The translations under genes were made by a program, and so were the position numbers. Below are positions 1-64,000 of a DNA stretch of 64,000 bases, piece by piece. Position 1 is the first letter of the stretch. Each line of letters starts with the position of its first letter. The stretch is from positions 45,322,001 through 45,386,000 of the forward strand of contig CM034546.1 in NCBI GenBank assembly GCA_020055645.1. Reading direction: 5' to 3'. The stretch is from Tomocerus qinae. Taxonomy: Eukaryota; Arthropoda; Collembola; Entomobryomorpha; Tomoceridae. The notes beneath the pieces were generated by a model. The model saw only the letters and a program-made list of their open reading frames with translations. It was not told the DNA's origin and searched no databases.

Positions 1-27
1 GAAACATGGAGTTTAAAATAAAATGTA

Positions 28-802
28 CTAATTTTTATTTTGAAGCAAATGATAAGATTCGTATACATTTCCTGTCAATTTTCCATTGATAGTTCTTAAA
101 AGATCATCGTTTGGTATGGAATTTTTTTCCAGCAGTGTACATTTTGTCCAGGGACCGAATAAAATTTTTATATCTTCTTCTGTGACGCATTTTGGTGGTC
201 CTTCGAAGACATTTTTGTCATACTCAATTGACTGGAGCAAATAACGAAATTGATGACCTAATAGAAGCAAATAAATTTATTACTGACTACATTTTTTAGT
301 GTAGAATGTAGCATAAAATCTTTTTAATATATGTCTTACCAGCTTTAGCACTTGACAAAACGCTTCTCCTCATCAAATCCGCATAAGAACCTCGGAGGTA
401 ATAATGTATTGCAATGAGGGATGATCGATCCCAGATAACATCAAAAGGACCCCACTTTTCAATTGGACAAACCTGGAAATCTCCACGAAAAATTGTTAAT
501 CTTCCGTCATTTGTGCTATAAGTGGAACTTTCCCTATCAAATTCCAGTCCTAGGGAATTTTCTTTGTCCAAGTCTTCAATTGCTTGGTCAACATATTCGA
601 TTCCAAAAACGATGTGACCTAAACTAAGTAAGAAGGGAATATCTTTTGTTTTTCCGCACAAGGGAATAAAGAATTTTAGGCCAGCTTCTCCCAATGTTAA
701 AATATCTAAATATTTCAACAATTTAGGATGAATATCATTTAGTTGCCAACCAGTTCGGTTTTTTTCCCAACGCTGTGACCAATACACTTTTCCTAAAGGC
801 AT
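28..802 (-). CDS. Thiopurine S-methyltransferase-like protein, copy A
   Basis: Two exons, 802..340 and 257..28, joined over an 82-bp GT-AG intron (phase 1), give 230 residues. That is close to the roughly 245 of vertebrate TPMT. The start reads MPLGKVYWSQRW. The family's W..RW..N.TGWQ opening is present, followed by the SAM-binding stretch LKFFIPLCGKTKDI and GHIVFGIEY (about residues 37-70) and the FDVIWDRSSL motif near residue 120. By family knowledge these enzymes are soluble and transfer methyl from S-adenosylmethionine to small thiol-type or other acceptors; the substrate here is unknown. The gene has a close paralogue in the same orientation at 16612..17391. Without splicing, the frame runs into a stop inside the intron. 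The family call is firm, the substrate is not. Confidence 0.86.
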
Positions 803-2745
803 TTTGATCTTCTCAAAATAAATTTACGTTGCTTAACAAGTAAAAGCTAGTAGTCACTTCAATCTCAACGCCGTACTGACTATCAAATAATAACAAAGAT
901 TGTCGGTAGGGAAATTTTATTTATTCTTTTCACTCTGGTCTGGAGTTAAGATATTACTATGGAAGTTTTTCCTTTTTCTACCAGTTAGATATCTTGTACT
1001 TAAGATACAAATGATTAATTAAGTCAAGATATAAAAGTATAATAATAAGCCATTCAATTTCAGAATAAATTAACGTATACATTTCTTACTGTGCCTATAT
1101 AGCTTTATTGTTGCATATAATCTAACGCTTTTGTTAGTACCGTATTTAAAACAGTGTTAATTTCATGTGTAACTACCATTAGCACTAAGCCATTATTATT
1201 ATTAACTGCATAATTTCCAAGCATTATATATAGTTTGTAATTAATTCTGGACTAAGATCATTGAAATGTGCAAAGTTATTGGTCGTTGGTTAATTATAAT
1301 TATCTACCCACCTACTATTTAACAGCTAAGCTGTCTAAATTTATTAGTCCCGTATAATTTGATACGTAAGGTAGGTGTGTACTGATATCAATTATAGCTA
1401 CTCTACCTAATGTTTGCTTAAATACTGCATTTCCACACTCATAATATCAAATCTATATAGCTGACACACGTCACGTCATGCTTATGGATAATATAAGCAG
1501 AGAATGAAAATTATGAAAAACCCAGGGTTTTTGCTATGTGATACCCAAAAAGTCAGCCCAAAAACCCGGCATTTGGGGGTTTACCCTCCGAAACTAAAAA
1601 CCCAACCTAAAAACCCCAGTATTTAGGTTGTTCATGCCCTGAATATATAAATTTTTTACAACAAAAAATTAATTTAGCAGCCACAAAAGCATTTAGGTCG
1701 CTCAGAAGGGAACAATTTGGCTTAAGGTTAGGTAAATAGATTTGGTTGACATACCTATTGACCCATAGCCCATAAATATTGGTAAACACCATGCCTTTTA
1801 TCGCAGCTTTATCCATCATATCAGATACATTAAATCATGCACTTCTTGGGTAAACCATTTTCTATCACCTAAGAAGCATTTATGTTGTGCTTTTTCAGTT
1901 GATAATAATGTACTGTTTATATTATACATTATGCCAACCAGTGCCTTATTGTTTAGTAGTGGTGGAGAGAAGAGGTGTGGAGGTGACCTTCAATTTAATC
2001 ACGAGCAATGATACGCACTAAGTTCGTTCTTTAAGTTCTTTGTTTTTATTATGTTCGTATAGTATGGATATTATTTCTGTTTGTTACACTGCACTTGTAT
2101 CTGAAACGTGTAAATAGTGCTAGACATGCATAGTGTTTAACTATACTAATTATTCTAATGAATGAGATAAGTAAATTTGCAATTCGCAATTCTTTTGATG
2201 TTTTAGTAGTCTTTGTTTTGGGTTCCCCAAAATACATAAATATTAATCACAATGCCCACATTAAAAGTATCGAGCGTGGTGTGATTTCAATAATTATATA
2301 TGATGGAAAGTTTCAACTAATGATAATATCCATATTAGGGAGGGGTTAAAAAAGATAATACATTTCATATGGAAATTAATTACTGTATATTATTATCCAA
2401 TATTGATACCAGATATTGAAAGAAACTGAAAACATTTCGGTCTACTTTAAGCAAAGCCAGATTATAATACCAGATTTAGTAGTTCGTATTCAATTACATT
2501 TGTGTTCCTTATGATTGAAGGGTAAGAAGTTCAAGTATATACAAATATTTCAAAAGAAAGTAATTCCATGATAATTTCACTTTGAGATAATAAACTAACA
2601 TCAGGTATAATGTTTTTAAATTAAATAACCGTTTCAAAGTTTTAAAAGAAGTGCAAAAATCCTTTAAACCTTTTGTCACTTTGTCGAATATGGGTAATAT
2701 CTTTATCATAACCATAACAACAATCTTAAATAAATTTATCTACCT
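28..2745. repeat. Segmental duplication, copy 1 (partner near 16612-20750)
   Basis: The methyltransferase gene and its upstream flank recur in the same order and orientation further right. About 1250-1320 (actaagatcattgaaa, then ttatctacccacctac) matches about 17900-17970. About 2248-2275 (aatcacaatgcccacatt) matches about 20222-20240. About 2455-2530 (gccagattataatacc, then gattgaagggtaagaagtt) matches about 20448-20520. Blocks between these anchors differ because of insertions, mainly in copy 2. Apart from duplicated flank I see no supportable gene from 803 to 2745. A G-rich and C-rich patch at 1518-1640 looks like a transposon scrap. Confidence 0.7.
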
Positions 2746-4027
2746 ATTATGTATATTTGTAAGGTAGGGAGAGCCGAAATTAGCATGCAGTCAAAGTCGC
2801 AAATAAAATAGTTTCATAATATTCTTACCTTCCAGCAATCTCGAGTGTTTTATTATCATGTGGTCAGGGTCCATGGTGAGGGTGTAATTTTAGTTTTTGC
2901 ATAGCTATTTAGTCGCAATTAGTATATTCAACTGAAACCAAATTTTGGGATCATAGTGCAGGTGCAGTATATATTACATTTACAATTTATGATTACAGGA
3001 TTTCAATTATCTTCTATATTAACGTGCGTCCTTAGTGGTTCCTTTTACATGTATTTTCCCACACCACTGTTTCGTGAATAACTCCCCCAATTTGGGGTCA
3101 ATTTGAACGTATGAGGCCTTATAATGAAGATATACTAACCAGCTCGGACATGTCATGGTATATTTTACAATTTTGACCTATAAAGGTCACACCACCCGTT
3201 TTAAAAATAGTTCTTTTTTATTTTATGGCGGGTTGTCTTTAGACTTGGATAGCAGAACAATTAGAAGGTATTATGGAAAAGTCGGGACGACAAGTCCGAG
3301 CAGAAAATGAGACAGATCTTTAGGGAAAAATCGGAAATTTTTCAGTGTGCCCGTTTTAGAGTTATGACCGAAATGGTTGAAAAATGAAATTTAAATTTCA
3401 AGTATAGTACACAGCATAGGAAAACGACAGAGCGGATAAATCATGCGACTTTTATTTCTCTCACAGGGTTTATTTGCCGCTAAAACAACACACTATTTCT
3501 GCTCTCCTTACTTTCGTTGTTATTCCTGTAGAAAATTCCTTCTTCGTAGGAATTCCGCTAGTTGCTTATTAGTATAGCTAATGACGCACATTAAGTTACA
3601 CTTTTTGTAAAATTAAAGCCTACTGTAGTAAAGATAATGTGGTCAAAAGTTAAAATTAGTAGTACTAGTTAACAAGTTTAAGTAATAAACTGTTCTTAGT
3701 AATGTTGTGATTCGCTAATTGGTATTACTATACATTTTTTGTGAGAATCTTGTCATTCCTTGCAATAAGAATGGGAAAAATGATGTTAACAATGTCTGCT
3801 AACCATTAATTGCGTTTAATTGGCAAATACATTTTTGATTTTAAAGGAACAAATAAAATGCGTAGATTCAACATAAAAAATTAAAAGTTAATAAATGTAT
3901 TATCTTACATATTTAAAGTAGTTTACGACATTTACGGCGCTTACGTTATTTACTTCATGCGGCATTGAAAAATATATTACGGCATGCCGAATTTATATAT
4001 ACTCTGACAAATATCTTCTTTTATTGT
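2746..4027. other. Intergenic, nothing recognised
   Basis: AT-rich sequence with only short unsupported reading frames. I see no clear repeat boundary, RNA gene or splice-framed coding segment. Confidence 0.5.
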
Positions 4028-4113
4028 CAAGGCACCTTAAAAGTACCTGACGCAGGACTTGTCCTATAATATTCATGATTAGTGCTGTGTCAGGTACTTT
4101 TGAGGTGGCTTGG
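4028..4113. repeat. Short inverted repeat abutting a zinc-finger exon
   Basis: The arm caaggcacct..agtacctgac (4028-4050) is mirrored by gtcaggtact..aggtggcttg (4089-4112), with an unpaired middle of about 40 bases. The right arm ends where the frame of the next finger array opens. That array starts with a finger lacking its cysteine half. It could be one end of a small palindromic transposon or a stem-loop. Confidence 0.6.
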
Positions 4114-5237
4114 CAAGAAAAGAAAATAAAGAGTGGGATATTCTTAATCAAAAATCAGCACTAAATGGACATATAAAACGGCATACCAAAGAAAAGCCAC
4201 ACAAATGTAGGGAATGTGACAAAACGTTTGCAGTAAAATCTAAAGTGAAAATTCATATGAGGATACACACCGGTGAAAAACCATTCAGCTGTGAAATCTG
4301 TTTCAAAAGATTTACCCAGGAGGGTAATTTAAGTCATCGAAAAGTGCACCAAGTTGATAGAAAGAAATTATTCCCATGTAATATCTGCGGAAACAAATTT
4401 AGTGAGAAATCAGGTGTGAAAAAACATATTTCACAAGTTCATACAAAATATTCTGTGATGCCATTTAGTTGTGAACATTGTGGAAAAGGGTTTACTGTCA
4501 AAGGATATCTGACTTCGCATCTTTTAGTACATGTTGGTGAAAAGAAATTTGAATGTACTTATTGCGAAAAAAAGTTTTTAAGAAGAACGGCACTTAAAGT
4601 ACATGTAAGAACGCACATTGGCGAGAAATCTTTCGGGTGTGGATTTTGCGGCAAAAGATTTGCAAGCAGTAGTAAGCTGAGGATCCATATTGCGATGCAC
4701 ACTAAAGAAAAGTGGCTGTCATGTGATAATTGCCCGAAGAGATTTAACACCCACTCAGCTTTAAAATGTCATTTGAAAACCCATAGTGAAGATGTGAAAG
4801 AAAAGTTTTCCTGCAGTCAATGTAATGCAGTGTATAGTTATAAAACAACATTGAATGCCCATATCAAATTTAAACACAGTGGGCTAGAAAAGCAATTTGT
4901 GTGCGATATCTGTGGAAAGTTCAAGTTAGAAAGCCATAAAATAACGCACAGCAGCGATAAACCGTTTTCATGTATACAATGCAATAAATGTTTTAAAAGG
5001 AAAGAAGGTCTCCTTCTTCATCTCAAAATACACGAGAACGCCAAGTCCTACAGTTGCAGTCTATGTACTAAACGATTTAATCACAGATATGGACTTAGTC
5101 AACATCTCACAAGTCACAAAATTTGGGCCTATCAAAAAAGGGAGAATCAAATAATGCTGAAAACACAAAATATGAACATACTGGCAATTAGCTATTACCC
5201 ACTCCTAAAAAGGTTACTAAACAAGATATTTGTATAA
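4110..5237 (+). CDS. C2H2 zinc-finger array protein, 5' end incomplete
   Basis: One long open frame, about 375 residues, is almost entirely C2H2 fingers with TGEKPF-like linkers (IHTGEKPFSC near residue 55). About eleven fingers can be counted. The first lacks its cysteine pair (only SALNGHIKRH remains). The third is one residue short between cysteine and histidine. One near residue 275 (CDICGK then FKLESHKITH) has lost about five residues. Proteins of this type bind DNA in the nucleus. There is no ATG at the 5' edge: the frame opens just after a TGA at 4101-4103 and its first usable codon is TTG, so an upstream exon or a truncation is implied. A 3' tail of about 35 residues without fingers ends at TAA 5235-5237. 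A strong donor-like sequence follows at 5247, so this array and the next (5323 onward) may once have been one gene. Confidence 0.75.
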   Translation: MARKENKEWDILNQKSALNGHIKRHTKEKPHKCRECDKTFAVKSKVKIHMRIHTGEKPFSCEICFKRFTQEGNLSHRKVHQVDRKKLFPCNICGNKFSEKSGVKKHISQVHTKYSVMPFSCEHCGKGFTVKGYLTSHLLVHVGEKKFECTYCEKKFLRRTALKVHVRTHIGEKSFGCGFCGKRFASSSKLRIHIAMHTKEKWLSCDNCPKRFNTHSALKCHLKTHSEDVKEKFSCSQCNAVYSYKTTLNAHIKFKHSGLEKQFVCDICGKFKLESHKITHSSDKPFSCIQCNKCFKRKEGLLLHLKIHENAKSYSCSLCTKRFNHRYGLSQHLTSHKIWAYQKRENQIMLKTQNMNILAISYYPLLKRLLNKIFV

Positions 5238-5322
5238 AATAGTATTAGTAAGTATCATTGTACAGTTATTTTCAATTTTTAATGATTAATATCCAACATG
5301 AAATTTTTTGCCTTTTTCACAG

Positions 5323-7888
5323 ATGCAATGTTAATGATACGGTAACGATTTCTAAAATATGCCCAAAGATTCTAACAGTGAAGTTGCTACGCATGGATTC
5401 CAAAACAAACTTTACCAATGTAGAATCGTGTGACATAAGGTATAATATAATGAAAAACTATTTCTACTTGCATTACATAATTAAAAATAGCATCAATAAA
5501 GCGAGAAAGTGTTTTTTCATGACTTTCTGTTATTTCTAAAAACTTCAATCGTTGTTGATAAAGATAGATTAAAGTTTTGTTGTCTGGGTACATTGCAATA
5601 TAATGTTCATATAATTTGTATGTAAATAACTCTGTAATAATTTTTCCCAAAGGAATAATGATGACTCCCAGGGCCGTCCCGAGGCATGTGCCACCCGTGC
5701 ACCCGCACTGGGCGGCAAATTTTAGAGGGCGGCAAAATTTTCGGTGTAGACTATATAATTTGGCCCTTTATTGAAATTAAAAAAGTTAAAATGTAGGATA
5801 GAAATAGAACATTATAATCTAAATAAGAACACAACTAAATTATAAAAATTGGAACTAAAAAATTTTTATATTAAATATTAATCTAAAGTTGTTATACTAC
5901 ATAAATTTAATTTACAGCCTGACGAAGAATTTCGAAACCGGTCGCTGCAAATAGTTGAAATAAAATCAAAATTTTTTTTAATTCGTATACGGTGTTCGAG
6001 TGTTGTTTAATCTCAAGGTTTTCATTATTGATTAATAATCACTTGAGAATTGGAAATATTTTAGTCGCAAGAAATCCTTGATCTTGTATTTGTTATAGCA
6101 AACCAAAATAAGGTGATGATTGATTACTGTGAGCGCAGACATGAGCGCAAAAACAAAAGTTTGAGTTAGATTATTTGAATTTAAAAATGGCAAATAAAGA
6201 ACAAGAGCATTTAAGTCTTTAATATAAATGTTTTTAGAAGTAAACTGTTATGTGTAGTTTTAATGTCACTAAAGAAACGGTGTTGTGATAAATTGTCTAT
6301 GAAGAAGAATTACTGGGCACTTTGAAAAATTCGTTGGATAAGTTTTTGATAAAAGTTCCAAAGATTGACGATAATGAAAAAAGTAGCCCTGAAAACTCCG
6401 AACAAAAATAATCTGCTTTAGATGTCAATACCATGGCCGTATTGAGGGGGGCAATTGGGGGCAAATGCACCGCCCGAAATCCAAGAAAAATGGAATTTTT
6501 TTTCAAAATACCAAAAAAATTCGCGCTTCGCGCGATTTTTAGGTTATTTTTGACTCATTTTAGACAAAATAAGCCAAAATTTTTAGCGCCTCGCGCGAAT
6601 ATGCCTAATATATATATTCTTATCATATCATTGCCCACTCCGAAATCGACTTCTAAATACGGTACTGGTCAACACACCATCAGTATCCGAAAATGGCCCA
6701 ACAAACGACATGAAGGAGGACACAAAAGAAATTGCTGATGTTATTGGAAATTTAATTACAAATGCCGATATGTATGTTGCTGCATTTTTGTGGTTTTTTG
6801 TTTCTCTTTAGTTGCCATTGTAAACAGAAATAAATAGTGTCCCTTTTTAGGAAAAAGAGAGAGGTGGCATTATTGCATTATAGTTAATTTTAAGTTCAAT
6901 TAATTTTAAAATTTATATTACTACTACATGTGACCCATAAGTAAAATTGCTAACCAGAAATAAAATTTTTATTAAGGGCGGCATTTTTTATTTTGCACTG
7001 GGCGGCATTTAACCTAGGGACGGCCCTGATGACTCCACTCACAAGTGTAACATCTGCAAGAAGACGTTCCCTGAACTGGTAATTTTGAAATGGCACATGA
7101 GAAAGCACCGAGATGGGAAATATTCTAGGACAGCAAGTCATTTTTGTCAATATTGCAGTAAGGAATTGAAGACCAAACAATTATTAATGATGCATGAAAG
7201 CCGTCATACTGGGGAAAAACCGTTTGCCTGTGCTCTATGTGGGAAAAGGTTTATTTTATTTTCGAAATTGCAGAATCACATATCAACGCATACGAAAGAA
7301 AGGTCATATCCTTGCGACCAATGTCACAAAACCTTTATCACTAGCAGTCATTTATCAATACATCGAAAATGGCATTTGGGAAATAAAACTCAATCATGCA
7401 AATTTTGCGATAAAAAATTTGCATCCACCACCGATATGAAACTACATTATAGACTGCACACCGGTGAAATGCCTTACTGCTGTGAGATGTGCGGTAAAAG
7501 ATTCCGACAAGCCGTACATTTAAAAACCCACAAATGTCCCAATTCCACAGAGAAACCTTTTCGATGTCTGATTTGTCAAAAATCGTTTAGCCAAATCTCT
7601 CAATTGAACACCCATTCAAATTTAAATCCCGCATCTTTTTCTTGTACCCAGTGTGGCAAAAATTTTCATCACAAAAGAGGTCTGGAAAAACATTTAACTA
7701 TACACAATGATGAAAGGCCATTTACTTGTAATTTTTGCTACAAATCCTTCCATTTTCAACCCAATCTCAATACGCATATACGAATACACACAAGAGAAGC
7801 GCCTTACCAATGTACAATTTGCCAAAAGGAATTTGCCCGGCTTGCTAATCTAAAGAAACATTTTGGTACACATACTGAAGAAAATTAA
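5323..7888 (+). pseudogene. C2H2 zinc-finger gene split by a hAT insertion
   Basis: Proposed exons are 5323..5439 (after tttttcacag, donor aag/gtataa) and 5653..5668 continued at 7037..7888 (after ttttcccaaag). The phases agree (phase 2, AG|G). The 1,360-bp element 5669..7028 interrupts the second exon; read straight into it, translation ends at a TAG at 5723-5725. Right of the insertion the frame holds about ten fingers, from CNICKKTF at 7046 to CTICQKEF, with linkers such as HTGEKPFAC. The sixth and seventh have damaged histidine ends. Without the element the reading frame is continuous, so the break is insertional rather than decay. The protein could survive only if the element is spliced out or absent on other alleles. 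The 5' start exon was not found; a weak link to the preceding array is possible. Confidence 0.75.
5669..7028. mobile_element. Non-autonomous hAT-type element with 8-bp target duplication
   Basis: The ends are cagggccgtcc and ggacggccctg. The subterminal sequence is shared too: gcactgggcggcaaat at the left, gcactgggcggcattt at the right in the same sense. Perfect duplicates of atgactcc flank it (5661-5668 and 7029-7036). CAGGG termini with 8-bp duplications are the hAT hallmark. Inside is a stretch readable as SLDKFLIKVPKIDDNE (about 6328-6375), resembling the start of hAT transposases of the ZMYM-like group, then a stop. A later scrap reads PTNDMKEDTKEIADVIGNL (about 6699-6755). No catalytic core is present. 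A C/G-rich scrap with ttcgcgcttcgcgcgat (6520-6600) resembles the dispersed CAAGGACGTATA family and may be nested. Confidence 0.88.
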
Positions 7889-8684
7889 ATTTTTGCATTT
7901 CAAAGTAATAATGAAAATTTTATACAATAATTGTTATTAATTAATTAATTAAGAATACCCATTTACTGGGTTATAAAAATAATCATTGACGCGGTGAAAA
8001 TAATTTTTGAACATTTTTTAATCGACAGTAACATTATTCAGAGGACGGTGAAAACAAATGTTATATGCTGTAGAAACAATTGTAACGGCAATAACACAAA
8101 TTTTCATTTAATATGTACTTTGTGTACATTCAAGGACGTATAGAGGGATGGGCTTTACAGGGTGAAGCCCCCCCCCCCCCCGAAATTAAAGAAAAGGGGA
8201 AAAGTTTCCTGGACGAAAAAACATGCCGGGCCCCAGGCTCCATGTTAAATTAGGCTAAAATGAGGCGCAGCATTTTTTTGTCTAATTATGAAATGACATT
8301 ACTAAATATATTGTTATATCTATTTGCCAACTTTTTATACCTGTATTTGATAATAAAAGATTTATTGTGAATACTAGTCATTTTGTTTGTATGGTAGATT
8401 GCCCGAAACAACAATATATTGTTTTTGCAAATCGTTAAGTTTAAAAAAAGATGGATTACAAATAAATAGAGTCTAGACTGAATTTTGCCATGAACACAAA
8501 TGTATTTTTTTTATTAATACCATTTAATTTCAGATTCAAATGAATTTTTGGCTAGATGTCGAACTCAATAGCTGCATAATTTTTATGTTGTAGTCTGAAA
8601 TAAAAATAAATGTATGGGTCGCTAGTGGAAAATCTCAATTAATCTCAGGGTCCTTTAAAAATTGGTTGTAAATATATATCGGAA
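7889..8684. repeat. Intergenic with fragment of the CAAGGACGTATA repeat family
   Basis: At 8139-8235 the sequence caaggacgtatagaggga, a C-run of about 15 and a purine-rich tail match the left end of short hAT-like elements elsewhere in the window (for example 13258-13457, inverted). No right end or target duplication was found here. The remainder is AT-rich with no gene seen. Confidence 0.5.
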
Positions 8685-11600
8685 CTACAACAAGTTTAAA
8701 GTTCCATCAAAACTGGGAATAGACTCCCTGGTAATGGTAGCGTTGGGCAAATTATTTTCAAAGACGTAATCCTCCTTACCACTGACCAGGTAAGGATGAA
8801 GGGGATTTTCTGTTGTTGTAATTGCAATTTGGGAAAAGTCACGCACGTAAATGCGTTGACCCAAATCTTGGTTGCTTCTTTGACTTTCCAAGAATTCGAG
8901 AAAAGCGACATCAGTGAAGCCAAAATCTTGTGCATTCAATGGCACAGAAATAACAATTACGTCTGCTTTTATCTCATTGGTGCATAAATAGGTAATTTCA
9001 GAGAGACGACAATTCAGCAGTTCAAGGTTGTCCAGGTTTAGCATCTCATTTCTTGAATTTGTTATGGTAATTCCGCTAATATATAGCGTGTTTATATTTG
9101 TTGATGTTGACAGCCATGCCAAATCCATTTCGACTTCAATATCTTCATTATATTTTTTCATTGCCAGATGATCCAAATTTGGAAATTTGACATTTTGAAA
9201 AACCCCCAGAGAACAATTTGTCTCAAATTCTAATGTCAACAATTTCAGATGAGGTAGAATTGTTGGTTGATCGGTTGTGAATGCTCCAAGGTTGAATCTT
9301 CCAATGACAAGTTTTTGCAGCGACTGTGGAAGTACAAAAAGATTTGTTTGGCAACAGCTGAGTTTGAGTTCTTTGATTTGCATTTGTGTTCTCTCTGTAA
9401 ATGACATATGCCAAAGGATTAGATTCGCCACTATCCATCGTGACCTTGACCAGTTTCTGAGTTCAATATTTCCCAACCACATGGTTCTGACTGCATGACA
9501 TCCAATCAAGTCCAAAGAGAGTCTGGTTTTCATTTTTGGCATGAGAATGATATTCTTTGTTCCTTCAAAATCTACCAAATCGTTAACGCAAGTCTCAGTT
9601 ATTTTATTTCCGTCTCTGGAAAAACTGACAAATGTCAAATCTAAGTTGAATGGGAGGATTCGAACTCCTTCTTGAAGATTCAGACAAACAGAACGCAAGC
9701 TTAAGTCGAAAATATCGCGTATTCCGCTGATATCAATTGAGATCTTTGTCCAGCCATTGTTTGAAACGTCCAATTTTGTTTTGTTATTTGAACTTCTCAT
9801 TGCCATTGGTGATCTGGATATCCAGTGGGTGATGCTATAATTTTTTATCTTGTTTCCAGAATTGTCCACTAAAGACAAGCGTTGGATAGTAAGTTCATGA
9901 ATGTACATTTGTTGGATCTGAAAGAAATTATTCAATTCTTCCACAGCCCATGCATTGCCTTTCGACCCCAAAAATTGAAAGCTGGTAAAGTTGAGGTTTT
10001 TATTTTTTTCGTTTTGTTCGGGAAAAAGTTGTAAGAATACTGTAGGGCTCTTTTTCTTTCGTGGTTTAAAACGGAATTTAATTACTGCATTGGGTTTCAA
10101 AATTTGAAGTCCAGCCTTTGCCCATTCTTTTGAGATCATACGACATTCTTTGACGGCTTCAAAGTTCAAAAATTTCAAAACACAGTCGATCACCTAATTG
10201 GAAATTAAAATTAACATTTTTAAACTCTACGAATGTAATTAAGAGGAATAATAATGTAAGTAAAACAAAAATTAAAATAAACTTGACATACTGGACCGAG
10301 CTCTAATGGATTCACGGATCTTTGTACATCATCTTCATCATTGGCAACATCAACATCACACATTTCAGGGAGTTCTTCCTGAAGCTTCAATTCCTTTAAA
10401 ATATTAAAATACATTGAATAATATAACTTACATATTATCGAATTTAGTTCAGCAGCTTTTAGCTTAATCATTTTTTGTTACATATTAACAATGTATTTTT
10501 TAAAAATAAATAAATAATTTAAATCAGCATTAAAATTATTATTTTTATGTTACCCATTATTACGATTGAAATGTTTGCACTAAAGATGGTAGAGAAACTA
10601 TATATAATGGAACTATCATTTTACATGCAGCATCTGAAACCGGGTTTTGACAGCAACAAAATGATAACCGTCTAAAGAAGTACAAATGAAGAAATGAAAA
10701 AAATATATCATCTAATAAACTTTTCCCTAATACGTAACCTTTAAAAATTATAAAGTAGTAGAACAATGTGACATGATATTTTATCGTGCTAACATCAAAT
10801 ATTAATTTTTGGGAAATTATTTTTAACTTACGATCTCTTCCACCTCATTTTTTGTGACGAGGCCTTTATCAAACAACGTCAACATAATTGTCCGTCGTAA
10901 CCGATTCTCAATCTTTTCAAAAGGGTTTTCGAAAAGAACTTCATTAATACATTGAATGGAGAAACGCAATCTTGCAGCGTTCTTGCAACGTCCCAATTTG
11001 TCTATCAAAGCCAGGATAGCTGTATTCTTTCCTTCTAGCGCCTCGGAGGTTATCTACGTGTAAAATATAATAAACACTGCGTTGGAAATAAGTTGATTAA
11101 GGAGATATGACTTTTTAACCAAAAAATGAAAAATAAGCTTTAAATTAAAACCAAAATTGAAAGTATTTCTTGGTTTTTTTAATTTCTGTAGGAACTTTAC
11201 TCTGGGACTTTTAATCTTTCCAATTTTGCATTCGCCATGTATAACCCAAAATATTTTCCAAGTCTTGGAAATGTCGTTACCACTCTAAGAACTACTGGAA
11301 AGGAAGAAGCGTTGGGGCATGACATTTTCAGGTGTCAGATGACCTCAGTTACATTGAGGGAACGTGGTTAAATATTCTAAGATACGTGGTAGTCATAGTC
11401 GGAGGCGAGACATTATTCCCTCATTCATCCTCTGAAGACAAAACGGAACTACCGAAATCTCGTAGATAAATAAATATACAGTGTGGCCCAGAATGGATGA
11501 CCCACACTTTGACCCTAAATAACTTCCGAACGGTTCAACATATTCTAACGAAATATGCACCAATGGAAAGACCAAGCGAAAACTTAGAAATGAGCTAAAT

Positions 11601-12216
11601 ATCAATACTAACAAAAAACTTTAACTAGGTAAAAAGTTGCATTGACAAAAAAGGTGAATTCGTACTCCCGTAAATGACGAAATGAAACTTTGATCTTTAA
11701 TAACGTTTCAATTATTAAGTTTAGAACAAAGAGGTCAACGGCAATGAAAAGAGCGTGCGATTTTGAGTAAAACCCAAATATTTGTTGATGTAAAAGTAAA
11801 AACACATGAATCGCAAAGAAGAGTAACGTTCAATGAGGAATTTTTGCAAAAACAGATTAAGGTCCCGATTTTGCAAGAAGGTAATTTTGACAGTTAGGAG
11901 TCGTTTTCGGACTGTTAAACTTTCCGCAATTTTTTACCTTTTTACTTTTTTGTTAGTATTGATATTTAGCTCATTTCTAAGTTTTCGCTTGGTCTTTCTA
12001 TTGGTGCATATTTCGTTAGAATATGTTGAATCGTTCGGAAGTTATTTAGGGTCAAAGTGTGGGTCATCCATTCTGGGTCACGCTGTACAAAAATTAATAG
12101 AGAAAAGCATTTATTTTACTTACAATCTCAAGCTTTTCCTCTTCAGTGATCCAACCCTTTTCAAAGCTGAAATCTGCAACTACAATCAGCAACTGCTCTG
12201 CTTGTAGAGAAGCCAT
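8685..12216 (-). CDS. F-box protein with CARD-like N-terminal helical region
   Basis: Four exons, 12216..12124, 11053..10832, 10393..10292 and 10193..8685, all in phase 0, give 641 residues. The donors are GTAAGT, GTAAGT and GTATGT. The start ATG gives MASLQAEQLL. An F-box lies at about residues 133-172 (NPLELGPVIDCVLKFL then CRMISKEWAKAG). The roughly 470-residue remainder is irregular leucine-rich sequence, as in F-box/LRR substrate receptors of SCF ubiquitin ligases. The N-terminus has FEKGWITEEEKLEI and later FDKGLVTKNEVEEI, both reading like CARD-family helix signatures; this is inference. The second may be truncated because exon 3 follows at once, so a missed exon between 10394 and 10831 is possible. 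Intron 1 carries a TA-flanked inverted-repeat element. Exons 3 and 4 and the F-box are well supported; exons 1 and 2 are likely. Confidence 0.72.
11479..12085. mobile_element. Tc1/mariner-like inverted-repeat element in F-box intron 1
   Basis: Arms of about 145 bp run from cagtgtggcccagaatgg (11479) to ttctgggtcacgctg (ending 12085), each flanked by TA (11477-11478 and 12086-12087). The arms are nearly identical, including gaccctaaataacttccg and its complement. TA duplication and the arm layout point to Tc1/mariner. The roughly 320-bp middle has only broken short frames, so the element is non-autonomous. Confidence 0.82.
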
Positions 12217-13180
12217 GGTTGATGTCAACTTTTAAAATTGTCCAGTTAACTTTAATGCGTGAAATTTAGTGTCCAGACCTTTTTGACCAAAAAGGAATTT
12301 GAAAAGATTTCTTGGTTTTCGATTACTGTTGTAACAATTTTGGGACTTTCAGGTAACTCCGAGAGTAACTGCAATCTCCTTCAATTCATTGAAATACGAC
12401 ATACAGTATTGTTGAGATTATTTTTTAACAATATCCTTTGACATTCAACATTTGACCATTGTTTTCAGCGCCGCACACCCCAAGATTTCAGAATCCCATC
12501 AATGATTTGGCGTTTGAGATGCAGCATTTCTGTAAGTAGAAGGAATAATAACAGTTGTTATTTTGAAAAAGTAATCATCAATATTTATAGACGTTCTCAC
12601 AACTCCAAGATAACACAGACAGGTATTAGAGACATTTCGATATCTATTCACGTTATTTGGTGATCGGCCACCAATTGAGAGAAACCTTTATTAAAATAAA
12701 GGTACGAACCCAATGAATTACTTTATTTAGATGTTAAATAAACACACAAAATAAAATAACGAGTCTCGGTTCGCTTACCTATATTCTATATCGAATACCA
12801 GTGACTGACTTTGAAAGATCATCACAAATCGTAATCATTAACAATGACTGAAACGTGAAGCACTGAATGACTGAAGCAGAAAAGACAAAAGTAAACATAT
12901 TCCAGAAATTGCAACGCAAATGTAGACGCACAAACATCAAAAATCAATACTGTTCAAAAAAAGCGAGGTAACCTCTGAGATTTTTTCTATGGGTTCAGAC
13001 TTCCATTGCCCCGTTATTCCATCGCATCTATTAGTGGCACGCACGAGGGAAAGTTTATCTCAAGAATCCACAATTCCTGATCATCTCTTTTCACTCTTTT
13101 GCCTTGGCCTGGTCTTGTTGATGCCAACAAGAGAAGGGGCGATCAGGGAAGTACTTACATGGGCCTCTTTACTAAGACAC
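12217..13180. other. Intergenic, promoter side of the F-box gene
   Basis: No supported gene. The F-box promoter should lie just right of 12216, but I see no clear core motif. The stretch about 12990-13180 is less AT-rich than its surroundings and open in one frame, but lacks recognisable protein features. Confidence 0.4.
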
Positions 13181-13257
13181 CCCGCATACTTTTCTTGTAC
13201 CGATGCGAAAAAAAGTTTCATCACCAAATATACCTGGAAAAACATTAACGTTCATGA
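13181..13257 (+). pseudogene. Fragment of a C2H2 zinc-finger exon
   Basis: This 77-bp stretch (cccgcatacttttcttgtac, then cctggaaaaacatt) aligns with 7628-7709 of the zinc-finger gene. It decodes as PAYFSCTDAKKSFITKYTW against PASFSCTQCGKNFHHKRGL. The second cysteine and finger spacing are lost. It ends where a hAT-like element starts at 13258. It is a non-functional relic of a duplicated finger exon. Confidence 0.65.
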
Positions 13258-13457
13258 CAAGCACGTATACAGAACTGGCTTTCGGAAGGGGCTAACATTT
13301 CATATAGTTGTCTTGAAAAAATTTGACATTTTTTTGACGAAAATGAGTCAAAACAGCCTACGGATATTTTTTTACTATTTTGAGAAAAAAGTCATTTTTT
13401 TGGAAAATTATGGTGGGGGGATTCAACCCGTAAAGCCCATCCCTCAATACGTCCTTG
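13258..13457. mobile_element. Short hAT-like element, CAAGCACGTATAC family
   Basis: The left end is caagcacgtatacagaa and the right end caatacgtccttg (inverted: caaggacgtattg). The flanks gttcatga and gtccatgg agree at six of eight positions, consistent with an old 8-bp target duplication. The body carries the family's purine and pyrimidine blocks around ggtggggggattcaacccg. It is non-coding. Confidence 0.65.
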
Positions 13458-13488
13458 GTCCATGGGATAGAATAGAACATATTATACG

Positions 13489-13666
13489 CAGAGCTCCCAG
13501 CCGTGATATTTAGTGGCCGCGGCGGCTGGAAATTTTGGGAAAAAAGGCGGCTGGCGGCGGCTGACCGTCATGGCTTCATGTATTTTTCCTCATCAGTGGC
13601 GGCGGCTGATGGTAAATTAGACAATAAAACGGCGGCGGCGGCTGACCATCACGGCTGGGGGCTCTG
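13489..13666. mobile_element. GC-rich hAT-like MITE with GGC trinucleotide runs
   Basis: The ends cagagctcccagccgtgat and atcacggctgggggctctg are inverted repeats. Perfect 8-bp duplicates attatacg flank it (13481-13488, 13667-13674). The 178-bp body is mostly ggcggctg repeats, a sharp GC island in AT-rich DNA. It is non-coding. Confidence 0.85.
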
Positions 13667-14429
13667 ATTATACGTATAGATATTAGATAGATAGCTATTT
13701 ATTTATACGTATACATTGATAAGAACTTAGAAGCATAAATAAACAGCATTCGATCGAAATTCCTTTCTGACAATAATGATTTTTATTGACATTTAATATA
13801 TTCATTTTCAGTATAAAGTTATTTAACTTAACATTCAACCTTAAATCAAGCTTACAGACAATTGCAAATTATATGATGAGAATAGTAATTTTTATGTGGA
13901 ATCACGGAGCTATTGGATTGAAATAAGAAAGAAGGTAAAAGGTTTTTCGTTTCCAAGTTATAAACTGCATTAGAATTTAATATTGACATTTTTAAGAACT
14001 GGTTTTTGGTGCTAGTATTTATCATTCGCTTATTTTAGAGTTTTTTGCAATCTTTTTGCATTGGTTATTTCAGCAATTTATTTTGCACTTTATAGTATGC
14101 AATTTCAAATATTTTTTTGCCATTTTTAGTAAATTTTTTAGGTAAAGTTAGAATTCTTAATTAAATAAAATTCAGGCGTATTATAAGCCATTATTAGCTG
14201 CAAAATAAGTTTTCTACATCTACAGAAACTCATTTTTATTAAGAATATAGTTAGATAATTAATTAATTAATAAGCTTATAATTTCTTAATAAAGTAGTCT
14301 CCGATCTCCAAAATTTTACATAACTGTTTCCTACGTAAAATTGAGTAATAACGTTAAGTAATAATTTTGTTCTTGTTACCCATTATTGAGCAAACAGCTA
14401 CAATAGCTAGCCCTACGCATACAGTCACA
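13667..14429. other. Intergenic, nothing recognised
   Basis: Very AT-rich, with no supported coding segment or bounded repeat. Confidence 0.5.
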
Positions 14430-14690
14430 TTAGCATGACTCAAATTCCTCGCACTTGAGCAGATTGTCACTTTCGCACATCTTGCAGTGCGAAGGTACAC
14501 ATGCCTTTTTGGTGAGCAAATTGGCAGAGCTGTTCGCACCTGGTTTGGCCAATGGCGGAGTGAGCTGCGGTTCAAATTCGTTCCCGCCTTGGCACTCTCT
14601 TGCAAATGTGCAATAGCATGGCAATTGCACGAAAATTGCATGGCTGCACAGAGTGCGATGCGAAAGTGCGCTGAATCTGAGTGGAGTAAT
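14430..14690 (-). CDS. Possible cysteine-rich exon, unknown protein
   Basis: An open frame on the minus strand contains PCYCTFARECQGG, then PPLAKPGANSSANLLTKK, then SHCKMCESDNLLKCEEFESC and a stop at 14430. Base composition is clearly less AT-rich than both flanks. The cysteine spacing (CYC, C, C, CKMC, C, C) looks like a small secreted cysteine-rich protein or the C-terminal exon of one. No ATG is well placed, and the 5' edge meets the CUB-LDLa pseudogene tail, so an upstream exon is needed. I do not recognise the family. It could also be a captured fragment. Confidence 0.35.
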   Translation of the reverse strand: MTPLRFSALSHRTLCSHAIFVQLPCYCTFARECQGGNEFEPQLTPPLAKPGANSSANLLTKKACVPSHCKMCESDNLLKCEEFESC

Positions 14691-15617
14691 TATTTTCTTA
14701 ATATCTGGGTCCTACTATTATTAGGATGATTACGCATTTGGATTTTTCTCTTTACAAGAGCAACAATTAGCAAGAAAGAAGGAAAACAGGAAAGTGCAAC
14801 GATTGCACATGTAGTGCAATAATAGCAAGTTGTTTTCATCATATGCAAAATCCTTTTCAAATCCGCAGTCAATAATCCCGTTACAGTCCAAGTTTGATGG
14901 AATGCAGGAAAAGTTGCTTGCTGCAGCTGAAAATGGTTTCCAATCGAAAATATTTCTATCATTGCAATCTATTATGTACATCAAGCACGTATTTAGTAGC
15001 GCCCCCCCCCTAAATCTAAGAAAAAGAGAATATTTTCCTCAAAAATGGCCTAAAATTGCAAAATTTTTTCGCATTTTTGGCATAATTTTTGCTTCCGTCC
15101 CCCCTTGAACAAATTTCTAGATACGTGCCTGATGGACATAACAACGATAATAATTAGTAATTATGTCAATTAATGACTTGTGTTTGTGTATCATGGAACA
15201 AAAGTTACTCCTTTTTTACAAAAAAGGTAAAAAGTATTACTTTTTCGAAAAAAAGCAGTCCTTTTACCTTAAATGCATGTAAAGTGGAAGTAAATGGGGA
15301 ACTCTGCTACATCAAAAAAGATAAAAAGGCAAAAAATGTCCTTTTTTGTTCCCTGTTGTGTATACTGTCATGAAGTATCTCAACTTAGTATCAAAAATAT
15401 GATATACAATACTACTTTATTATTGGAATGGTTTCTGTATATACCTACCTTTGATATACGCTGTGAAAACAATTTCTGCTTTCACAGACGATTTCTTGTT
15501 TTTGTATCCAAATGTGCTGTTTTCCACATGCACTCTGATTCCCAAAGACAGGTGTTCAGATTGGAAAGCTCTTTCACCAATTAGTTGGGAATTGTTGTGG
15601 CAACCTTCCTTAGAGAA
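14690..15617 (-). pseudogene. CUB-LDLa transmembrane gene, truncated and frameshifted copy
   Basis: Two remnants of the four-exon family are visible. The last exon (14968..14690) encodes the LDLa module and membrane helix. It has a one-base insertion after DFAYDEN (about 14831) that throws the helix CYYCTTCAIVALSCFP out of frame, and a module cysteine is replaced by phenylalanine (WKPF rather than WKPC). The penultimate exon (about 15617..15449) retains the second half of the CUB domain up to FTAYIK and its donor, but its 5' part is gone. The two 5' exons are absent. The intron carries a 150-bp hAT-like insertion. The closest intact relative is 36180..37423. Confidence 0.85.
14982..15131. mobile_element. 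Short hAT-like element, CAAGCACGTAT family
   Basis: The left end is caagcacgtatttagtag and the right end tctagatacgtgcctg. The flanks atgtacat (14974-14981) and atggacat (15132-15139) agree at seven of eight positions. The empty site corresponds to continuous sequence in the intact paralogue near 36452-36480. It is non-coding. Confidence 0.78.
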
Positions 15618-15970
15618 TATTAATTATTCATAGCATTATAACAGGTGAAGGTGTAGGTGGCAACCCTCACTCACGACCACCATGTACAATAAGCATGAAC
15701 CAAGCATGTATACTTTAATGATAATAATTTATTAAGGAGTATTTCAAAGTCACATACTTATATAGTCAATATGCTGATTATAAATTGCAAACAATATAGC
15801 TAAAATTAAAACACATACCTACTTCATTTACTTCAGTGGAACAATTTATACTGTTTTATCCTTTGCTCGATTTTTTGCTATTACTTCGCATTTTTGAATT
15901 ATCCCCTATGAGCTTACTGGTTTTGATGAGGTTACACATAGCTACACACAAGACTAACTATAAAAGTTAC
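15618..15970. other. Intergenic, nothing recognised
   Basis: AT-rich sequence left where the pseudogene loses its upstream exons. No supported gene or bounded repeat. Confidence 0.4.
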
Positions 15971-16404
15971 TCTAAAATGATAATATTAAAACTAACATGA
16001 ATTCATGCTCAATCGAGTATCCATGGTATACTTTTTTTAAATTATCTCTAGATAGAAGCATGAAGCAACATCAAAATGATTTTCTAAATATGAAACAGAA
16101 GCAACCAAATCAATTTGACATGATTTCCTGCTTAATTTTTGAATAGATTCCCAATGGTAATTAAAAACCGCATGTCACGTTAAAATTAACGTTATTTCAT
16201 GATTTTATTCACCACGACCACGACAAATCTATTCAGAATGTAAAAATGAAATTATGTCAAATTGACGTGGTTGCTTATGTTGCATTTTAGAAAATAATTT
16301 TGACGTTGCTCGATGCTTCAATCTAGAGATAATTAAAAAAAGTGTACCATGGGTATACTCATTTGAGCATGAAATCATATTAGTTTTAGCATTATTGTTT
16401 TAAG
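15971..16404. repeat. Foldback element with long inverted arms
   Basis: The left arm (about 15971-16165: actaacatgaattcatgctc, ccatggtatactttttttaa) and right arm (about 16205-16404: ttaaaaaaagtgtaccatgg, gagcatgaaatcatattagt) are diverged reverse complements. The centre is short. No coding frame. It is probably an old foldback or MITE. Confidence 0.7.
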
Positions 16405-16611
16405 TAGCGCGTAAGGTATTCAATTATCAATCTGTCTGAAAAAGGAAATAAAAAATATTTTGTTTATTCAAGTTAAAATCAAGAAACAGATGTTTTTTTT
16501 TTACAAATAATCACGTTTCTTATATTTATTTCTATTTTACTAAACCTAAGTTCTAATATTTATTGATAATTATTGCGAAACATCCGAACATACGGTTTAC
16601 AATAGAATGGG

Positions 16612-17391
16612 TTAATATTTATTTTGAAGCAAATGATAAGACTCGTACACACTTCCTGTCAATTGTGTGTTGAGAGTTCTTAAAAGATGATCATCAGGAA
16701 TGGAATTTTTTTCCAGGAGTGAACTTTTTGCCCAGCGACCGCATAAAATTTTCACATCTTCTTCCGTTATGCATCTTGGTGGTCCTTCGAAGACATTTTT
16801 GTCATACTCAATTGACTGGAGCAAATAGCGAAACCTATGACCTACATTTATAAAACTAAATAAGTTTATTGAACGACTAAAATATATTTTTTGAATTAGA
16901 AAATCTGTACAAATTATTATGTTACCAGGTTTAGCACGTGACATAACACTTCTCCTAATCAGGTCCGCATATGGACATCGGAGGTAATATTGTATTGCAG
17001 TGAGAGATGAACGATCCCAGATAACGTCAAAAGGACCCCAATTTTCAATTGGACACATCTGAAAATTTCCACTATAAATAATTAATCTTCCGTCGCTTGT
17101 GCTATAAGTGGAACTTTCCTTGTCAAATTCCAGCCCAAGGGAATTTTCTTTGTCCAAGTCTTCAATTGCTTGGTCTACATATTCAATTCCGAAAACGGTG
17201 TGGCCTAAACTAAGTAAGAAGGGAATATCTTTTGTTTTTCCGCACAAGGGAATAAAGAATTTTAGAGCAGTTCGTCCCAACGTTAAAATCTCTAAATATT
17301 TCAATAACTTAGGATGAATATCGTTCAGTTGCCAACCAGTTCGGTTATTTTCCCAACGCTGAGACCAATACGCTTTTCCTTCACTTGGCAT
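16612..17391 (-). CDS. Thiopurine S-methyltransferase-like protein, copy B
   Basis: Two exons, 17391..16926 and 16841..16612, with an 84-bp GT-AG intron in the same position and phase as copy A, give 231 residues. The start MPSEGKAYWSQRW is chosen to match copy A; an ATG four codons upstream (17403) is the alternative. Motifs match copy A: TGWQLNDIHPKLLKYL, FFIPLCGKTKDIPF, FDVIWDRSSL. The intron is a multiple of three and free of stops, so an unspliced transcript would encode a protein with 28 extra residues before GHRFRYLL. Copy A cannot do this. It lies within the right-hand copy of a segmental duplication. A SAM-dependent methyltransferase with unknown substrate. Confidence 0.86.
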   Translation of the reverse strand: MPSEGKAYWSQRWENNRTGWQLNDIHPKLLKYLEILTLGRTALKFFIPLCGKTKDIPFLLSLGHTVFGIEYVDQAIEDLDKENSLGLEFDKESSTYSTSDGRLIIYSGNFQMCPIENWGPFDVIWDRSSLTAIQYYLRCPYADLIRRSVMSRAKPGNIIICTDFLIQKIYFSRSINLFSFINVGHRFRYLLQSIEYDKNVFEGPPRCITEEDVKILCGRWAKSSLLEKNSIPDDHLLRTLNTQLTGSVYESYHLLQNKY

Positions 17392-17984
17392 TTTAATCTT
17401 CAAAAAAGTAAACTTTTACGTTGCTTAATAAGTAACTATAGTAGTTACTTCAACGTCAATGTTGAACTGCCTTGTTTATTATCACAGAATAATAATGATT
17501 TTAGGCAAGAAAATTTTTATTCTTTTCACTGTTAATGCTAGCTCCGAGGTTTAGTTATAAATATACAAGTTTTTCCTTTTTCTACTTGTTAGAGATGTCA
17601 TGTACCTAAGACACAAATGGTTAATTAAGTCAAAATATAAAATTATAATAAACCATTCAATTTTAGAATCAATTAAATTTAATAAATATTGTCTTTGCTG
17701 TATAACTTAATGATTTTAAGAATCGTTATTCGTCCTAAATAAAAATTTAAAGCGAGGTCAGTGAAACTGGAAACCCTACTTATTACTTAGTACCCTATTT
17801 AAAATGCATAATTAAATTTATGTGTACGTAGTACCTATCTATCATTAGCATTAAGCTATTATTTACTACATGCTTAAATTACACGTATAACTTTGTAATC
17901 ATTTCTGGAGTAAGATCATTAAAATATACTAATTGGCCATAAGCTAACTATAATATTTACCCACCTACCTACCGTAGATTTGTA

Positions 17985-18502
17985 TTAGGAACCTTAGATT
18001 TATTGGGGAATTTCAGAATCAATAATTTACACAGCTTAATTCATAAAAATGGGCAAATAAAGCCTTCATCCAAATATTTACGTTGTTGTGATATTTCAGT
18101 TGATATGTTTTTTTGCTTCAATTTTAATAAAGAAATGTTCAAAAAATCGTTTCAATATAGATCAATCAAACTGTGGAATGATTTACCCTCTGATCTAAAA
18201 GAATGTCAAACTAGCAGTTCTTTTAAAAATAAGTTGATCAAACATATATTGAGTGATAGATCGTAGATTTTTGTAACTTAGTCTTCTCTTTTGTTTCCAT
18301 TAATTTCTACTACAGTTTGGTTTTCGAAATGATATACCTTTGTAATTCTAATGTATGTTTGTATTTATTTATATTTTGATGTAATGTTCATTCATAACTG
18401 TATACATGTATTTGACTGATTTGTGATTTTAGCCTATGAATGTCCCATTATGGAAAACAGCTCAAATTCACCTTTGAGTTGAAAAGTCTGACAATAAAGC
18501 AA

Positions 18503-18533
<31 letters not shown>

Positions 18534-18536
18534 TGT
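17985..18536 (+). mobile_element. 3' end of a non-LTR retrotransposon
   Basis: The open stretch to 18266 ends in a pattern typical of the last part of LINE reverse-transcriptase proteins (FQYRSIKLWNDLPSDLK, then FKNKLIKHIL). An untranslated tail follows, closing with aataaagcaattacttactt and several ACTT repeats to 18533. This fits a 5'-truncated CR1- or Jockey-like insertion. It interrupts the duplicated flank of the methyltransferase copy. Confidence 0.75.
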
Positions 18537-18597
18537 TATCTACTGTTTAAATTATACTAGCTGTTAAACCCGTTCTACGATAGGGCGCTGTTGCACA

Positions 18598-18842
18598 TAA
18601 TATTAGCAATATAATATAAAATTATATAAAATTATATAAAATTTTATATAAGATTATATAAAATTTTATATAAAATTATATAAAATTTTATATAAAATTA
18701 TATAAAATTTTATATAAAATTATATAAAATTTTATATAAAATTATATAAAATTTTATATAAAATTATATAAAATTTTATATAAAATTATATAAAATTTTA
18801 TATAAAATTATATAAAATTATATAAAATTTTATATAAAATTA
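18598..18842. repeat. AT tandem repeat, unit about 22 bp
   Basis: About eleven units of ttttatataaaattatataa type with few changes. Each unit is itself nearly palindromic. No coding content. Confidence 0.9.
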
Positions 18843-20963
18843 ATTAGATAGAATAGAAAAACACGTTTAATGATTTACCTAATTATATTATGTCTGTGTA
18901 TCAATGAACTATCTATGTGTGTTACGTTGACCTCAAATACGCAAGCAGGGCCCCAGCGATGAGAGGGTCACGTGGACTCTGAAATCGAGAAAAATAAAGA
19001 ATTTTTTGAAAATTATTATTTTTCTCAGTGCCCCCCCCCGCCCCCTAAATTTTTTCTCTGTCCGCATAGGTAATCCATATTACTGCTCGACAACTTTTTA
19101 CATACGAGCCCAACCACCCTCCAACACCCTATATGAAATCTATTATGACAAATCTGAAGGATACTCCAACTCAACTTTGAACATGCAGGTTGATTGTAAT
19201 ACTAAAATTCCATAACATTACTGAAGATCTTTAGTCTGTGTTTTGAGTGGCTAAATAGCGCTGGGTACCTAGTATTTATATATGCATTATCTGTTAGTTA
19301 TACTTGCATCTTGGCTGTTAAGGGTATTATTAAGCGTTAAACTGTGGCGCATTGGTCAACTCAATTCAGATTGCTTTTTTGTTCCTTTGAGATGATTATG
19401 ACAACAGACGTCCAATCGATAACAGCCGGCATACCTCGTTCTTATAATACCTCGTTCTTATCTTAGGCATATTTAGCTTATAATTATGGTTTAATGACTA
19501 GCTGGCCACCAACAATGTTTTTTACTTTCAGATAAAAAATCCATTTCAGAATTACATAATTTGCTTGGCACACGTTTCCACTCGCTCTGAATGCTAGTTT
19601 GCTACTAATCTATTCTTACACGCACACAAGCCAAAATATAATACATGTAAACAGGAATATTCAGGAAAATAATCAATTCAAATTCAAATTGTAGATGAAG
19701 ATGACATACTAGCACCTATACATCGTGCAATAAATCAATACTATCTACCGTTTTCGTTTTAGACCGCAGCGACAGGAGCAATTACTACTAAACGCTCTAA
19801 TAGCTGAGAAACATTTGAAATGTGCAATTCTTTAAATGTCTTGACAGTCTATGCTTTGTGTAATAAATAAACAAATATTAACCCTAGAACCCCCAAAAGT
19901 GATGAAATCAACGTTAAAAGCTTATTTGTGCAAACAAGAATTACTCTAGCATATAAATAAATATACGTATCAGTAGACGGATCTATTCTGGTGGAAAGGT
20001 CGGACTTTATCTTAGAAAAGTGATTCCACTTTTGAATTTCGTAATTTTATTGTGCACAAATACCAACCTATTTTCATGAAATTTTTCACACAAAGAGAAA
20101 GATGGATTCTTGACTTGAAATATAAAAATCCAAGAGGTTATTTATTATATTATACGCTTTGATCAAAGACAAAGCAAAGACACAAAATCCATGGATGGAC
20201 CACTACGGGCATTTTAGGGTTAATCACAATGCCCACATTAAAACCATAGACGGGACGGGATTTAAATAATTATATTAAGAACATTTTAATTCAGCGTAAT
20301 ATACTTTGAGGAGACGTTATAAGTGGTAATTTATTTATGGAAATTAATTGCTGTACATGCAAGAAGCAATCACATTATTATGCAAGAATGTTACCAACTG
20401 ACGGAAGAAACTAAAAAAACCAATTATGTGCAGTCTAGTCTAGACAAAGCCAGATTATAATACCAGATTTGGTAGTTATTTAATTTACATTTGTTCCTAA
20501 AGATTGAAAGGTAAGAAGTTGTAGTTAAAGATTCAAAGAAAGGTATGAATAATACAATGATAATTTTACATTAATGGGGCAACAAACTAACACACTGACA
20601 TCAGATTTAAACAATTAATATCAAAATTTTAAAAGACCTTAATTAAAAACTTTTCCAACTTGTCAAAAATCTTTAATATCATTTTGTAATTAAATTTTAA
20701 AAATTAACAATATAATTTATAGGTATTTACAAACCCGATATTAGATGGTGGTAATAATTTCACATTCTGATCCATTTAAATAAACTATAAATTTACTTAA
20801 AAATGTATTTTGTTTAATTAATTATAAAAAAGTTTCCATTAATTCGTACTAGATTATAAACTTTTAAAAGTTTTACAGTTATACTAAATGCAGGCATAAA
20901 TATGAACTCAAATATTTAAAGTCATTAAATTTTTTTAAGTTATTAAGCAATTTAAAATATTTT

Positions 20964-22316
20964 CTAAAGTCTCACTAGGCCATAACCTTCCGGGTTGAAA
21001 TCTTTTTGTGCTGCTGTAGTAAACTTTTTAACCCGGAATTCCTTTAGTAGATAATGCACGACGGCAATAAACCATATGGTAAGAAAGAAATCTGCGATGT
21101 CCAAAAATGATCGTAGAGTAAGTACAGAAATAAGACTGACACTGACAAGAGGAAGGCTTAATCCCAAAATAATTGCCCGAAAGATGAGCCACAATTTCAA
21201 TGGGAATGGTGATTCCTGAAATATATAAAAGATTTCCACAATTATTAAAATTATTTAAATAAGTTACTTTCAAATAAGTAAAAATTAACCTTTCGAATCC
21301 CGTACAAAAGTATAGCGCCGAAAAAAATGATGACAACGCCAAAGAAAAGATATATTCCCGAAACGATAAATGAAAATATGGAGACCACAGCAGCAGCCTC
21401 TAAAATAAATAAACAGTACATTAAAAAGAAGCTGATAAATCTTACGATTAATTCAGTTTCCAAATATCTGGACTTCAGAATGGTTTAAAATGGGCTAGAA
21501 GTTAAAATTATTATGAATTTTCCCGGAGAAATAATGCTTTATAGCTAGAATTATTTTTTGTTCCCATTTTTTGTCCTTTGAGACAATGACCCACATTGAC
21601 GCAAGCCATTCTCTTGGCGTCAGTTATAGTCATTCATTACCATTACCGTAACGACTTGCATCAGCTAATGAATATTCTAGCATGGTTCGTGCCAATGTGC
21701 ATTTATTAGCAACCGAACATCGATTCTCATGTAAGACCAGAATATCGCTACAGAAAATTATAACAATTGAAAAGATAGAATTTCAAATGAGAATTGAAGA
21801 ACATTTTACCTTGAAAACTTGAGTCAAAATGAGAAGTCTTATTTCTGTGAAAATTGTCTTTTACATAATCATCTAATCGGTCCGCGACAACTGGAGCTGA
21901 TAGCGCTATGACCAGAGCTGACACCGACATGATAATTTTTATGATGCCCAATACCTGAAAAGAGAAGTGATACGGTGAACGTATATTTTTTAAAGATACC
22001 TTTAATAAATTTTCAACAATTTTGAATTGAAAGAAACTTTTGCTAAATAAAAAATAGAAAAAAATAGAAAAAAATAAAAATAATGCTTAAAAGTTGACCC
22101 GAATGTTATGATAACAACAAAGAATTTTAATGGATTAAACTTCTTTGTAACTAAACTAAAGTATCATTATAAAAATCGGCATTTGTTTGTTTTACAATTT
22201 TTGAAGCTTCATATAAATAAAGCAATAGAATAATAAAATCTTACTATATCGAGAAGTCCGATGATTATTCCTCCTATTTTCAGGGGCAAACAGCAACACA
22301 ATTTAGGAGATTCCAT
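20964..22316 (-). CDS. Four-helix membrane protein of about 192 residues
   Basis: Four exons, 22316..22245, 21954..21810, 21399..21290 and 21215..20964, with consistent phases (0, 1, 0), give 192 residues. The N-terminus is MESPKLCCCLPLKIGG, a cysteine cluster before the first helix, as in many arthropod LAPTM- or DUF4728-type four-helix proteins. Helix 1 is about residues 13-45. A 25-residue loop (RLDDYVKDNFHRNK) carries a possible N-glycosylation site, NKT. Three more helices follow (SIFSFIVSGIYLFFGVVI, LWLIFRAIILGLSLPLV, FFLTIWFIAVVHYLL), then a basic and polar tail ending GYGLVRL. It is probably an endomembrane or plasma-membrane protein; function unknown. Exon 1 with its promoter side is duplicated at 28399..28479. 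The exon-3 acceptor could shift by three bases. Confidence 0.78.
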
Positions 22317-23570
22317 TTTTACCTGAAGTTAATAAACTGAAAAGATGAATATTAATATTTGTAATGCTTACTGTATTTTACTTCTTTTATTGTAATTCAA
22401 TTTCTGTACTGTGAATGTAATGGAAATTCGTTTTGATTTTATATCTGTGGGTATTCGAATTTGTCTTACACTTTCCTAGTAGTAACCTCTTGTTAGTATT
22501 AGTAGTAGAGAGAGTGTGAGTCCATTTCTAGGAATGAGTGTATACCTGAAATCCATAATTATGACGTACAGGCGAAGTCAGGTAATAAACTGGTATTTAT
22601 CTATTTATGTCCAATGCTGTTTTATATGAATTGTACGTCATAATGTAAGAAATCCCCACCGTGTGAACAAAATTGAAGGAGAAAATTCACAGATGCAATA
22701 ATTCTAAGAAAAAATGGAGAAATTACATTTATTTTTATACTGTAATGTAATACTGTTTACAGTTTAAAGGTGACAACATTGAGGCAACAATCGTTCACTC
22801 GAAAAATGTTAATCTTATCTTTTTCATACAGTAGTGTACAGTGTATCTAAATCCTATTATCAATTCACAGCAGCGGTATTAATCACACAATTTGCAAAAC
22901 AATAAATAAACCTTCATTCAAGCAATACTGGGAAAGTCAATATTTTGTCGTTTTATATGTCATTTTCTGTGAAAGCAAGTAATAGCAAATAGTTCAGACT
23001 CATTCATTTAGTGACGCAAGTAGTCATACTCACCATCTATATTATCTTAAAAAGATTTGTGAGGTAATTTATAACTTATCAATATACCAAATTGTTACCA
23101 AACTACATTAATTACATACCTATATCAAGTAATAATACATACACGAGGTGATACAAATATAGTACCTATTTTTAACTGTCATATACATTCAATGGTAAAT
23201 TTAGTAGAGTTGAGTTATACTAGTTGTACTTATGAAATTTAAATTTAGAAATTATGTTACTGATTATTGTCCCTAATTATTTAATGTTTTATTATATGGT
23301 TAAAACTATTATTAGTTTTATTTACATTAAGTAGAAAACATCAACAATCCCAAGTATTTTATTTTACAAACAGCTATAGATTTGTCAGGTCCAAATTAAT
23401 AATATTTTATGTACTATAATTATTAATATCGAAATTTAATACAAGTTGGGATTCATTATTGGGAGAAGAACCATCGAAAACATTGATAATTATACATTGT
23501 GAATAGACTATTATGCTATTTTCAGCCTTCACAAATGGACTAGGTTAAGCAATCATTATAATAATAGCTA
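22317..23570. repeat. Segmental duplication block X (partners 28480-28690 and 34500-35530)
   Basis: 22317-22535 (flank of the four-helix gene) recurs at 28480-28690. 22560-23570 recurs at 34500-35530 in the same orientation, from ggtaataaactg to cacaaatggactaggttaag, with small differences such as an extra short piece near 34545. No gene is seen inside. Confidence 0.8.
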
Positions 23571-24232
23571 CACAAGTACCCTTTAGCATCAAGATACGAG
23601 GTTCAAATTTTTACTGGATGTTCATCTCATAGTCAGAACCTCAAATGATCATTTTCATAACGATTGGTTTCATAGAAATCGTTTTATGATTTTTTGAAAA
23701 TCAAATTTTAACATGGGAGGGATAGGGAAAAACTCAAACTGCCAAACCTATCTCCTCCTACAGTTTTCAACCAATCTCCATCAAATGTTTTTTGAAGCTT
23801 CTAAGGACCAATATTGAGGTCTTCAAGTGGCGGATTTTTGATATTTTGATTCTACGATTTTTAAAAGAATTTCGAAAATTCAATTATCCATTCGTGCTTC
23901 TCCGTGTATAAGGGGCTACAGTGCAGTGACTACGCACTGTAAATACGACCATGGCCCACATAGGTGGCGCATGTTCTCTTTCCCTTCAGCTTTATCTACA
24001 CCTGCTCGGTTGTTGGGGCTGCGAGAAACGAACAGTTTAGTTTCAATAAACATGAGGTGAAACAGAAATAGATTTTTTGGTTCTTCAGTTTTCATCTTTG
24101 AATATCTGTCAAATAATTCAAGATTTAAAATAAAATAATTGGACCAAATAACATATAAGGGGCAATTAAAATAACACGTTTAATTAAGGTGACGGGATAT
24201 GTTAAAACTAATTAACGAAGGAGGATTAAAAT
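23571..24232. other. Insertion flank left of the minisatellite
   Basis: This stretch has no counterpart at the matching point of the duplicate (35510), so with the minisatellite it forms a block inserted into, or lost from, one copy. No gene recognised. The last 60 bases contain degenerate versions of the minisatellite unit. Confidence 0.5.
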
Positions 24233-27075
24233 GGGTTATTGAAAATAACGGGGTTATTGAAAATAACGGGGTTATTGAAAATAACGGGGTTATTGAAAAT
24301 AACGGGGTTATTGAAAATAACGGGGTTATTGAAAATAACGGGGTTATTGATAATAACGGGGTTATTGAAAATAACGGGGTTATTGAAAATAACGGGGTTA
24401 TTGAAAATAACGGGGTTATTGAAAATAACGGGGTTATTGAAAATAACGGGGTTATTGAAAATAACGGGGTTATTGAAAATAACGGGGTTATTGAAAATAA
24501 CGGGGTTATTGAAAATAACGGGGTTATTGAAAATAACGGGGTTATTGAAAATAACGGGGTTATTGAAAATAACGGGGTTATTGAAAATAACGGGGTTATT
24601 GAAAATAACGGGGTTATTGAAAATAACGGGGTTATTGAAAATAACGGGGTTATTGAAAATAACGGGGTTATTGAAAATAACGGGGTTATTGAAAATAACG
24701 GGGTTATTGAAAATAACGGGGTTATTGAAAATAACGGGGTTATTGAAAATAACGGGGTTATTGAAAATAACGGGGTTATTGAAAATAACGGGGTTATTGA
24801 AAATAACGGGGTTATTGAAAATAACGGGGTTATTGAAAATAACGGGGTTATTGAAAATAACGGGGTTATTGAAAATAACGGGGTTATTGAAAATAACGGG
24901 GTTATTGAAAATAACGGGGTTATTGAAAATAACGGGGTTATTGAAAATAACGGGGTTATTGAAAATAACGGGGTTATTGAAAATAACGGGGTTATTGAAA
25001 ATAACGGGGTTATTGAAAATAACGGGGTTATTGAAAATAACGGGGTTATTGAAAATAACGGGGTTATTGAAAATAACGGGGTTATTGAAAATAACGGGGT
25101 TATTGAAAATAACGGGGTTATTGAAAATAACGGGGTTATTGAAAATAACGGGGTTATTGAAAATAACGGGGTTATTGAAAATAACGGGGTTATTGAAAAT
25201 AACGGGGTTATTGAAAATAACGGGGTTATTGAAAATAACGGGGTTATTGAAAATAACGGGGTTATTGAAAATAACGGGGTTATTGAAAATAACGGGGTTA
25301 TTGAAAATAACGGGGTTATTGAAAATAACGGGGTTATTGAAAATAACGGGGTTATTGAAAATAACGGGGTTATTGAAAATAACGGGGTTATTGAAAATAA
25401 CGGGGTTATTGAAAATAACGGGGTTATTGAAAATAACGGGGTTATTGAAAATAACGGGGTTATTGAAAATAACGGGGTTATTGAAAATAACGGGGTTATT
25501 GAAAATAACGGGGTTATTGAAAATAACGGGGTTATTGAAAATAACGGGGTTATTGAAAATAACGGGGTTATTGAAAATAACGGGGTTATTGAAAATAACG
25601 GGGTTATTGAAAATAACGGGGTTATTGAAAATAACGGGGTTATTGAAAATAACGGGGTTATTGAAAATAACGGGGTTATTGAAAATAACGGGGTTATTGA
25701 AAATAACGGGGTTATTGAAAATAACGGGGTTATTGAAAATAACGGGGTTATTGAAAATAACGGGGTTATTGAAAATAACGGGGTTATTGAAAATAACGGG
25801 GTTATTGAAAATAACGGGGTTATTGAAAATAACGGGGTTATTGAAAATAACGGGGTTATTGAAAATAACGGGGTTATTGAAAATAACGGGGTTATTGAAA
25901 ATAACGGGGTTATTGAAAATAACGGGGTTATTGAAAATAACGGGGTTATTGAAAATAACGGGGTTATTGAAAATAACGGGGTTATTGAAAATAACGGGGT
26001 TATTGAAAATAACGGGGTTATTGAAAATAACGGGGTTATTGAAAATAACGGGGTTATTGAAAATAACGGGGTTATTGAAAATAACGGGGTTATTGAAAAT
26101 AACGGGGTTATTGAAAATAACGGGGTTATTGAAAATAACGGGGTTATTGAAAATAACGGGGTTATTGAAAATAACGGGGTTATTGAAAATAACGGGGTTA
26201 TTGAAAATAACGGGGTTATTGAAAATAACGGGGTTATTGAAAATAACGGGGTTATTGAAAATAACGGGGTTATTGAAAATAACGGGGTTATTGAAAATAA
26301 CGGGGTTATTGAAAATAACGGGGTTATTGAAAATAACGGGGTTATTGAAAATAACGGGGTTATTGAAAATAACGGGGTTATTGAAAATAACGGGGTTATT
26401 GAAAATAACGGGGTTATTGAAAATAACGGGGTTATTGAAAATAACGGGGTTATTGAAAATAACGGGGTTATTGAAAATAACGGGGTTATTGAAAATAACG
26501 GGGTTATTGAAAATAACGGGGTTATTGAAAATAACGGGGTTATTGAAAATAACGGGGTTATTGAAAATAACGGGGTTATTGAAAATAACGGGGTTATTGA
26601 AAATAACGGGGTTATTGAAAATAACGGGGTTATTGAAAATAACGGGGTTATTGAAAATAACGGGGTTATTGAAAATAACGGGGTTATTGAAAATAACGGG
26701 GTTATTGAAAATAACGGGGTTATTGAAAATAACGGGGTTATTGAAAATAACGGGGTTATTGAAAATAACGGGGTTATTGAAAATAACGGGGTTATTGAAA
26801 ATAACGGGGTTATTGAAAATAACGGGGTTATTGAAAATAACGGGGTTATTGAAAATAACGGGGTTATTGAAAATAACGGGGTTATTGAAAATAACGGGGT
26901 TATTGAAAATAACGGGGTTATTGAAAATAACGGGGTTATTGAAAATAACGGGGTTATTGAAAATAACGGGGTTATTGAAAATAACGGGGTTATTGAAAAT
27001 AACGGGGTTATTGAAAATAACGGGGTTATTGAAAATAACGGGGTTATTGAAAATAACGGGGTTATTGAAAATAAC
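24233..27075. repeat. 18-bp minisatellite, about 158 nearly identical units
   Basis: The unit is ggggttattgaaaataac. Throughout 2.84 kb I see one internal change (gaaaat to gataat near 24350). At the right edge, 27076-27190, the units decay (ggttattgaaaaagacc, gggtgattgaaaatgac). Each unit holds the inverted pair GTTATT/AATAAC around a GAA loop, and one GGGG run. Because 18 is a multiple of three, two plus-strand frames stay open (repeating VIENNG or LLKITG). Third-position changes are as absent as all others, so this is better explained as a recently expanded VNTR than a protein. The displayed copy number may be approximate if the assembly collapsed or expanded it. Confidence 0.95.
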
Positions 27076-27190
27076 GTGGTTATTGAAAAAGACCGGGTGA
27101 TTGAAAATGACTGGGTTATTTTAAATGACGTGATTATTTAAAATGACGCCTATTTACAATGATGGGGTAATGTAAAATGACGTAGTGATT

Positions 27191-27410
27191 GAAAATTATA
27201 TATTATGTCCTTATAATATTAATGATATAATGAAAATCAGGCGCTAATGTAAGGGCTTCAAACATTTACTTTTCGCTGTTTGGTCAAATGATGCTGAATC
27301 TGGCACACTATTATTGCTTTTTTAATGCATAATGCACACTTATGACCCCTTAATGAGTAACCCCATTAAGGGGTTACCCATTTCCCGTTCGGAGAACGGG
27401 CCTATTACTA
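27191..27410. other. Insertion flank right of the minisatellite
   Basis: Unmatched in the duplicate. Contains the short hairpin gagtaaccccattaaggggt and ccgttcggagaacggg near 27354-27400, just before duplicated sequence resumes. No gene. Confidence 0.5.
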
Positions 27411-28231
27411 GTAAACTGTATAATACGCTCATATGGTAAGCCATATTATAATAAATAAAGGCTATATCATACAATAAGTGCATGTCTACCTCTAAGAATA
27501 TAAATTGGACATAGATAAAAGTATGTCAAAGCCAAAAGTCAGTATTGATTAGAACTGCAATTTATATATTATTCATTTGTATTGAGCTTTAGTATAGCAT
27601 AAATTTATAGACATCTACATATATTAATATATCGGACAGGAAAAGGTACGGATTAAAACGTCTTTAGACATTAAATGAACTCTCTTTTAACGTGCTATGA
27701 TTTCATTATGCATTTACACTGTCTATAATCTACATCACATACATGTACAAGTATCTCATGTAATCTCTATAATTAATAGCACCGTAGTAAGTTTTCAATA
27801 CCTGCAAAAAATCAAAGCTTATTGCAAGATTTGAGAGACGTTAGTAGGATTATAGTCGAAAATGGGAATGTAAACTAAATTTCTCACCATGCAGGCAATT
27901 AGGTTCTGATTTTAAAAACATTACGTAACTATTTTCTACTTCTTAGAATTCCTATGATATCCATTAAAATTCGATGAGCAATCAGGTTTGAATATTGGCA
28001 AATTGGCATGGAATTGAGTAAAGACATAAATTCATCTTCGTTAAGCAATATTGAGCTAAATAGCTGCCCTAACCAAATGCATTCGGATTTGGTCATTTTT
28101 TTCATCGTCTTGGCATCACCAATAATTTATGATGATTACGCATTCGGATCTTCCTCTTTACAATACCAATAATTGCAATGAGGATAGGAAAACAGGAAAG
28201 TGCAACCATTGTACATGCAGAGCAATAATAG
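27411..28231. repeat. Segmental duplication block Y (partner 35510-36309)
   Basis: The sequence from tataataaataaaggctat to tgcagagcaataatag matches 35530-36309 in the same orientation. It carries the last part of a CUB-LDLa gene at its right edge. It joins at 28229-28265 to about 36 bases (tagacaaagctagattataa and on) that match 20452-20480. Confidence 0.82.
28102..28231 (-). pseudogene. 3' tail fragment of a CUB-LDLa gene
   Basis: 130 bp nearly identical to 36180-36309, encoding only the membrane helix (CTMVALSCFPILIAIIGIV type) and basic tail of the family's last exon. The LDLa module and all upstream exons are cut off at the duplication breakpoint. Non-functional. Confidence 0.85.
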
Positions 28232-28398
28232 ACAAAGCTAGATTATAATACCAGATTTGGTAGTTGATTGCCGAATGTTCTGATAACAACAAAGAAAATT
28301 AATGGATAAGTATCATTATAAATATAGCGGCAATTTTATTCTGTTTTACAATTTTTGAAGCTTAATGTAAATAAAACAGTATAATACCAAAATCTTAC

Positions 28399-28479
28399 AA
28401 TGTGAAGAAGCCCGATGATTATTCCTCCTATTTTCAGGGGCAAACACGGCAAACAGCAACACAATTTTGGAGATTCCAT
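28399..28479 (-). pseudogene. Orphan first exon of the four-helix membrane protein
   Basis: Starts MESPKLCCCLPCLPLKIGG and ends with a phase-0 GTAAG donor, like 22316..22245, but with a nine-base tandem duplication (extra CLP) and a DI to HI change. The other three exons are missing; CUB-LDLa-derived sequence lies downstream instead. Its upstream flank (28480-28690) is conserved, so it may still be transcribed. Confidence 0.8.
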
Positions 28480-28690
28480 TTTTACCTGAAGTTAATAAAC
28501 TGAAAAGATGAATCTAAATATTTGTAATGCTTACTGTATTTTGCTTATTTTATTGTAATTCAATTTCTGTAATTATGAATGTAATGGAAATTCGTTTTGA
28601 TTTTATATCTGTGGGTATTCGAATTTGTCTTACACTTTCCTAGTAGTAACATTTTGTTGGTAGTAGAGAGAGTGTAAGTCCATTTCTAGG

Positions 28691-29231
28691 AATGAGTCAG
28701 GGTGGGGCACACCAACCAACCCATAACACTACAAAGCAGACTTAATTTAGAAAAATGAAATTCTGTTAAAGAAAAATCGCACCAGAATCAAATTTCTGAT
28801 ATTTTAGTTTTTATTGCCTTAATATTATAATATAGAGTGAATAGTTTCATTTTAGCATCAGACTCTGTTTTAAAGCAATACCTCTGCAATAATCTAGTTT
28901 TGCAAGACTAAGTTCTAACGTCATGTCCTTATACATATTTATAAAAACGGTACAATATTAAACTATTTTATCATGCCATTACTAATAATAAAAAACAAAG
29001 TCTTAAACAAATAGAGAGCTATGCTATTTTTGAAAATCAAAAGACGAATGAAAGTGCTACTTAATGGCACGAACGTCAACCATAATGATCGTTATTAGAA
29101 TAATAACACGACATTCAATGATGCTTTATTTTCGTGGTAAATGGACGTAACGTTTTACTGCTTTACAAAGAAAATAATAAAAATGTTTTATTTTTCAGCG
29201 ACATATTACTAGAGACAACGTTAATTCCAGA
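28691..29231. other. Intergenic, nothing recognised
   Basis: AT-rich with no supported gene or repeat boundary. Confidence 0.45.
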
Positions 29232-29875
29232 CAGGGCATGAAAAAGGCAAAAAGCTACCTTTTTGCCTTTTTGCTTGCCTTTGTGCCTAGCAAAATCAGC
29301 AAAAAGGTTACCTTTTTGCCTTTTTGCTGTTAAATGGGGTAATTGGCAATTGACATGTTAACCACCAAGGATGTGAACAAGAAATACGATTTTAAAAAAC
29401 AGCAATTCTTAATTATCTTCAATAATTCGGTCATTCATTAGACAATAAAACAATCGAAAACAACAAACTAACATTGTAAGCAATTTTAAGAAACATGAAA
29501 AAAACAAGAACCCAGAGCTGTGCTAACCAGTAACAGTCAAATACTGGATATTTTGGTTGAGCTGATATATCTCATATAATATTGTACACAATACGCAGAT
29601 ATTTGACCATGGCTCATTTTTTATTATACGGTTTGTCACAAATACATTATAGTTCATTTTAAATTGTTTAGTATTAGTAATAAATAGCATAATAATCAAA
29701 AAAACTAACTAGCATCTGCAATTTATCTTAATATTTGAATGTGTAGGACGGGACAGTCTACAAAAGTTAGCTTTAATGAAGTATCACAGGTGGCGGTGAC
29801 TACTCCAAAAAGGCACAAAAAGGCAAAAAGGTAGCAAAAAGGCAAAAAGGTGAAGGCAACCTTTTTTATGCCTTG
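29232..29875. mobile_element. hAT-like MITE with GGCAAAAAGG arms, copy 1
   Basis: The left end cagggcatgaaaaaggcaaa and right end ttttttatgccttg are inverted repeats, with subterminal ggcaaaaagg runs. The flanks attccaga and attccggg agree at six of eight positions. The interior is homologous, in inverse orientation, to 43813-44505. Non-coding. Confidence 0.78.
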
Positions 29876-30041
29876 ATTCCGGGAAAAGAAATTTCTCTGA
29901 TATTCAATCCCCCATTTACTACATTTAGGAGTAAAGTAGACTAAGGCTTTTTGTCATACAGTCATACCTAATATCCTCATAAACTAAAAATGCAAGGAGG
30001 TCAACTATATCAAAGATGGAAATGGCCTCATAATTCGATGC

Positions 30042-31973
30042 TCACCTCTTTCGCCTGTTAGGAAACAAACGATATTTTCTTCGAATTTGAACACCTTTGG
30101 CAACAGTTTTTAGCCTGTTGATAAGACTGATAGCGTTCATTTTCATCGTCAATCTGCAGTGCCATAACCATTCCAAGAAAAGAATGATGAAGGATCCAAT
30201 CAGAAAGTATCCACACACGAAGAAAATAGCGTGAATTTTCATTATCAGACTAATAGGGGTTGTCTGTGATTCGTCATATTTCAGTTTTGAAAGGTATATT
30301 ATATTTTTTAAATCTTCAATGAACTCCCATTGTTGCTTGAAATATTTTAGGAAACCTCTCTCTTGCATGATTCGAAAGTATGATTGAAATTTATAACGGT
30401 AGCATTCATTGAATCTATAAGACATAGGTCCAGCGAGATCTGTTTCCTTTGCAGTCATGCAAATTCCGTCAGAAGATACCCTAGATGGTATTAAGGGCAC
30501 AATGTATTGACTATGCTGTTTTTCATGTACATAAAATAGTTTCATTGAATAGTTGGTCAAAATTTTGATAGTAAATGTCCAGGGCCGCATTTTAAGGTGT
30601 TCAGATGTTGCATCAAATTGAAAATCAAAAATGAAGACACTTGAATTTATCTTGTCCAGAATTTTATATTTTTCAAAATATTTAATATTCAACTCGTCTA
30701 AATTCCGCCGTGTGTCTTTCTGCTGATACAACTTATATCCATTTTCGACGAGATCTTTAAAGTCTTTAAACTGCTTTCTGTCTGGTGGGGCAATAATCTC
30801 GCTTGTTATCCACGTTTCATATAGATTAGCAATTACAAATCCCATGGACACAATTACCAAATACAAAATGTTTCTCCTTTTATTGGAAACATCCTGATTT
30901 AAAAGGACGGCTATTGTGGATACAAAAATAAACTCTAATTTCCTGTAGAAAGTAGAAATTCTAAAGCCTAAAGCATAAAATGAAATCGGGAATAGCGAAA
31001 ATATCAGCCACCAGCAATAATCATCAAATGTATTTTGAATCAGAACTGTCAAAGGGATATCCGCCAATCGAGGGTTGGGTTCACAGTAATATGGAATCAA
31101 CTCACGAAAGTTTTCAATGAAAAGAGTTGCAGACCAAGGCAGAGAATAAGTGGGTTCGTAAGACGCTAACATTTGGATGACTCCACATCGACGATGTCCT
31201 GGGTAAAAATCCTCAAAATGCTTTGCATATACGGCAGTGAAGTTCAATTTTTCAGCCATCAAGTCAATAGCTCTCACTGTATTTCGACAATTTAGATTGA
31301 AAAAGTTAGTTTTTACTATTGAATAGTGCACCATTTTACACTCTGGCAGTTCTCTAGGACTATCGAACGGAAAGAAGCCTAATAGGCTATCAATTTGAAT
31401 GCCTAGAAGATTCCCGTTCAAAGTATTCCAAACTCTTTCCCATTCTTCTTCGGAGTCTTCTGCTTTAATTGGATGAAGAGTTAAAGGATTACCTGTCGGA
31501 TTGTAGAGAGTTGTCGTATAAATGGAAATTTCTTTTCCAGCTTTCATTCCAAATATAAAGAGAGGAGCCACCAAATGATGAAGTAGGTATGCTTCATAGA
31601 TTGGATAAATCCATTTAAATCCATCTTCGATGACGATTATGAATCTCGAATCAGGACGATTTACCTCTTTGCCAAAATGTTTGTCAAGATTGAAAGATGG
31701 CTCCATTAGAATATTCACAGTGCACAAACTTCTAGAGATATCTCGTGGATTATTTTCATGACGACCGAAGCGAGTTTTATCATAGCCCAATGTTGCCAAG
31801 GTCCATGGTTGGCCATTTTGGTTAGACAGGATAAAATCTGTCTCCCATTCGAACTGATTGAAAGTAATCATGTTAAAATCACAATTACTATAGAACGACA
31901 AATTTCGAAAGCAGTTGATGTTGTTTATAATTATAGAAATTAAAAATGGCCCAATTGGATACATGTAATACAT
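30042..31973 (-). CDS. Divergent ionotropic receptor 1
   Basis: A single open frame of 643 residues from a clear ATG. The layout is that of invertebrate ionotropic receptors: extracellular region to about 318, helix M1 319-337 (CWWLIFSLFPISFYALGF), pore/M2 region 346-362 (FIFVSTIAVLLNQ), M3 369-388 leading into NLYETWITSEIIAPPDRK, a second ligand-lobe part, M4 about 578-605, and a basic cytoplasmic tail. In the family these are ligand-gated cation channels of chemosensory neurons, derived from glutamate receptors. The N-terminal region is longer than a bare S1 lobe but has no recognised ATD. The gene is intronless as read, which is common in expanded divergent IR clades. Ligand unknown. Its promoter side (after 31973) shows nothing clear. 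Confidence 0.82.
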   Translation of the reverse strand: MYYMYPIGPFLISIIINNINCFRNLSFYSNCDFNMITFNQFEWETDFILSNQNGQPWTLATLGYDKTRFGRHENNPRDISRSLCTVNILMEPSFNLDKHFGKEVNRPDSRFIIVIEDGFKWIYPIYEAYLLHHLVAPLFIFGMKAGKEISIYTTTLYNPTGNPLTLHPIKAEDSEEEWERVWNTLNGNLLGIQIDSLLGFFPFDSPRELPECKMVHYSIVKTNFFNLNCRNTVRAIDLMAEKLNFTAVYAKHFEDFYPGHRRCGVIQMLASYEPTYSLPWSATLFIENFRELIPYYCEPNPRLADIPLTVLIQNTFDDYCWWLIFSLFPISFYALGFRISTFYRKLEFIFVSTIAVLLNQDVSNKRRNILYLVIVSMGFVIANLYETWITSEIIAPPDRKQFKDFKDLVENGYKLYQQKDTRRNLDELNIKYFEKYKILDKINSSVFIFDFQFDATSEHLKMRPWTFTIKILTNYSMKLFYVHEKQHSQYIVPLIPSRVSSDGICMTAKETDLAGPMSYRFNECYRYKFQSYFRIMQERGFLKYFKQQWEFIEDLKNIIYLSKLKYDESQTTPISLIMKIHAIFFVCGYFLIGSFIILFLEWLWHCRLTMKMNAISLINRLKTVAKGVQIRRKYRLFPNRRKR

Positions 31974-34499
31974 TTTAACACGTATTTTGTTAATTTGTAT
32001 CTACACTATTCCTAGTAAGAGAAAGTGTTCAGTTTTAAATATCATCGCAATACTTGTAAACCTAGCCAGTGAGGCTCCAAGGGAAGTATGTAAAAATGCT
32101 AGCGGTTAATAGCGTATTAAGGACAAGAGCTTAGAATCATGCATGTTCACAAAACCCCTCTGGAGATCTATAGAAGAATGATGATGATGATGATGTACAA
32201 TTAAGGTATAATATGTTGATGGAGCGCGGACAATTGGTTTTCGTTGGGCAGTAACCAAGTTATTCAGCTTATTAGGTTGTTTGTCTTTTGTTTCAACATA
32301 TAAGCCACATGGACTGGACGCAGTCCATCTTTATTTAGCAAATACAGGAGGTTCGCATTTTCCATCTTGAGACTGAAACAAAGTGTTATAAAATATATTA
32401 TATCAATATTATAGTTCAAGCCAAGTTGATATTATTGATGATAGTATAGTATGACATTGGCAGGGCACCTGCTATAAAAGTAAGCAATTAGGTTATTACA
32501 TCCGAATCAAAAACTTAATGTACAGGTAAGAAGTGTAATTGTGTAATGCCTATAAACAAGTATACAAATGTTATTAGACTTTGACACATAATAAGTTAAT
32601 CTAAATATAGAAATTATGGTAAATACATAATAATATTACCAATTATTAGTGAGTCCGTTGAAATTACATACAATTTAAGTATTTTGAGAAAAATAATTTA
32701 GAACTTTGAAAGCCAAAAATATTGTCTTATCATTACTGAAAAAAGTTATATATTTATATATTATATATTTATTGCCTGTATGTTGGAGATCATTATATTC
32801 AGGAAGATATGTTATCTTGTGATATGGCAGTGGATGGTAGAGGACATAAATCTACTAATTTATATCTGGAATCGGTGGTACTCCATAATATTCTAAGCTA
32901 AGGTTTTATTGACCCCTCATTAGCCTCACATATATTGTTTGTTTGAGGTAGTTTCCTTAGTTTTGCTGTGATACTTTGGGGATTTGTCTTTGTTTGACAC
33001 AAGCGCTTGTTATGAGGATCGTTGGACAAAAGTCATACCACGAAAGCTGGAGCCCGGCGCGACGTCAGACAACACAGAACGATAGCAGAATATAATTATG
33101 TGGAACAGTATGCGACTTCTGGGTATGGATATTCTTTGCACGTAATAATACTTTTGTTGAACAAATAAATATTTCCTGTTTTCTTTCCTTGAGTAGAGCA
33201 GAACAAACTGTTTTTCTTCTATATTTGAAAGTTTGTTGGTGTTGGTAGTCGTAGGCTACGACTAATAACAAGAAAGTGGTTTAGACTATTATTTAAAACT
33301 ATCTTAAAGGTTCTATGGTGTCATTGCCCGAAAGGAATATTGTATAAACTATATACCATTGCAGTGTAATAAGCAAAGACTATGGCATGGTTGATGAGGA
33401 AAAAATAGATATTGTAAAATAACACATTAAATAAAACACGAAATCCTCCAACTGAACGAACTATAAACTACTTAAAAATTTATTTTAAACTTCACATTCT
33501 TAAAAGTGGCAAAAGCGAACTGTTTCGTGAAACCAAAAAAACATTGAGATTGTTTTAATTTTTTAATTATTTAGGATTTTTATTAATTGGGATGCTTTTG
33601 AAATTTTGAGTATTAAATATATGTCAATGTAGGAGCGAAGGTTTTGTAAATGAATTGCTGTGGAATTGAACGGCAAGAATAAGCAGAGTCGTACTATAGT
33701 CAGCTAATACTTTCGCCAGTGTGTATTGTGAGGTCCTAAGGTAACCTACCTTGGACCTATAAATACTTCCAAAAATAATACTAAATAACAAAAATAGATT
33801 TTTTATGTATTGTTCCCTGGGATCAATTCGTTCTATTATTTCCTATTAGCACATAAAATGAGTAAGCCAATACAAAATGTCGTGTGGCGAGGAAAAATAA
33901 AACGCATATGCAAAAAAATTATATTCAACAAAATAAGTCAAGTTGGAAGGAAGGGTGAGTACCAATTTTGGGTGGACGCAAAATACAGAATAAAATTTCC
34001 CCAATTGAACCTTCCCCAAAACTACGTTCGAGTTACCGCAATAGACTTGATTTCTCCAGAATAGAATAGGTAATTTCAGGAAACACCTAGCCCAGGGGGT
34101 CCGAAAGCCGTATAACCGTTGTTTATTGTAAGGAAACACTTTGCCAGAAGAGGGCAAAAAAATTAAATTAGAAGAAATGAAGTGAAGAGATTTTTAATTT
34201 CGTGTTGGTCTAAAGTGACGTACACGAAAGTATAAGGAGCAGAGTTGCTCTTTACGAGACTCGACGAGAGGAGATTTGGCTCGAAAGAAGGAGTAGAGCC
34301 GTGGTCAACCATTTCCGTGTCAAATTTGTCGGGTAAAATACTATAATTATCTTAACCAATAGAAGAGGGCTTTCTCTCTTCTTTAAATGAAAATTTCGGC
34401 TAATGCATCAACACAAGATAATTAAAAACCAAATTATTGGTCAACTTACCTCGACCTTTACAAATAAAGGGCGAGGCGAGTCGAAAGTGAATAAAGTAA
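31974..34499. other. Intergenic, no supported gene
   Basis: Contains a short GAT microsatellite near 32180. A moderately less AT-rich patch at 34180-34330 (gacgtacacgaaagtataag, gagactcgacgagaggag) looks regulatory or LTR-like, but I could not find matching ends. An open frame at 33810-34064 has no recognisable features. Confidence 0.4.
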
Positions 34500-36179
34500 A
34501 TAATGCAGGTAATAAACTGATATTTACCTATTTATGTCCAATGCTGAACAGCACTGGACAGCACAACATTTTATATGAATTTTACGTCATAATGTAAGAA
34601 ATCCCCACCGTGTGAACAAAATCGAAGGAGAAAATTCACAGATGCAATAATTCTAAGAAAAAATGGAGAATTTACATTTATTTTTATACTGTAATACTGT
34701 TTACACTTTAAATGTGACAAAATTGAGACAACAATCGTTCACTCGAAAGTTAATCTTATCTTTCTTATCCAGTAGTGTATAGTGTACTTACTAAATCCTA
34801 TTATCATTTCACAGAGCGGTATTAATCACACAATTTGCAAAACAGTAAATAAACCTTCATTCAAGCAATACTGGAAAAGTAAATATTTTAACGCTTTATA
34901 TGTCATTTTCTGTGAAAGCAACTAATAGCAAATAATTCTCAAATGCTCTATACTAAATGTAATCGCAAATTAATCAGACTCATTCATTTAGTGACGCAAG
35001 TAGTCATACTCACCATTTATCTTAAAAAGATTTGTGAGATAATTTATAACTTATCAATATACCAACTTGTTATCAAACTACATTAATTACATACCTATAT
35101 CAAGTAATAATACATACACGAGGTGATACAAAATAGAAGCTATGTTTAACTGTCATATAAATTCAAAGTTAAATTTAGTGGTGTTGAGTTATACTTATGG
35201 AATTTAAAATTAGAAATTATGTTACTGATTATTGTCCCTAATTATTTAGTGTTTTATTAAATAATTAAAATTATTATTACTTTTATACATTAAGTAGAAA
35301 ACATCAACAATTACAAGTATTTTATTTTACAAACAGCTAGAATCATCAGGTTCAAATTAATAATATTTTATGTACCATAATTATTGATATCGAAATTTAA
35401 TACAAATTGGGAGAAGTGTTGAACCATCGAAAACATTGATAATTATATAATTGTGAATAAACTATTATACTATTTTCAGCCTTCACAAATGGACTAGGTT
35501 AAGCAATAAACTATATTTTATAATAAGCTCATATTGTAATTGTAAGCTATAATAAATAAAGGCTATAGCATTCAATAAGTGCGTGTCTACCTATAAGCAT
35601 ATAAATTGTACATAGATAAAAGTATGTCAAAGCCAAAATCCAGTATTGATTAGAACTGCAATTTATATATTATTCACTTGTATTGAGCTTTAGTAGCATG
35701 AATTTATATAACTGCACACAATAATATATCGGATAGGAAAAGGTACGGATTAAAATGTCTTTAGACATTAAATGAACTGTATTTTAATGATTAAACTATG
35801 CACATACACTGTCTATAATCTACATCACATGTAGAAGTATCTCATGTAATCTCTATAATTAATAGCACCATAGTAAGTTTTCAATAGCTAAAGAAAATAA
35901 AAGTTTATTGCAAGATTTGATAGACGTTAGTAGGATTATAGTCGAAAATGGGAATGTAAACTTAATTTCTCACCATGCATGCAGGCAATTAGGTTCTGAT
36001 TTTCATTACATACCTATTTTATACTTCTTAGAATTCCTATGATATCCATTAAAATTCGATGAGCAATCAGAATATCTGAATATTGGCAAGTTGGCATGGA
36101 ATTGAGTAAAGACATAAATTCATCTTCATTAAGCAATGTTGAGCAAACAGCTAGACTAACCCAATGCAGACCCTTCTTT
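34500..36179. repeat. Segmental duplication blocks X' and Y' (partners 22560-23570, 27411-28231)
   Basis: Here the two blocks are contiguous and run directly into the intact CUB-LDLa gene at 36180. This suggests this copy keeps the ancestral order, and that the left copy was split by the minisatellite-bearing insert. No other gene in the block. Confidence 0.78.
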
Positions 36180-37423
36180 TCATCGTCTTGGCATCACTAA
36201 TAATTTATGATGATTACGCATTCGGATCTTCCTTTTTACAATACCAATAATTGCAATGAGGATAGGAAAACAGGAAAGTGCAACCATTGTACATGCAGAG
36301 CAATAATAGCAATTGTTTTCATCGTATGCAAAATCCTTTTCATATCCGCAGTCAATCTTCCCGTTGCAGACCAAGTTTGATGGAATGCACGAAAAATTGT
36401 CTGCTGCCCCAGAACATGGTTTCCAATCAAAAATTTTTCTATCATTGCAATCTGTTATTCATATAATGACGATAACAATAATTATTAATTACGTCAATCT
36501 ATGACTTAATATACTCATATTAAGGATTTCAATTTAATTAAATGATATAATATAATACTTAATATAATATAATAATTATTGGGATGGCTTCTTACCTTTG
36601 ATATACGCGGTGAAAACAATTTCTGCTTTCAGAGACGATTTCTTGTTTTTGTATCCAAATGTGCTGTTGTCCACATGCACTCTGAATTCCAAAGATGGAT
36701 ATTCTGAGTAAAACGCCCTTTCTCCAATTAGTTTGGAATTATTGTACCCTCTGTCCTCTGTAGGAAGAAAGCCACATATTTTCCCAGAGTTACTTTGCTC
36801 GTCATCCAGACTGATAAACTAATAAATTTCCAACGGTATGACAATTAAAATAAAATCGGTGTACATATTTATATAATTGTAATACTTAATGCATTTGAAT
36901 TTAATCAATGATATTCTCCAACTGATTGAAATTTGACAATTTTATAAATGGCTATTTACCTCAATGAAATCTCGACAACGACTTCCATTCGTTGAATTTT
37001 CTGTTTCCAGCTTTTTCGATCGCATATTTAAATTTTGTACAACTGCCATTATACCTAGCGAACGGTTTTCTGTTTTTCCTCCTGGTATTATAGACACTTT
37101 GTACTCTCTTGTCAGACCGACTGACTTTTCATTCTCCATTTTCAGCTGAGCACTGAAGTCTTGATGTCTTTCCAGATATATTTGGCTGTTGTATTCAGTA
37201 ACATACGGAGAAATGTGCACAACTATAAAATGTAGATAAATATTCCATTTAAATATTTATTTTTAAAAAATTTTAATTGTACGTAGTTTTAGTGTGGTTA
37301 TACCTTACCTTTGTCAATTTTACGTTTTGGGGAATGACGAGAGTTGGATAAACATGTAAACTCTAAAAATTGACCCACAAGTAGAAGAATTTTTAATATT
37401 TTAACTGTTCTATAAAATTCCAT
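36180..37423 (-). CDS. CUB-LDLa single-pass membrane protein 1
   Basis: Four exons, 37423..37309, 37222..36960, 36818..36596 and 36451..36180 (phases 1, 0, 1), give 290 residues. A signal peptide (about 1-22, KILKILLLVGQFLEFTC) precedes a CUB-like domain, about 39-200, split by the exon 2/3 junction (CRDFIE, then GKICGFL, then EFRVHVDNSTF). An LDL-receptor class A module of six cysteines, about 202-247 (WKPC, NFSC, NLVC, KIDC, DFAYDENNC), comes next. A helix (about 250-272) and a short basic tail end in VMPRR. Domain knowledge suggests an extracellular binding or adhesion protein anchored in the plasma membrane; partner unknown. It is one of three intact copies (also 47497 and 55040) plus two relics (14690, 28102). 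Confidence 0.85.
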
Positions 37424-38705
37424 TTTACTGTATTTTCTGCAGATTGTGAAGTTTAAAATATTGAAGTAGAAAACAGCTTTGGATTAGAAATTAGTCATTA
37501 TATTATGTACTATACAGCAGAACTGACAACATATTATTCAACTGCCATTTAAATAGTTTGTAGAACAACATGTAAGTATTATAGTCACGAATGGCCCATA
37601 ATCGATCAAGAGCTTCTTCTTATCAGTGGTAGTAATACACACTTATAAGGGTTGCCAATCATCCAAAATTAAAAAATCTAGTTTATATTATTGTTTATAG
37701 TCTACTCAATTTGAAAACTTGAAATCAAAAAATTTGTCTACCATTTTACAAAAACTTTAGATTAATAATTACATTTGTTAATTACTTTTGGTATTACTAT
37801 AGGTAATTGCGTAAATTTCTTGAAAGGTATATCAAACGAAGTCATCAATAAATTTGATAATTATAATAAACGTTTATCAAAATGTACTGCCCTAAATTTA
37901 CCAAATTAAAGTTTATTAAAATTTGCCAATATTTTACTTGGAGAACCAATACTCAAAAAGATATAACAGTTAACACCATCTATTTTATCTATCTAAATAA
38001 AAATGTTTATCCCTATATCGTAAGTATCTATATATGCATAGGAAATGATGCTTTTTGTTGCAATGAACATGCGCGTCTATACAATGAAAATTTCATAAAA
38101 CAAGGTTGTCCAATACGAATGAAAATTAGTTTATTTGGAAAATTAAACATTGTTAATATGCCTAATCATTTTGAAATTCAGCATTAGTACTTGGGGCCTA
38201 GTATATCTATAAAATTATACCTGGGCTATTTTGCAATTCTAAGATAACACTGTGCAATACATATTATCTTTACAAATTTCTCTCCTTTTAATGACTCCAG
38301 ATTTTCTTTCAGAGTAGATAGAAGGCTTAAAGTAACTTTGGGAAAAGTGATAACCCTTCTTAAACAGCGCTAATTATTCATGACACTAAAGTAAACGAAG
38401 GTGGTATTATACTACTTTCCATCATGGACAAAAATGTATTACAAGGTATGACCCAGACTTACTGCCTATAACAATAATTATTTATTTATGGGTTTTTCAA
38501 AGCCGCCTACACATACTTAGTGTAGTATTGATTACAGTGAACAATATCAGAGCTGAAATTAATACATTTGCCTACATATACTACACTGAACATTTTTAAC
38601 ATTCGTTTATTTTATTTTATGTAAAGGATGAATAAAAAATTTGTATGCTTAGATATAAGTTGCTCCTACTGTACTCTTATAAATGCTATTTGATGTACAA
38701 TCGGG
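37424..38705. other. Intergenic, nothing recognised
   Basis: AT-rich. An open frame at 37882-38187 lacks splice context and domain features and was not called. Confidence 0.45.
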
Positions 38706-39404
38706 CATACTTTCCCACTGGGTACACTGCCAAGGGGGGTCTAATAAACGAATCTTGTACTTTTTCTGGGGGGGTGTAGGTGGCGCGAAATTTTTTTGAA
38801 AAGGGGGCACAGCGGTATAGGAAAACGACCATAAAATTTTTTATTAGTGATAAACAAACGCTGCCTTAAATGTCAATATTTTGTTTGAAGTATTTGCACC
38901 ATTACTAAAAATTAGGTATAAATGAGCATCACAGAGATTTTTGGACACATTTCATCATATATGCACACAATCCAGCCAAGCACGTATACAGAATTGAGTT
39001 TTGGAGGGGGCTAAGATTTCCAATAGATATTGTCAAGGTATATATTCGCGCGTAGCGCGAAAAATTTTTGGCATTTTTTGACTGAAATGAGTCTAAAATA
39101 TCTCTCTATACGTCCTTGAATCCAGCACGTCCCGCTGATATTAAAACAGTAATAATAAAATGTTTCAAAACATTAAAAATTAATAATGCATTTTCAGCGT
39201 ATCATTTAAATTTTGTTATTCATATTTAATTTGAAGTCGGCCAGGAGGGGTAGGCTTCTCTTTTTTGTGAGTTTAAGGTCTCCTGGCCGACTTCGTCGGC
39301 CAGGGGGGGGTCTCAAAACTTCTTAGGTCAAAGGGGGTACCTGGCCGACTTCGTCGGCCAGGGGGGTCTCCGTACATTACAGCATACCTAGGTGGGAAAG
39401 TATG
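38706..39404. mobile_element. Inverted-terminal element with nested hAT-like insertion
   Basis: The ends catactttcccac and gtgggaaagtatg are inverted repeats. The flanks aatcggg and aatcgga form a near-perfect short target duplication. The interior includes two copies of the palindrome ctggccgacttcgtcggcca (about 39282-39361) and G-runs. A 142-bp element of another family is nested at 38977-39118. No coding core. Confidence 0.68.
38977..39118. mobile_element. Nested hAT-like element, CAAGCACGTATAC family
   Basis: The ends caagcacgtatacagaatt and ctctatacgtccttg are inverted repeats, with perfect 8-bp duplicates aatccagc at 38969-38976 and 39119-39126. The body contains tattcgcgcgtagcgcgaaa. 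It gives the clearest evidence that this dispersed family transposes like hAT. Confidence 0.87.
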
Positions 39405-40169
39405 AATCGGAGTGTACAAATAACAAAATATAAAAATATGTAGGCACACATAGTACTTTTTATTAGTTTTGCAGAATATAATTTAGGGAATACCCTCTAT
39501 GAAATTTAAATAAATTTAAGCATTTTGTTCTTTTTCAAATAGCTTTTAATTGATTTTTTGTAAACACAAATAAAATTCCTGGTAAACAGATACGAGTAAG
39601 TAGTGTTGCATTTTCATGCCGTGAAAGTGAGAGTATTGATTAGACATTTGAGATGTTTGACTGATTGGCACATAGTAAAAAAACAAAACTAAATTTGACT
39701 ATGCAATTCAAATGTATTCAAAAATCATTAAACCAGAGTGTACCACTTAATTTGATCCTGAAGAAGAAACGATTTCTAGTTTCTAGAGCGCTAAAAATAA
39801 ATGGTTACTAACTAAATTGTAAATGAAGACTCGAGTTCCAACGATAAATTATTTTTCATAAATAATTATCTTTGTTACGAAGATTTTATTGTCAAAAACA
39901 TGTAATTTCAAATGGGTTTGAAAGATATATTATTAACTACCTATATTAGATCATACTGGTTGATGATCTTTCTGACTTAATAGAGGATTTAATAAAATTC
40001 TTTCAAAATTCAACTGGATTATTAATAATGTCAGTTGACTTGTTCCAACTTTATTCCGGTTTTTTAGTGTTGATATAATCCTCTTTTTTGGATTTTATTT
40101 TATGTAACCTTATGGCCTTGCATCTTGTAAGCATTTAATAAATGTCAATCAATGTGTGAATGTCAATGA
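39405..40169. other. Intergenic, nothing recognised
   Basis: AT-rich, no supported feature. Confidence 0.45.
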
Positions 40170-40292
40170 CAAGCTCGCAGCGCCTTCCTCAAATCTGAGA
40201 AAAAGAGTAATGTTCTCTCAAAAAGGCTAAAAATTTTTCTGTCATTATTTTTGGTTGCGCCGCCCTTGAACAAATTTCTAGAAACGTGCCTG
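40170..40292. mobile_element. hAT-like element, CAGGCACGT family (123 bp)
   Basis: The left end is caagctcgcagcgcc and the right end aatttctagaaacgtgcctg. Perfect 8-bp duplicates gtcaatga lie at 40162-40169 and 40293-40300. The body shares ctcaaatctgagaaaaagag and gcgccgcccttgaacaaatt with other copies. Confidence 0.86.
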
Positions 40293-41240
40293 GTCAATGA
40301 CCCGAGGTTTTGTGTCAAGTTTGTTATCTCGATTACTGTAAAATGATTACTTTACTAATATCTGCCAATTTATATTACAGATATAATATTGAAATATTTG
40401 TTTTGACATTTTTTAAAAGTCTCTATTTATTAACGTAATTCTGAATAAAATTTTTTAGTACCTTTAGATGGTCACTTACAAGTAACAGTTATAGATGTTT
40501 ATTTCTAACTAGTGGACTCAGCTAAGGGGCAAATCTAGCACTCAAGAGAAATTCTGCAGGCCACCCATCACAGTAATAAAAACAATTTCAAAAAGATCCC
40601 TTAGGTTATTATGTTACCTTTGTAAATACAAAGTATATTTAAATTGATATACTTTTATTATCTACAGTGGTTGGTGAAATTAGCTGCAGCCCCAACTTCC
40701 TGATCAAAAGGAATTCCCTACACCGAAATAATAACTGTAGATCGTAGCATCAAATTCAGGGAACAATGAAAGACTCCATTTTTGAAAAAAATCCCACAAA
40801 GTCACCAAAAAGCTCCCTTTTTAAATCAAAGATTCTCCCTGGGATTTTGGAAATACGTACAAATTCCATGAGTACATCTTAGGAATAAATATTTTTAAAG
40901 AATAGATAGTTAGTTACCCAGTACTGTTATTCAACTCTACAAAAGGTGTGCCAACTGCCAAAGGAATCAAGAGGGTAGTAAAAAAGTAAACCCAGTTCTA
41001 AAAGTTTCAAATAAGTTTGTCGATATAACAGAACCAATTTGGATTAGCAATTTTGAAATGCTATTTAATAAGGCACATTACGATCACAACGAAATGACCC
41101 CTTTCGCTAATCATTTCCATTCAATCACGAATCACCACCATTCAACCTTCTTGTGTAAATTTCTATTATTGTTTTGATGTTACAACGTTACAATAATATG
41201 AAACGACTCAATTTGGTTGTTTGGAGGAATTAATGTTTTC
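40293..41240. other. Intergenic, nothing recognised
   Basis: AT-rich, no supported feature before the hairpin at 41241. Confidence 0.45.
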
Positions 41241-41312
41241 AATAATGTACCCCAACGCATACTTCCATGTACTAAATTTAGCACATGAAGGTATGCGTTG
41301 GGGTACATTATT
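41241..41312. repeat. Hairpin, 30-bp arms, just downstream of the SIAH-like gene
   Basis: The arms aataatgtaccccaacgcat (41241 on) and atgcgttggggtacattatt (41293 on) pair over about 30 bp with one small bulge and a 12-base loop. A diverged relative lies at about 49380-49460. It may be a foldback relic or a miRNA-like precursor. Confidence 0.7.
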
Positions 41313-41532
41313 AAATACGTTAGTTGGGCTTGCGAATTTTGCGTTTAAGAAACATGCATATATTACGTGTGCAGTTGATGGGAGGAGGAGGTACTCAAAA
41401 GTGTTGCAGTCAACACTTACGTTACACATGCAGGGGAGGGGGTTTTGCGTTACGTAGTATATGCAGGTTTCCTAAGCTCTCCTACCAGACAAACATAGAT
41501 AGATTCGTAATTTTTTCAACTCTAGGAGTATA

Positions 41533-44500
41533 TTATAGAATGAAATCCACTTTCTTACGATATACAGTTACACGAGTTTGCCCTAACTGTGTGTAGCTAT
41601 TAGTCATTTCATTACCATTGAATTCTTCAATACAAGTGATTTCACCCTTGATCCTATTAAGTAGAGCCTTAACATGTTTCTCCTTTCGTATTAGCTTATT
41701 TCCATCCCTGCAAATAGTAATCTGTAAAAATTTAAAAACTGCATTATATTATAATAAGTCCATAAAAGAAGATGTGTTATAATTTTTAATAACGTATTTT
41801 CATATTATTTTCAAACGGCGGCCAAAACTGGATTTTGCATTTTCACGCACCATCATCAGACGTAAATCGTGGCGGATTTCAAATTCTTCACCAAACTTAA
41901 ATGTGTATTCTTGTAATGTTTTATGTCCAGATTGATCTGTTACTTTTCTCTGCCATTTATTTTCTCCATGGGAGGTATAAATTATGTTAGCTAAGCGTGA
42001 AATGGATTGGAATTAAATTTAAAAATTATTTTTTGTAGTAAAAATTATAAAATGTATAGTGAACAATATTTAAATTATTCGGTACAGTTATATGAATAGA
42101 AAGAAATCAAATGAATGTTTTTGTTAATATTGAATATTGGTAAAAGCTTACACCAATCTTTATAGTAACCGGAAACATATTGGTAATTCCCTAAAATATT
42201 AAATTGTTTATAAAATTAGATAATTGTTTACGGAATTGTATTATACTCGTTCAAAAATCCTTGAGTTAGGTTGTAACATGCAGTTATCATAAAAAGTCAG
42301 GTAATATTTTGGTTTAGTAAATATCAAACACGTGTCCAGTAGAAGGCTGGGGAAGGGCGCAGCAACCCTCCTAAATCTGAGAAAAATGGAGGTTGTTTCC
42401 CAAAAAAGCCGAAAATTGCAAACTTTTTCCCCGCTTAGCGCGAACTTTTGTCATTCATTTGGTTGCGCCCCCCGTTGAACAAATTTCTAGATACGTGCCT
42501 GGTAAATAAAACCAAAATCCTGGCATTTTTCGTGCATAGACGAAGCAGCATTATAAAATCATGTTAAAATAGGTTATTAATTAATACATATATGTAGGAT
42601 TGTTATGTGTTATTTATTAATATTTGTAATAATTAATATAATAATTCTAAAGAACGTACTATCCAAGTTTTCACATAATTTCACACTCCGTTTTAATTTC
42701 ATTTTGGTAAATAAATGCACAATACGAATAATGGAAATAAAATTGATAAAGAGAAAAACTTACCTGCTAAATGTCCCAAGAGGTCGGGCGGTGGTTGGGG
42801 CATAATTTGAGGTAAGACATTTGAAGCTGCTGGTTTCGGCCGCTTGAGTTCTATTGACATAGCTTTTAAAATTTGTACTGGTGGTATAAGGTGATTCTCC
42901 ATGGCAAGACCTTCCTTAATGACGATTTTAATATTCCATGCTTTCGTATACCGCGTATGTGAAAATGAAAATTGGTGTACTATGTCCATTGGTAACCAAA
43001 AGTATCTCGAATCTTTTTCATATACTTTATCAATACTGACTACATTGCCTTGATATTTTAAAGAATGGGCCTGAAAAATATACAAATGTAAATTAAAGTT
43101 CCATTTTTAACTTTAAAATGCTTAAAAGCTATGAAGTATGTACATTGAAAGTGCATCTAAGTAAATACGAATCGTGAAACGTCCAGGGCAAATGTATTTA
43201 TAACCGGTATGTTAAATTTGTGTTTATTCGACTTGAAAATTAACCACTTAAGAAGGCTCACCACGCCTGCATAGCAACCGCATGGGCCTATCTAAATGCG
43301 TGTTAAAAATGCTTTACATCAAGCTTTATTTCTCCCGAAGGTTAAGGCCGATTTTTATGGGACTTACATTTTTGGAATCCTAGACTACAGAGGAACACAG
43401 GAGGGAGGATGGAATTTTTGATATTGTTGCTTTAAATGGTGCAAAAAAATCAACATTGTATAAAAACTAAAACTGATTCACTTTTTTTGGCATTTGATTT
43501 TTTAAAAGGCATTTAAAGCAACAATATCAAAAATCCATCCTTTGTTCCTCGATAGTCCAGGATTACAAAAATGTAAGTCCCATAAAAATCGGCCTTATCC
43601 TTTGGGAGGAATAAAGCTTGATGTAAAGAATTTTTAACACGCATTTAGGTAGGCCCATGCGGTTGCTATGCAGGGGTTGTGGACGACCTTAAAATCAATT
43701 TTAATTGTCGTAACTTCGTAACCATGCAATTTTATTTGCCATTTTGATTTTAGGATAGTCATACCCAAGGCATTTTATGTAAATGTAAAAAATAAAACAC
43801 TTTGTTAGGCATCAAGGCATGAAAAAGGTTGCCTTTTTGCTAGCAAAAAGGCAAAAAGCCACTTTTTGCCTTTTTGCTACCTTTTTGCCTTTTTGTGCTT
43901 TTTGCCTTTTTGGAGTAGTCACCGCCACCTGTGATACTTCATTAAAGCTAACTTTTGTAGACTGTCCCGTCCTACACATTCAAATATTCAGATAAATTGC
44001 AGATGCTAGTTAGTTTTTTTGATTATTAAACTATTTATTACTAATACTACACAATTCAAAATGAACTATAATGTATTTGTGACAACTGACAAACCGTATA
44101 ATAAAAAATGAGCCAGGTTTAACATCTGCGTATTGTGTACAATATTATATGAGATATATCAAGTCAACTAAAATATCTAGTATTTGACTGGTATGGTACT
44201 GGTTAGAACAGCTCTAGGTTCTTGTTTTTTCCCTCATGTTTTTTAAAATTGCTTACAATGCATGTTAGTTTGTTGTTTTCGATTTTTTTATTGTCTAATG
44301 AATGACCGATTGAAGATTAAGATAATTAAGAATTGCTGTTTTTTAAAATCGTATTTCTTGTTCACATTCTTGGTTCTCAAAATGTCAATTGCTCATTACC
44401 CCATTTAACAGCAAAAAGGCAAAAAGGCAGCTTTTTGGTGATTTTGCTAGGCAAAAAGGCAAGCAAAAAGGCAAAAAGGTAGCTTTTTGCCTTTTTCATG

Positions 44501-45890
44501 CCCTGTTAGGCATGTCAAGTATCATTGGTTGATAAAACTGCAGAAATTTCAGTTGCTGTTAATAATAACTTTTTGCTTTCGCGACTAACCTCTCTTTTAC
44601 TGGGTATATCTAAGATAACACCTTTTAAGTAAAATACGTAACTGTTCATGGCTGAAAAATTGTGTATATTATTATTATTATTGTGTGATTAATCTTTTAC
44701 ATGAGTAAGACTTGTTTCTGATATGGGGAGTAAAGTAACAATTGAATCTATCTGCCATGCTGATGTTTGGATTACATAATTCATTGGTTCATTACCTTGT
44801 ACACGACTTGTATTATTTTAATTTGGTATACGAATGGAAATGGATGAGACTAAAATTGAAATTCATTTTACTATGTATATTTAAAGACTATATAAAATCT
44901 TATCAACTCATTCATTTAAAGTTCGTCAAAAATTATTTCAATATACATGCAATATCTTTAAATACAAATACTTACGTCATTAGGGTTAAATAAAATCATC
45001 TTCACCGAAAACTGTTTGGCAGTTTCTACTGATCCGGCACAAATCAATTTCCAAAATATCGTAGCCCCTTTTTCATTTTTGTCGTCATTAACCTCGCTGT
45101 CCAGAAAGAAATGCTCATCAAAAGCAAAAAACGTTATGGGCAACCATTTTTGGGAATAATCTTTCCTTCCTTTATCAATACTGATTTCTTGCGAGATGAC
45201 AGCAACATTAGAATCAATTACAATAAATCTGTGATCAGTGACCATATGTTGTGAAATATCGCATTTTCGGACAATTTTATTACATTCCAGCCCAACTCTA
45301 CCTAATCCAAGGCGATTGCAGAAATCAGAAGCACTAGGAAAGTGATATTATATATTAATTTCTAGTACGTAAAATTATTTATGTTAAACAAAGGCAGATG
45401 CATAATGTGAATAATAGTTTAATTATCCCTTCTTGCAAATTTTTTTAAATCTTAAAGGCATTGGTTCCAAATTACCAAGACAAACAAAAAGAATAAACTT
45501 TTATCTCTTGATTGTATAAAACGCCTAAATTAATTTTGCAATTATTAATAAGAGTTTGTTTTCGGACTTAAAATATTGTTACCTGTATTTACAGTTCAAA
45601 ATGTGTTGATCTTGGTCCCTTGGTGTCAATCTCATTTGACAACCCCATTGCACATTGGGACATTTTTGAGTCATCAAATTTTCGACAACAAGATTTCGGA
45701 TACGAACCTCTGGCATAATTGCTCTACAAGTGGGACAATGCGTGATTCGCTCAATGCAGTTGGAGCAGACAAGATGACCGTGATGACATTGATACACTGG
45801 AGGATAAATCACTTCCATACAAACAGGACACTCAATTAATCTCAAGGCTTCCAAAGCCTCTATATTTAAGGTTGGTTCGGCAGATGCCAT
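41533..45890 (-). CDS. SIAH-like RING E3 ubiquitin ligase
   Basis: Six exons, 45890..45583, 45333..44976, 43070..42764, 42190..42152, 41990..41851 and 41721..41533, agree in phase throughout (2, 0, 1, 1, 0), giving 446 residues. The start is MASAEPTLNI; an upstream in-frame TTG is ignored. The C3HC4 RING is residues 21-55 (CPVCMEVIYPPVYQCHHGH, then LVCSNC, then CPTC), the pattern of seven-in-absentia ligases. A Cys/His region follows (WGCQMRL, HILNCKYSASDFCNRLGL, then CDISQHMVTDH), then a SINA-like substrate-binding region with aromatic stretches (KWLPITFFAFDEHFF). SIAH enzymes transfer ubiquitin to bound substrates. The protein is longer than classical SIAH (about 280-320). Exon 4 is only 39 bp. 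Exons 5 and 6 are less certain: reading through exon 5 gives a stop at 41800. Introns 2 and 3 carry three transposon-type insertions. Confidence 0.82.
42325..42501. mobile_element. hAT-like element in SIAH intron 3
   Basis: The left end is caaacacgtgtccag and the right end tctagatacgtgcctg. The flanks gtaaatat and gtaaataa agree at seven of eight positions. The body includes ctaaatctgagaaaaatg and ccccgcttagcgcgaac, as in sister copies. Confidence 0.78.
43253..43692. repeat. Foldback with about 190-bp arms in SIAH intron 2
   Basis: The left arm 43253-43440 (gcatagcaaccgcatgggcc, atttttatgggacttacatt) is mirrored by 43500-43692 with few mismatches around a centre of about 60 bases. A transcript through it would form a long duplex. 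No coding frame. Confidence 0.85.
43813..44505. mobile_element. hAT-like MITE with GGCAAAAAGG arms, copy 2
   Basis: The ends caaggcatgaaaaagg and cctttttcatgccctg are inverted repeats. Perfect 8-bp duplicates ttaggcat lie at 43805-43812 and 44506-44513. The interior matches 29232-29875 in the opposite orientation. It lies in SIAH intron 2. Non-coding. Confidence 0.88.
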
Positions 45891-47496
45891 TTTGAATTCT
45901 ACTTTCTTGGACAAATTTCCAATACTTTATTTTATGTTTTAAATTTATTCACTGACTAGCAAAGGAATCAAATGATTTCTTCCTAATTGTATAATGAATG
46001 GTTTGGCAAAACGCTGATAGTGATGAGATTTAATATGTTGTAAGTAGTAGATATCAAGCTGTCATAAATATCAGAGCCTGAATCCACTTAATGTAAGAAT
46101 ATATATCGGGCAGATATAATATGAATATTTGCTCTGTCCTTATCTTTTATCTATATCCATTTGATTATCTTCGCATTTCGGTTGCATTGTGACATTTACC
46201 TGTGCACCGGACTCAGTTTTAATATTGATGGTTTTAATATTCGTTTTAATATTAATTAGTTTTAATATTTAATACACCTATTACCAGTTTCAAAAGTACA
46301 GTGACATAATGTCTGTAGATATTGAATTCGAAGGACTTTTAACCTTGGCCAGATGGATTTGAGTGCATATTATCTATATGAGTGACTACAGAGTTGACAA
46401 ATTTTCCAATCTTTACCTTCGATTCCCGTGTACGTGTAACTGCAACAAATATTCTTTATATCTACAAATGCTCAGTGAAAACTGAATGATGAGTAGAATT
46501 TACAATGAACAAGATAAAAACTGAACCAGACAGCTCATATCTCAGCTATTAATTAATAGACCCTTTTGGTGATGGATTTCATATTTCTTCGTTTTAATAG
46601 ATGCTTATGAATTTAGAGGACGACGGTTCGTTAGTAATTTTTTTCTTGCTTTTCATTAAACCAGGTATTTTATATGCGTGTAATCATCTTTGTTGTGAAA
46701 ATGCAAGTGATTCGTTTTAAACCCAGAATATATTGTAAGGAAGTAAATGTGTGTGTGGTATGAACTTTGGTTCATAAGTTAGTTGCTGCTATTTAGAACC
46801 GAATAACCCACGTGGAGAGCACTAAAGCTCTATTTGAGTAATGTGCTGCGAATCAGAGTTCCAAGGCCACAGAAACCCACATACACAGCCGCAGAACTAA
46901 AGGTAGAACGACGACATGCATTAGTAGTTGCGACAGACCGGCCAAGTAGGGTCTCGCTTAAACTTTTGCATTGTTGCGTTCTAGCCCGAGTTCTATTCTC
47001 TCAATATTTTTGTCTAGTATTGAACGACAGCTAAAAAGGCTTTTATTTGTTTATTATTCCTTCAAATAATAAGTACAATCAATTGCAGTGATGGTATAAA
47101 AGTAGGTGATGCATGCGGGCAGTAATTAATGATAGAGAATCCGTTAGAAATAAAATCGAACATGTAGACTAGAAAGTTTATATTGCAAGGCAATTCAATA
47201 GTATACTTCATTTTAAAAATATACAAAGGGAGTCATCATACTGGAGATTTGTTAGTTAACTTTCTGTTAATAATTAATTCAGAGTTCTAGTTCATTTCAC
47301 TACTATCAACATAAAGGGACTACTATACTAGTCCTTATCAATCACTATTATAAAACTTTATTACATTCATTTTACTCATTACACAGGTCGGTAAACGTCA
47401 TTGTATGAACAACTCATTTTAACATCAAAATACTCCACCTGCATACAAACGAAATCTATATGCACGTGCGATTTCTCCGTGAACCATTTCAGCGTC
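45891..47496. other. Intergenic, promoter side of the SIAH-like gene
   Basis: No supported gene. A less AT-rich patch at 46800-47030 is open in one frame and looks like repeat or relic sequence, but I could not bound it. Confidence 0.4.
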
Positions 47497-48844
47497 TCAT
47501 CTTGCAGTACGCAATACATTTTTGATGTCAAGTCGAATTTGGGTTTTCATCTTCAGTATAACAATAAGAACAGCAATAAGAATTATGCCAGCTACAAGTG
47601 CCCCGAATGCACATTCACTGCAATAATAACAGTTCATTTCATCGTAGGCGAAATCCGTTTCTAATCCACAGTCAATCCTTCCGTTGCAGAACAAATTCTG
47701 CGAAATACAAGTGCTGTTGTCTGCAGCTCTACAGGGTTTCATATGCAACCCTTTTGTGTCATTGCACACTGTTTTCAAAATACATTCGTTTAAAACATTT
47801 AAATGATTAATATTGAATAAAAATTGCCATTCAGCAATACAATATTTTTTACATTAATATCATTTTGTTGGGACATTAATAAAATTGGTATTAATATTTC
47901 AATAATAATATTATTAATTAACCTACCTTTGATATACACTGTGAAAACAATTTCCGCAGTCAGAAGAAGGGAATCATTTTTATTATTGTCCTCGAATGTG
48001 CTGTCGTCCACGTGTACTCTGATTCCCAAAGCCGGGTGTTCAGAATGGAAAGATCTTTCGCCAATTAGTTTGGAATTGTTGTTTCCTCTGTCTTCTGAAG
48101 GAAGATAGCCACAAATTTTCCCAGAGCTGACTTGTGTATCGTCTTGACTGATAAACTAAAAATATATCCAATTAAGTTGTCAACAACAATCGCAAATAAA
48201 TAACAACTACTATTAATTTTCAAAGTAACTCGCGCGAATTTTTTAACAATAAGTACCTAATTATATTATATGATTTTATTTCAATTTAATTTACATTTAC
48301 ATTATCTTACATGCTAGAATTCGTTGAAACATCTTTTTAATACACGACTAAATAATAATTAAATATATTATATTATTATAATAATATTTATTTCAGCACT
48401 TACTTCAATGTAATCTCGGCACCGATCATTCGTTAAATCTTCGCCTTCCAATTCATTCAGTCGTAAATTTAACTTTTGTACAACTGCCATGATTCCTAAC
48501 GAACGGTTTGCATATTTCCCCGGAATTATGGAAACTATGTATTCTCTTGTCAGGCCTATCGACCTTTCATTGTCCAATTTTAGCTGAACGCTGTAATCAT
48601 GATGGTTGTCCAACAATATTCGCTTTTCAGATTCAATGACATTGGGGGAAACATATACAACTAAAATTTAACAAAAAATGTTTACAATATGAAATTAATT
48701 ATTTGAATTAATTGATTAACCACAATTTACAAGGAGGAACTTACCCTTTTCTACTCTACGTGATGAGTAGTAAAGTGAACTCGTAAATTCTAATAATGCT
48801 AATAGTACAAAAATTGATGTTTGAAGCCTTCTGAAAATTTCCAT
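47497..48844 (-). CDS. CUB-LDLa single-pass membrane protein 2
   Basis: Four exons, 48844..48745, 48660..48404, 48155..47927 and 47768..47497 (phases 1, 0, 1), give 285 residues with the same exon plan as the other copies; the last exon is exactly as long (272 bp) as in copy 1. The signal peptide is LQTSIFVLLALLEFTSS. The CUB-like domain has GLTREYIVSIIPG, CRDYIE, GKICGYLPSEDRGNNN. The LDLa module has six cysteines from LHMKPC to DFAYDEMNC. The helix is ALVAGIILIAVLIVIL and the tail ends in LRTAR. It probably acts as a surface receptor or adhesion protein; ligand unknown. Confidence 0.85.
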
Positions 48845-50255
48845 ATTATAACAGTTTTTTGTTAATATTTGCAGATATTCAGCGGACAGTAAAATATAAT
48901 GCACGAAAAGATTAAAAGCATGGTTTAAATTAACACTTAGTAATAATAGACAAATGGACTGTCGCAATAGCTCATTAAGTTAGTAGGTCTACTTTTAAGG
49001 TAATAATTTATTTAGGCGAAGTACAAAGTCAATAGTAAGTATTGATTAACATTACTGAGTTCGATATACATGTACATCCCCAATATTATTATATTGAAAA
49101 TTTTTTACATTCATTTATTTTTTAAATCAAATACATAGACGTAAAAGTTATTTTTCTTTTTATTTAGAGTCAATGGCATATGGATGTTTCATTAATTTAA
49201 ACTACTAAAATTTCTAAAAAGAAGTTATACAGCTCATTGTAAGAATTTACTTTTTATATTATAAGCAATAGTAATGCAAAGCTACTCTGTGTTGTTTCTA
49301 GTTCTGGTTGAAATTATATTATGTTGACTTTGACTTACCTACTTCTAAATAAATTAACGTTTTCACTTAGACAGGTTGTATGTCCTCCAACCCAACGCAA
49401 CGCATACGTACTAAATATTACTTACGTACGAAGGTATGCTTTGGGGTATATAATTGAAAACATTATATGGCCATGGACTACCTTTTCACTCAACTCTAAT
49501 ACCATGAATAAAAAATTAGTAGTATAGTCTTTAATTAAGACCACTCATTCTCTTCTCACCGAGTCCCATATGTAAAATAATATCATAATCTTTGGAAAGT
49601 AAGTATTGGTAAATTTCGTAATAATCGTATTTACAATATCGACAAATGCCATTATTTTAAAATGGTCAAAAGTAAAAAAGAAATAGATATTAACGAATTT
49701 TCATGACGCGACATTTAAAATGTTTGCAACCTCAACAACGTCAATTTATTAATAGTGAGGATGTATTCATTCCATTGCTGGAAACTAAAGACTGAAACCA
49801 ACCAAACTAATATAAGAAAAGTGACATAGCACCATGCCGCGAGTTGTTGTTGGCGCGTACTGTATTCAAAACAAAAAACAATACAGAATGTTGTCGGTTA
49901 TGTTTGTCAGTCTAAGTGAAGTCTGAGAAGTCTGAAAAAGTAAAAAGTGGAAGTTGTAAGAAAAATAATAACAGAAAACTTTGGGAAAGCTATCTTGAGG
50001 TAATGATCTATCAGGAATATAAATATTGAGACTTGAAATTTGGTTTAATTTTCTCCGTACATAATACTGACAAAATACCCGGTCAACACAGTACAGTTGA
50101 CAGTCAACAGTATTCTGTATTCGACTTTTACTATTCGCTTTCGCATAATAATTTGTTGTTTCTATTTTTCGGTTAAACCATTTTTCACTGTACACGCACC
50201 TCCTGTCACCTGTGGCTTTCACGACCTCTAAATTTTTGTCATTGTTTAATCTAGA
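48845..50255. repeat. Intergenic with a relic of the 41.2-kb hairpin family
   Basis: About 49375-49465 (caacgcaacgcatacgtact, then acgtacgaaggtatgctttggggtata) resembles the hairpin at 41241-41312 and its flank gaaaacatta, but pairing has decayed. The rest is AT-rich. An antisense open frame of 118 codons at 49866-50222 was not supported. Confidence 0.5.
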
Positions 50256-52654
50256 ATGGCGAGAACTAGAGATGCAAACTTTGATTTAGGCGTAGAAGTG
50301 GATTTTCTAAAAGATACCATGTGGAAATTGTCAAATCGAGTAGATCGTTTGGAGAATTTTATTATTAAAAAAATTGGTGAGATTTCTGGAAATATAATTT
50401 AGTTCAATATTGTAATCAATTTGAATTACATTTCTTGTAATTTGCATAGCTAAAGTCTTTCCTGCTCCGAATGATTTTTCTCGACCAACTAAACTATCTC
50501 CACTGGTGGCTGCTCCCGAAAATTCCAAAGAGGTCCCAGTTACTGAAGACTGGAATGATCGACCAATGCCACTGTCTCGGAAGAGGAAAAGTATATTTTA
50601 ATACTTTTTTTATTTTTAAACATTTGTATAATTTAGTTCAATTGTAATCAATTTGATTTGAATTACATTTCTTGTAATTTGTATAGCTAAAGTCTTTCCT
50701 GCCCCGATTGATTTTTCTTGGCCAACTAAACCATCTCCACTGGTGGCTGCTCCCGAAAATTCCAAAGAGGTCCCAGTTAATGAAGACTGGAATGATCGGC
50801 CAATGCCACTGTCTCGGAAGAGGAAAAGTATATTTTAATACTTTTTTTACTTTTAAAAATATGTATGATTTAGTGCACGTGTATGTTCAATATATTCTAA
50901 TTTGGAAAGCAATGTCGTTTTGAACTGAACTATAAGAATTATTAGTGTGTTGTCATTGGATTGGGATTTTAATTTCACGTTTGATTTAATATAACGCAGG
51001 AATTAAACACGGTGACGATAATTGTACCAATAGTGAAGAGAAATCCATCCAAATCCAATGGACTAATAGTCACGAAAAAGGCTATTTAAATAAAAAGAGT
51101 GACCAATGTGCAAACGACAAGGAGAATGGAGCAAAACGAACTTTGACCCGTGAATTTAAAAATAACAAAATTCAAAATACAGAACAAAAAGAAAATAATA
51201 TTAATTGGACGGAAAATCCCAGAAATGATGTTTTAAATAAGAGGAACAACCATTGTGCAGGAGAGAAAAAAATTAAAAAGAAAAGTATTTCGACATCCGA
51301 AATTGAGAATACAGAGTATCCAATATTAAAACTGTCAAGTATGTTAGCATAAGCGGTAGTTTTTTGGTTTACAGATTTAAGATTGTGAATAATTAATAAT
51401 TTGTTTTGTTTGTGATTTGCTATCTTTAGAAATTCAATTTATTAAGAAGGGGAAAGCCATAATTGTTGTAGAAAGTGGCACGGTGGATTTTGATGATCAA
51501 GCTGAGACCATTTGGACCAAAACTGACCCAACTGGAAGATATAGATTAACTGGCACCAATGGAATTTCATCACCATCTATAAATAGGTATTGCTTTTCTT
51601 ACATAATTGACAGTACGTTTTGTCTATCTCATTGAAGCAAGAAAGAAATAAAATCTGTACTGAATCATGTTCAGTAATTTGTTTATTTTGGATAATATTT
51701 AAATATAATAGAAAATAAATTACCAATGCTCAAATTATTTTAGGTACACATTTCTTGAATAACAATGAGTTACCTTATAGAATAATATTTTGTTATTTAA
51801 AAGTCTAGTTAAGAAATTGATAAATTAAACATGTTAATAATTTTAGTGCATTTAATTTTCAAAAATATTCAATTCGGATATAATATTAATTAAAAATGAC
51901 ATAATGCTTTTTGGAATTTAGTTCGGAGAGTCTAAAATTACAGTCGAGTTCTGTTTCAACAAATGTACTATCCAATTCAGCCACGACTTCTTTTGCTGAT
52001 GACGAAATATCGGAGCAATATGGGTTATGCAGCAATACATTTTTGGGTGCCAAACCATCAAGTAGTGTTCAAGACGAAGACAACAGTAACTTGTGTGAAG
52101 AAAACTATTCGATGAGTCAGTTGGACAATAAACGATCGGAGGGAGAATTAGAATTAAGTCATGGTCCAGAAACCAACAATAAAGTCCGACCATACCAATG
52201 TGCGATATGTGAGAGAAACTTTCCTACAAAATATTCACTAGACATTCACTGGAGCCGTACGCACAGGAAAGAGAATTCACTTAGTTGCTATATGTGCAAG
52301 GCGACTTTTAAAAACAATATTGAATTAAAAATTCATAGAAAACATCACGCCTTTCCGTTTGCTTGTGACATATGCAGCAGAAGATTTAGAAGTGAATTAT
52401 TGTTACTGGAACATAAAAAACGGCACCCAACGTTTCCCATCAAATGTGATTTCTGTGGCAGGGAATTCGGCAGAACATGTGAATTGAAAGTTCATGAAAA
52501 AGTTCACTCTGGGGAGAAGCCAAGTAAGTGTGGCAAAATTAACTATGCAGGTACTACTAAAGTCCATTTACAATCGTATGAGATAATACGTTCTAAAATG
52601 TACAATATGAAATGTAGACAATGCAGTCAAATATTAAAATGTATTTTTATTTAA
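50256..52654 (+). CDS. C2H2 zinc-finger protein with duplicated cassette exon
   Basis: Six exons, 50256..50376, 50450..50590, 50687..50827, 51000..51338, 51430..51586 and 51922..52654, give 543 residues, all phases consistent. Residues 1-40 (FLKDTMWKLSNRVDRLENFI) look like a short coiled coil. Exons 2 and 3 are near-identical 47-codon repeats (KVFPAPNDFSRPTKLSPL type, ending PLSRKRK, a possible nuclear signal), phase 1 at both ends, so either can be skipped. Exon 4 is hydrophilic and lysine/asparagine-rich. Exon 5 has no recognised domain. Four C2H2 fingers lie at about 393-505 (YQCAICERNF, LSCYMCKATF, FACDICSRRF, IKCDFCGREF). The last 40 residues look like decayed finger sequence. It is probably a DNA-binding regulator. 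A broken tandem copy follows. Confidence 0.82.
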
Positions 52655-52760
52655 ACCAATTAAATTAATATTTATAAATGTACGTTTATGACTAATACAT
52701 CTACCAAGTTTACAAGTTTAGTCAATTTGATTTGATTTACATTTCTTGCAATTTCCATAG

Positions 52761-54300
52761 GTGAGGACTGTTCTGCTCCGAACGATTTTTCTCGGCGAAC
52801 TAAACGGGTCGCTGCTCCTAAAACCTTAAAAGACGTCTCATTTACTGACGATTCAAATGATCTGCCAGATTCTCGGAAAAGCAAACGTATGTAATTTTTT
52901 AAACTTTTAAGCATCTGTTTAATATAGTGCACTTACTGCAGTATATTTTAAGTAGGAAAGCAATGCTAATTTGTAAACACGAACATTTTTGATAGGGATT
53001 GCAATACCGGTTTATAACGGTTTTGAAACCCAGTTTTGGTTAACCAGTTTTTCAATTTGTAAAACCGGTTTTTGTTGGTGTTTTAAAGTAACAAAACAGA
53101 TCCAATTATATGAGAAATAAATGCAGTTGTGCAAAGCTGGTGTTTATATTAGGAAACTGATTTAATTTACAAATCATCAAAACTGGGAGATATTATATTT
53201 TTGTTGTTGGTTATTTTATGAGCTCTTTCTTTTGATTCCTGCAAAATTTGGAAAAAAAAATTCTGCGAAAATTAATTGTTTCAAAACGTTTTTATATTTT
53301 AAAATTAGAATTATTCGAATTTCAACGTTTTATTAAAACAATCTCTAGTGTATCAAGGGACATAATTTTTAAAAAAGGTTTCACTCAAATCGGTTTATTG
53401 GATCTCTTGCTATTAGAACGTATTCGGCTTTTGCTCTTTGCGGTATTCCTACCCCTGACAGGGCAAAAATGATTTTTTCTTGAAAGTTGTTTTTCTTATT
53501 ATGAGCTACAAAAGTACACATTCCTTTTTTACCCACTGTGCCACAAATCTTTTGACTTTCCGATATCAATTAATATATCTCTGTCAGTTGTATGTTTTCA
53601 TTGGATTTGACATTTTAATCTAATTTTTTGCTTTAATATAACGTAGGAATTAAACACGGTGACAATATTTTTGCCAATTGTGAAACAATAGCCAACAAAA
53701 TGCAAAGGACGAAACATGACAAAAGAGGCGATTCAAATTCTATTTCAATCGATGTACCATCCAACTCGGTGAGTCAGTTGGACAGTAAGCTACCAGAGAG
53801 AGAATTAAGACATGGTCCTGAAACCAACATTAAAATCCGACCATACCAATGTATTATGTGCGAGAAAAACTATCCCACTTGTAGAAATCTACGTGCCCAC
53901 TGGAGAGTTGCGCACCAGAAATATATGCCACTTAATTGCTATATGTGCAAAGCAACATTTAAAACTAAAAATGAATTACAATGTCATAAACTCATTCATA
54001 CCAGGCCATTCGGTTGTGACAAATGCAACAAAAGATATACAAGTGAATTATTGTTACTGCACCATAAACAAACATGCACAGAAATTTGAAATTTGAATGT
54101 GATTTTTGTGGTAGGCAATTCGACTTTAGAGGTAGTTTGATAAACCATGAAAAACTTCACCATGGGAAGTAGCCATTTGAATAGGACAAATGAGACTAAT
54201 TTAGTTACTACAGATTCCTTTTTAGATCTCATGAGGCAACACATTCCAAAGTATACAATATGCGGTCAAACATTCAAATTCAAGGGAAAATATAAACTTA
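52761..54300 (+). pseudogene. Partial tandem copy of the zinc-finger gene (or its alternative 3' end)
   Basis: Exon A 52761..52886 is a diverged copy of the cassette exon (CSAPNDFSRRTKR, five codons shorter, phase 1 both ends). Exon B 53647..54089 fuses the start of exon 4 (IKHGDN) directly to exon-6-like sequence (VSQLDSKLPERELRHGPE) and three fingers (YQCIMCEKNY, LNCYMCKATF, FGCDKCNKRY). A one-base shift then causes TGA at 54087-54089; the fourth finger (KFECDFCGRQF) continues out of frame from 54087, with further relics to about 54300. No first exon is present. The exon phases would allow splicing from exons 1-4 of the upstream gene, so it may serve as an alternative 3' end rather than a dead copy. 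The intron between A and B contains an accggttt-rich repeat (53000-53070). Confidence 0.75.
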
Positions 54301-55039
54301 ACTTCAAATAGATGCACAAAATGTCATAAATACTCTCCCGATTTTGTTATTATAATAGATTAAATAAGTACATTAAGCTAACTTAATTTGTTCATATGTT
54401 TTTCATTTAAACCAATTAAATTAATAAAAAACATCTTATAAATAATCATGGAGAAAATTTAAGTATTTATAAATGTACCTATACGACTTGCAAATATTTC
54501 ATATTATGATTTAAGTGTTTTGCAATAAAAATTTGGATCGACGATTTATATGACGTGAATATGCACAGCACTGAAAATATTGTACAAATTGTTGTTGAAC
54601 TTGTAAGTTGTAGTAACAATGTTCATCGCTTCAATAAATAATCAATCCAAACTGTTAATCGTTTAATTCTTAATCACAAGTGTTTACAACAAATCATATA
54701 CTATGTAAAACCTATAAGTATTTACTTTATATACATATAACCAGAATTAAATAATTTAAGAGGAATGCCGATTCTTGTAATTATAACATATATAACATTT
54801 TGGTATATCTGAGAATAAAATCAGATAATAATATATAATAATATATATTTATTCATCTCCTCAATAATTCTTATTACTGAAGAGATGGAACCATTTTTCC
54901 TTCGAGTAGCGACAGATACTTTCGTGTCTTATAAGCAAAGCTCGTTTCATAATGTCTTTTAACATCTATTTGATTTACATAAAATAATTTTGCAATTCTG
55001 AGTTTTCACTACTTCAATATAGATACAATATAATTATTA
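54301..55039. other. Intergenic, nothing recognised
   Basis: AT-rich, no supported feature. Confidence 0.45.
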
Positions 55040-58000
55040 TCAGTAGGTAGTCAATTTACGAACAAGAAACATTTTGACATTGAGTCGTTTCGGACTTTTC
55101 TTCTTCTTTAGGCAACCAATGACAATAATAATGACAACGCCAGCCATAATCGCTCCACCTGCCAAGGCGTCGCAATAATAGCAACAGTTGATTTCATCGT
55201 GGGCGAAATCCATTTCAAATCCACAATCAATCCTTCCGTTGCAGAACAAATTTTGCGAAATACAAGTGACATTGCCTGCTGCTCCACACGATTTCATGTC
55301 ATGCCATTTTATGTCATTGCAATCTGGTTTCAAAAAAACATTCATATACCTGAGAATTTAAGCCACAAGTAAAAAAATCCCTTTTGGAAAAAAAATTATT
55401 TTCTCTGGATTTCTGAGAGAAGTCAGCCGGCTGACTTTTGGGGGTTTGGTCCATTTGGGGGCTGCAGCCCCCAAATCCACCCCCATAATTAAGCCTTATC
55501 AATTCATGTACTATATATTTTCGTACAGTATCCAATTTATGCATCAATAGTAGTAGTGAGTGGCTAATGTATAATATTATTAAGCATAGGTAACGTACCT
55601 TTAAAATACACTGTGAAAACAATTTCTGCTTTCACAGACGACTTCTTGTTGTTGTATCCAAATGTATTGTCCTCCACATGCACTCTGATTGCCAAAGATG
55701 GATGTTCAGAATGGAAAGCTCTTTCACCAATTAGTTCGGAATTGTTGTTCCCTCTGTCCTCTGTAGGAAGAAAGCCACAAATTTTTCCCGAGCTGACTTG
55801 CTCATCGTCTTGACTGATGAACTAAAAATATATACTGTTTTTTCAACTACAATGACAACTTGTTTTCCTAAGTAACTCTAACTGTGCATAATTATGTAAA
55901 TTATTAACTTTATAATGTTCAAAGCTCTCCGATTACTTAATTTGGGAAAATACCATTTTAATTTTAAAGGGGAAAATAGGAATTTGTATGGCACACACAT
56001 GACTTTTGTATGGGAGAGCTAAAAATAGATAGTGTGACTTTGTATGGCAGTTTATGACTTTGTATGGCGGTTTGTGACATTGTATGGAACTTTATGACTT
56101 TGTATGGTAAGTTGATTTAACATTATAGGTACGTAATGTTACCTCTTTATTTGATTTTAGAATGCAATGTAGGCAATTATTACGCAAGGTCAATGCCAGT
56201 TAGGATATTTACAGGAACCTGGTTACAATTGGTTAGAAATGGTAATAAGTGAAATAAAATTGTCATCGTTATGGTTATTAAAGGCCATTATCGTCAAAGT
56301 TATTGTCGTGTTAGAGCTCTTTGAGGTTTATTCGGCCGACTGCGTATTATTCTCTGTCCAATTCGTGTAGCCTTGGCTTCCAATGATATAATATTCTTGT
56401 CTCCATGTATCTTAGCGATTCAACTTTTTTAGTCAATTATAACTTTTTTTTGCTTATCAGTCAAACCAATTTTATTTTGCCCACGACTGTGAGAAAGATC
56501 ATTAAACCAGTATTTTTTGCTAACTCCTGGAATATTAACACATTTCAAACTGGCTGGGCAACTTCTACCACCTTTACCACAATCATAAGTTTTGTAATTA
56601 AATGTTTGTTTGAACTTCCAGGATAGTAAATCTTCAGAGTTAATGTCAATTTCAGTCCATGTCTGCTGCACCCTTGAATTTTTTGTTTCGTTTCCTAAGA
56701 GTATTGACTTCCCTTCACTTTATCCACATAGCTAACTATCCATGCTTTATGCTTGGATATGAAGTTTCTACCTATGGGTATTATCTTTCTACTACATATA
56801 TATTCTTAGACTTTAATATATATCGTGCATCGGTATACTATGCATGTTTATATAAAACTATCACCATACAAGGTAATTATTTCCATACAAAGTCATTAGT
56901 CATAACACACCATATACAAAGTCACACTAAATGTCAAAAAATCCTCCATACAAAAGTCATGTGTGTGCCATACAAATTAATTGGCACCCATTTTAAAGGT
57001 ATATAATTAAATTTTGCTTACCTCAATGAAATCTTGGCACTGATTGTCATTCGTTATATTTTCTCCTATTTTATTCAGTCGCAGATTTAAGTTTTGTACA
57101 ACTGCCATGATACCTAGCGAATGGTTTCTATAATTCCCAGGAATGATAGACACTACGTACTCTCTGGTTAGGCCTATTGACTTTTCATTGTCCAATTTTA
57201 GTTGAACACTGTAGTCATCATTTTTGTCCAGAAATATTTGCCTTTCAAATTCAATGTCAAGGGGAGAAATTTTAACGACTAAAATTTAGCAAAATGTTGA
57301 ATTGTTAAATTATTATTATTAATAGTCGATATCTGTATTACCTTGGACATCTAGTGTATCTGCAGGTTTTAAGTGAATTTGATGGCGGGATCCTTCGTAT
57401 CATGAAGATATTCATCACTAAACACAGTACATCACTAAATACAGTGATGAATATCTTCATGATACGAAGGATCCCGCCATCAAATTCACTTAAAACCTGC
57501 AGAAACACTAGATGTCCAAGGTAATACAAAAGACATTAGATAGAAGTAGACTGGAAGTTTCGTTTGTTTACTTTTACTGGCAGAAATACCCGCGAACATT
57601 ATTATATATATAAACTCCACAGTCTATAGGTATATCTACATCCTTTCGCGGGGATTTCTACCACAAAAGTTATAGGCACCCTCCATTCCTTTGCTCATGC
57701 GTGGCGCGTAAGTAAATGACCAAAGCCACGCCGGGGCGTAGGAAGCTGTATTTTAAAGCACACTTAATGCTAAAAAATTAATTCTGGTCAACATATGAAC
57801 ATTTTGAAGATATTTTTGTTCCTACAATGATTGCAATAACGAGCCAGTATTTTTAAAAAACATTTCATATTTTTATGATTTAAAACATGGAAGATAGCAT
57901 TTTTCATGCTCAAGCTGGCGAAGAGTAGGGCCGCCCCAACGTGTGTTTTGTAGTATATACATTGCGCGCTTTTTGTGGCTCACACTCGCAATAAGGTTTC

Positions 58001-58259
58001 AGAATAGAGGATCCCTATAACACAGAGTGAATGTAAACTTCCACTCTATCCTTACTTATAACTCTACTGGTAATACAGATTTCGACTATTGAAATAAAAG
58101 TAAAATTAAGTCACATTAGGTAAAATGAAACTTACCCTTTTCTACGCTTCGGTTTGAGTTAATTGGGGCTATTGTAAATTTTGAATTTGTAAAATCCAAT
58201 AATTGTATCAACAGTACCAATAGAATCTGTATTATTTTTAGTCTTCCAAAATTTTCCAT
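55040..58259 (-). CDS. CUB-LDLa single-pass membrane protein 3
   Basis: Four exons, 58259..58136, 57278..57022, 55821..55599 and 55323..55040 (phases 1, 0, 1), give 295 residues with the family exon plan. The signal region is IIQILLVLLIQLLDFTNS. The CUB-like domain has GLTREYVVSIIPG, CQDFIE and, in exon 3, an acceptor tag/TTCATC. The LDLa module runs from MKSCGAAGNVTC to FAHDEINC. The helix is GAIMAGVVIIIVIGC, with a lysine-rich tail KKKKSPKRL. Its introns are much larger than in sister copies: intron 1 holds an 86-bp-arm hairpin, intron 2 a roughly 1-kb inverted-terminal element, intron 3 short palindromes (tgggggctgcagccccca). Likely a cell-surface protein; ligand unknown. Confidence 0.84.
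55970..56990. mobile_element. Inverted-terminal element in CUB-LDLa 3 intron 2
   Basis: The arms aatttgtatggcacacacat (from 55981) and atgtgtgtgccatacaaatt (ending 56978) pair over about 35 bp, followed by imperfect tttgtatgg repeats on both sides. ttttaaagg occurs just outside each end (about 55962 and 56991). On the minus strand 56429..56700 is an open frame of about 90 codons with SCPASLKCVNIPGVSKKYWF and LSHSRGQNKIGLTDKQKK; I do not recognise it, but it does not read like noise. The exact ends are uncertain. Confidence 0.65.
57334..57528. repeat. Near-perfect hairpin, 86-bp arms, CUB-LDLa 3 intron 1
   Basis: The left arm 57334-57419 and right arm 57443-57528 are reverse complements with one mismatch, around a 23-base loop. 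Core: gcgggatccttcgtatcatg and catgatacgaaggatcccgc. It lies inside an intron of a transcribed gene model, so the pre-mRNA would contain a long duplex. No coding content. Confidence 0.93.
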
Positions 58260-58886
58260 GTTGCAACTTATTGTAGAGATTCTTTTTGCAGATTCAGGAC
58301 TGTAGAATACTTTACTCCCCTACTGGAGGATTCAAAGTGTGGTTTAAAATAATGAAATTGGAACATAAAAATGACGAGCAAACTAAACTGTCATTGAAAC
58401 AGTTCATGAAACGATACTAAGAGTATTATTTAAATCACCAGTAGGTAATCAAAATCGATTGAGGGCGTATTATATGCTGGTGGTGGGATTCTAGGGTTAC
58501 CATTCATTTCAATTTTCGCAATAAGTTAAATATAGATTGCATCGGAAATTTAAAAAATGTAATTTTTATACGTTGATGTTAGCTACTCAAATGGATAGGT
58601 AGGTATTAACGTTTACTGATCTTTTGATATACATTCTATTTTTTGGCCCTTTTAACGAAAATTATTCAAAAATCGCTTTTTGCTAATTTGAGAAAAAACT
58701 CCTTTTTCTTGGATTTCGGTGGTGGGGGAAGTTTCAGCCAGTAAAACCCCCCTCAATACGTCTTTGAATATTTTATTATTACAAATAATAAAAGATAGAC
58801 TAAGTATTGATAGCAGAAAAAAGCTTTTTTCTGCTATAAGACACACAAAGTCTATTTACCAATCTGAAGGCAAATTTGAATGCCTA
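58260..58886. repeat. Intergenic with CAAGGACGTATA-family fragment
   Basis: About 58640-58767 (gaaaattattcaaaaatcgc, ggtgggggaagtttcagcca, ending ctcaatacgtctttg) resembles the right part of the element at 13258-13457. The left end was not found. Nothing else supported. Confidence 0.5.
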
Positions 58887-58900
58887 TACTGCCTAACTTA

Positions 58901-59604
58901 TAGGAGGCAAAGTGGTTAAATGACAGAGTCTTTTGACTCTGTGTGCCGCTGTGCAAAAAGTAGCTGGTTCAGATCGACCTGTATGGGTTCAAATCTACCT
59001 AATGTGCTACCTGCATAAAGTCCTTCCCTACCAAGCAATGCCTCATTAACATCGAGGTAACTTGGGGTACAAATCCTGGGGATAGTGTAGGTGAGTATGG
59101 CCTGTGGTGTATCTTCGTGATTACCGGCATGTATCGTCATGACTGTGCTATGGCCTGCTCATTTACCTATCTTGGGTCAGTACTTATCAGTTTGGTGTCT
59201 TAAAGTTGATATGGCTGGGTGGATAGTCAATAGGTGTACTCCCGAAAGGAGCCTGGTCGAAATTAGATTACGCAGTGGATGCATCTGACTATCACACGGT
59301 ATCAACATAGCCAAACAAGCCCCAATAAAAGAAAAGTAAAATAGCTTCGTATAATATTACTCTGCTGGACTGTCATAGTGTGAGTCGACACTCCTGTGTG
59401 CTTGGTCGGTGTAACTGATACCCAAACGTAAATGTTAGGTTCGACTTGTCGCTTCTGATTGTGTGTGTGGGGATAGGGTCGGCTCACATGGGGTGGCAGA
59501 AGAGCAGTAAAATGAGAGTCAAAAAAATAAAAATACCGGGGCTGCTCTGTGTAATAGGCATAAGCCTGATAAACACTAAAGAGCTCTACTTTACTTTTTA
59601 CTTT
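58901..59604 (+). mobile_element. SINE-like retroposon with tRNA-like head
   Basis: 14-bp direct repeats tactgcctaactta flank it (58887-58900 and 59605-59618). The head has an A-box-like agtggttaaatgacagag (58911 on) and B-box-like ggttcaaatctacc (58986 on; a second, ggttcagatcgacc, at 58966). The 3' end is a T/A-rich tail, ctttactttttactttt. No coding frame is evident in the 704 bp. This fits LINE-mobilised insertion of a tRNA-derived element. Confidence 0.8.
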
Positions 59605-59618
59605 TACTGCCTAACTTA

Positions 59619-60221
59619 AGTAATGATTAATTTATGAGAGATGGTATCAAATATAACAAAGACTTTGGGCATATTAAGCTGTTTCAGGCTTAATCTTAGT
59701 GTATGAAATAAATGGAACAAATATTTCATATTGGTGGAAAACTGGAAAGTGGTAACCTTTATTAAAATATGGCAATAAAATATAACATTACAAATGAGTC
59801 TCTTTCTCTTTGTAAAAGTCACGTTAAATCGTGTTCGTGGCGGCGGCGGCGAGATGTATACAAAGTAGTGTAATAGATAAACGAATACATATATTATACC
59901 GACTGTCTCATTAATAGTTTCAATAACTTAGTAGTTCTGTCTAAGCAATAATTTATTTAGGCGAAGTTCAAAGCCGATATCGATCGATCAGACAGGACTG
60001 AATATGTACATTATTATTATCATTTCCATTGTATTGAAACTATTTGACATAAATATATATTATATTATATCAAATGCTTAGACATACTTTTATCTAGTAA
60101 TCAGAGTCAATGTGGTATGGGGTAAAGGTATATTATGTTGCTATATATTTTTTGTTAATTAAAATTAAACAATAGTATTATTCTAAAGAATGTTGGCACT
60201 ACATTCTTAATATCATACATA
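59619..60221. other. Intergenic, nothing recognised
   Basis: AT-rich with a short ggc microsatellite near 59840. No gene supported. Confidence 0.45.
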
Positions 60222-62522
60222 CTATGTCTTTAATTTTATTTCGAAAAGAATAATAAATATTAAAACATTATTAAAACATGCAGTTGTCTGGCATGAACTT
60301 ATATAGGGTATACTAATAAGATCTCTATACTGGTCTTTACATGATCTTGCATAAGATAATCTTAGGATAGTCTTATATGTTAGATGTTGACAGTACCGCT
60401 TAAAAAGTAATAACTTTACCCAAAAAACCGACTTTTCTGACAGGAAATGGTTGCTGTTATTTTTTTTTACATTTACGTATTTATAAATTATTTCTGTTAT
60501 GAATATCACTAACGCAAATACTAATATGAAGGCGTACAGCAAAAAAATTTTCACAATTAATTCTAAATCTATTGGGGCATATCCCTCCTCGGAGTTATTA
60601 TTCTTTCTGTTGTTGAATATGAACTGTAAAATTTTCACAGAACTAAGAATTTTCGAATGCTGAATGATATTTAAAATATCATTGTATGTCTGTTTCATTT
60701 GTAGATTTTCCTCCCATCTTGTATAGATTCCTGATTCATACAAATTAGCCATAATTGGAGCCACAAGTTTTACAATATAATTTTTCCGCACTGCCCATGG
60801 AATCCTTTCTAAAAATACATTTGCATCTCCTTGAAATATGAGTTTATCTGAAAATATTCTCAAAATATTGAATATTTGTTGAATGTCAGGTGATTGATTT
60901 AAAACAGCAAAATTTTTAGGCAATGTAATATTTTCAAATCCATGAATCCTTTCATTATGAAATACTTTTGGCAGCGATGTCAAAAAGACATTGTCCTCTA
61001 AAAAGAACAACGATTCATTAAGTCTCTTAAAAGTCATAGGATAATCAATTCCCGGAATTCCAACTGTCAACTCTACCAAAATAAAATCCCGCAGATCGGA
61101 TATAATCTCCCTAGTTGAATTATTGATTCTAAGCACAGAAGAAGTCGTGTAGACAGTTGGAAAGGATTCAATTAGTTGCGAAATTGTTTTGGGTGGGGTT
61201 GGAAAGCTTTGCTGAGTCATAAATGAGAATAGTAAGCCTTTGTAAGCATTTGAGATGACAATTCCCAACAGAATCCAAGTCAAGTAGATATATATACTAA
61301 TTATTTTTCTTACAGAAATGTCCCGCAAAAGAACTTGAATTGCATCCAAGCTCTGTTCCAAAAGTATTCCAGCAATATTGAAAGCTATGGAGATGGAGAT
61401 AGAACAATTATTTTTCATGTTCCTATTCTCAGTAAATCGTAGAACCAAAACGGAGACGGTGATGGATGGAGTTAGGAAAATCCATATTGCCTTTGTAAAT
61501 GGTTTTGCAAATGCAGCAACATTTAATTCCTTTTTATCGAAAGCTGCTATAAACTGGTAAGGAATAGGAATACAAGTTTCAGGTAAGGTAAGCCACTCAA
61601 ACTTCCGTTTTGACTTTTTAGCCAGGAATCGAACATTGTCTTCAACATTTGACGGAGATTGACTAATTTCACTTATAAATCCATTTTTACTACTAGATTT
61701 CGTAGAATAATTTAATTTTGAAATTAATACTGATTCAACGCACAAGTCTACAGAATGCATCGACTGAGGAACAAAATTTGGCCAACCGCCACAAAATTTG
61801 TGACCATTTTTTATAAAATCTTCGACTTCTGTCTGACTCCATCCATAGAGTGCACTTTTGATAGGAAATCCAGTCAAATCAATGTGTTGGTTTTTCCATC
61901 GTACAGAAAGCTCGTCTGATTGAATACTTAATCGAATGTGTTTTAAACAGGGGAAATTATGTGACTTGCATATTAAAGGAGACATGTATACTTCTTTAGA
62001 ACTATTTATAAATAAAATCTTACTTGTGAATGGATAAGTAATTATTTTAGTGAACATTTTGTTTGTGGCTGAGTAGGTAGAATCCCAATTTTCTACGTTT
62101 TCATCTTTACTAATCAGGAAAATGTAATCTGGGTTTTCATTAAAGTACAACAGTGAAGTCAAATACTGATGCAATTCAGAATAGACTGACCCATTCCTTA
62201 AGTCTGTTTTACTACCGATGAAATATACTTGACACAAACACGACGAAAACTTCTTTTGTCCATGTATATTTATTAGACGGGAGTCGTTTACAGTTTTTAG
62301 ACCTGATATTGTATATTTCTCTAAATTCGAAGTAGGTTCATCGATAACAACAGTATTTCCGTTATCAAAAGAAGCTATAAAATATTTATTTACATTTACA
62401 CTTGATATTGAACTTGGTAATCCGACATATCTAATTACACAATTCTTAACCACCTTAGGTAGCAAAAAATAATTATTAGTTTCACATAAAAATCCAAACA
62501 GTAGCAATAATTTGATACCCAT
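60222..62522 (-). CDS. Divergent ionotropic receptor 2
   Basis: A single open frame of 766 residues from ATG. A signal peptide (1-18, MGIKLLLLFGFLC) and a long extracellular part precede the channel core: M1 about 345-363 (IWIFLTPSITVSVLVL), pore region 377-395 (SIAFNIAGILLEQ), and M3 407-425 running into SNAYKGLLFSFMTQQ, equivalent to the glutamate-receptor YTANLAAFLT segment, then PTPPKTISQLIES. A second ligand lobe, M4 near 680-705 (FLLYAFILVFALVIFITEII) and a cytoplasmic tail follow. It is intronless as read and belongs to the divergent chemosensory type, not closely alike to receptor 1. Ligand unknown. Confidence 0.83.
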   Translation of the reverse strand: MGIKLLLLFGFLCETNNYFLLPKVVKNCVIRYVGLPSSISSVNVNKYFIASFDNGNTVVIDEPTSNLEKYTISGLKTVNDSRLINIHGQKKFSSCLCQVYFIGSKTDLRNGSVYSELHQYLTSLLYFNENPDYIFLISKDENVENWDSTYSATNKMFTKIITYPFTSKILFINSSKEVYMSPLICKSHNFPCLKHIRLSIQSDELSVRWKNQHIDLTGFPIKSALYGWSQTEVEDFIKNGHKFCGGWPNFVPQSMHSVDLCVESVLISKLNYSTKSSSKNGFISEISQSPSNVEDNVRFLAKKSKRKFEWLTLPETCIPIPYQFIAAFDKKELNVAAFAKPFTKAIWIFLTPSITVSVLVLRFTENRNMKNNCSISISIAFNIAGILLEQSLDAIQVLLRDISVRKIISIYIYLTWILLGIVISNAYKGLLFSFMTQQSFPTPPKTISQLIESFPTVYTTSSVLRINNSTREIISDLRDFILVELTVGIPGIDYPMTFKRLNESLFFLEDNVFLTSLPKVFHNERIHGFENITLPKNFAVLNQSPDIQQIFNILRIFSDKLIFQGDANVFLERIPWAVRKNYIVKLVAPIMANLYESGIYTRWEENLQMKQTYNDILNIIQHSKILSSVKILQFIFNNRKNNNSEEGYAPIDLELIVKIFLLYAFILVFALVIFITEIIYKYVNVKKNNSNHFLSEKSVFWVKLLLFKRYCQHLTYKTILRLSYARSCKDQYRDLISIPYISSCQTTACFNNVLIFIILFEIKLKT

Positions 62523-62922
62523 TTTTTGGACAAAATAGAAAGAGACAGATTAGACTAATGAAACGAACATGCATAGTAAAATATTTTGTCAGTGAATTCT
62601 AAATTTATATAACTACCACACAAGATTGCGTTTTTCGTATTACCGATAATTATTTTCCTGTACGCTGTGGAGTGATGTGAGAGTGAATGTACCTGTGCCA
62701 CTCAAGCATTTGAAGAAGTGCATTTGCAAGATAATAAACCAGGAAATTCATGGACAATGGAAACACTTTTGCAGCAAATACCAATAGCAATCAATACCTT
62801 AACCTCTAAGTTACACACAGCAAAAAGGTTTGTTCTAAATTGCCACAAAATAGAAATCGAGTTATTACTATTTGTCAAGGCGCATACTAAGTAATAAAAG
62901 AAAAATGTTAATCATCAACGGA

Positions 62923-63502
62923 CAGTGTACAAAATACCATTTACCACTTACCAGTGGTAAGTGGTTTTTAATGGTATTTAACGTTAAATACCACTACCTA
63001 AAAAGTAGTGGTAAGTGGTATAAATGGTAAAAAATAGTTTCATTTAAATTTCGTGTTTAAATTTTGAACAAAATTCGGGGGCAAAGTACGAAATAGCTTA
63101 GCAGATGATCATTGTTGTCACAAATTGATAAGTGTTCATCAATCAGCGTAGGATTCAACCAATGAGGGCGCTAACAACCCTTGCCGATTGAGAAATTAAT
63201 TGCAATTAAATTAGCATCAATTTTAAATGGACGATACCAAATACAATCTTTCTTTCTTCATTTTTTTATAACTTTTGGTGTACAATCAAATAAATATGAT
63301 TAATTTAATTGATATTGGAAATATTTCATAGAAAACAAAGTTCTAAAACTTATATTTTAGGAAGTCTAGTGTATCTGTACTCAGCTGTCTAATCAATCGC
63401 TAAAATTTACCATTTTTACCATTAAATGCATTTTTACCATTAAGTGCATTTTTACCACTGTGATGGTAAAAAAGGCTAAAAAGTGGTAAATTTTGTACAC
63501 TG
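62923..63502. mobile_element. hAT-like element with GTGGTAA arms
   Basis: The ends cagtgtacaaaataccattt and taaattttgtacactg are inverted repeats. Perfect 8-bp duplicates tcaacgga lie at 62915-62922 and 63503-63510. The subterminal regions repeat accactt/aagtggt motifs. The 580-bp interior is non-coding. Confidence 0.88.
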
Positions 63503-63510
63503 TCAACGGA

Positions 63511-64000
63511 AAGTATTAAATATTTCGCTACAAATGACAGTTGTTTCTTTGTAAAGGTGTTTGGGTATATTCCAATTTATTAAATAACTGAGTCACACTA
63601 TTATCAAGATAAAAACAAATTTTTAATTTACATAGACATTATAAAAAATGAAAAACTGACAAATTAATGTCAACACAACGGTTAATAATGTATTGTATTT
63701 TTAAACTTGATACTTATAGTAAAACAGCGTTTTCAAAGATAATGCCCCATTTGTGACATTATTTTTGATGCCCCCTTGACCAAATTTCTGGATACGTGCC
63801 TGGCTGAGTGACAAGTATCTTTAAGTTGACTCTTGACTAGAGAAGGTTATTATTATTATTATTGGTAGTTGACAGTTGCGTCTTTGTGGTGGTGACGTAC
63901 TATTGTAATTTCGTTTTCTAAACCCTGAATAACCCAGTAGTGAAATGGCTTAATCTTAAGCTTTTCTAGCCGATTTAACATTTTTTCAAAAAAATCTCGG
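63511..64000. repeat. Terminal stretch with CAGGCACGTATC-family fragment
   Basis: About 63735-63803 (gatgcccccttgaccaaatt, ending tctggatacgtgcctg) is the right end of the dispersed short hAT-like family. The left end was not identified. A small ATT microsatellite lies near 63850. No gene. Confidence 0.6.

Follow-up and report, generated by a model that had tools for sequence, protein, structure and literature searches.

A uniform 18-bp minisatellite inside a likely non-autonomous Helitron of Tomocerus qinae

The window analysed here, a 64,000-nucleotide stretch of Tomocerus qinae DNA, contains a homogeneous array of 158 tandem 18-bp units that lies within a precise insert, the ends of which match those of a canonical Helitron, and that is followed on its 3′ side by seven decayed units; a paralogous segment elsewhere in the window contains the corresponding empty site. 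Taken together, these features make it very probable that a Helitron carried a short and varied array to this site, and that a palindromic variant of the unit was amplified later.

The insert and its ends

The insert is defined by comparison of two paralogous segments, copy A, which contains it, and copy B.

23553-27411, + strand: non-autonomous canonical Helitron, 3859 bp (1015 bp without the 158-unit array), assigned from the precise insert relative to copy B, the target between A and T, 5′-TC, 3′-CTAG and the subterminal hairpin
23553-23573, + strand: Helitron 5′ end, TCATTATAATAATAGCTACAC, preceded by A (junction with copy B)
27384-27400, + strand: 3′ subterminal hairpin CCCGTTC-GGA-GAACGGG, putative Helitron terminator (CTRR/hairpin scan, fold of 27340-27411)
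27408-27411, + strand: Helitron 3′ end CTAG, followed by the target T (junction with copy B)
34506-36309, + strand: paralogous copy B, with the empty target between A 35506 and T 35507 (self-BLAST, junction alignment)

With the array masked, self-BLAST pairs copy A (22579-23553 and 27419-28231) with copy B (34506-35507 and 35519-36309), and the two are 93.6% identical on the left and 92.0% on the right over aligned bases, with 99 and 43 gap columns (84.9% and 87.8% in the BLAST figures, which count gaps). Relative to copy B, copy A has exactly 23553-27411 as additional sequence, which gives precise limits to the insert that a preliminary description of this DNA had reported as missing from the duplicate copy; that description correctly placed the array in the insert and overlooked both its Helitron ends and the decayed units 3′ of the array. 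The junctions in copy A read AGCAA/TCATTATAATAATAGC...CCCGTTCGGAGAACGGGCCTATTACTAG/TAAACT and the empty site in copy B reads AGCAA/TAAACT, with no target duplication apart from a single T common to both junctions, which allows the insert call to shift by 1 bp. A direct repeat (22099-22539 and 28271-28697, 84%) flanks the region holding the Helitron copy.

Canonical Helitrons are defined, in a passage of PMC8969392, by a single 3′ hairpin, a 5′ TC, a 3′ CTRR and insertion between A and T, and a passage of PMC6544945 gives a 3′-end palindrome of 16-20 bp. The insert starts with TC (in TCATTATAATAATAGC), ends in CTAG, and lies between A and T with no target duplication when compared with the empty site in copy B. 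Its 3′ hairpin is a palindrome of 17 nt with 7-bp GC-rich arms, placed 7 nt before CTAG, and it forms in the predicted fold of 27340-27411. Terminal inverted repeats are absent: no inverted similarity clearly above chance was found between the outer 30, 60 or 150 nt of the two ends, the best match in the outer 30 nt (8/9 bases, inside the ends) being reached by 25/500 simulated pairs and the scores for the outer 60 and 150 nt by 152/500 and 273/500. Subterminal inverted repeats of the Helentron/HINE type are likewise lacking in the outer 150 nt by this same last comparison. A terminal-inverted-repeat transposon was considered as the carrier and rejected, there being no target duplication and the ends not being inverted copies of each other.

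Both strands of the window were scanned for CTRR motifs with a hairpin ahead of them (arms of at least 6 bp, GC of at least 0.5), which gave two sites, one on each strand. In 60 Markov simulations modelled on the window minus the array, such sites averaged 2.18 per window over both strands; under stricter settings (arms of at least 7 bp, GC of at least 0.7) the average was 0.017, and both window sites pass. The thresholds were chosen after the hairpin had been seen, and with two strict sites where 0.017 are expected this control probably underestimates what chance can produce. The telling point is the place of the hairpin, not its rarity: the + strand site ends exactly at the breakpoint, the base where the paralog resumes. 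The other site, at 39323 on the - strand, has a hairpin with 10-bp arms (GC 0.8, CCTGGCCGAC-GAA-GTCGGCCAGG) 13 nt before CTAA, which is followed by G rather than T, and is no clear Helitron end.

Within the window, self-BLAST found no second copy of the unique parts of the element, its 5′ and 3′ ends each match only themselves with up to 3 mismatches allowed, and no autonomous Rep/helicase partner was seen. A Helitron Rep/helicase is too large for 1015 bp, and any movement of the element would therefore need proteins supplied in trans. Pfam returned no match in four frames (three of the 24 frames of at least 25 aa over the 5′ part, and the first 36 aa of the array frame), and Rfam returned nothing on the window at gathering thresholds or on 23400-27600 at E up to 1. 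No tRNAs were found with a bacterial model. Searches of 23900-27400 against phages and plasmids, of the exact unit dimer in viral and genome contigs (the genomes being prokaryote), and of the two exact Helitron ends in viral contigs also found nothing, and such collections say little about an animal repeat.

The array and the units beside it

Three stretches of the insert contain, or may contain, the 18-bp repeat.

24155-24211, + strand: possible trace of older repeat units, weak (wraparound alignment)
24232-27075, + strand: homogeneous minisatellite, 158 x GGGGTTATTGAAAATAAC (direct unit count, TRF)
27076-27199, + strand: seven decayed units, one of them 16 nt (unit comparison, wraparound alignment)

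Minisatellites have units of approximately 10-60 bp, and the array has such short units arranged head-to-tail, 2844 bp in strict 18-bp phase. Exact copies of GGGGTTATTGAAAATAAC make up 156/158 units. The first unit, at the left edge, has T replacing the first G at 24232, and the unit at 24340-24357 has a single A>T located in the hairpin loop, which is the sole internal change. TRF scores the array at 5727 (24233-27148, period 18, 162.0 copies, 99% matches). The preliminary description of some 158 virtually identical units over 2.8 kb, with one visible internal change, is thus borne out, with the left-edge substitution to be added.

The array is polar, uniform on its left side and old and varied on its right. 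Directly 3′ of the uniform block are four units (27076-27147) with 3-4 mismatches each, and wraparound alignment traces the repeat to about 27196-27199, where three queries score 98, 128 and 127 and their shuffles reach at most 27, 25 and 26. Compared with GGGGTTATTGAAAATGAC, the six decayed units of full length have differences at 18/108 bases, and compared with the array unit at 23/108, the 16-nt seventh unit being left out of this comparison. Most of the decayed units carry AATGAC in place of the array's AATAAC; position 16 is G in 5/6 of the full-length ones and A in the array, and it is the A that gives the unit perfect 6-bp arms. These 3′ units point to an older and more varied array.

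The weak 5′ trace at 24155-24211 aligns to the array unit with a score of 27, which is reached by 1/100 shuffles of the whole 5′ segment and by 0/100 when just the last 150 bp of that segment are shuffled; two older-unit queries give it scores of 19-21, reached by 1-9/100 shuffles. It carries the AATAAC form, and because this form is present upstream of the array the order in which AATGAC and AATAAC arose is uncertain.

The hairpin attributed to the unit in the preliminary description, GTTATT-GAA-AATAAC, is present with perfect 6-bp arms in 158/158 array units and in 0/7 of the decayed units. When the unit is shuffled, 56/20000 sequences have 6-bp arms (loops of 3-5), and among random 18-mers of window composition 400/20000 have arms that long or longer. 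The fold energies predicted with DNA parameters are modest: for the G and C strands respectively, -2.4 and -2.0 kcal/mol in one unit and -19.8 and -16.0 kcal/mol in eight.

The strong strand bias claimed for the array is confirmed by GC skews of 0.62 (24001-26000) and 0.39 (26001-28000), against values within ±0.16 in the other 30 of the 32 bins of the window. A GGGG run does recur every 18 bases as described, but the long-loop quadruplex potential proposed along with it is weak. G-quadruplex motifs comprise runs of three or more G separated by loops of 1-7 nt, and the loops in the array, read directly, are 14 nt; G4Hunter gives 0.89 across the array (180 nt) and 1.28 in its best 25-nt window. 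Because of the 14-nt loops and the score of 0.89 the quadruplex idea is little supported, and quadruplexes in the array are possible but not strongly predicted.

Other features of the window

Ten frames of the window were compared with Pfam, of which seven match and three do not; the matches are to C2H2 zinc fingers (three frames), thiopurine methyltransferase-like proteins (two), a Sina-type RING protein (one) and, weakly and below the curated cut-off, a ligand-gated channel (one). The thiopurine methyltransferase-like genes are duplicated (3-1073 and 16587-17676, 82% DNA identity), with a frame of 175 aa in the former that is shorter than the 267 aa of the latter. An AT-only minisatellite at 18614-18842 (22-bp unit ATATAAAATTTTATATAAAATT, 10.5 copies) lies within an inverted repeat with 117-nt arms.

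Two copies of another element, at 29231-29880 and, inverted, at 43820-44506, match at 90% over 647 aligned columns and have short CAAAAAGG-type tandem repeats near their ends. The element has inverted ends, which read AGGGCATGAAAAAGGC...CCTTTTTCATGCCTTGA in the second copy. An apparent 8-bp repeat, TGCCTAAC, flanks this second copy and hints at a non-autonomous transposon of hAT-like type. Five self-complementary stretches of 98-450 aligned columns (43259-43681, 15968-16406, 57334-57528, 4012-4128 and 41228-41325) are possibly foldback or MITE-type elements. Related stretches at 14.7-15.6, 28.1-28.2, 36.2-37.3, 47.5-48.7 and 55.0-57.3 kb contain short cysteine-rich frames on the - strand that we take to be LDLa-like; the one such frame compared with Pfam gave no match. 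Beside the Helitron copy this family is represented by a short match only, at 28127-28231.

History of the array, alternatives and related systems

Copies A and B have diverged by 6-8%, whereas the 158 units contain one internal change, so the uniform block is either much younger than the duplication or has been kept uniform, in support of the recent expansion or homogenisation suggested previously. We propose that the two segments were duplicated first, and that a non-autonomous canonical Helitron, without a Rep/helicase gene of its own and presumably moved by a helper in trans, then entered one of them at a site between A and T. The element would have brought with it a short tandem array of 18-bp units that already differed from one another. 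Later, 5′ of these older units, a single variant in which GTTATT...AATAAC forms a perfect 6-bp palindrome would have multiplied to 158 copies. Slippage during replication or unequal exchange, aided by hairpins in single-stranded DNA, is the most likely cause, and the expansion would be too recent for mutations to have accumulated.

Because the divergence of the decayed units (18/108 and 23/108) exceeds the 6-8% between the copies, part of their decay appears to predate the insertion, and the older array was probably varied when it arrived. Alternatively, units at the edge of an array may mutate faster, which would weaken this argument about timing. The presence of perfect arms only in the array fits an expansion aided by hairpins, but this is a single event, and its direction is uncertain given the A form in the weak 5′ trace. 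A stronger version, in which the change to the perfect palindrome (AATAAC for AATGAC) licensed the expansion and hairpins drive the gain of units on a single strand exposed in Helitron rolling-circle replication or in host repair, strikes us as doubtful; were it true, Helitrons would not only seed hairpin minisatellites but also drive their growth. We propose no host function for the array.

Among the alternatives, the array could have grown during rolling-circle transposition itself, the displaced strand folding and copying or ligation adding units, such that it arrived ready-made. The unit hairpin (6-bp arm, GAA loop) is laid out like the terminator (7-bp arm, GGA loop), and rolling-circle replication is listed among the possible causes of Drosophila virilis tandem repeats in a passage of PMC3833285, but we consider this course of events rather unlikely. 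Kinship between the unit and the last 60 bp of the element is not beyond chance (score 15, reached by 13/100 shuffles; 10/100 and 63/100 for two older-unit queries; the reverse strand scores 17, a value that carries no shuffle count), and the idea that the unit arose from the 3′ end of the Helitron was rejected on the first of these counts. Moreover, the contrast between one internal change in 158 units and the divergence of the flanks suggests expansion after insertion, unless the insertion is very young.

The very high uniformity of the array might also lead one to suppose that the assembly has collapsed a more varied array or extended a shorter one. We regard such an artefact as improbable: a variant unit persists close to one end of the array and the units decay by degrees at the opposite end, the paralog aligns to both flanks, and a 2.9-kb array is within the span of ordinary long reads. 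Loss of the segment from copy B by deletion, with no insertion, is very improbable; the comparison rests on two copies only, but the breakpoints coincide with TC...CTAG, the A/T site and the hairpin, and a random deletion would have no reason to match these.

Least credible of all is that the array codes for a (VIENNG)n repeat protein of approximately 980 aa, even though an ATG frame of 980 aa crosses it and the first 120 aa of that frame match 11 PDB sequences with E of 1 or less, the best at 6.3e-06, since four of the six frames are open through the array as in many shuffled units, the first 36 aa have no Pfam match, 10/11 of the PDB matches have no single stretch that passes alone, and the frame terminates in a decayed unit. 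Shuffled units have exactly four open frames in 8480/20000 cases and four or more in 12188/20000, so the open frames are no evidence of a gene, and we take the PDB matches to be chance matches among repeats. A coding role was rejected on these grounds, and long open frames across arrays of this kind should not by themselves be read as genes.

The locus offers an empty site beside a filled one, a recognisable carrier, and a gradient from old to new units, which makes it testable how a short array borne by a transposon grows long and uniform.

Related arrangements are described in passages of several earlier reports. The Caenorhabditis elegans element HelitronY4_CE (PMC4039745) is, like the present element, a Helitron with short tandem repeats, of 15 bp and 40 bp; its units differ, and the passage makes no mention of a uniform 158-unit array. 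Insect Hel1 canonical Helitrons, as described in part of PMC6544945, have TC/CTRR ends, a 3′ hairpin and no target duplication as seen here, a likeness by description, with exemplar consensus lengths of 162, 257 and 195 bp compared to 1015 bp here without the array. Oyster HINEs of the Helentron type (PMC7492417, in part) are rolling-circle elements that also have central tandem repeats, but have subterminal inverted repeats and monomers mostly of 140-180 bp. The interspersed DINE-1 elements of Drosophila, proposed relatives of Helitrons, resemble the present element in their central tandem repeats and 3′ hairpin, but according to the passage in PMC2374699 lack TC/CTRR ends, have subterminal inverted repeats, and have units of about 50-500 bp. 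In D. virilis, tandem repeats derived from Helitron-2 have a 154-bp unit, with four copies in the element consensus (PMC3833285, in part), and a passage of a review (PMC9659126) treats the spread of satellite-like arrays as having Helitrons among its sources. Tandem repeats within Helitrons are thus already known, and by this comparison the locus can be regarded as a further example that needs no new mechanism. The length and uniformity of the array are striking, but it is mostly an ordinary case of mobile DNA with a tandem repeat that later expanded.
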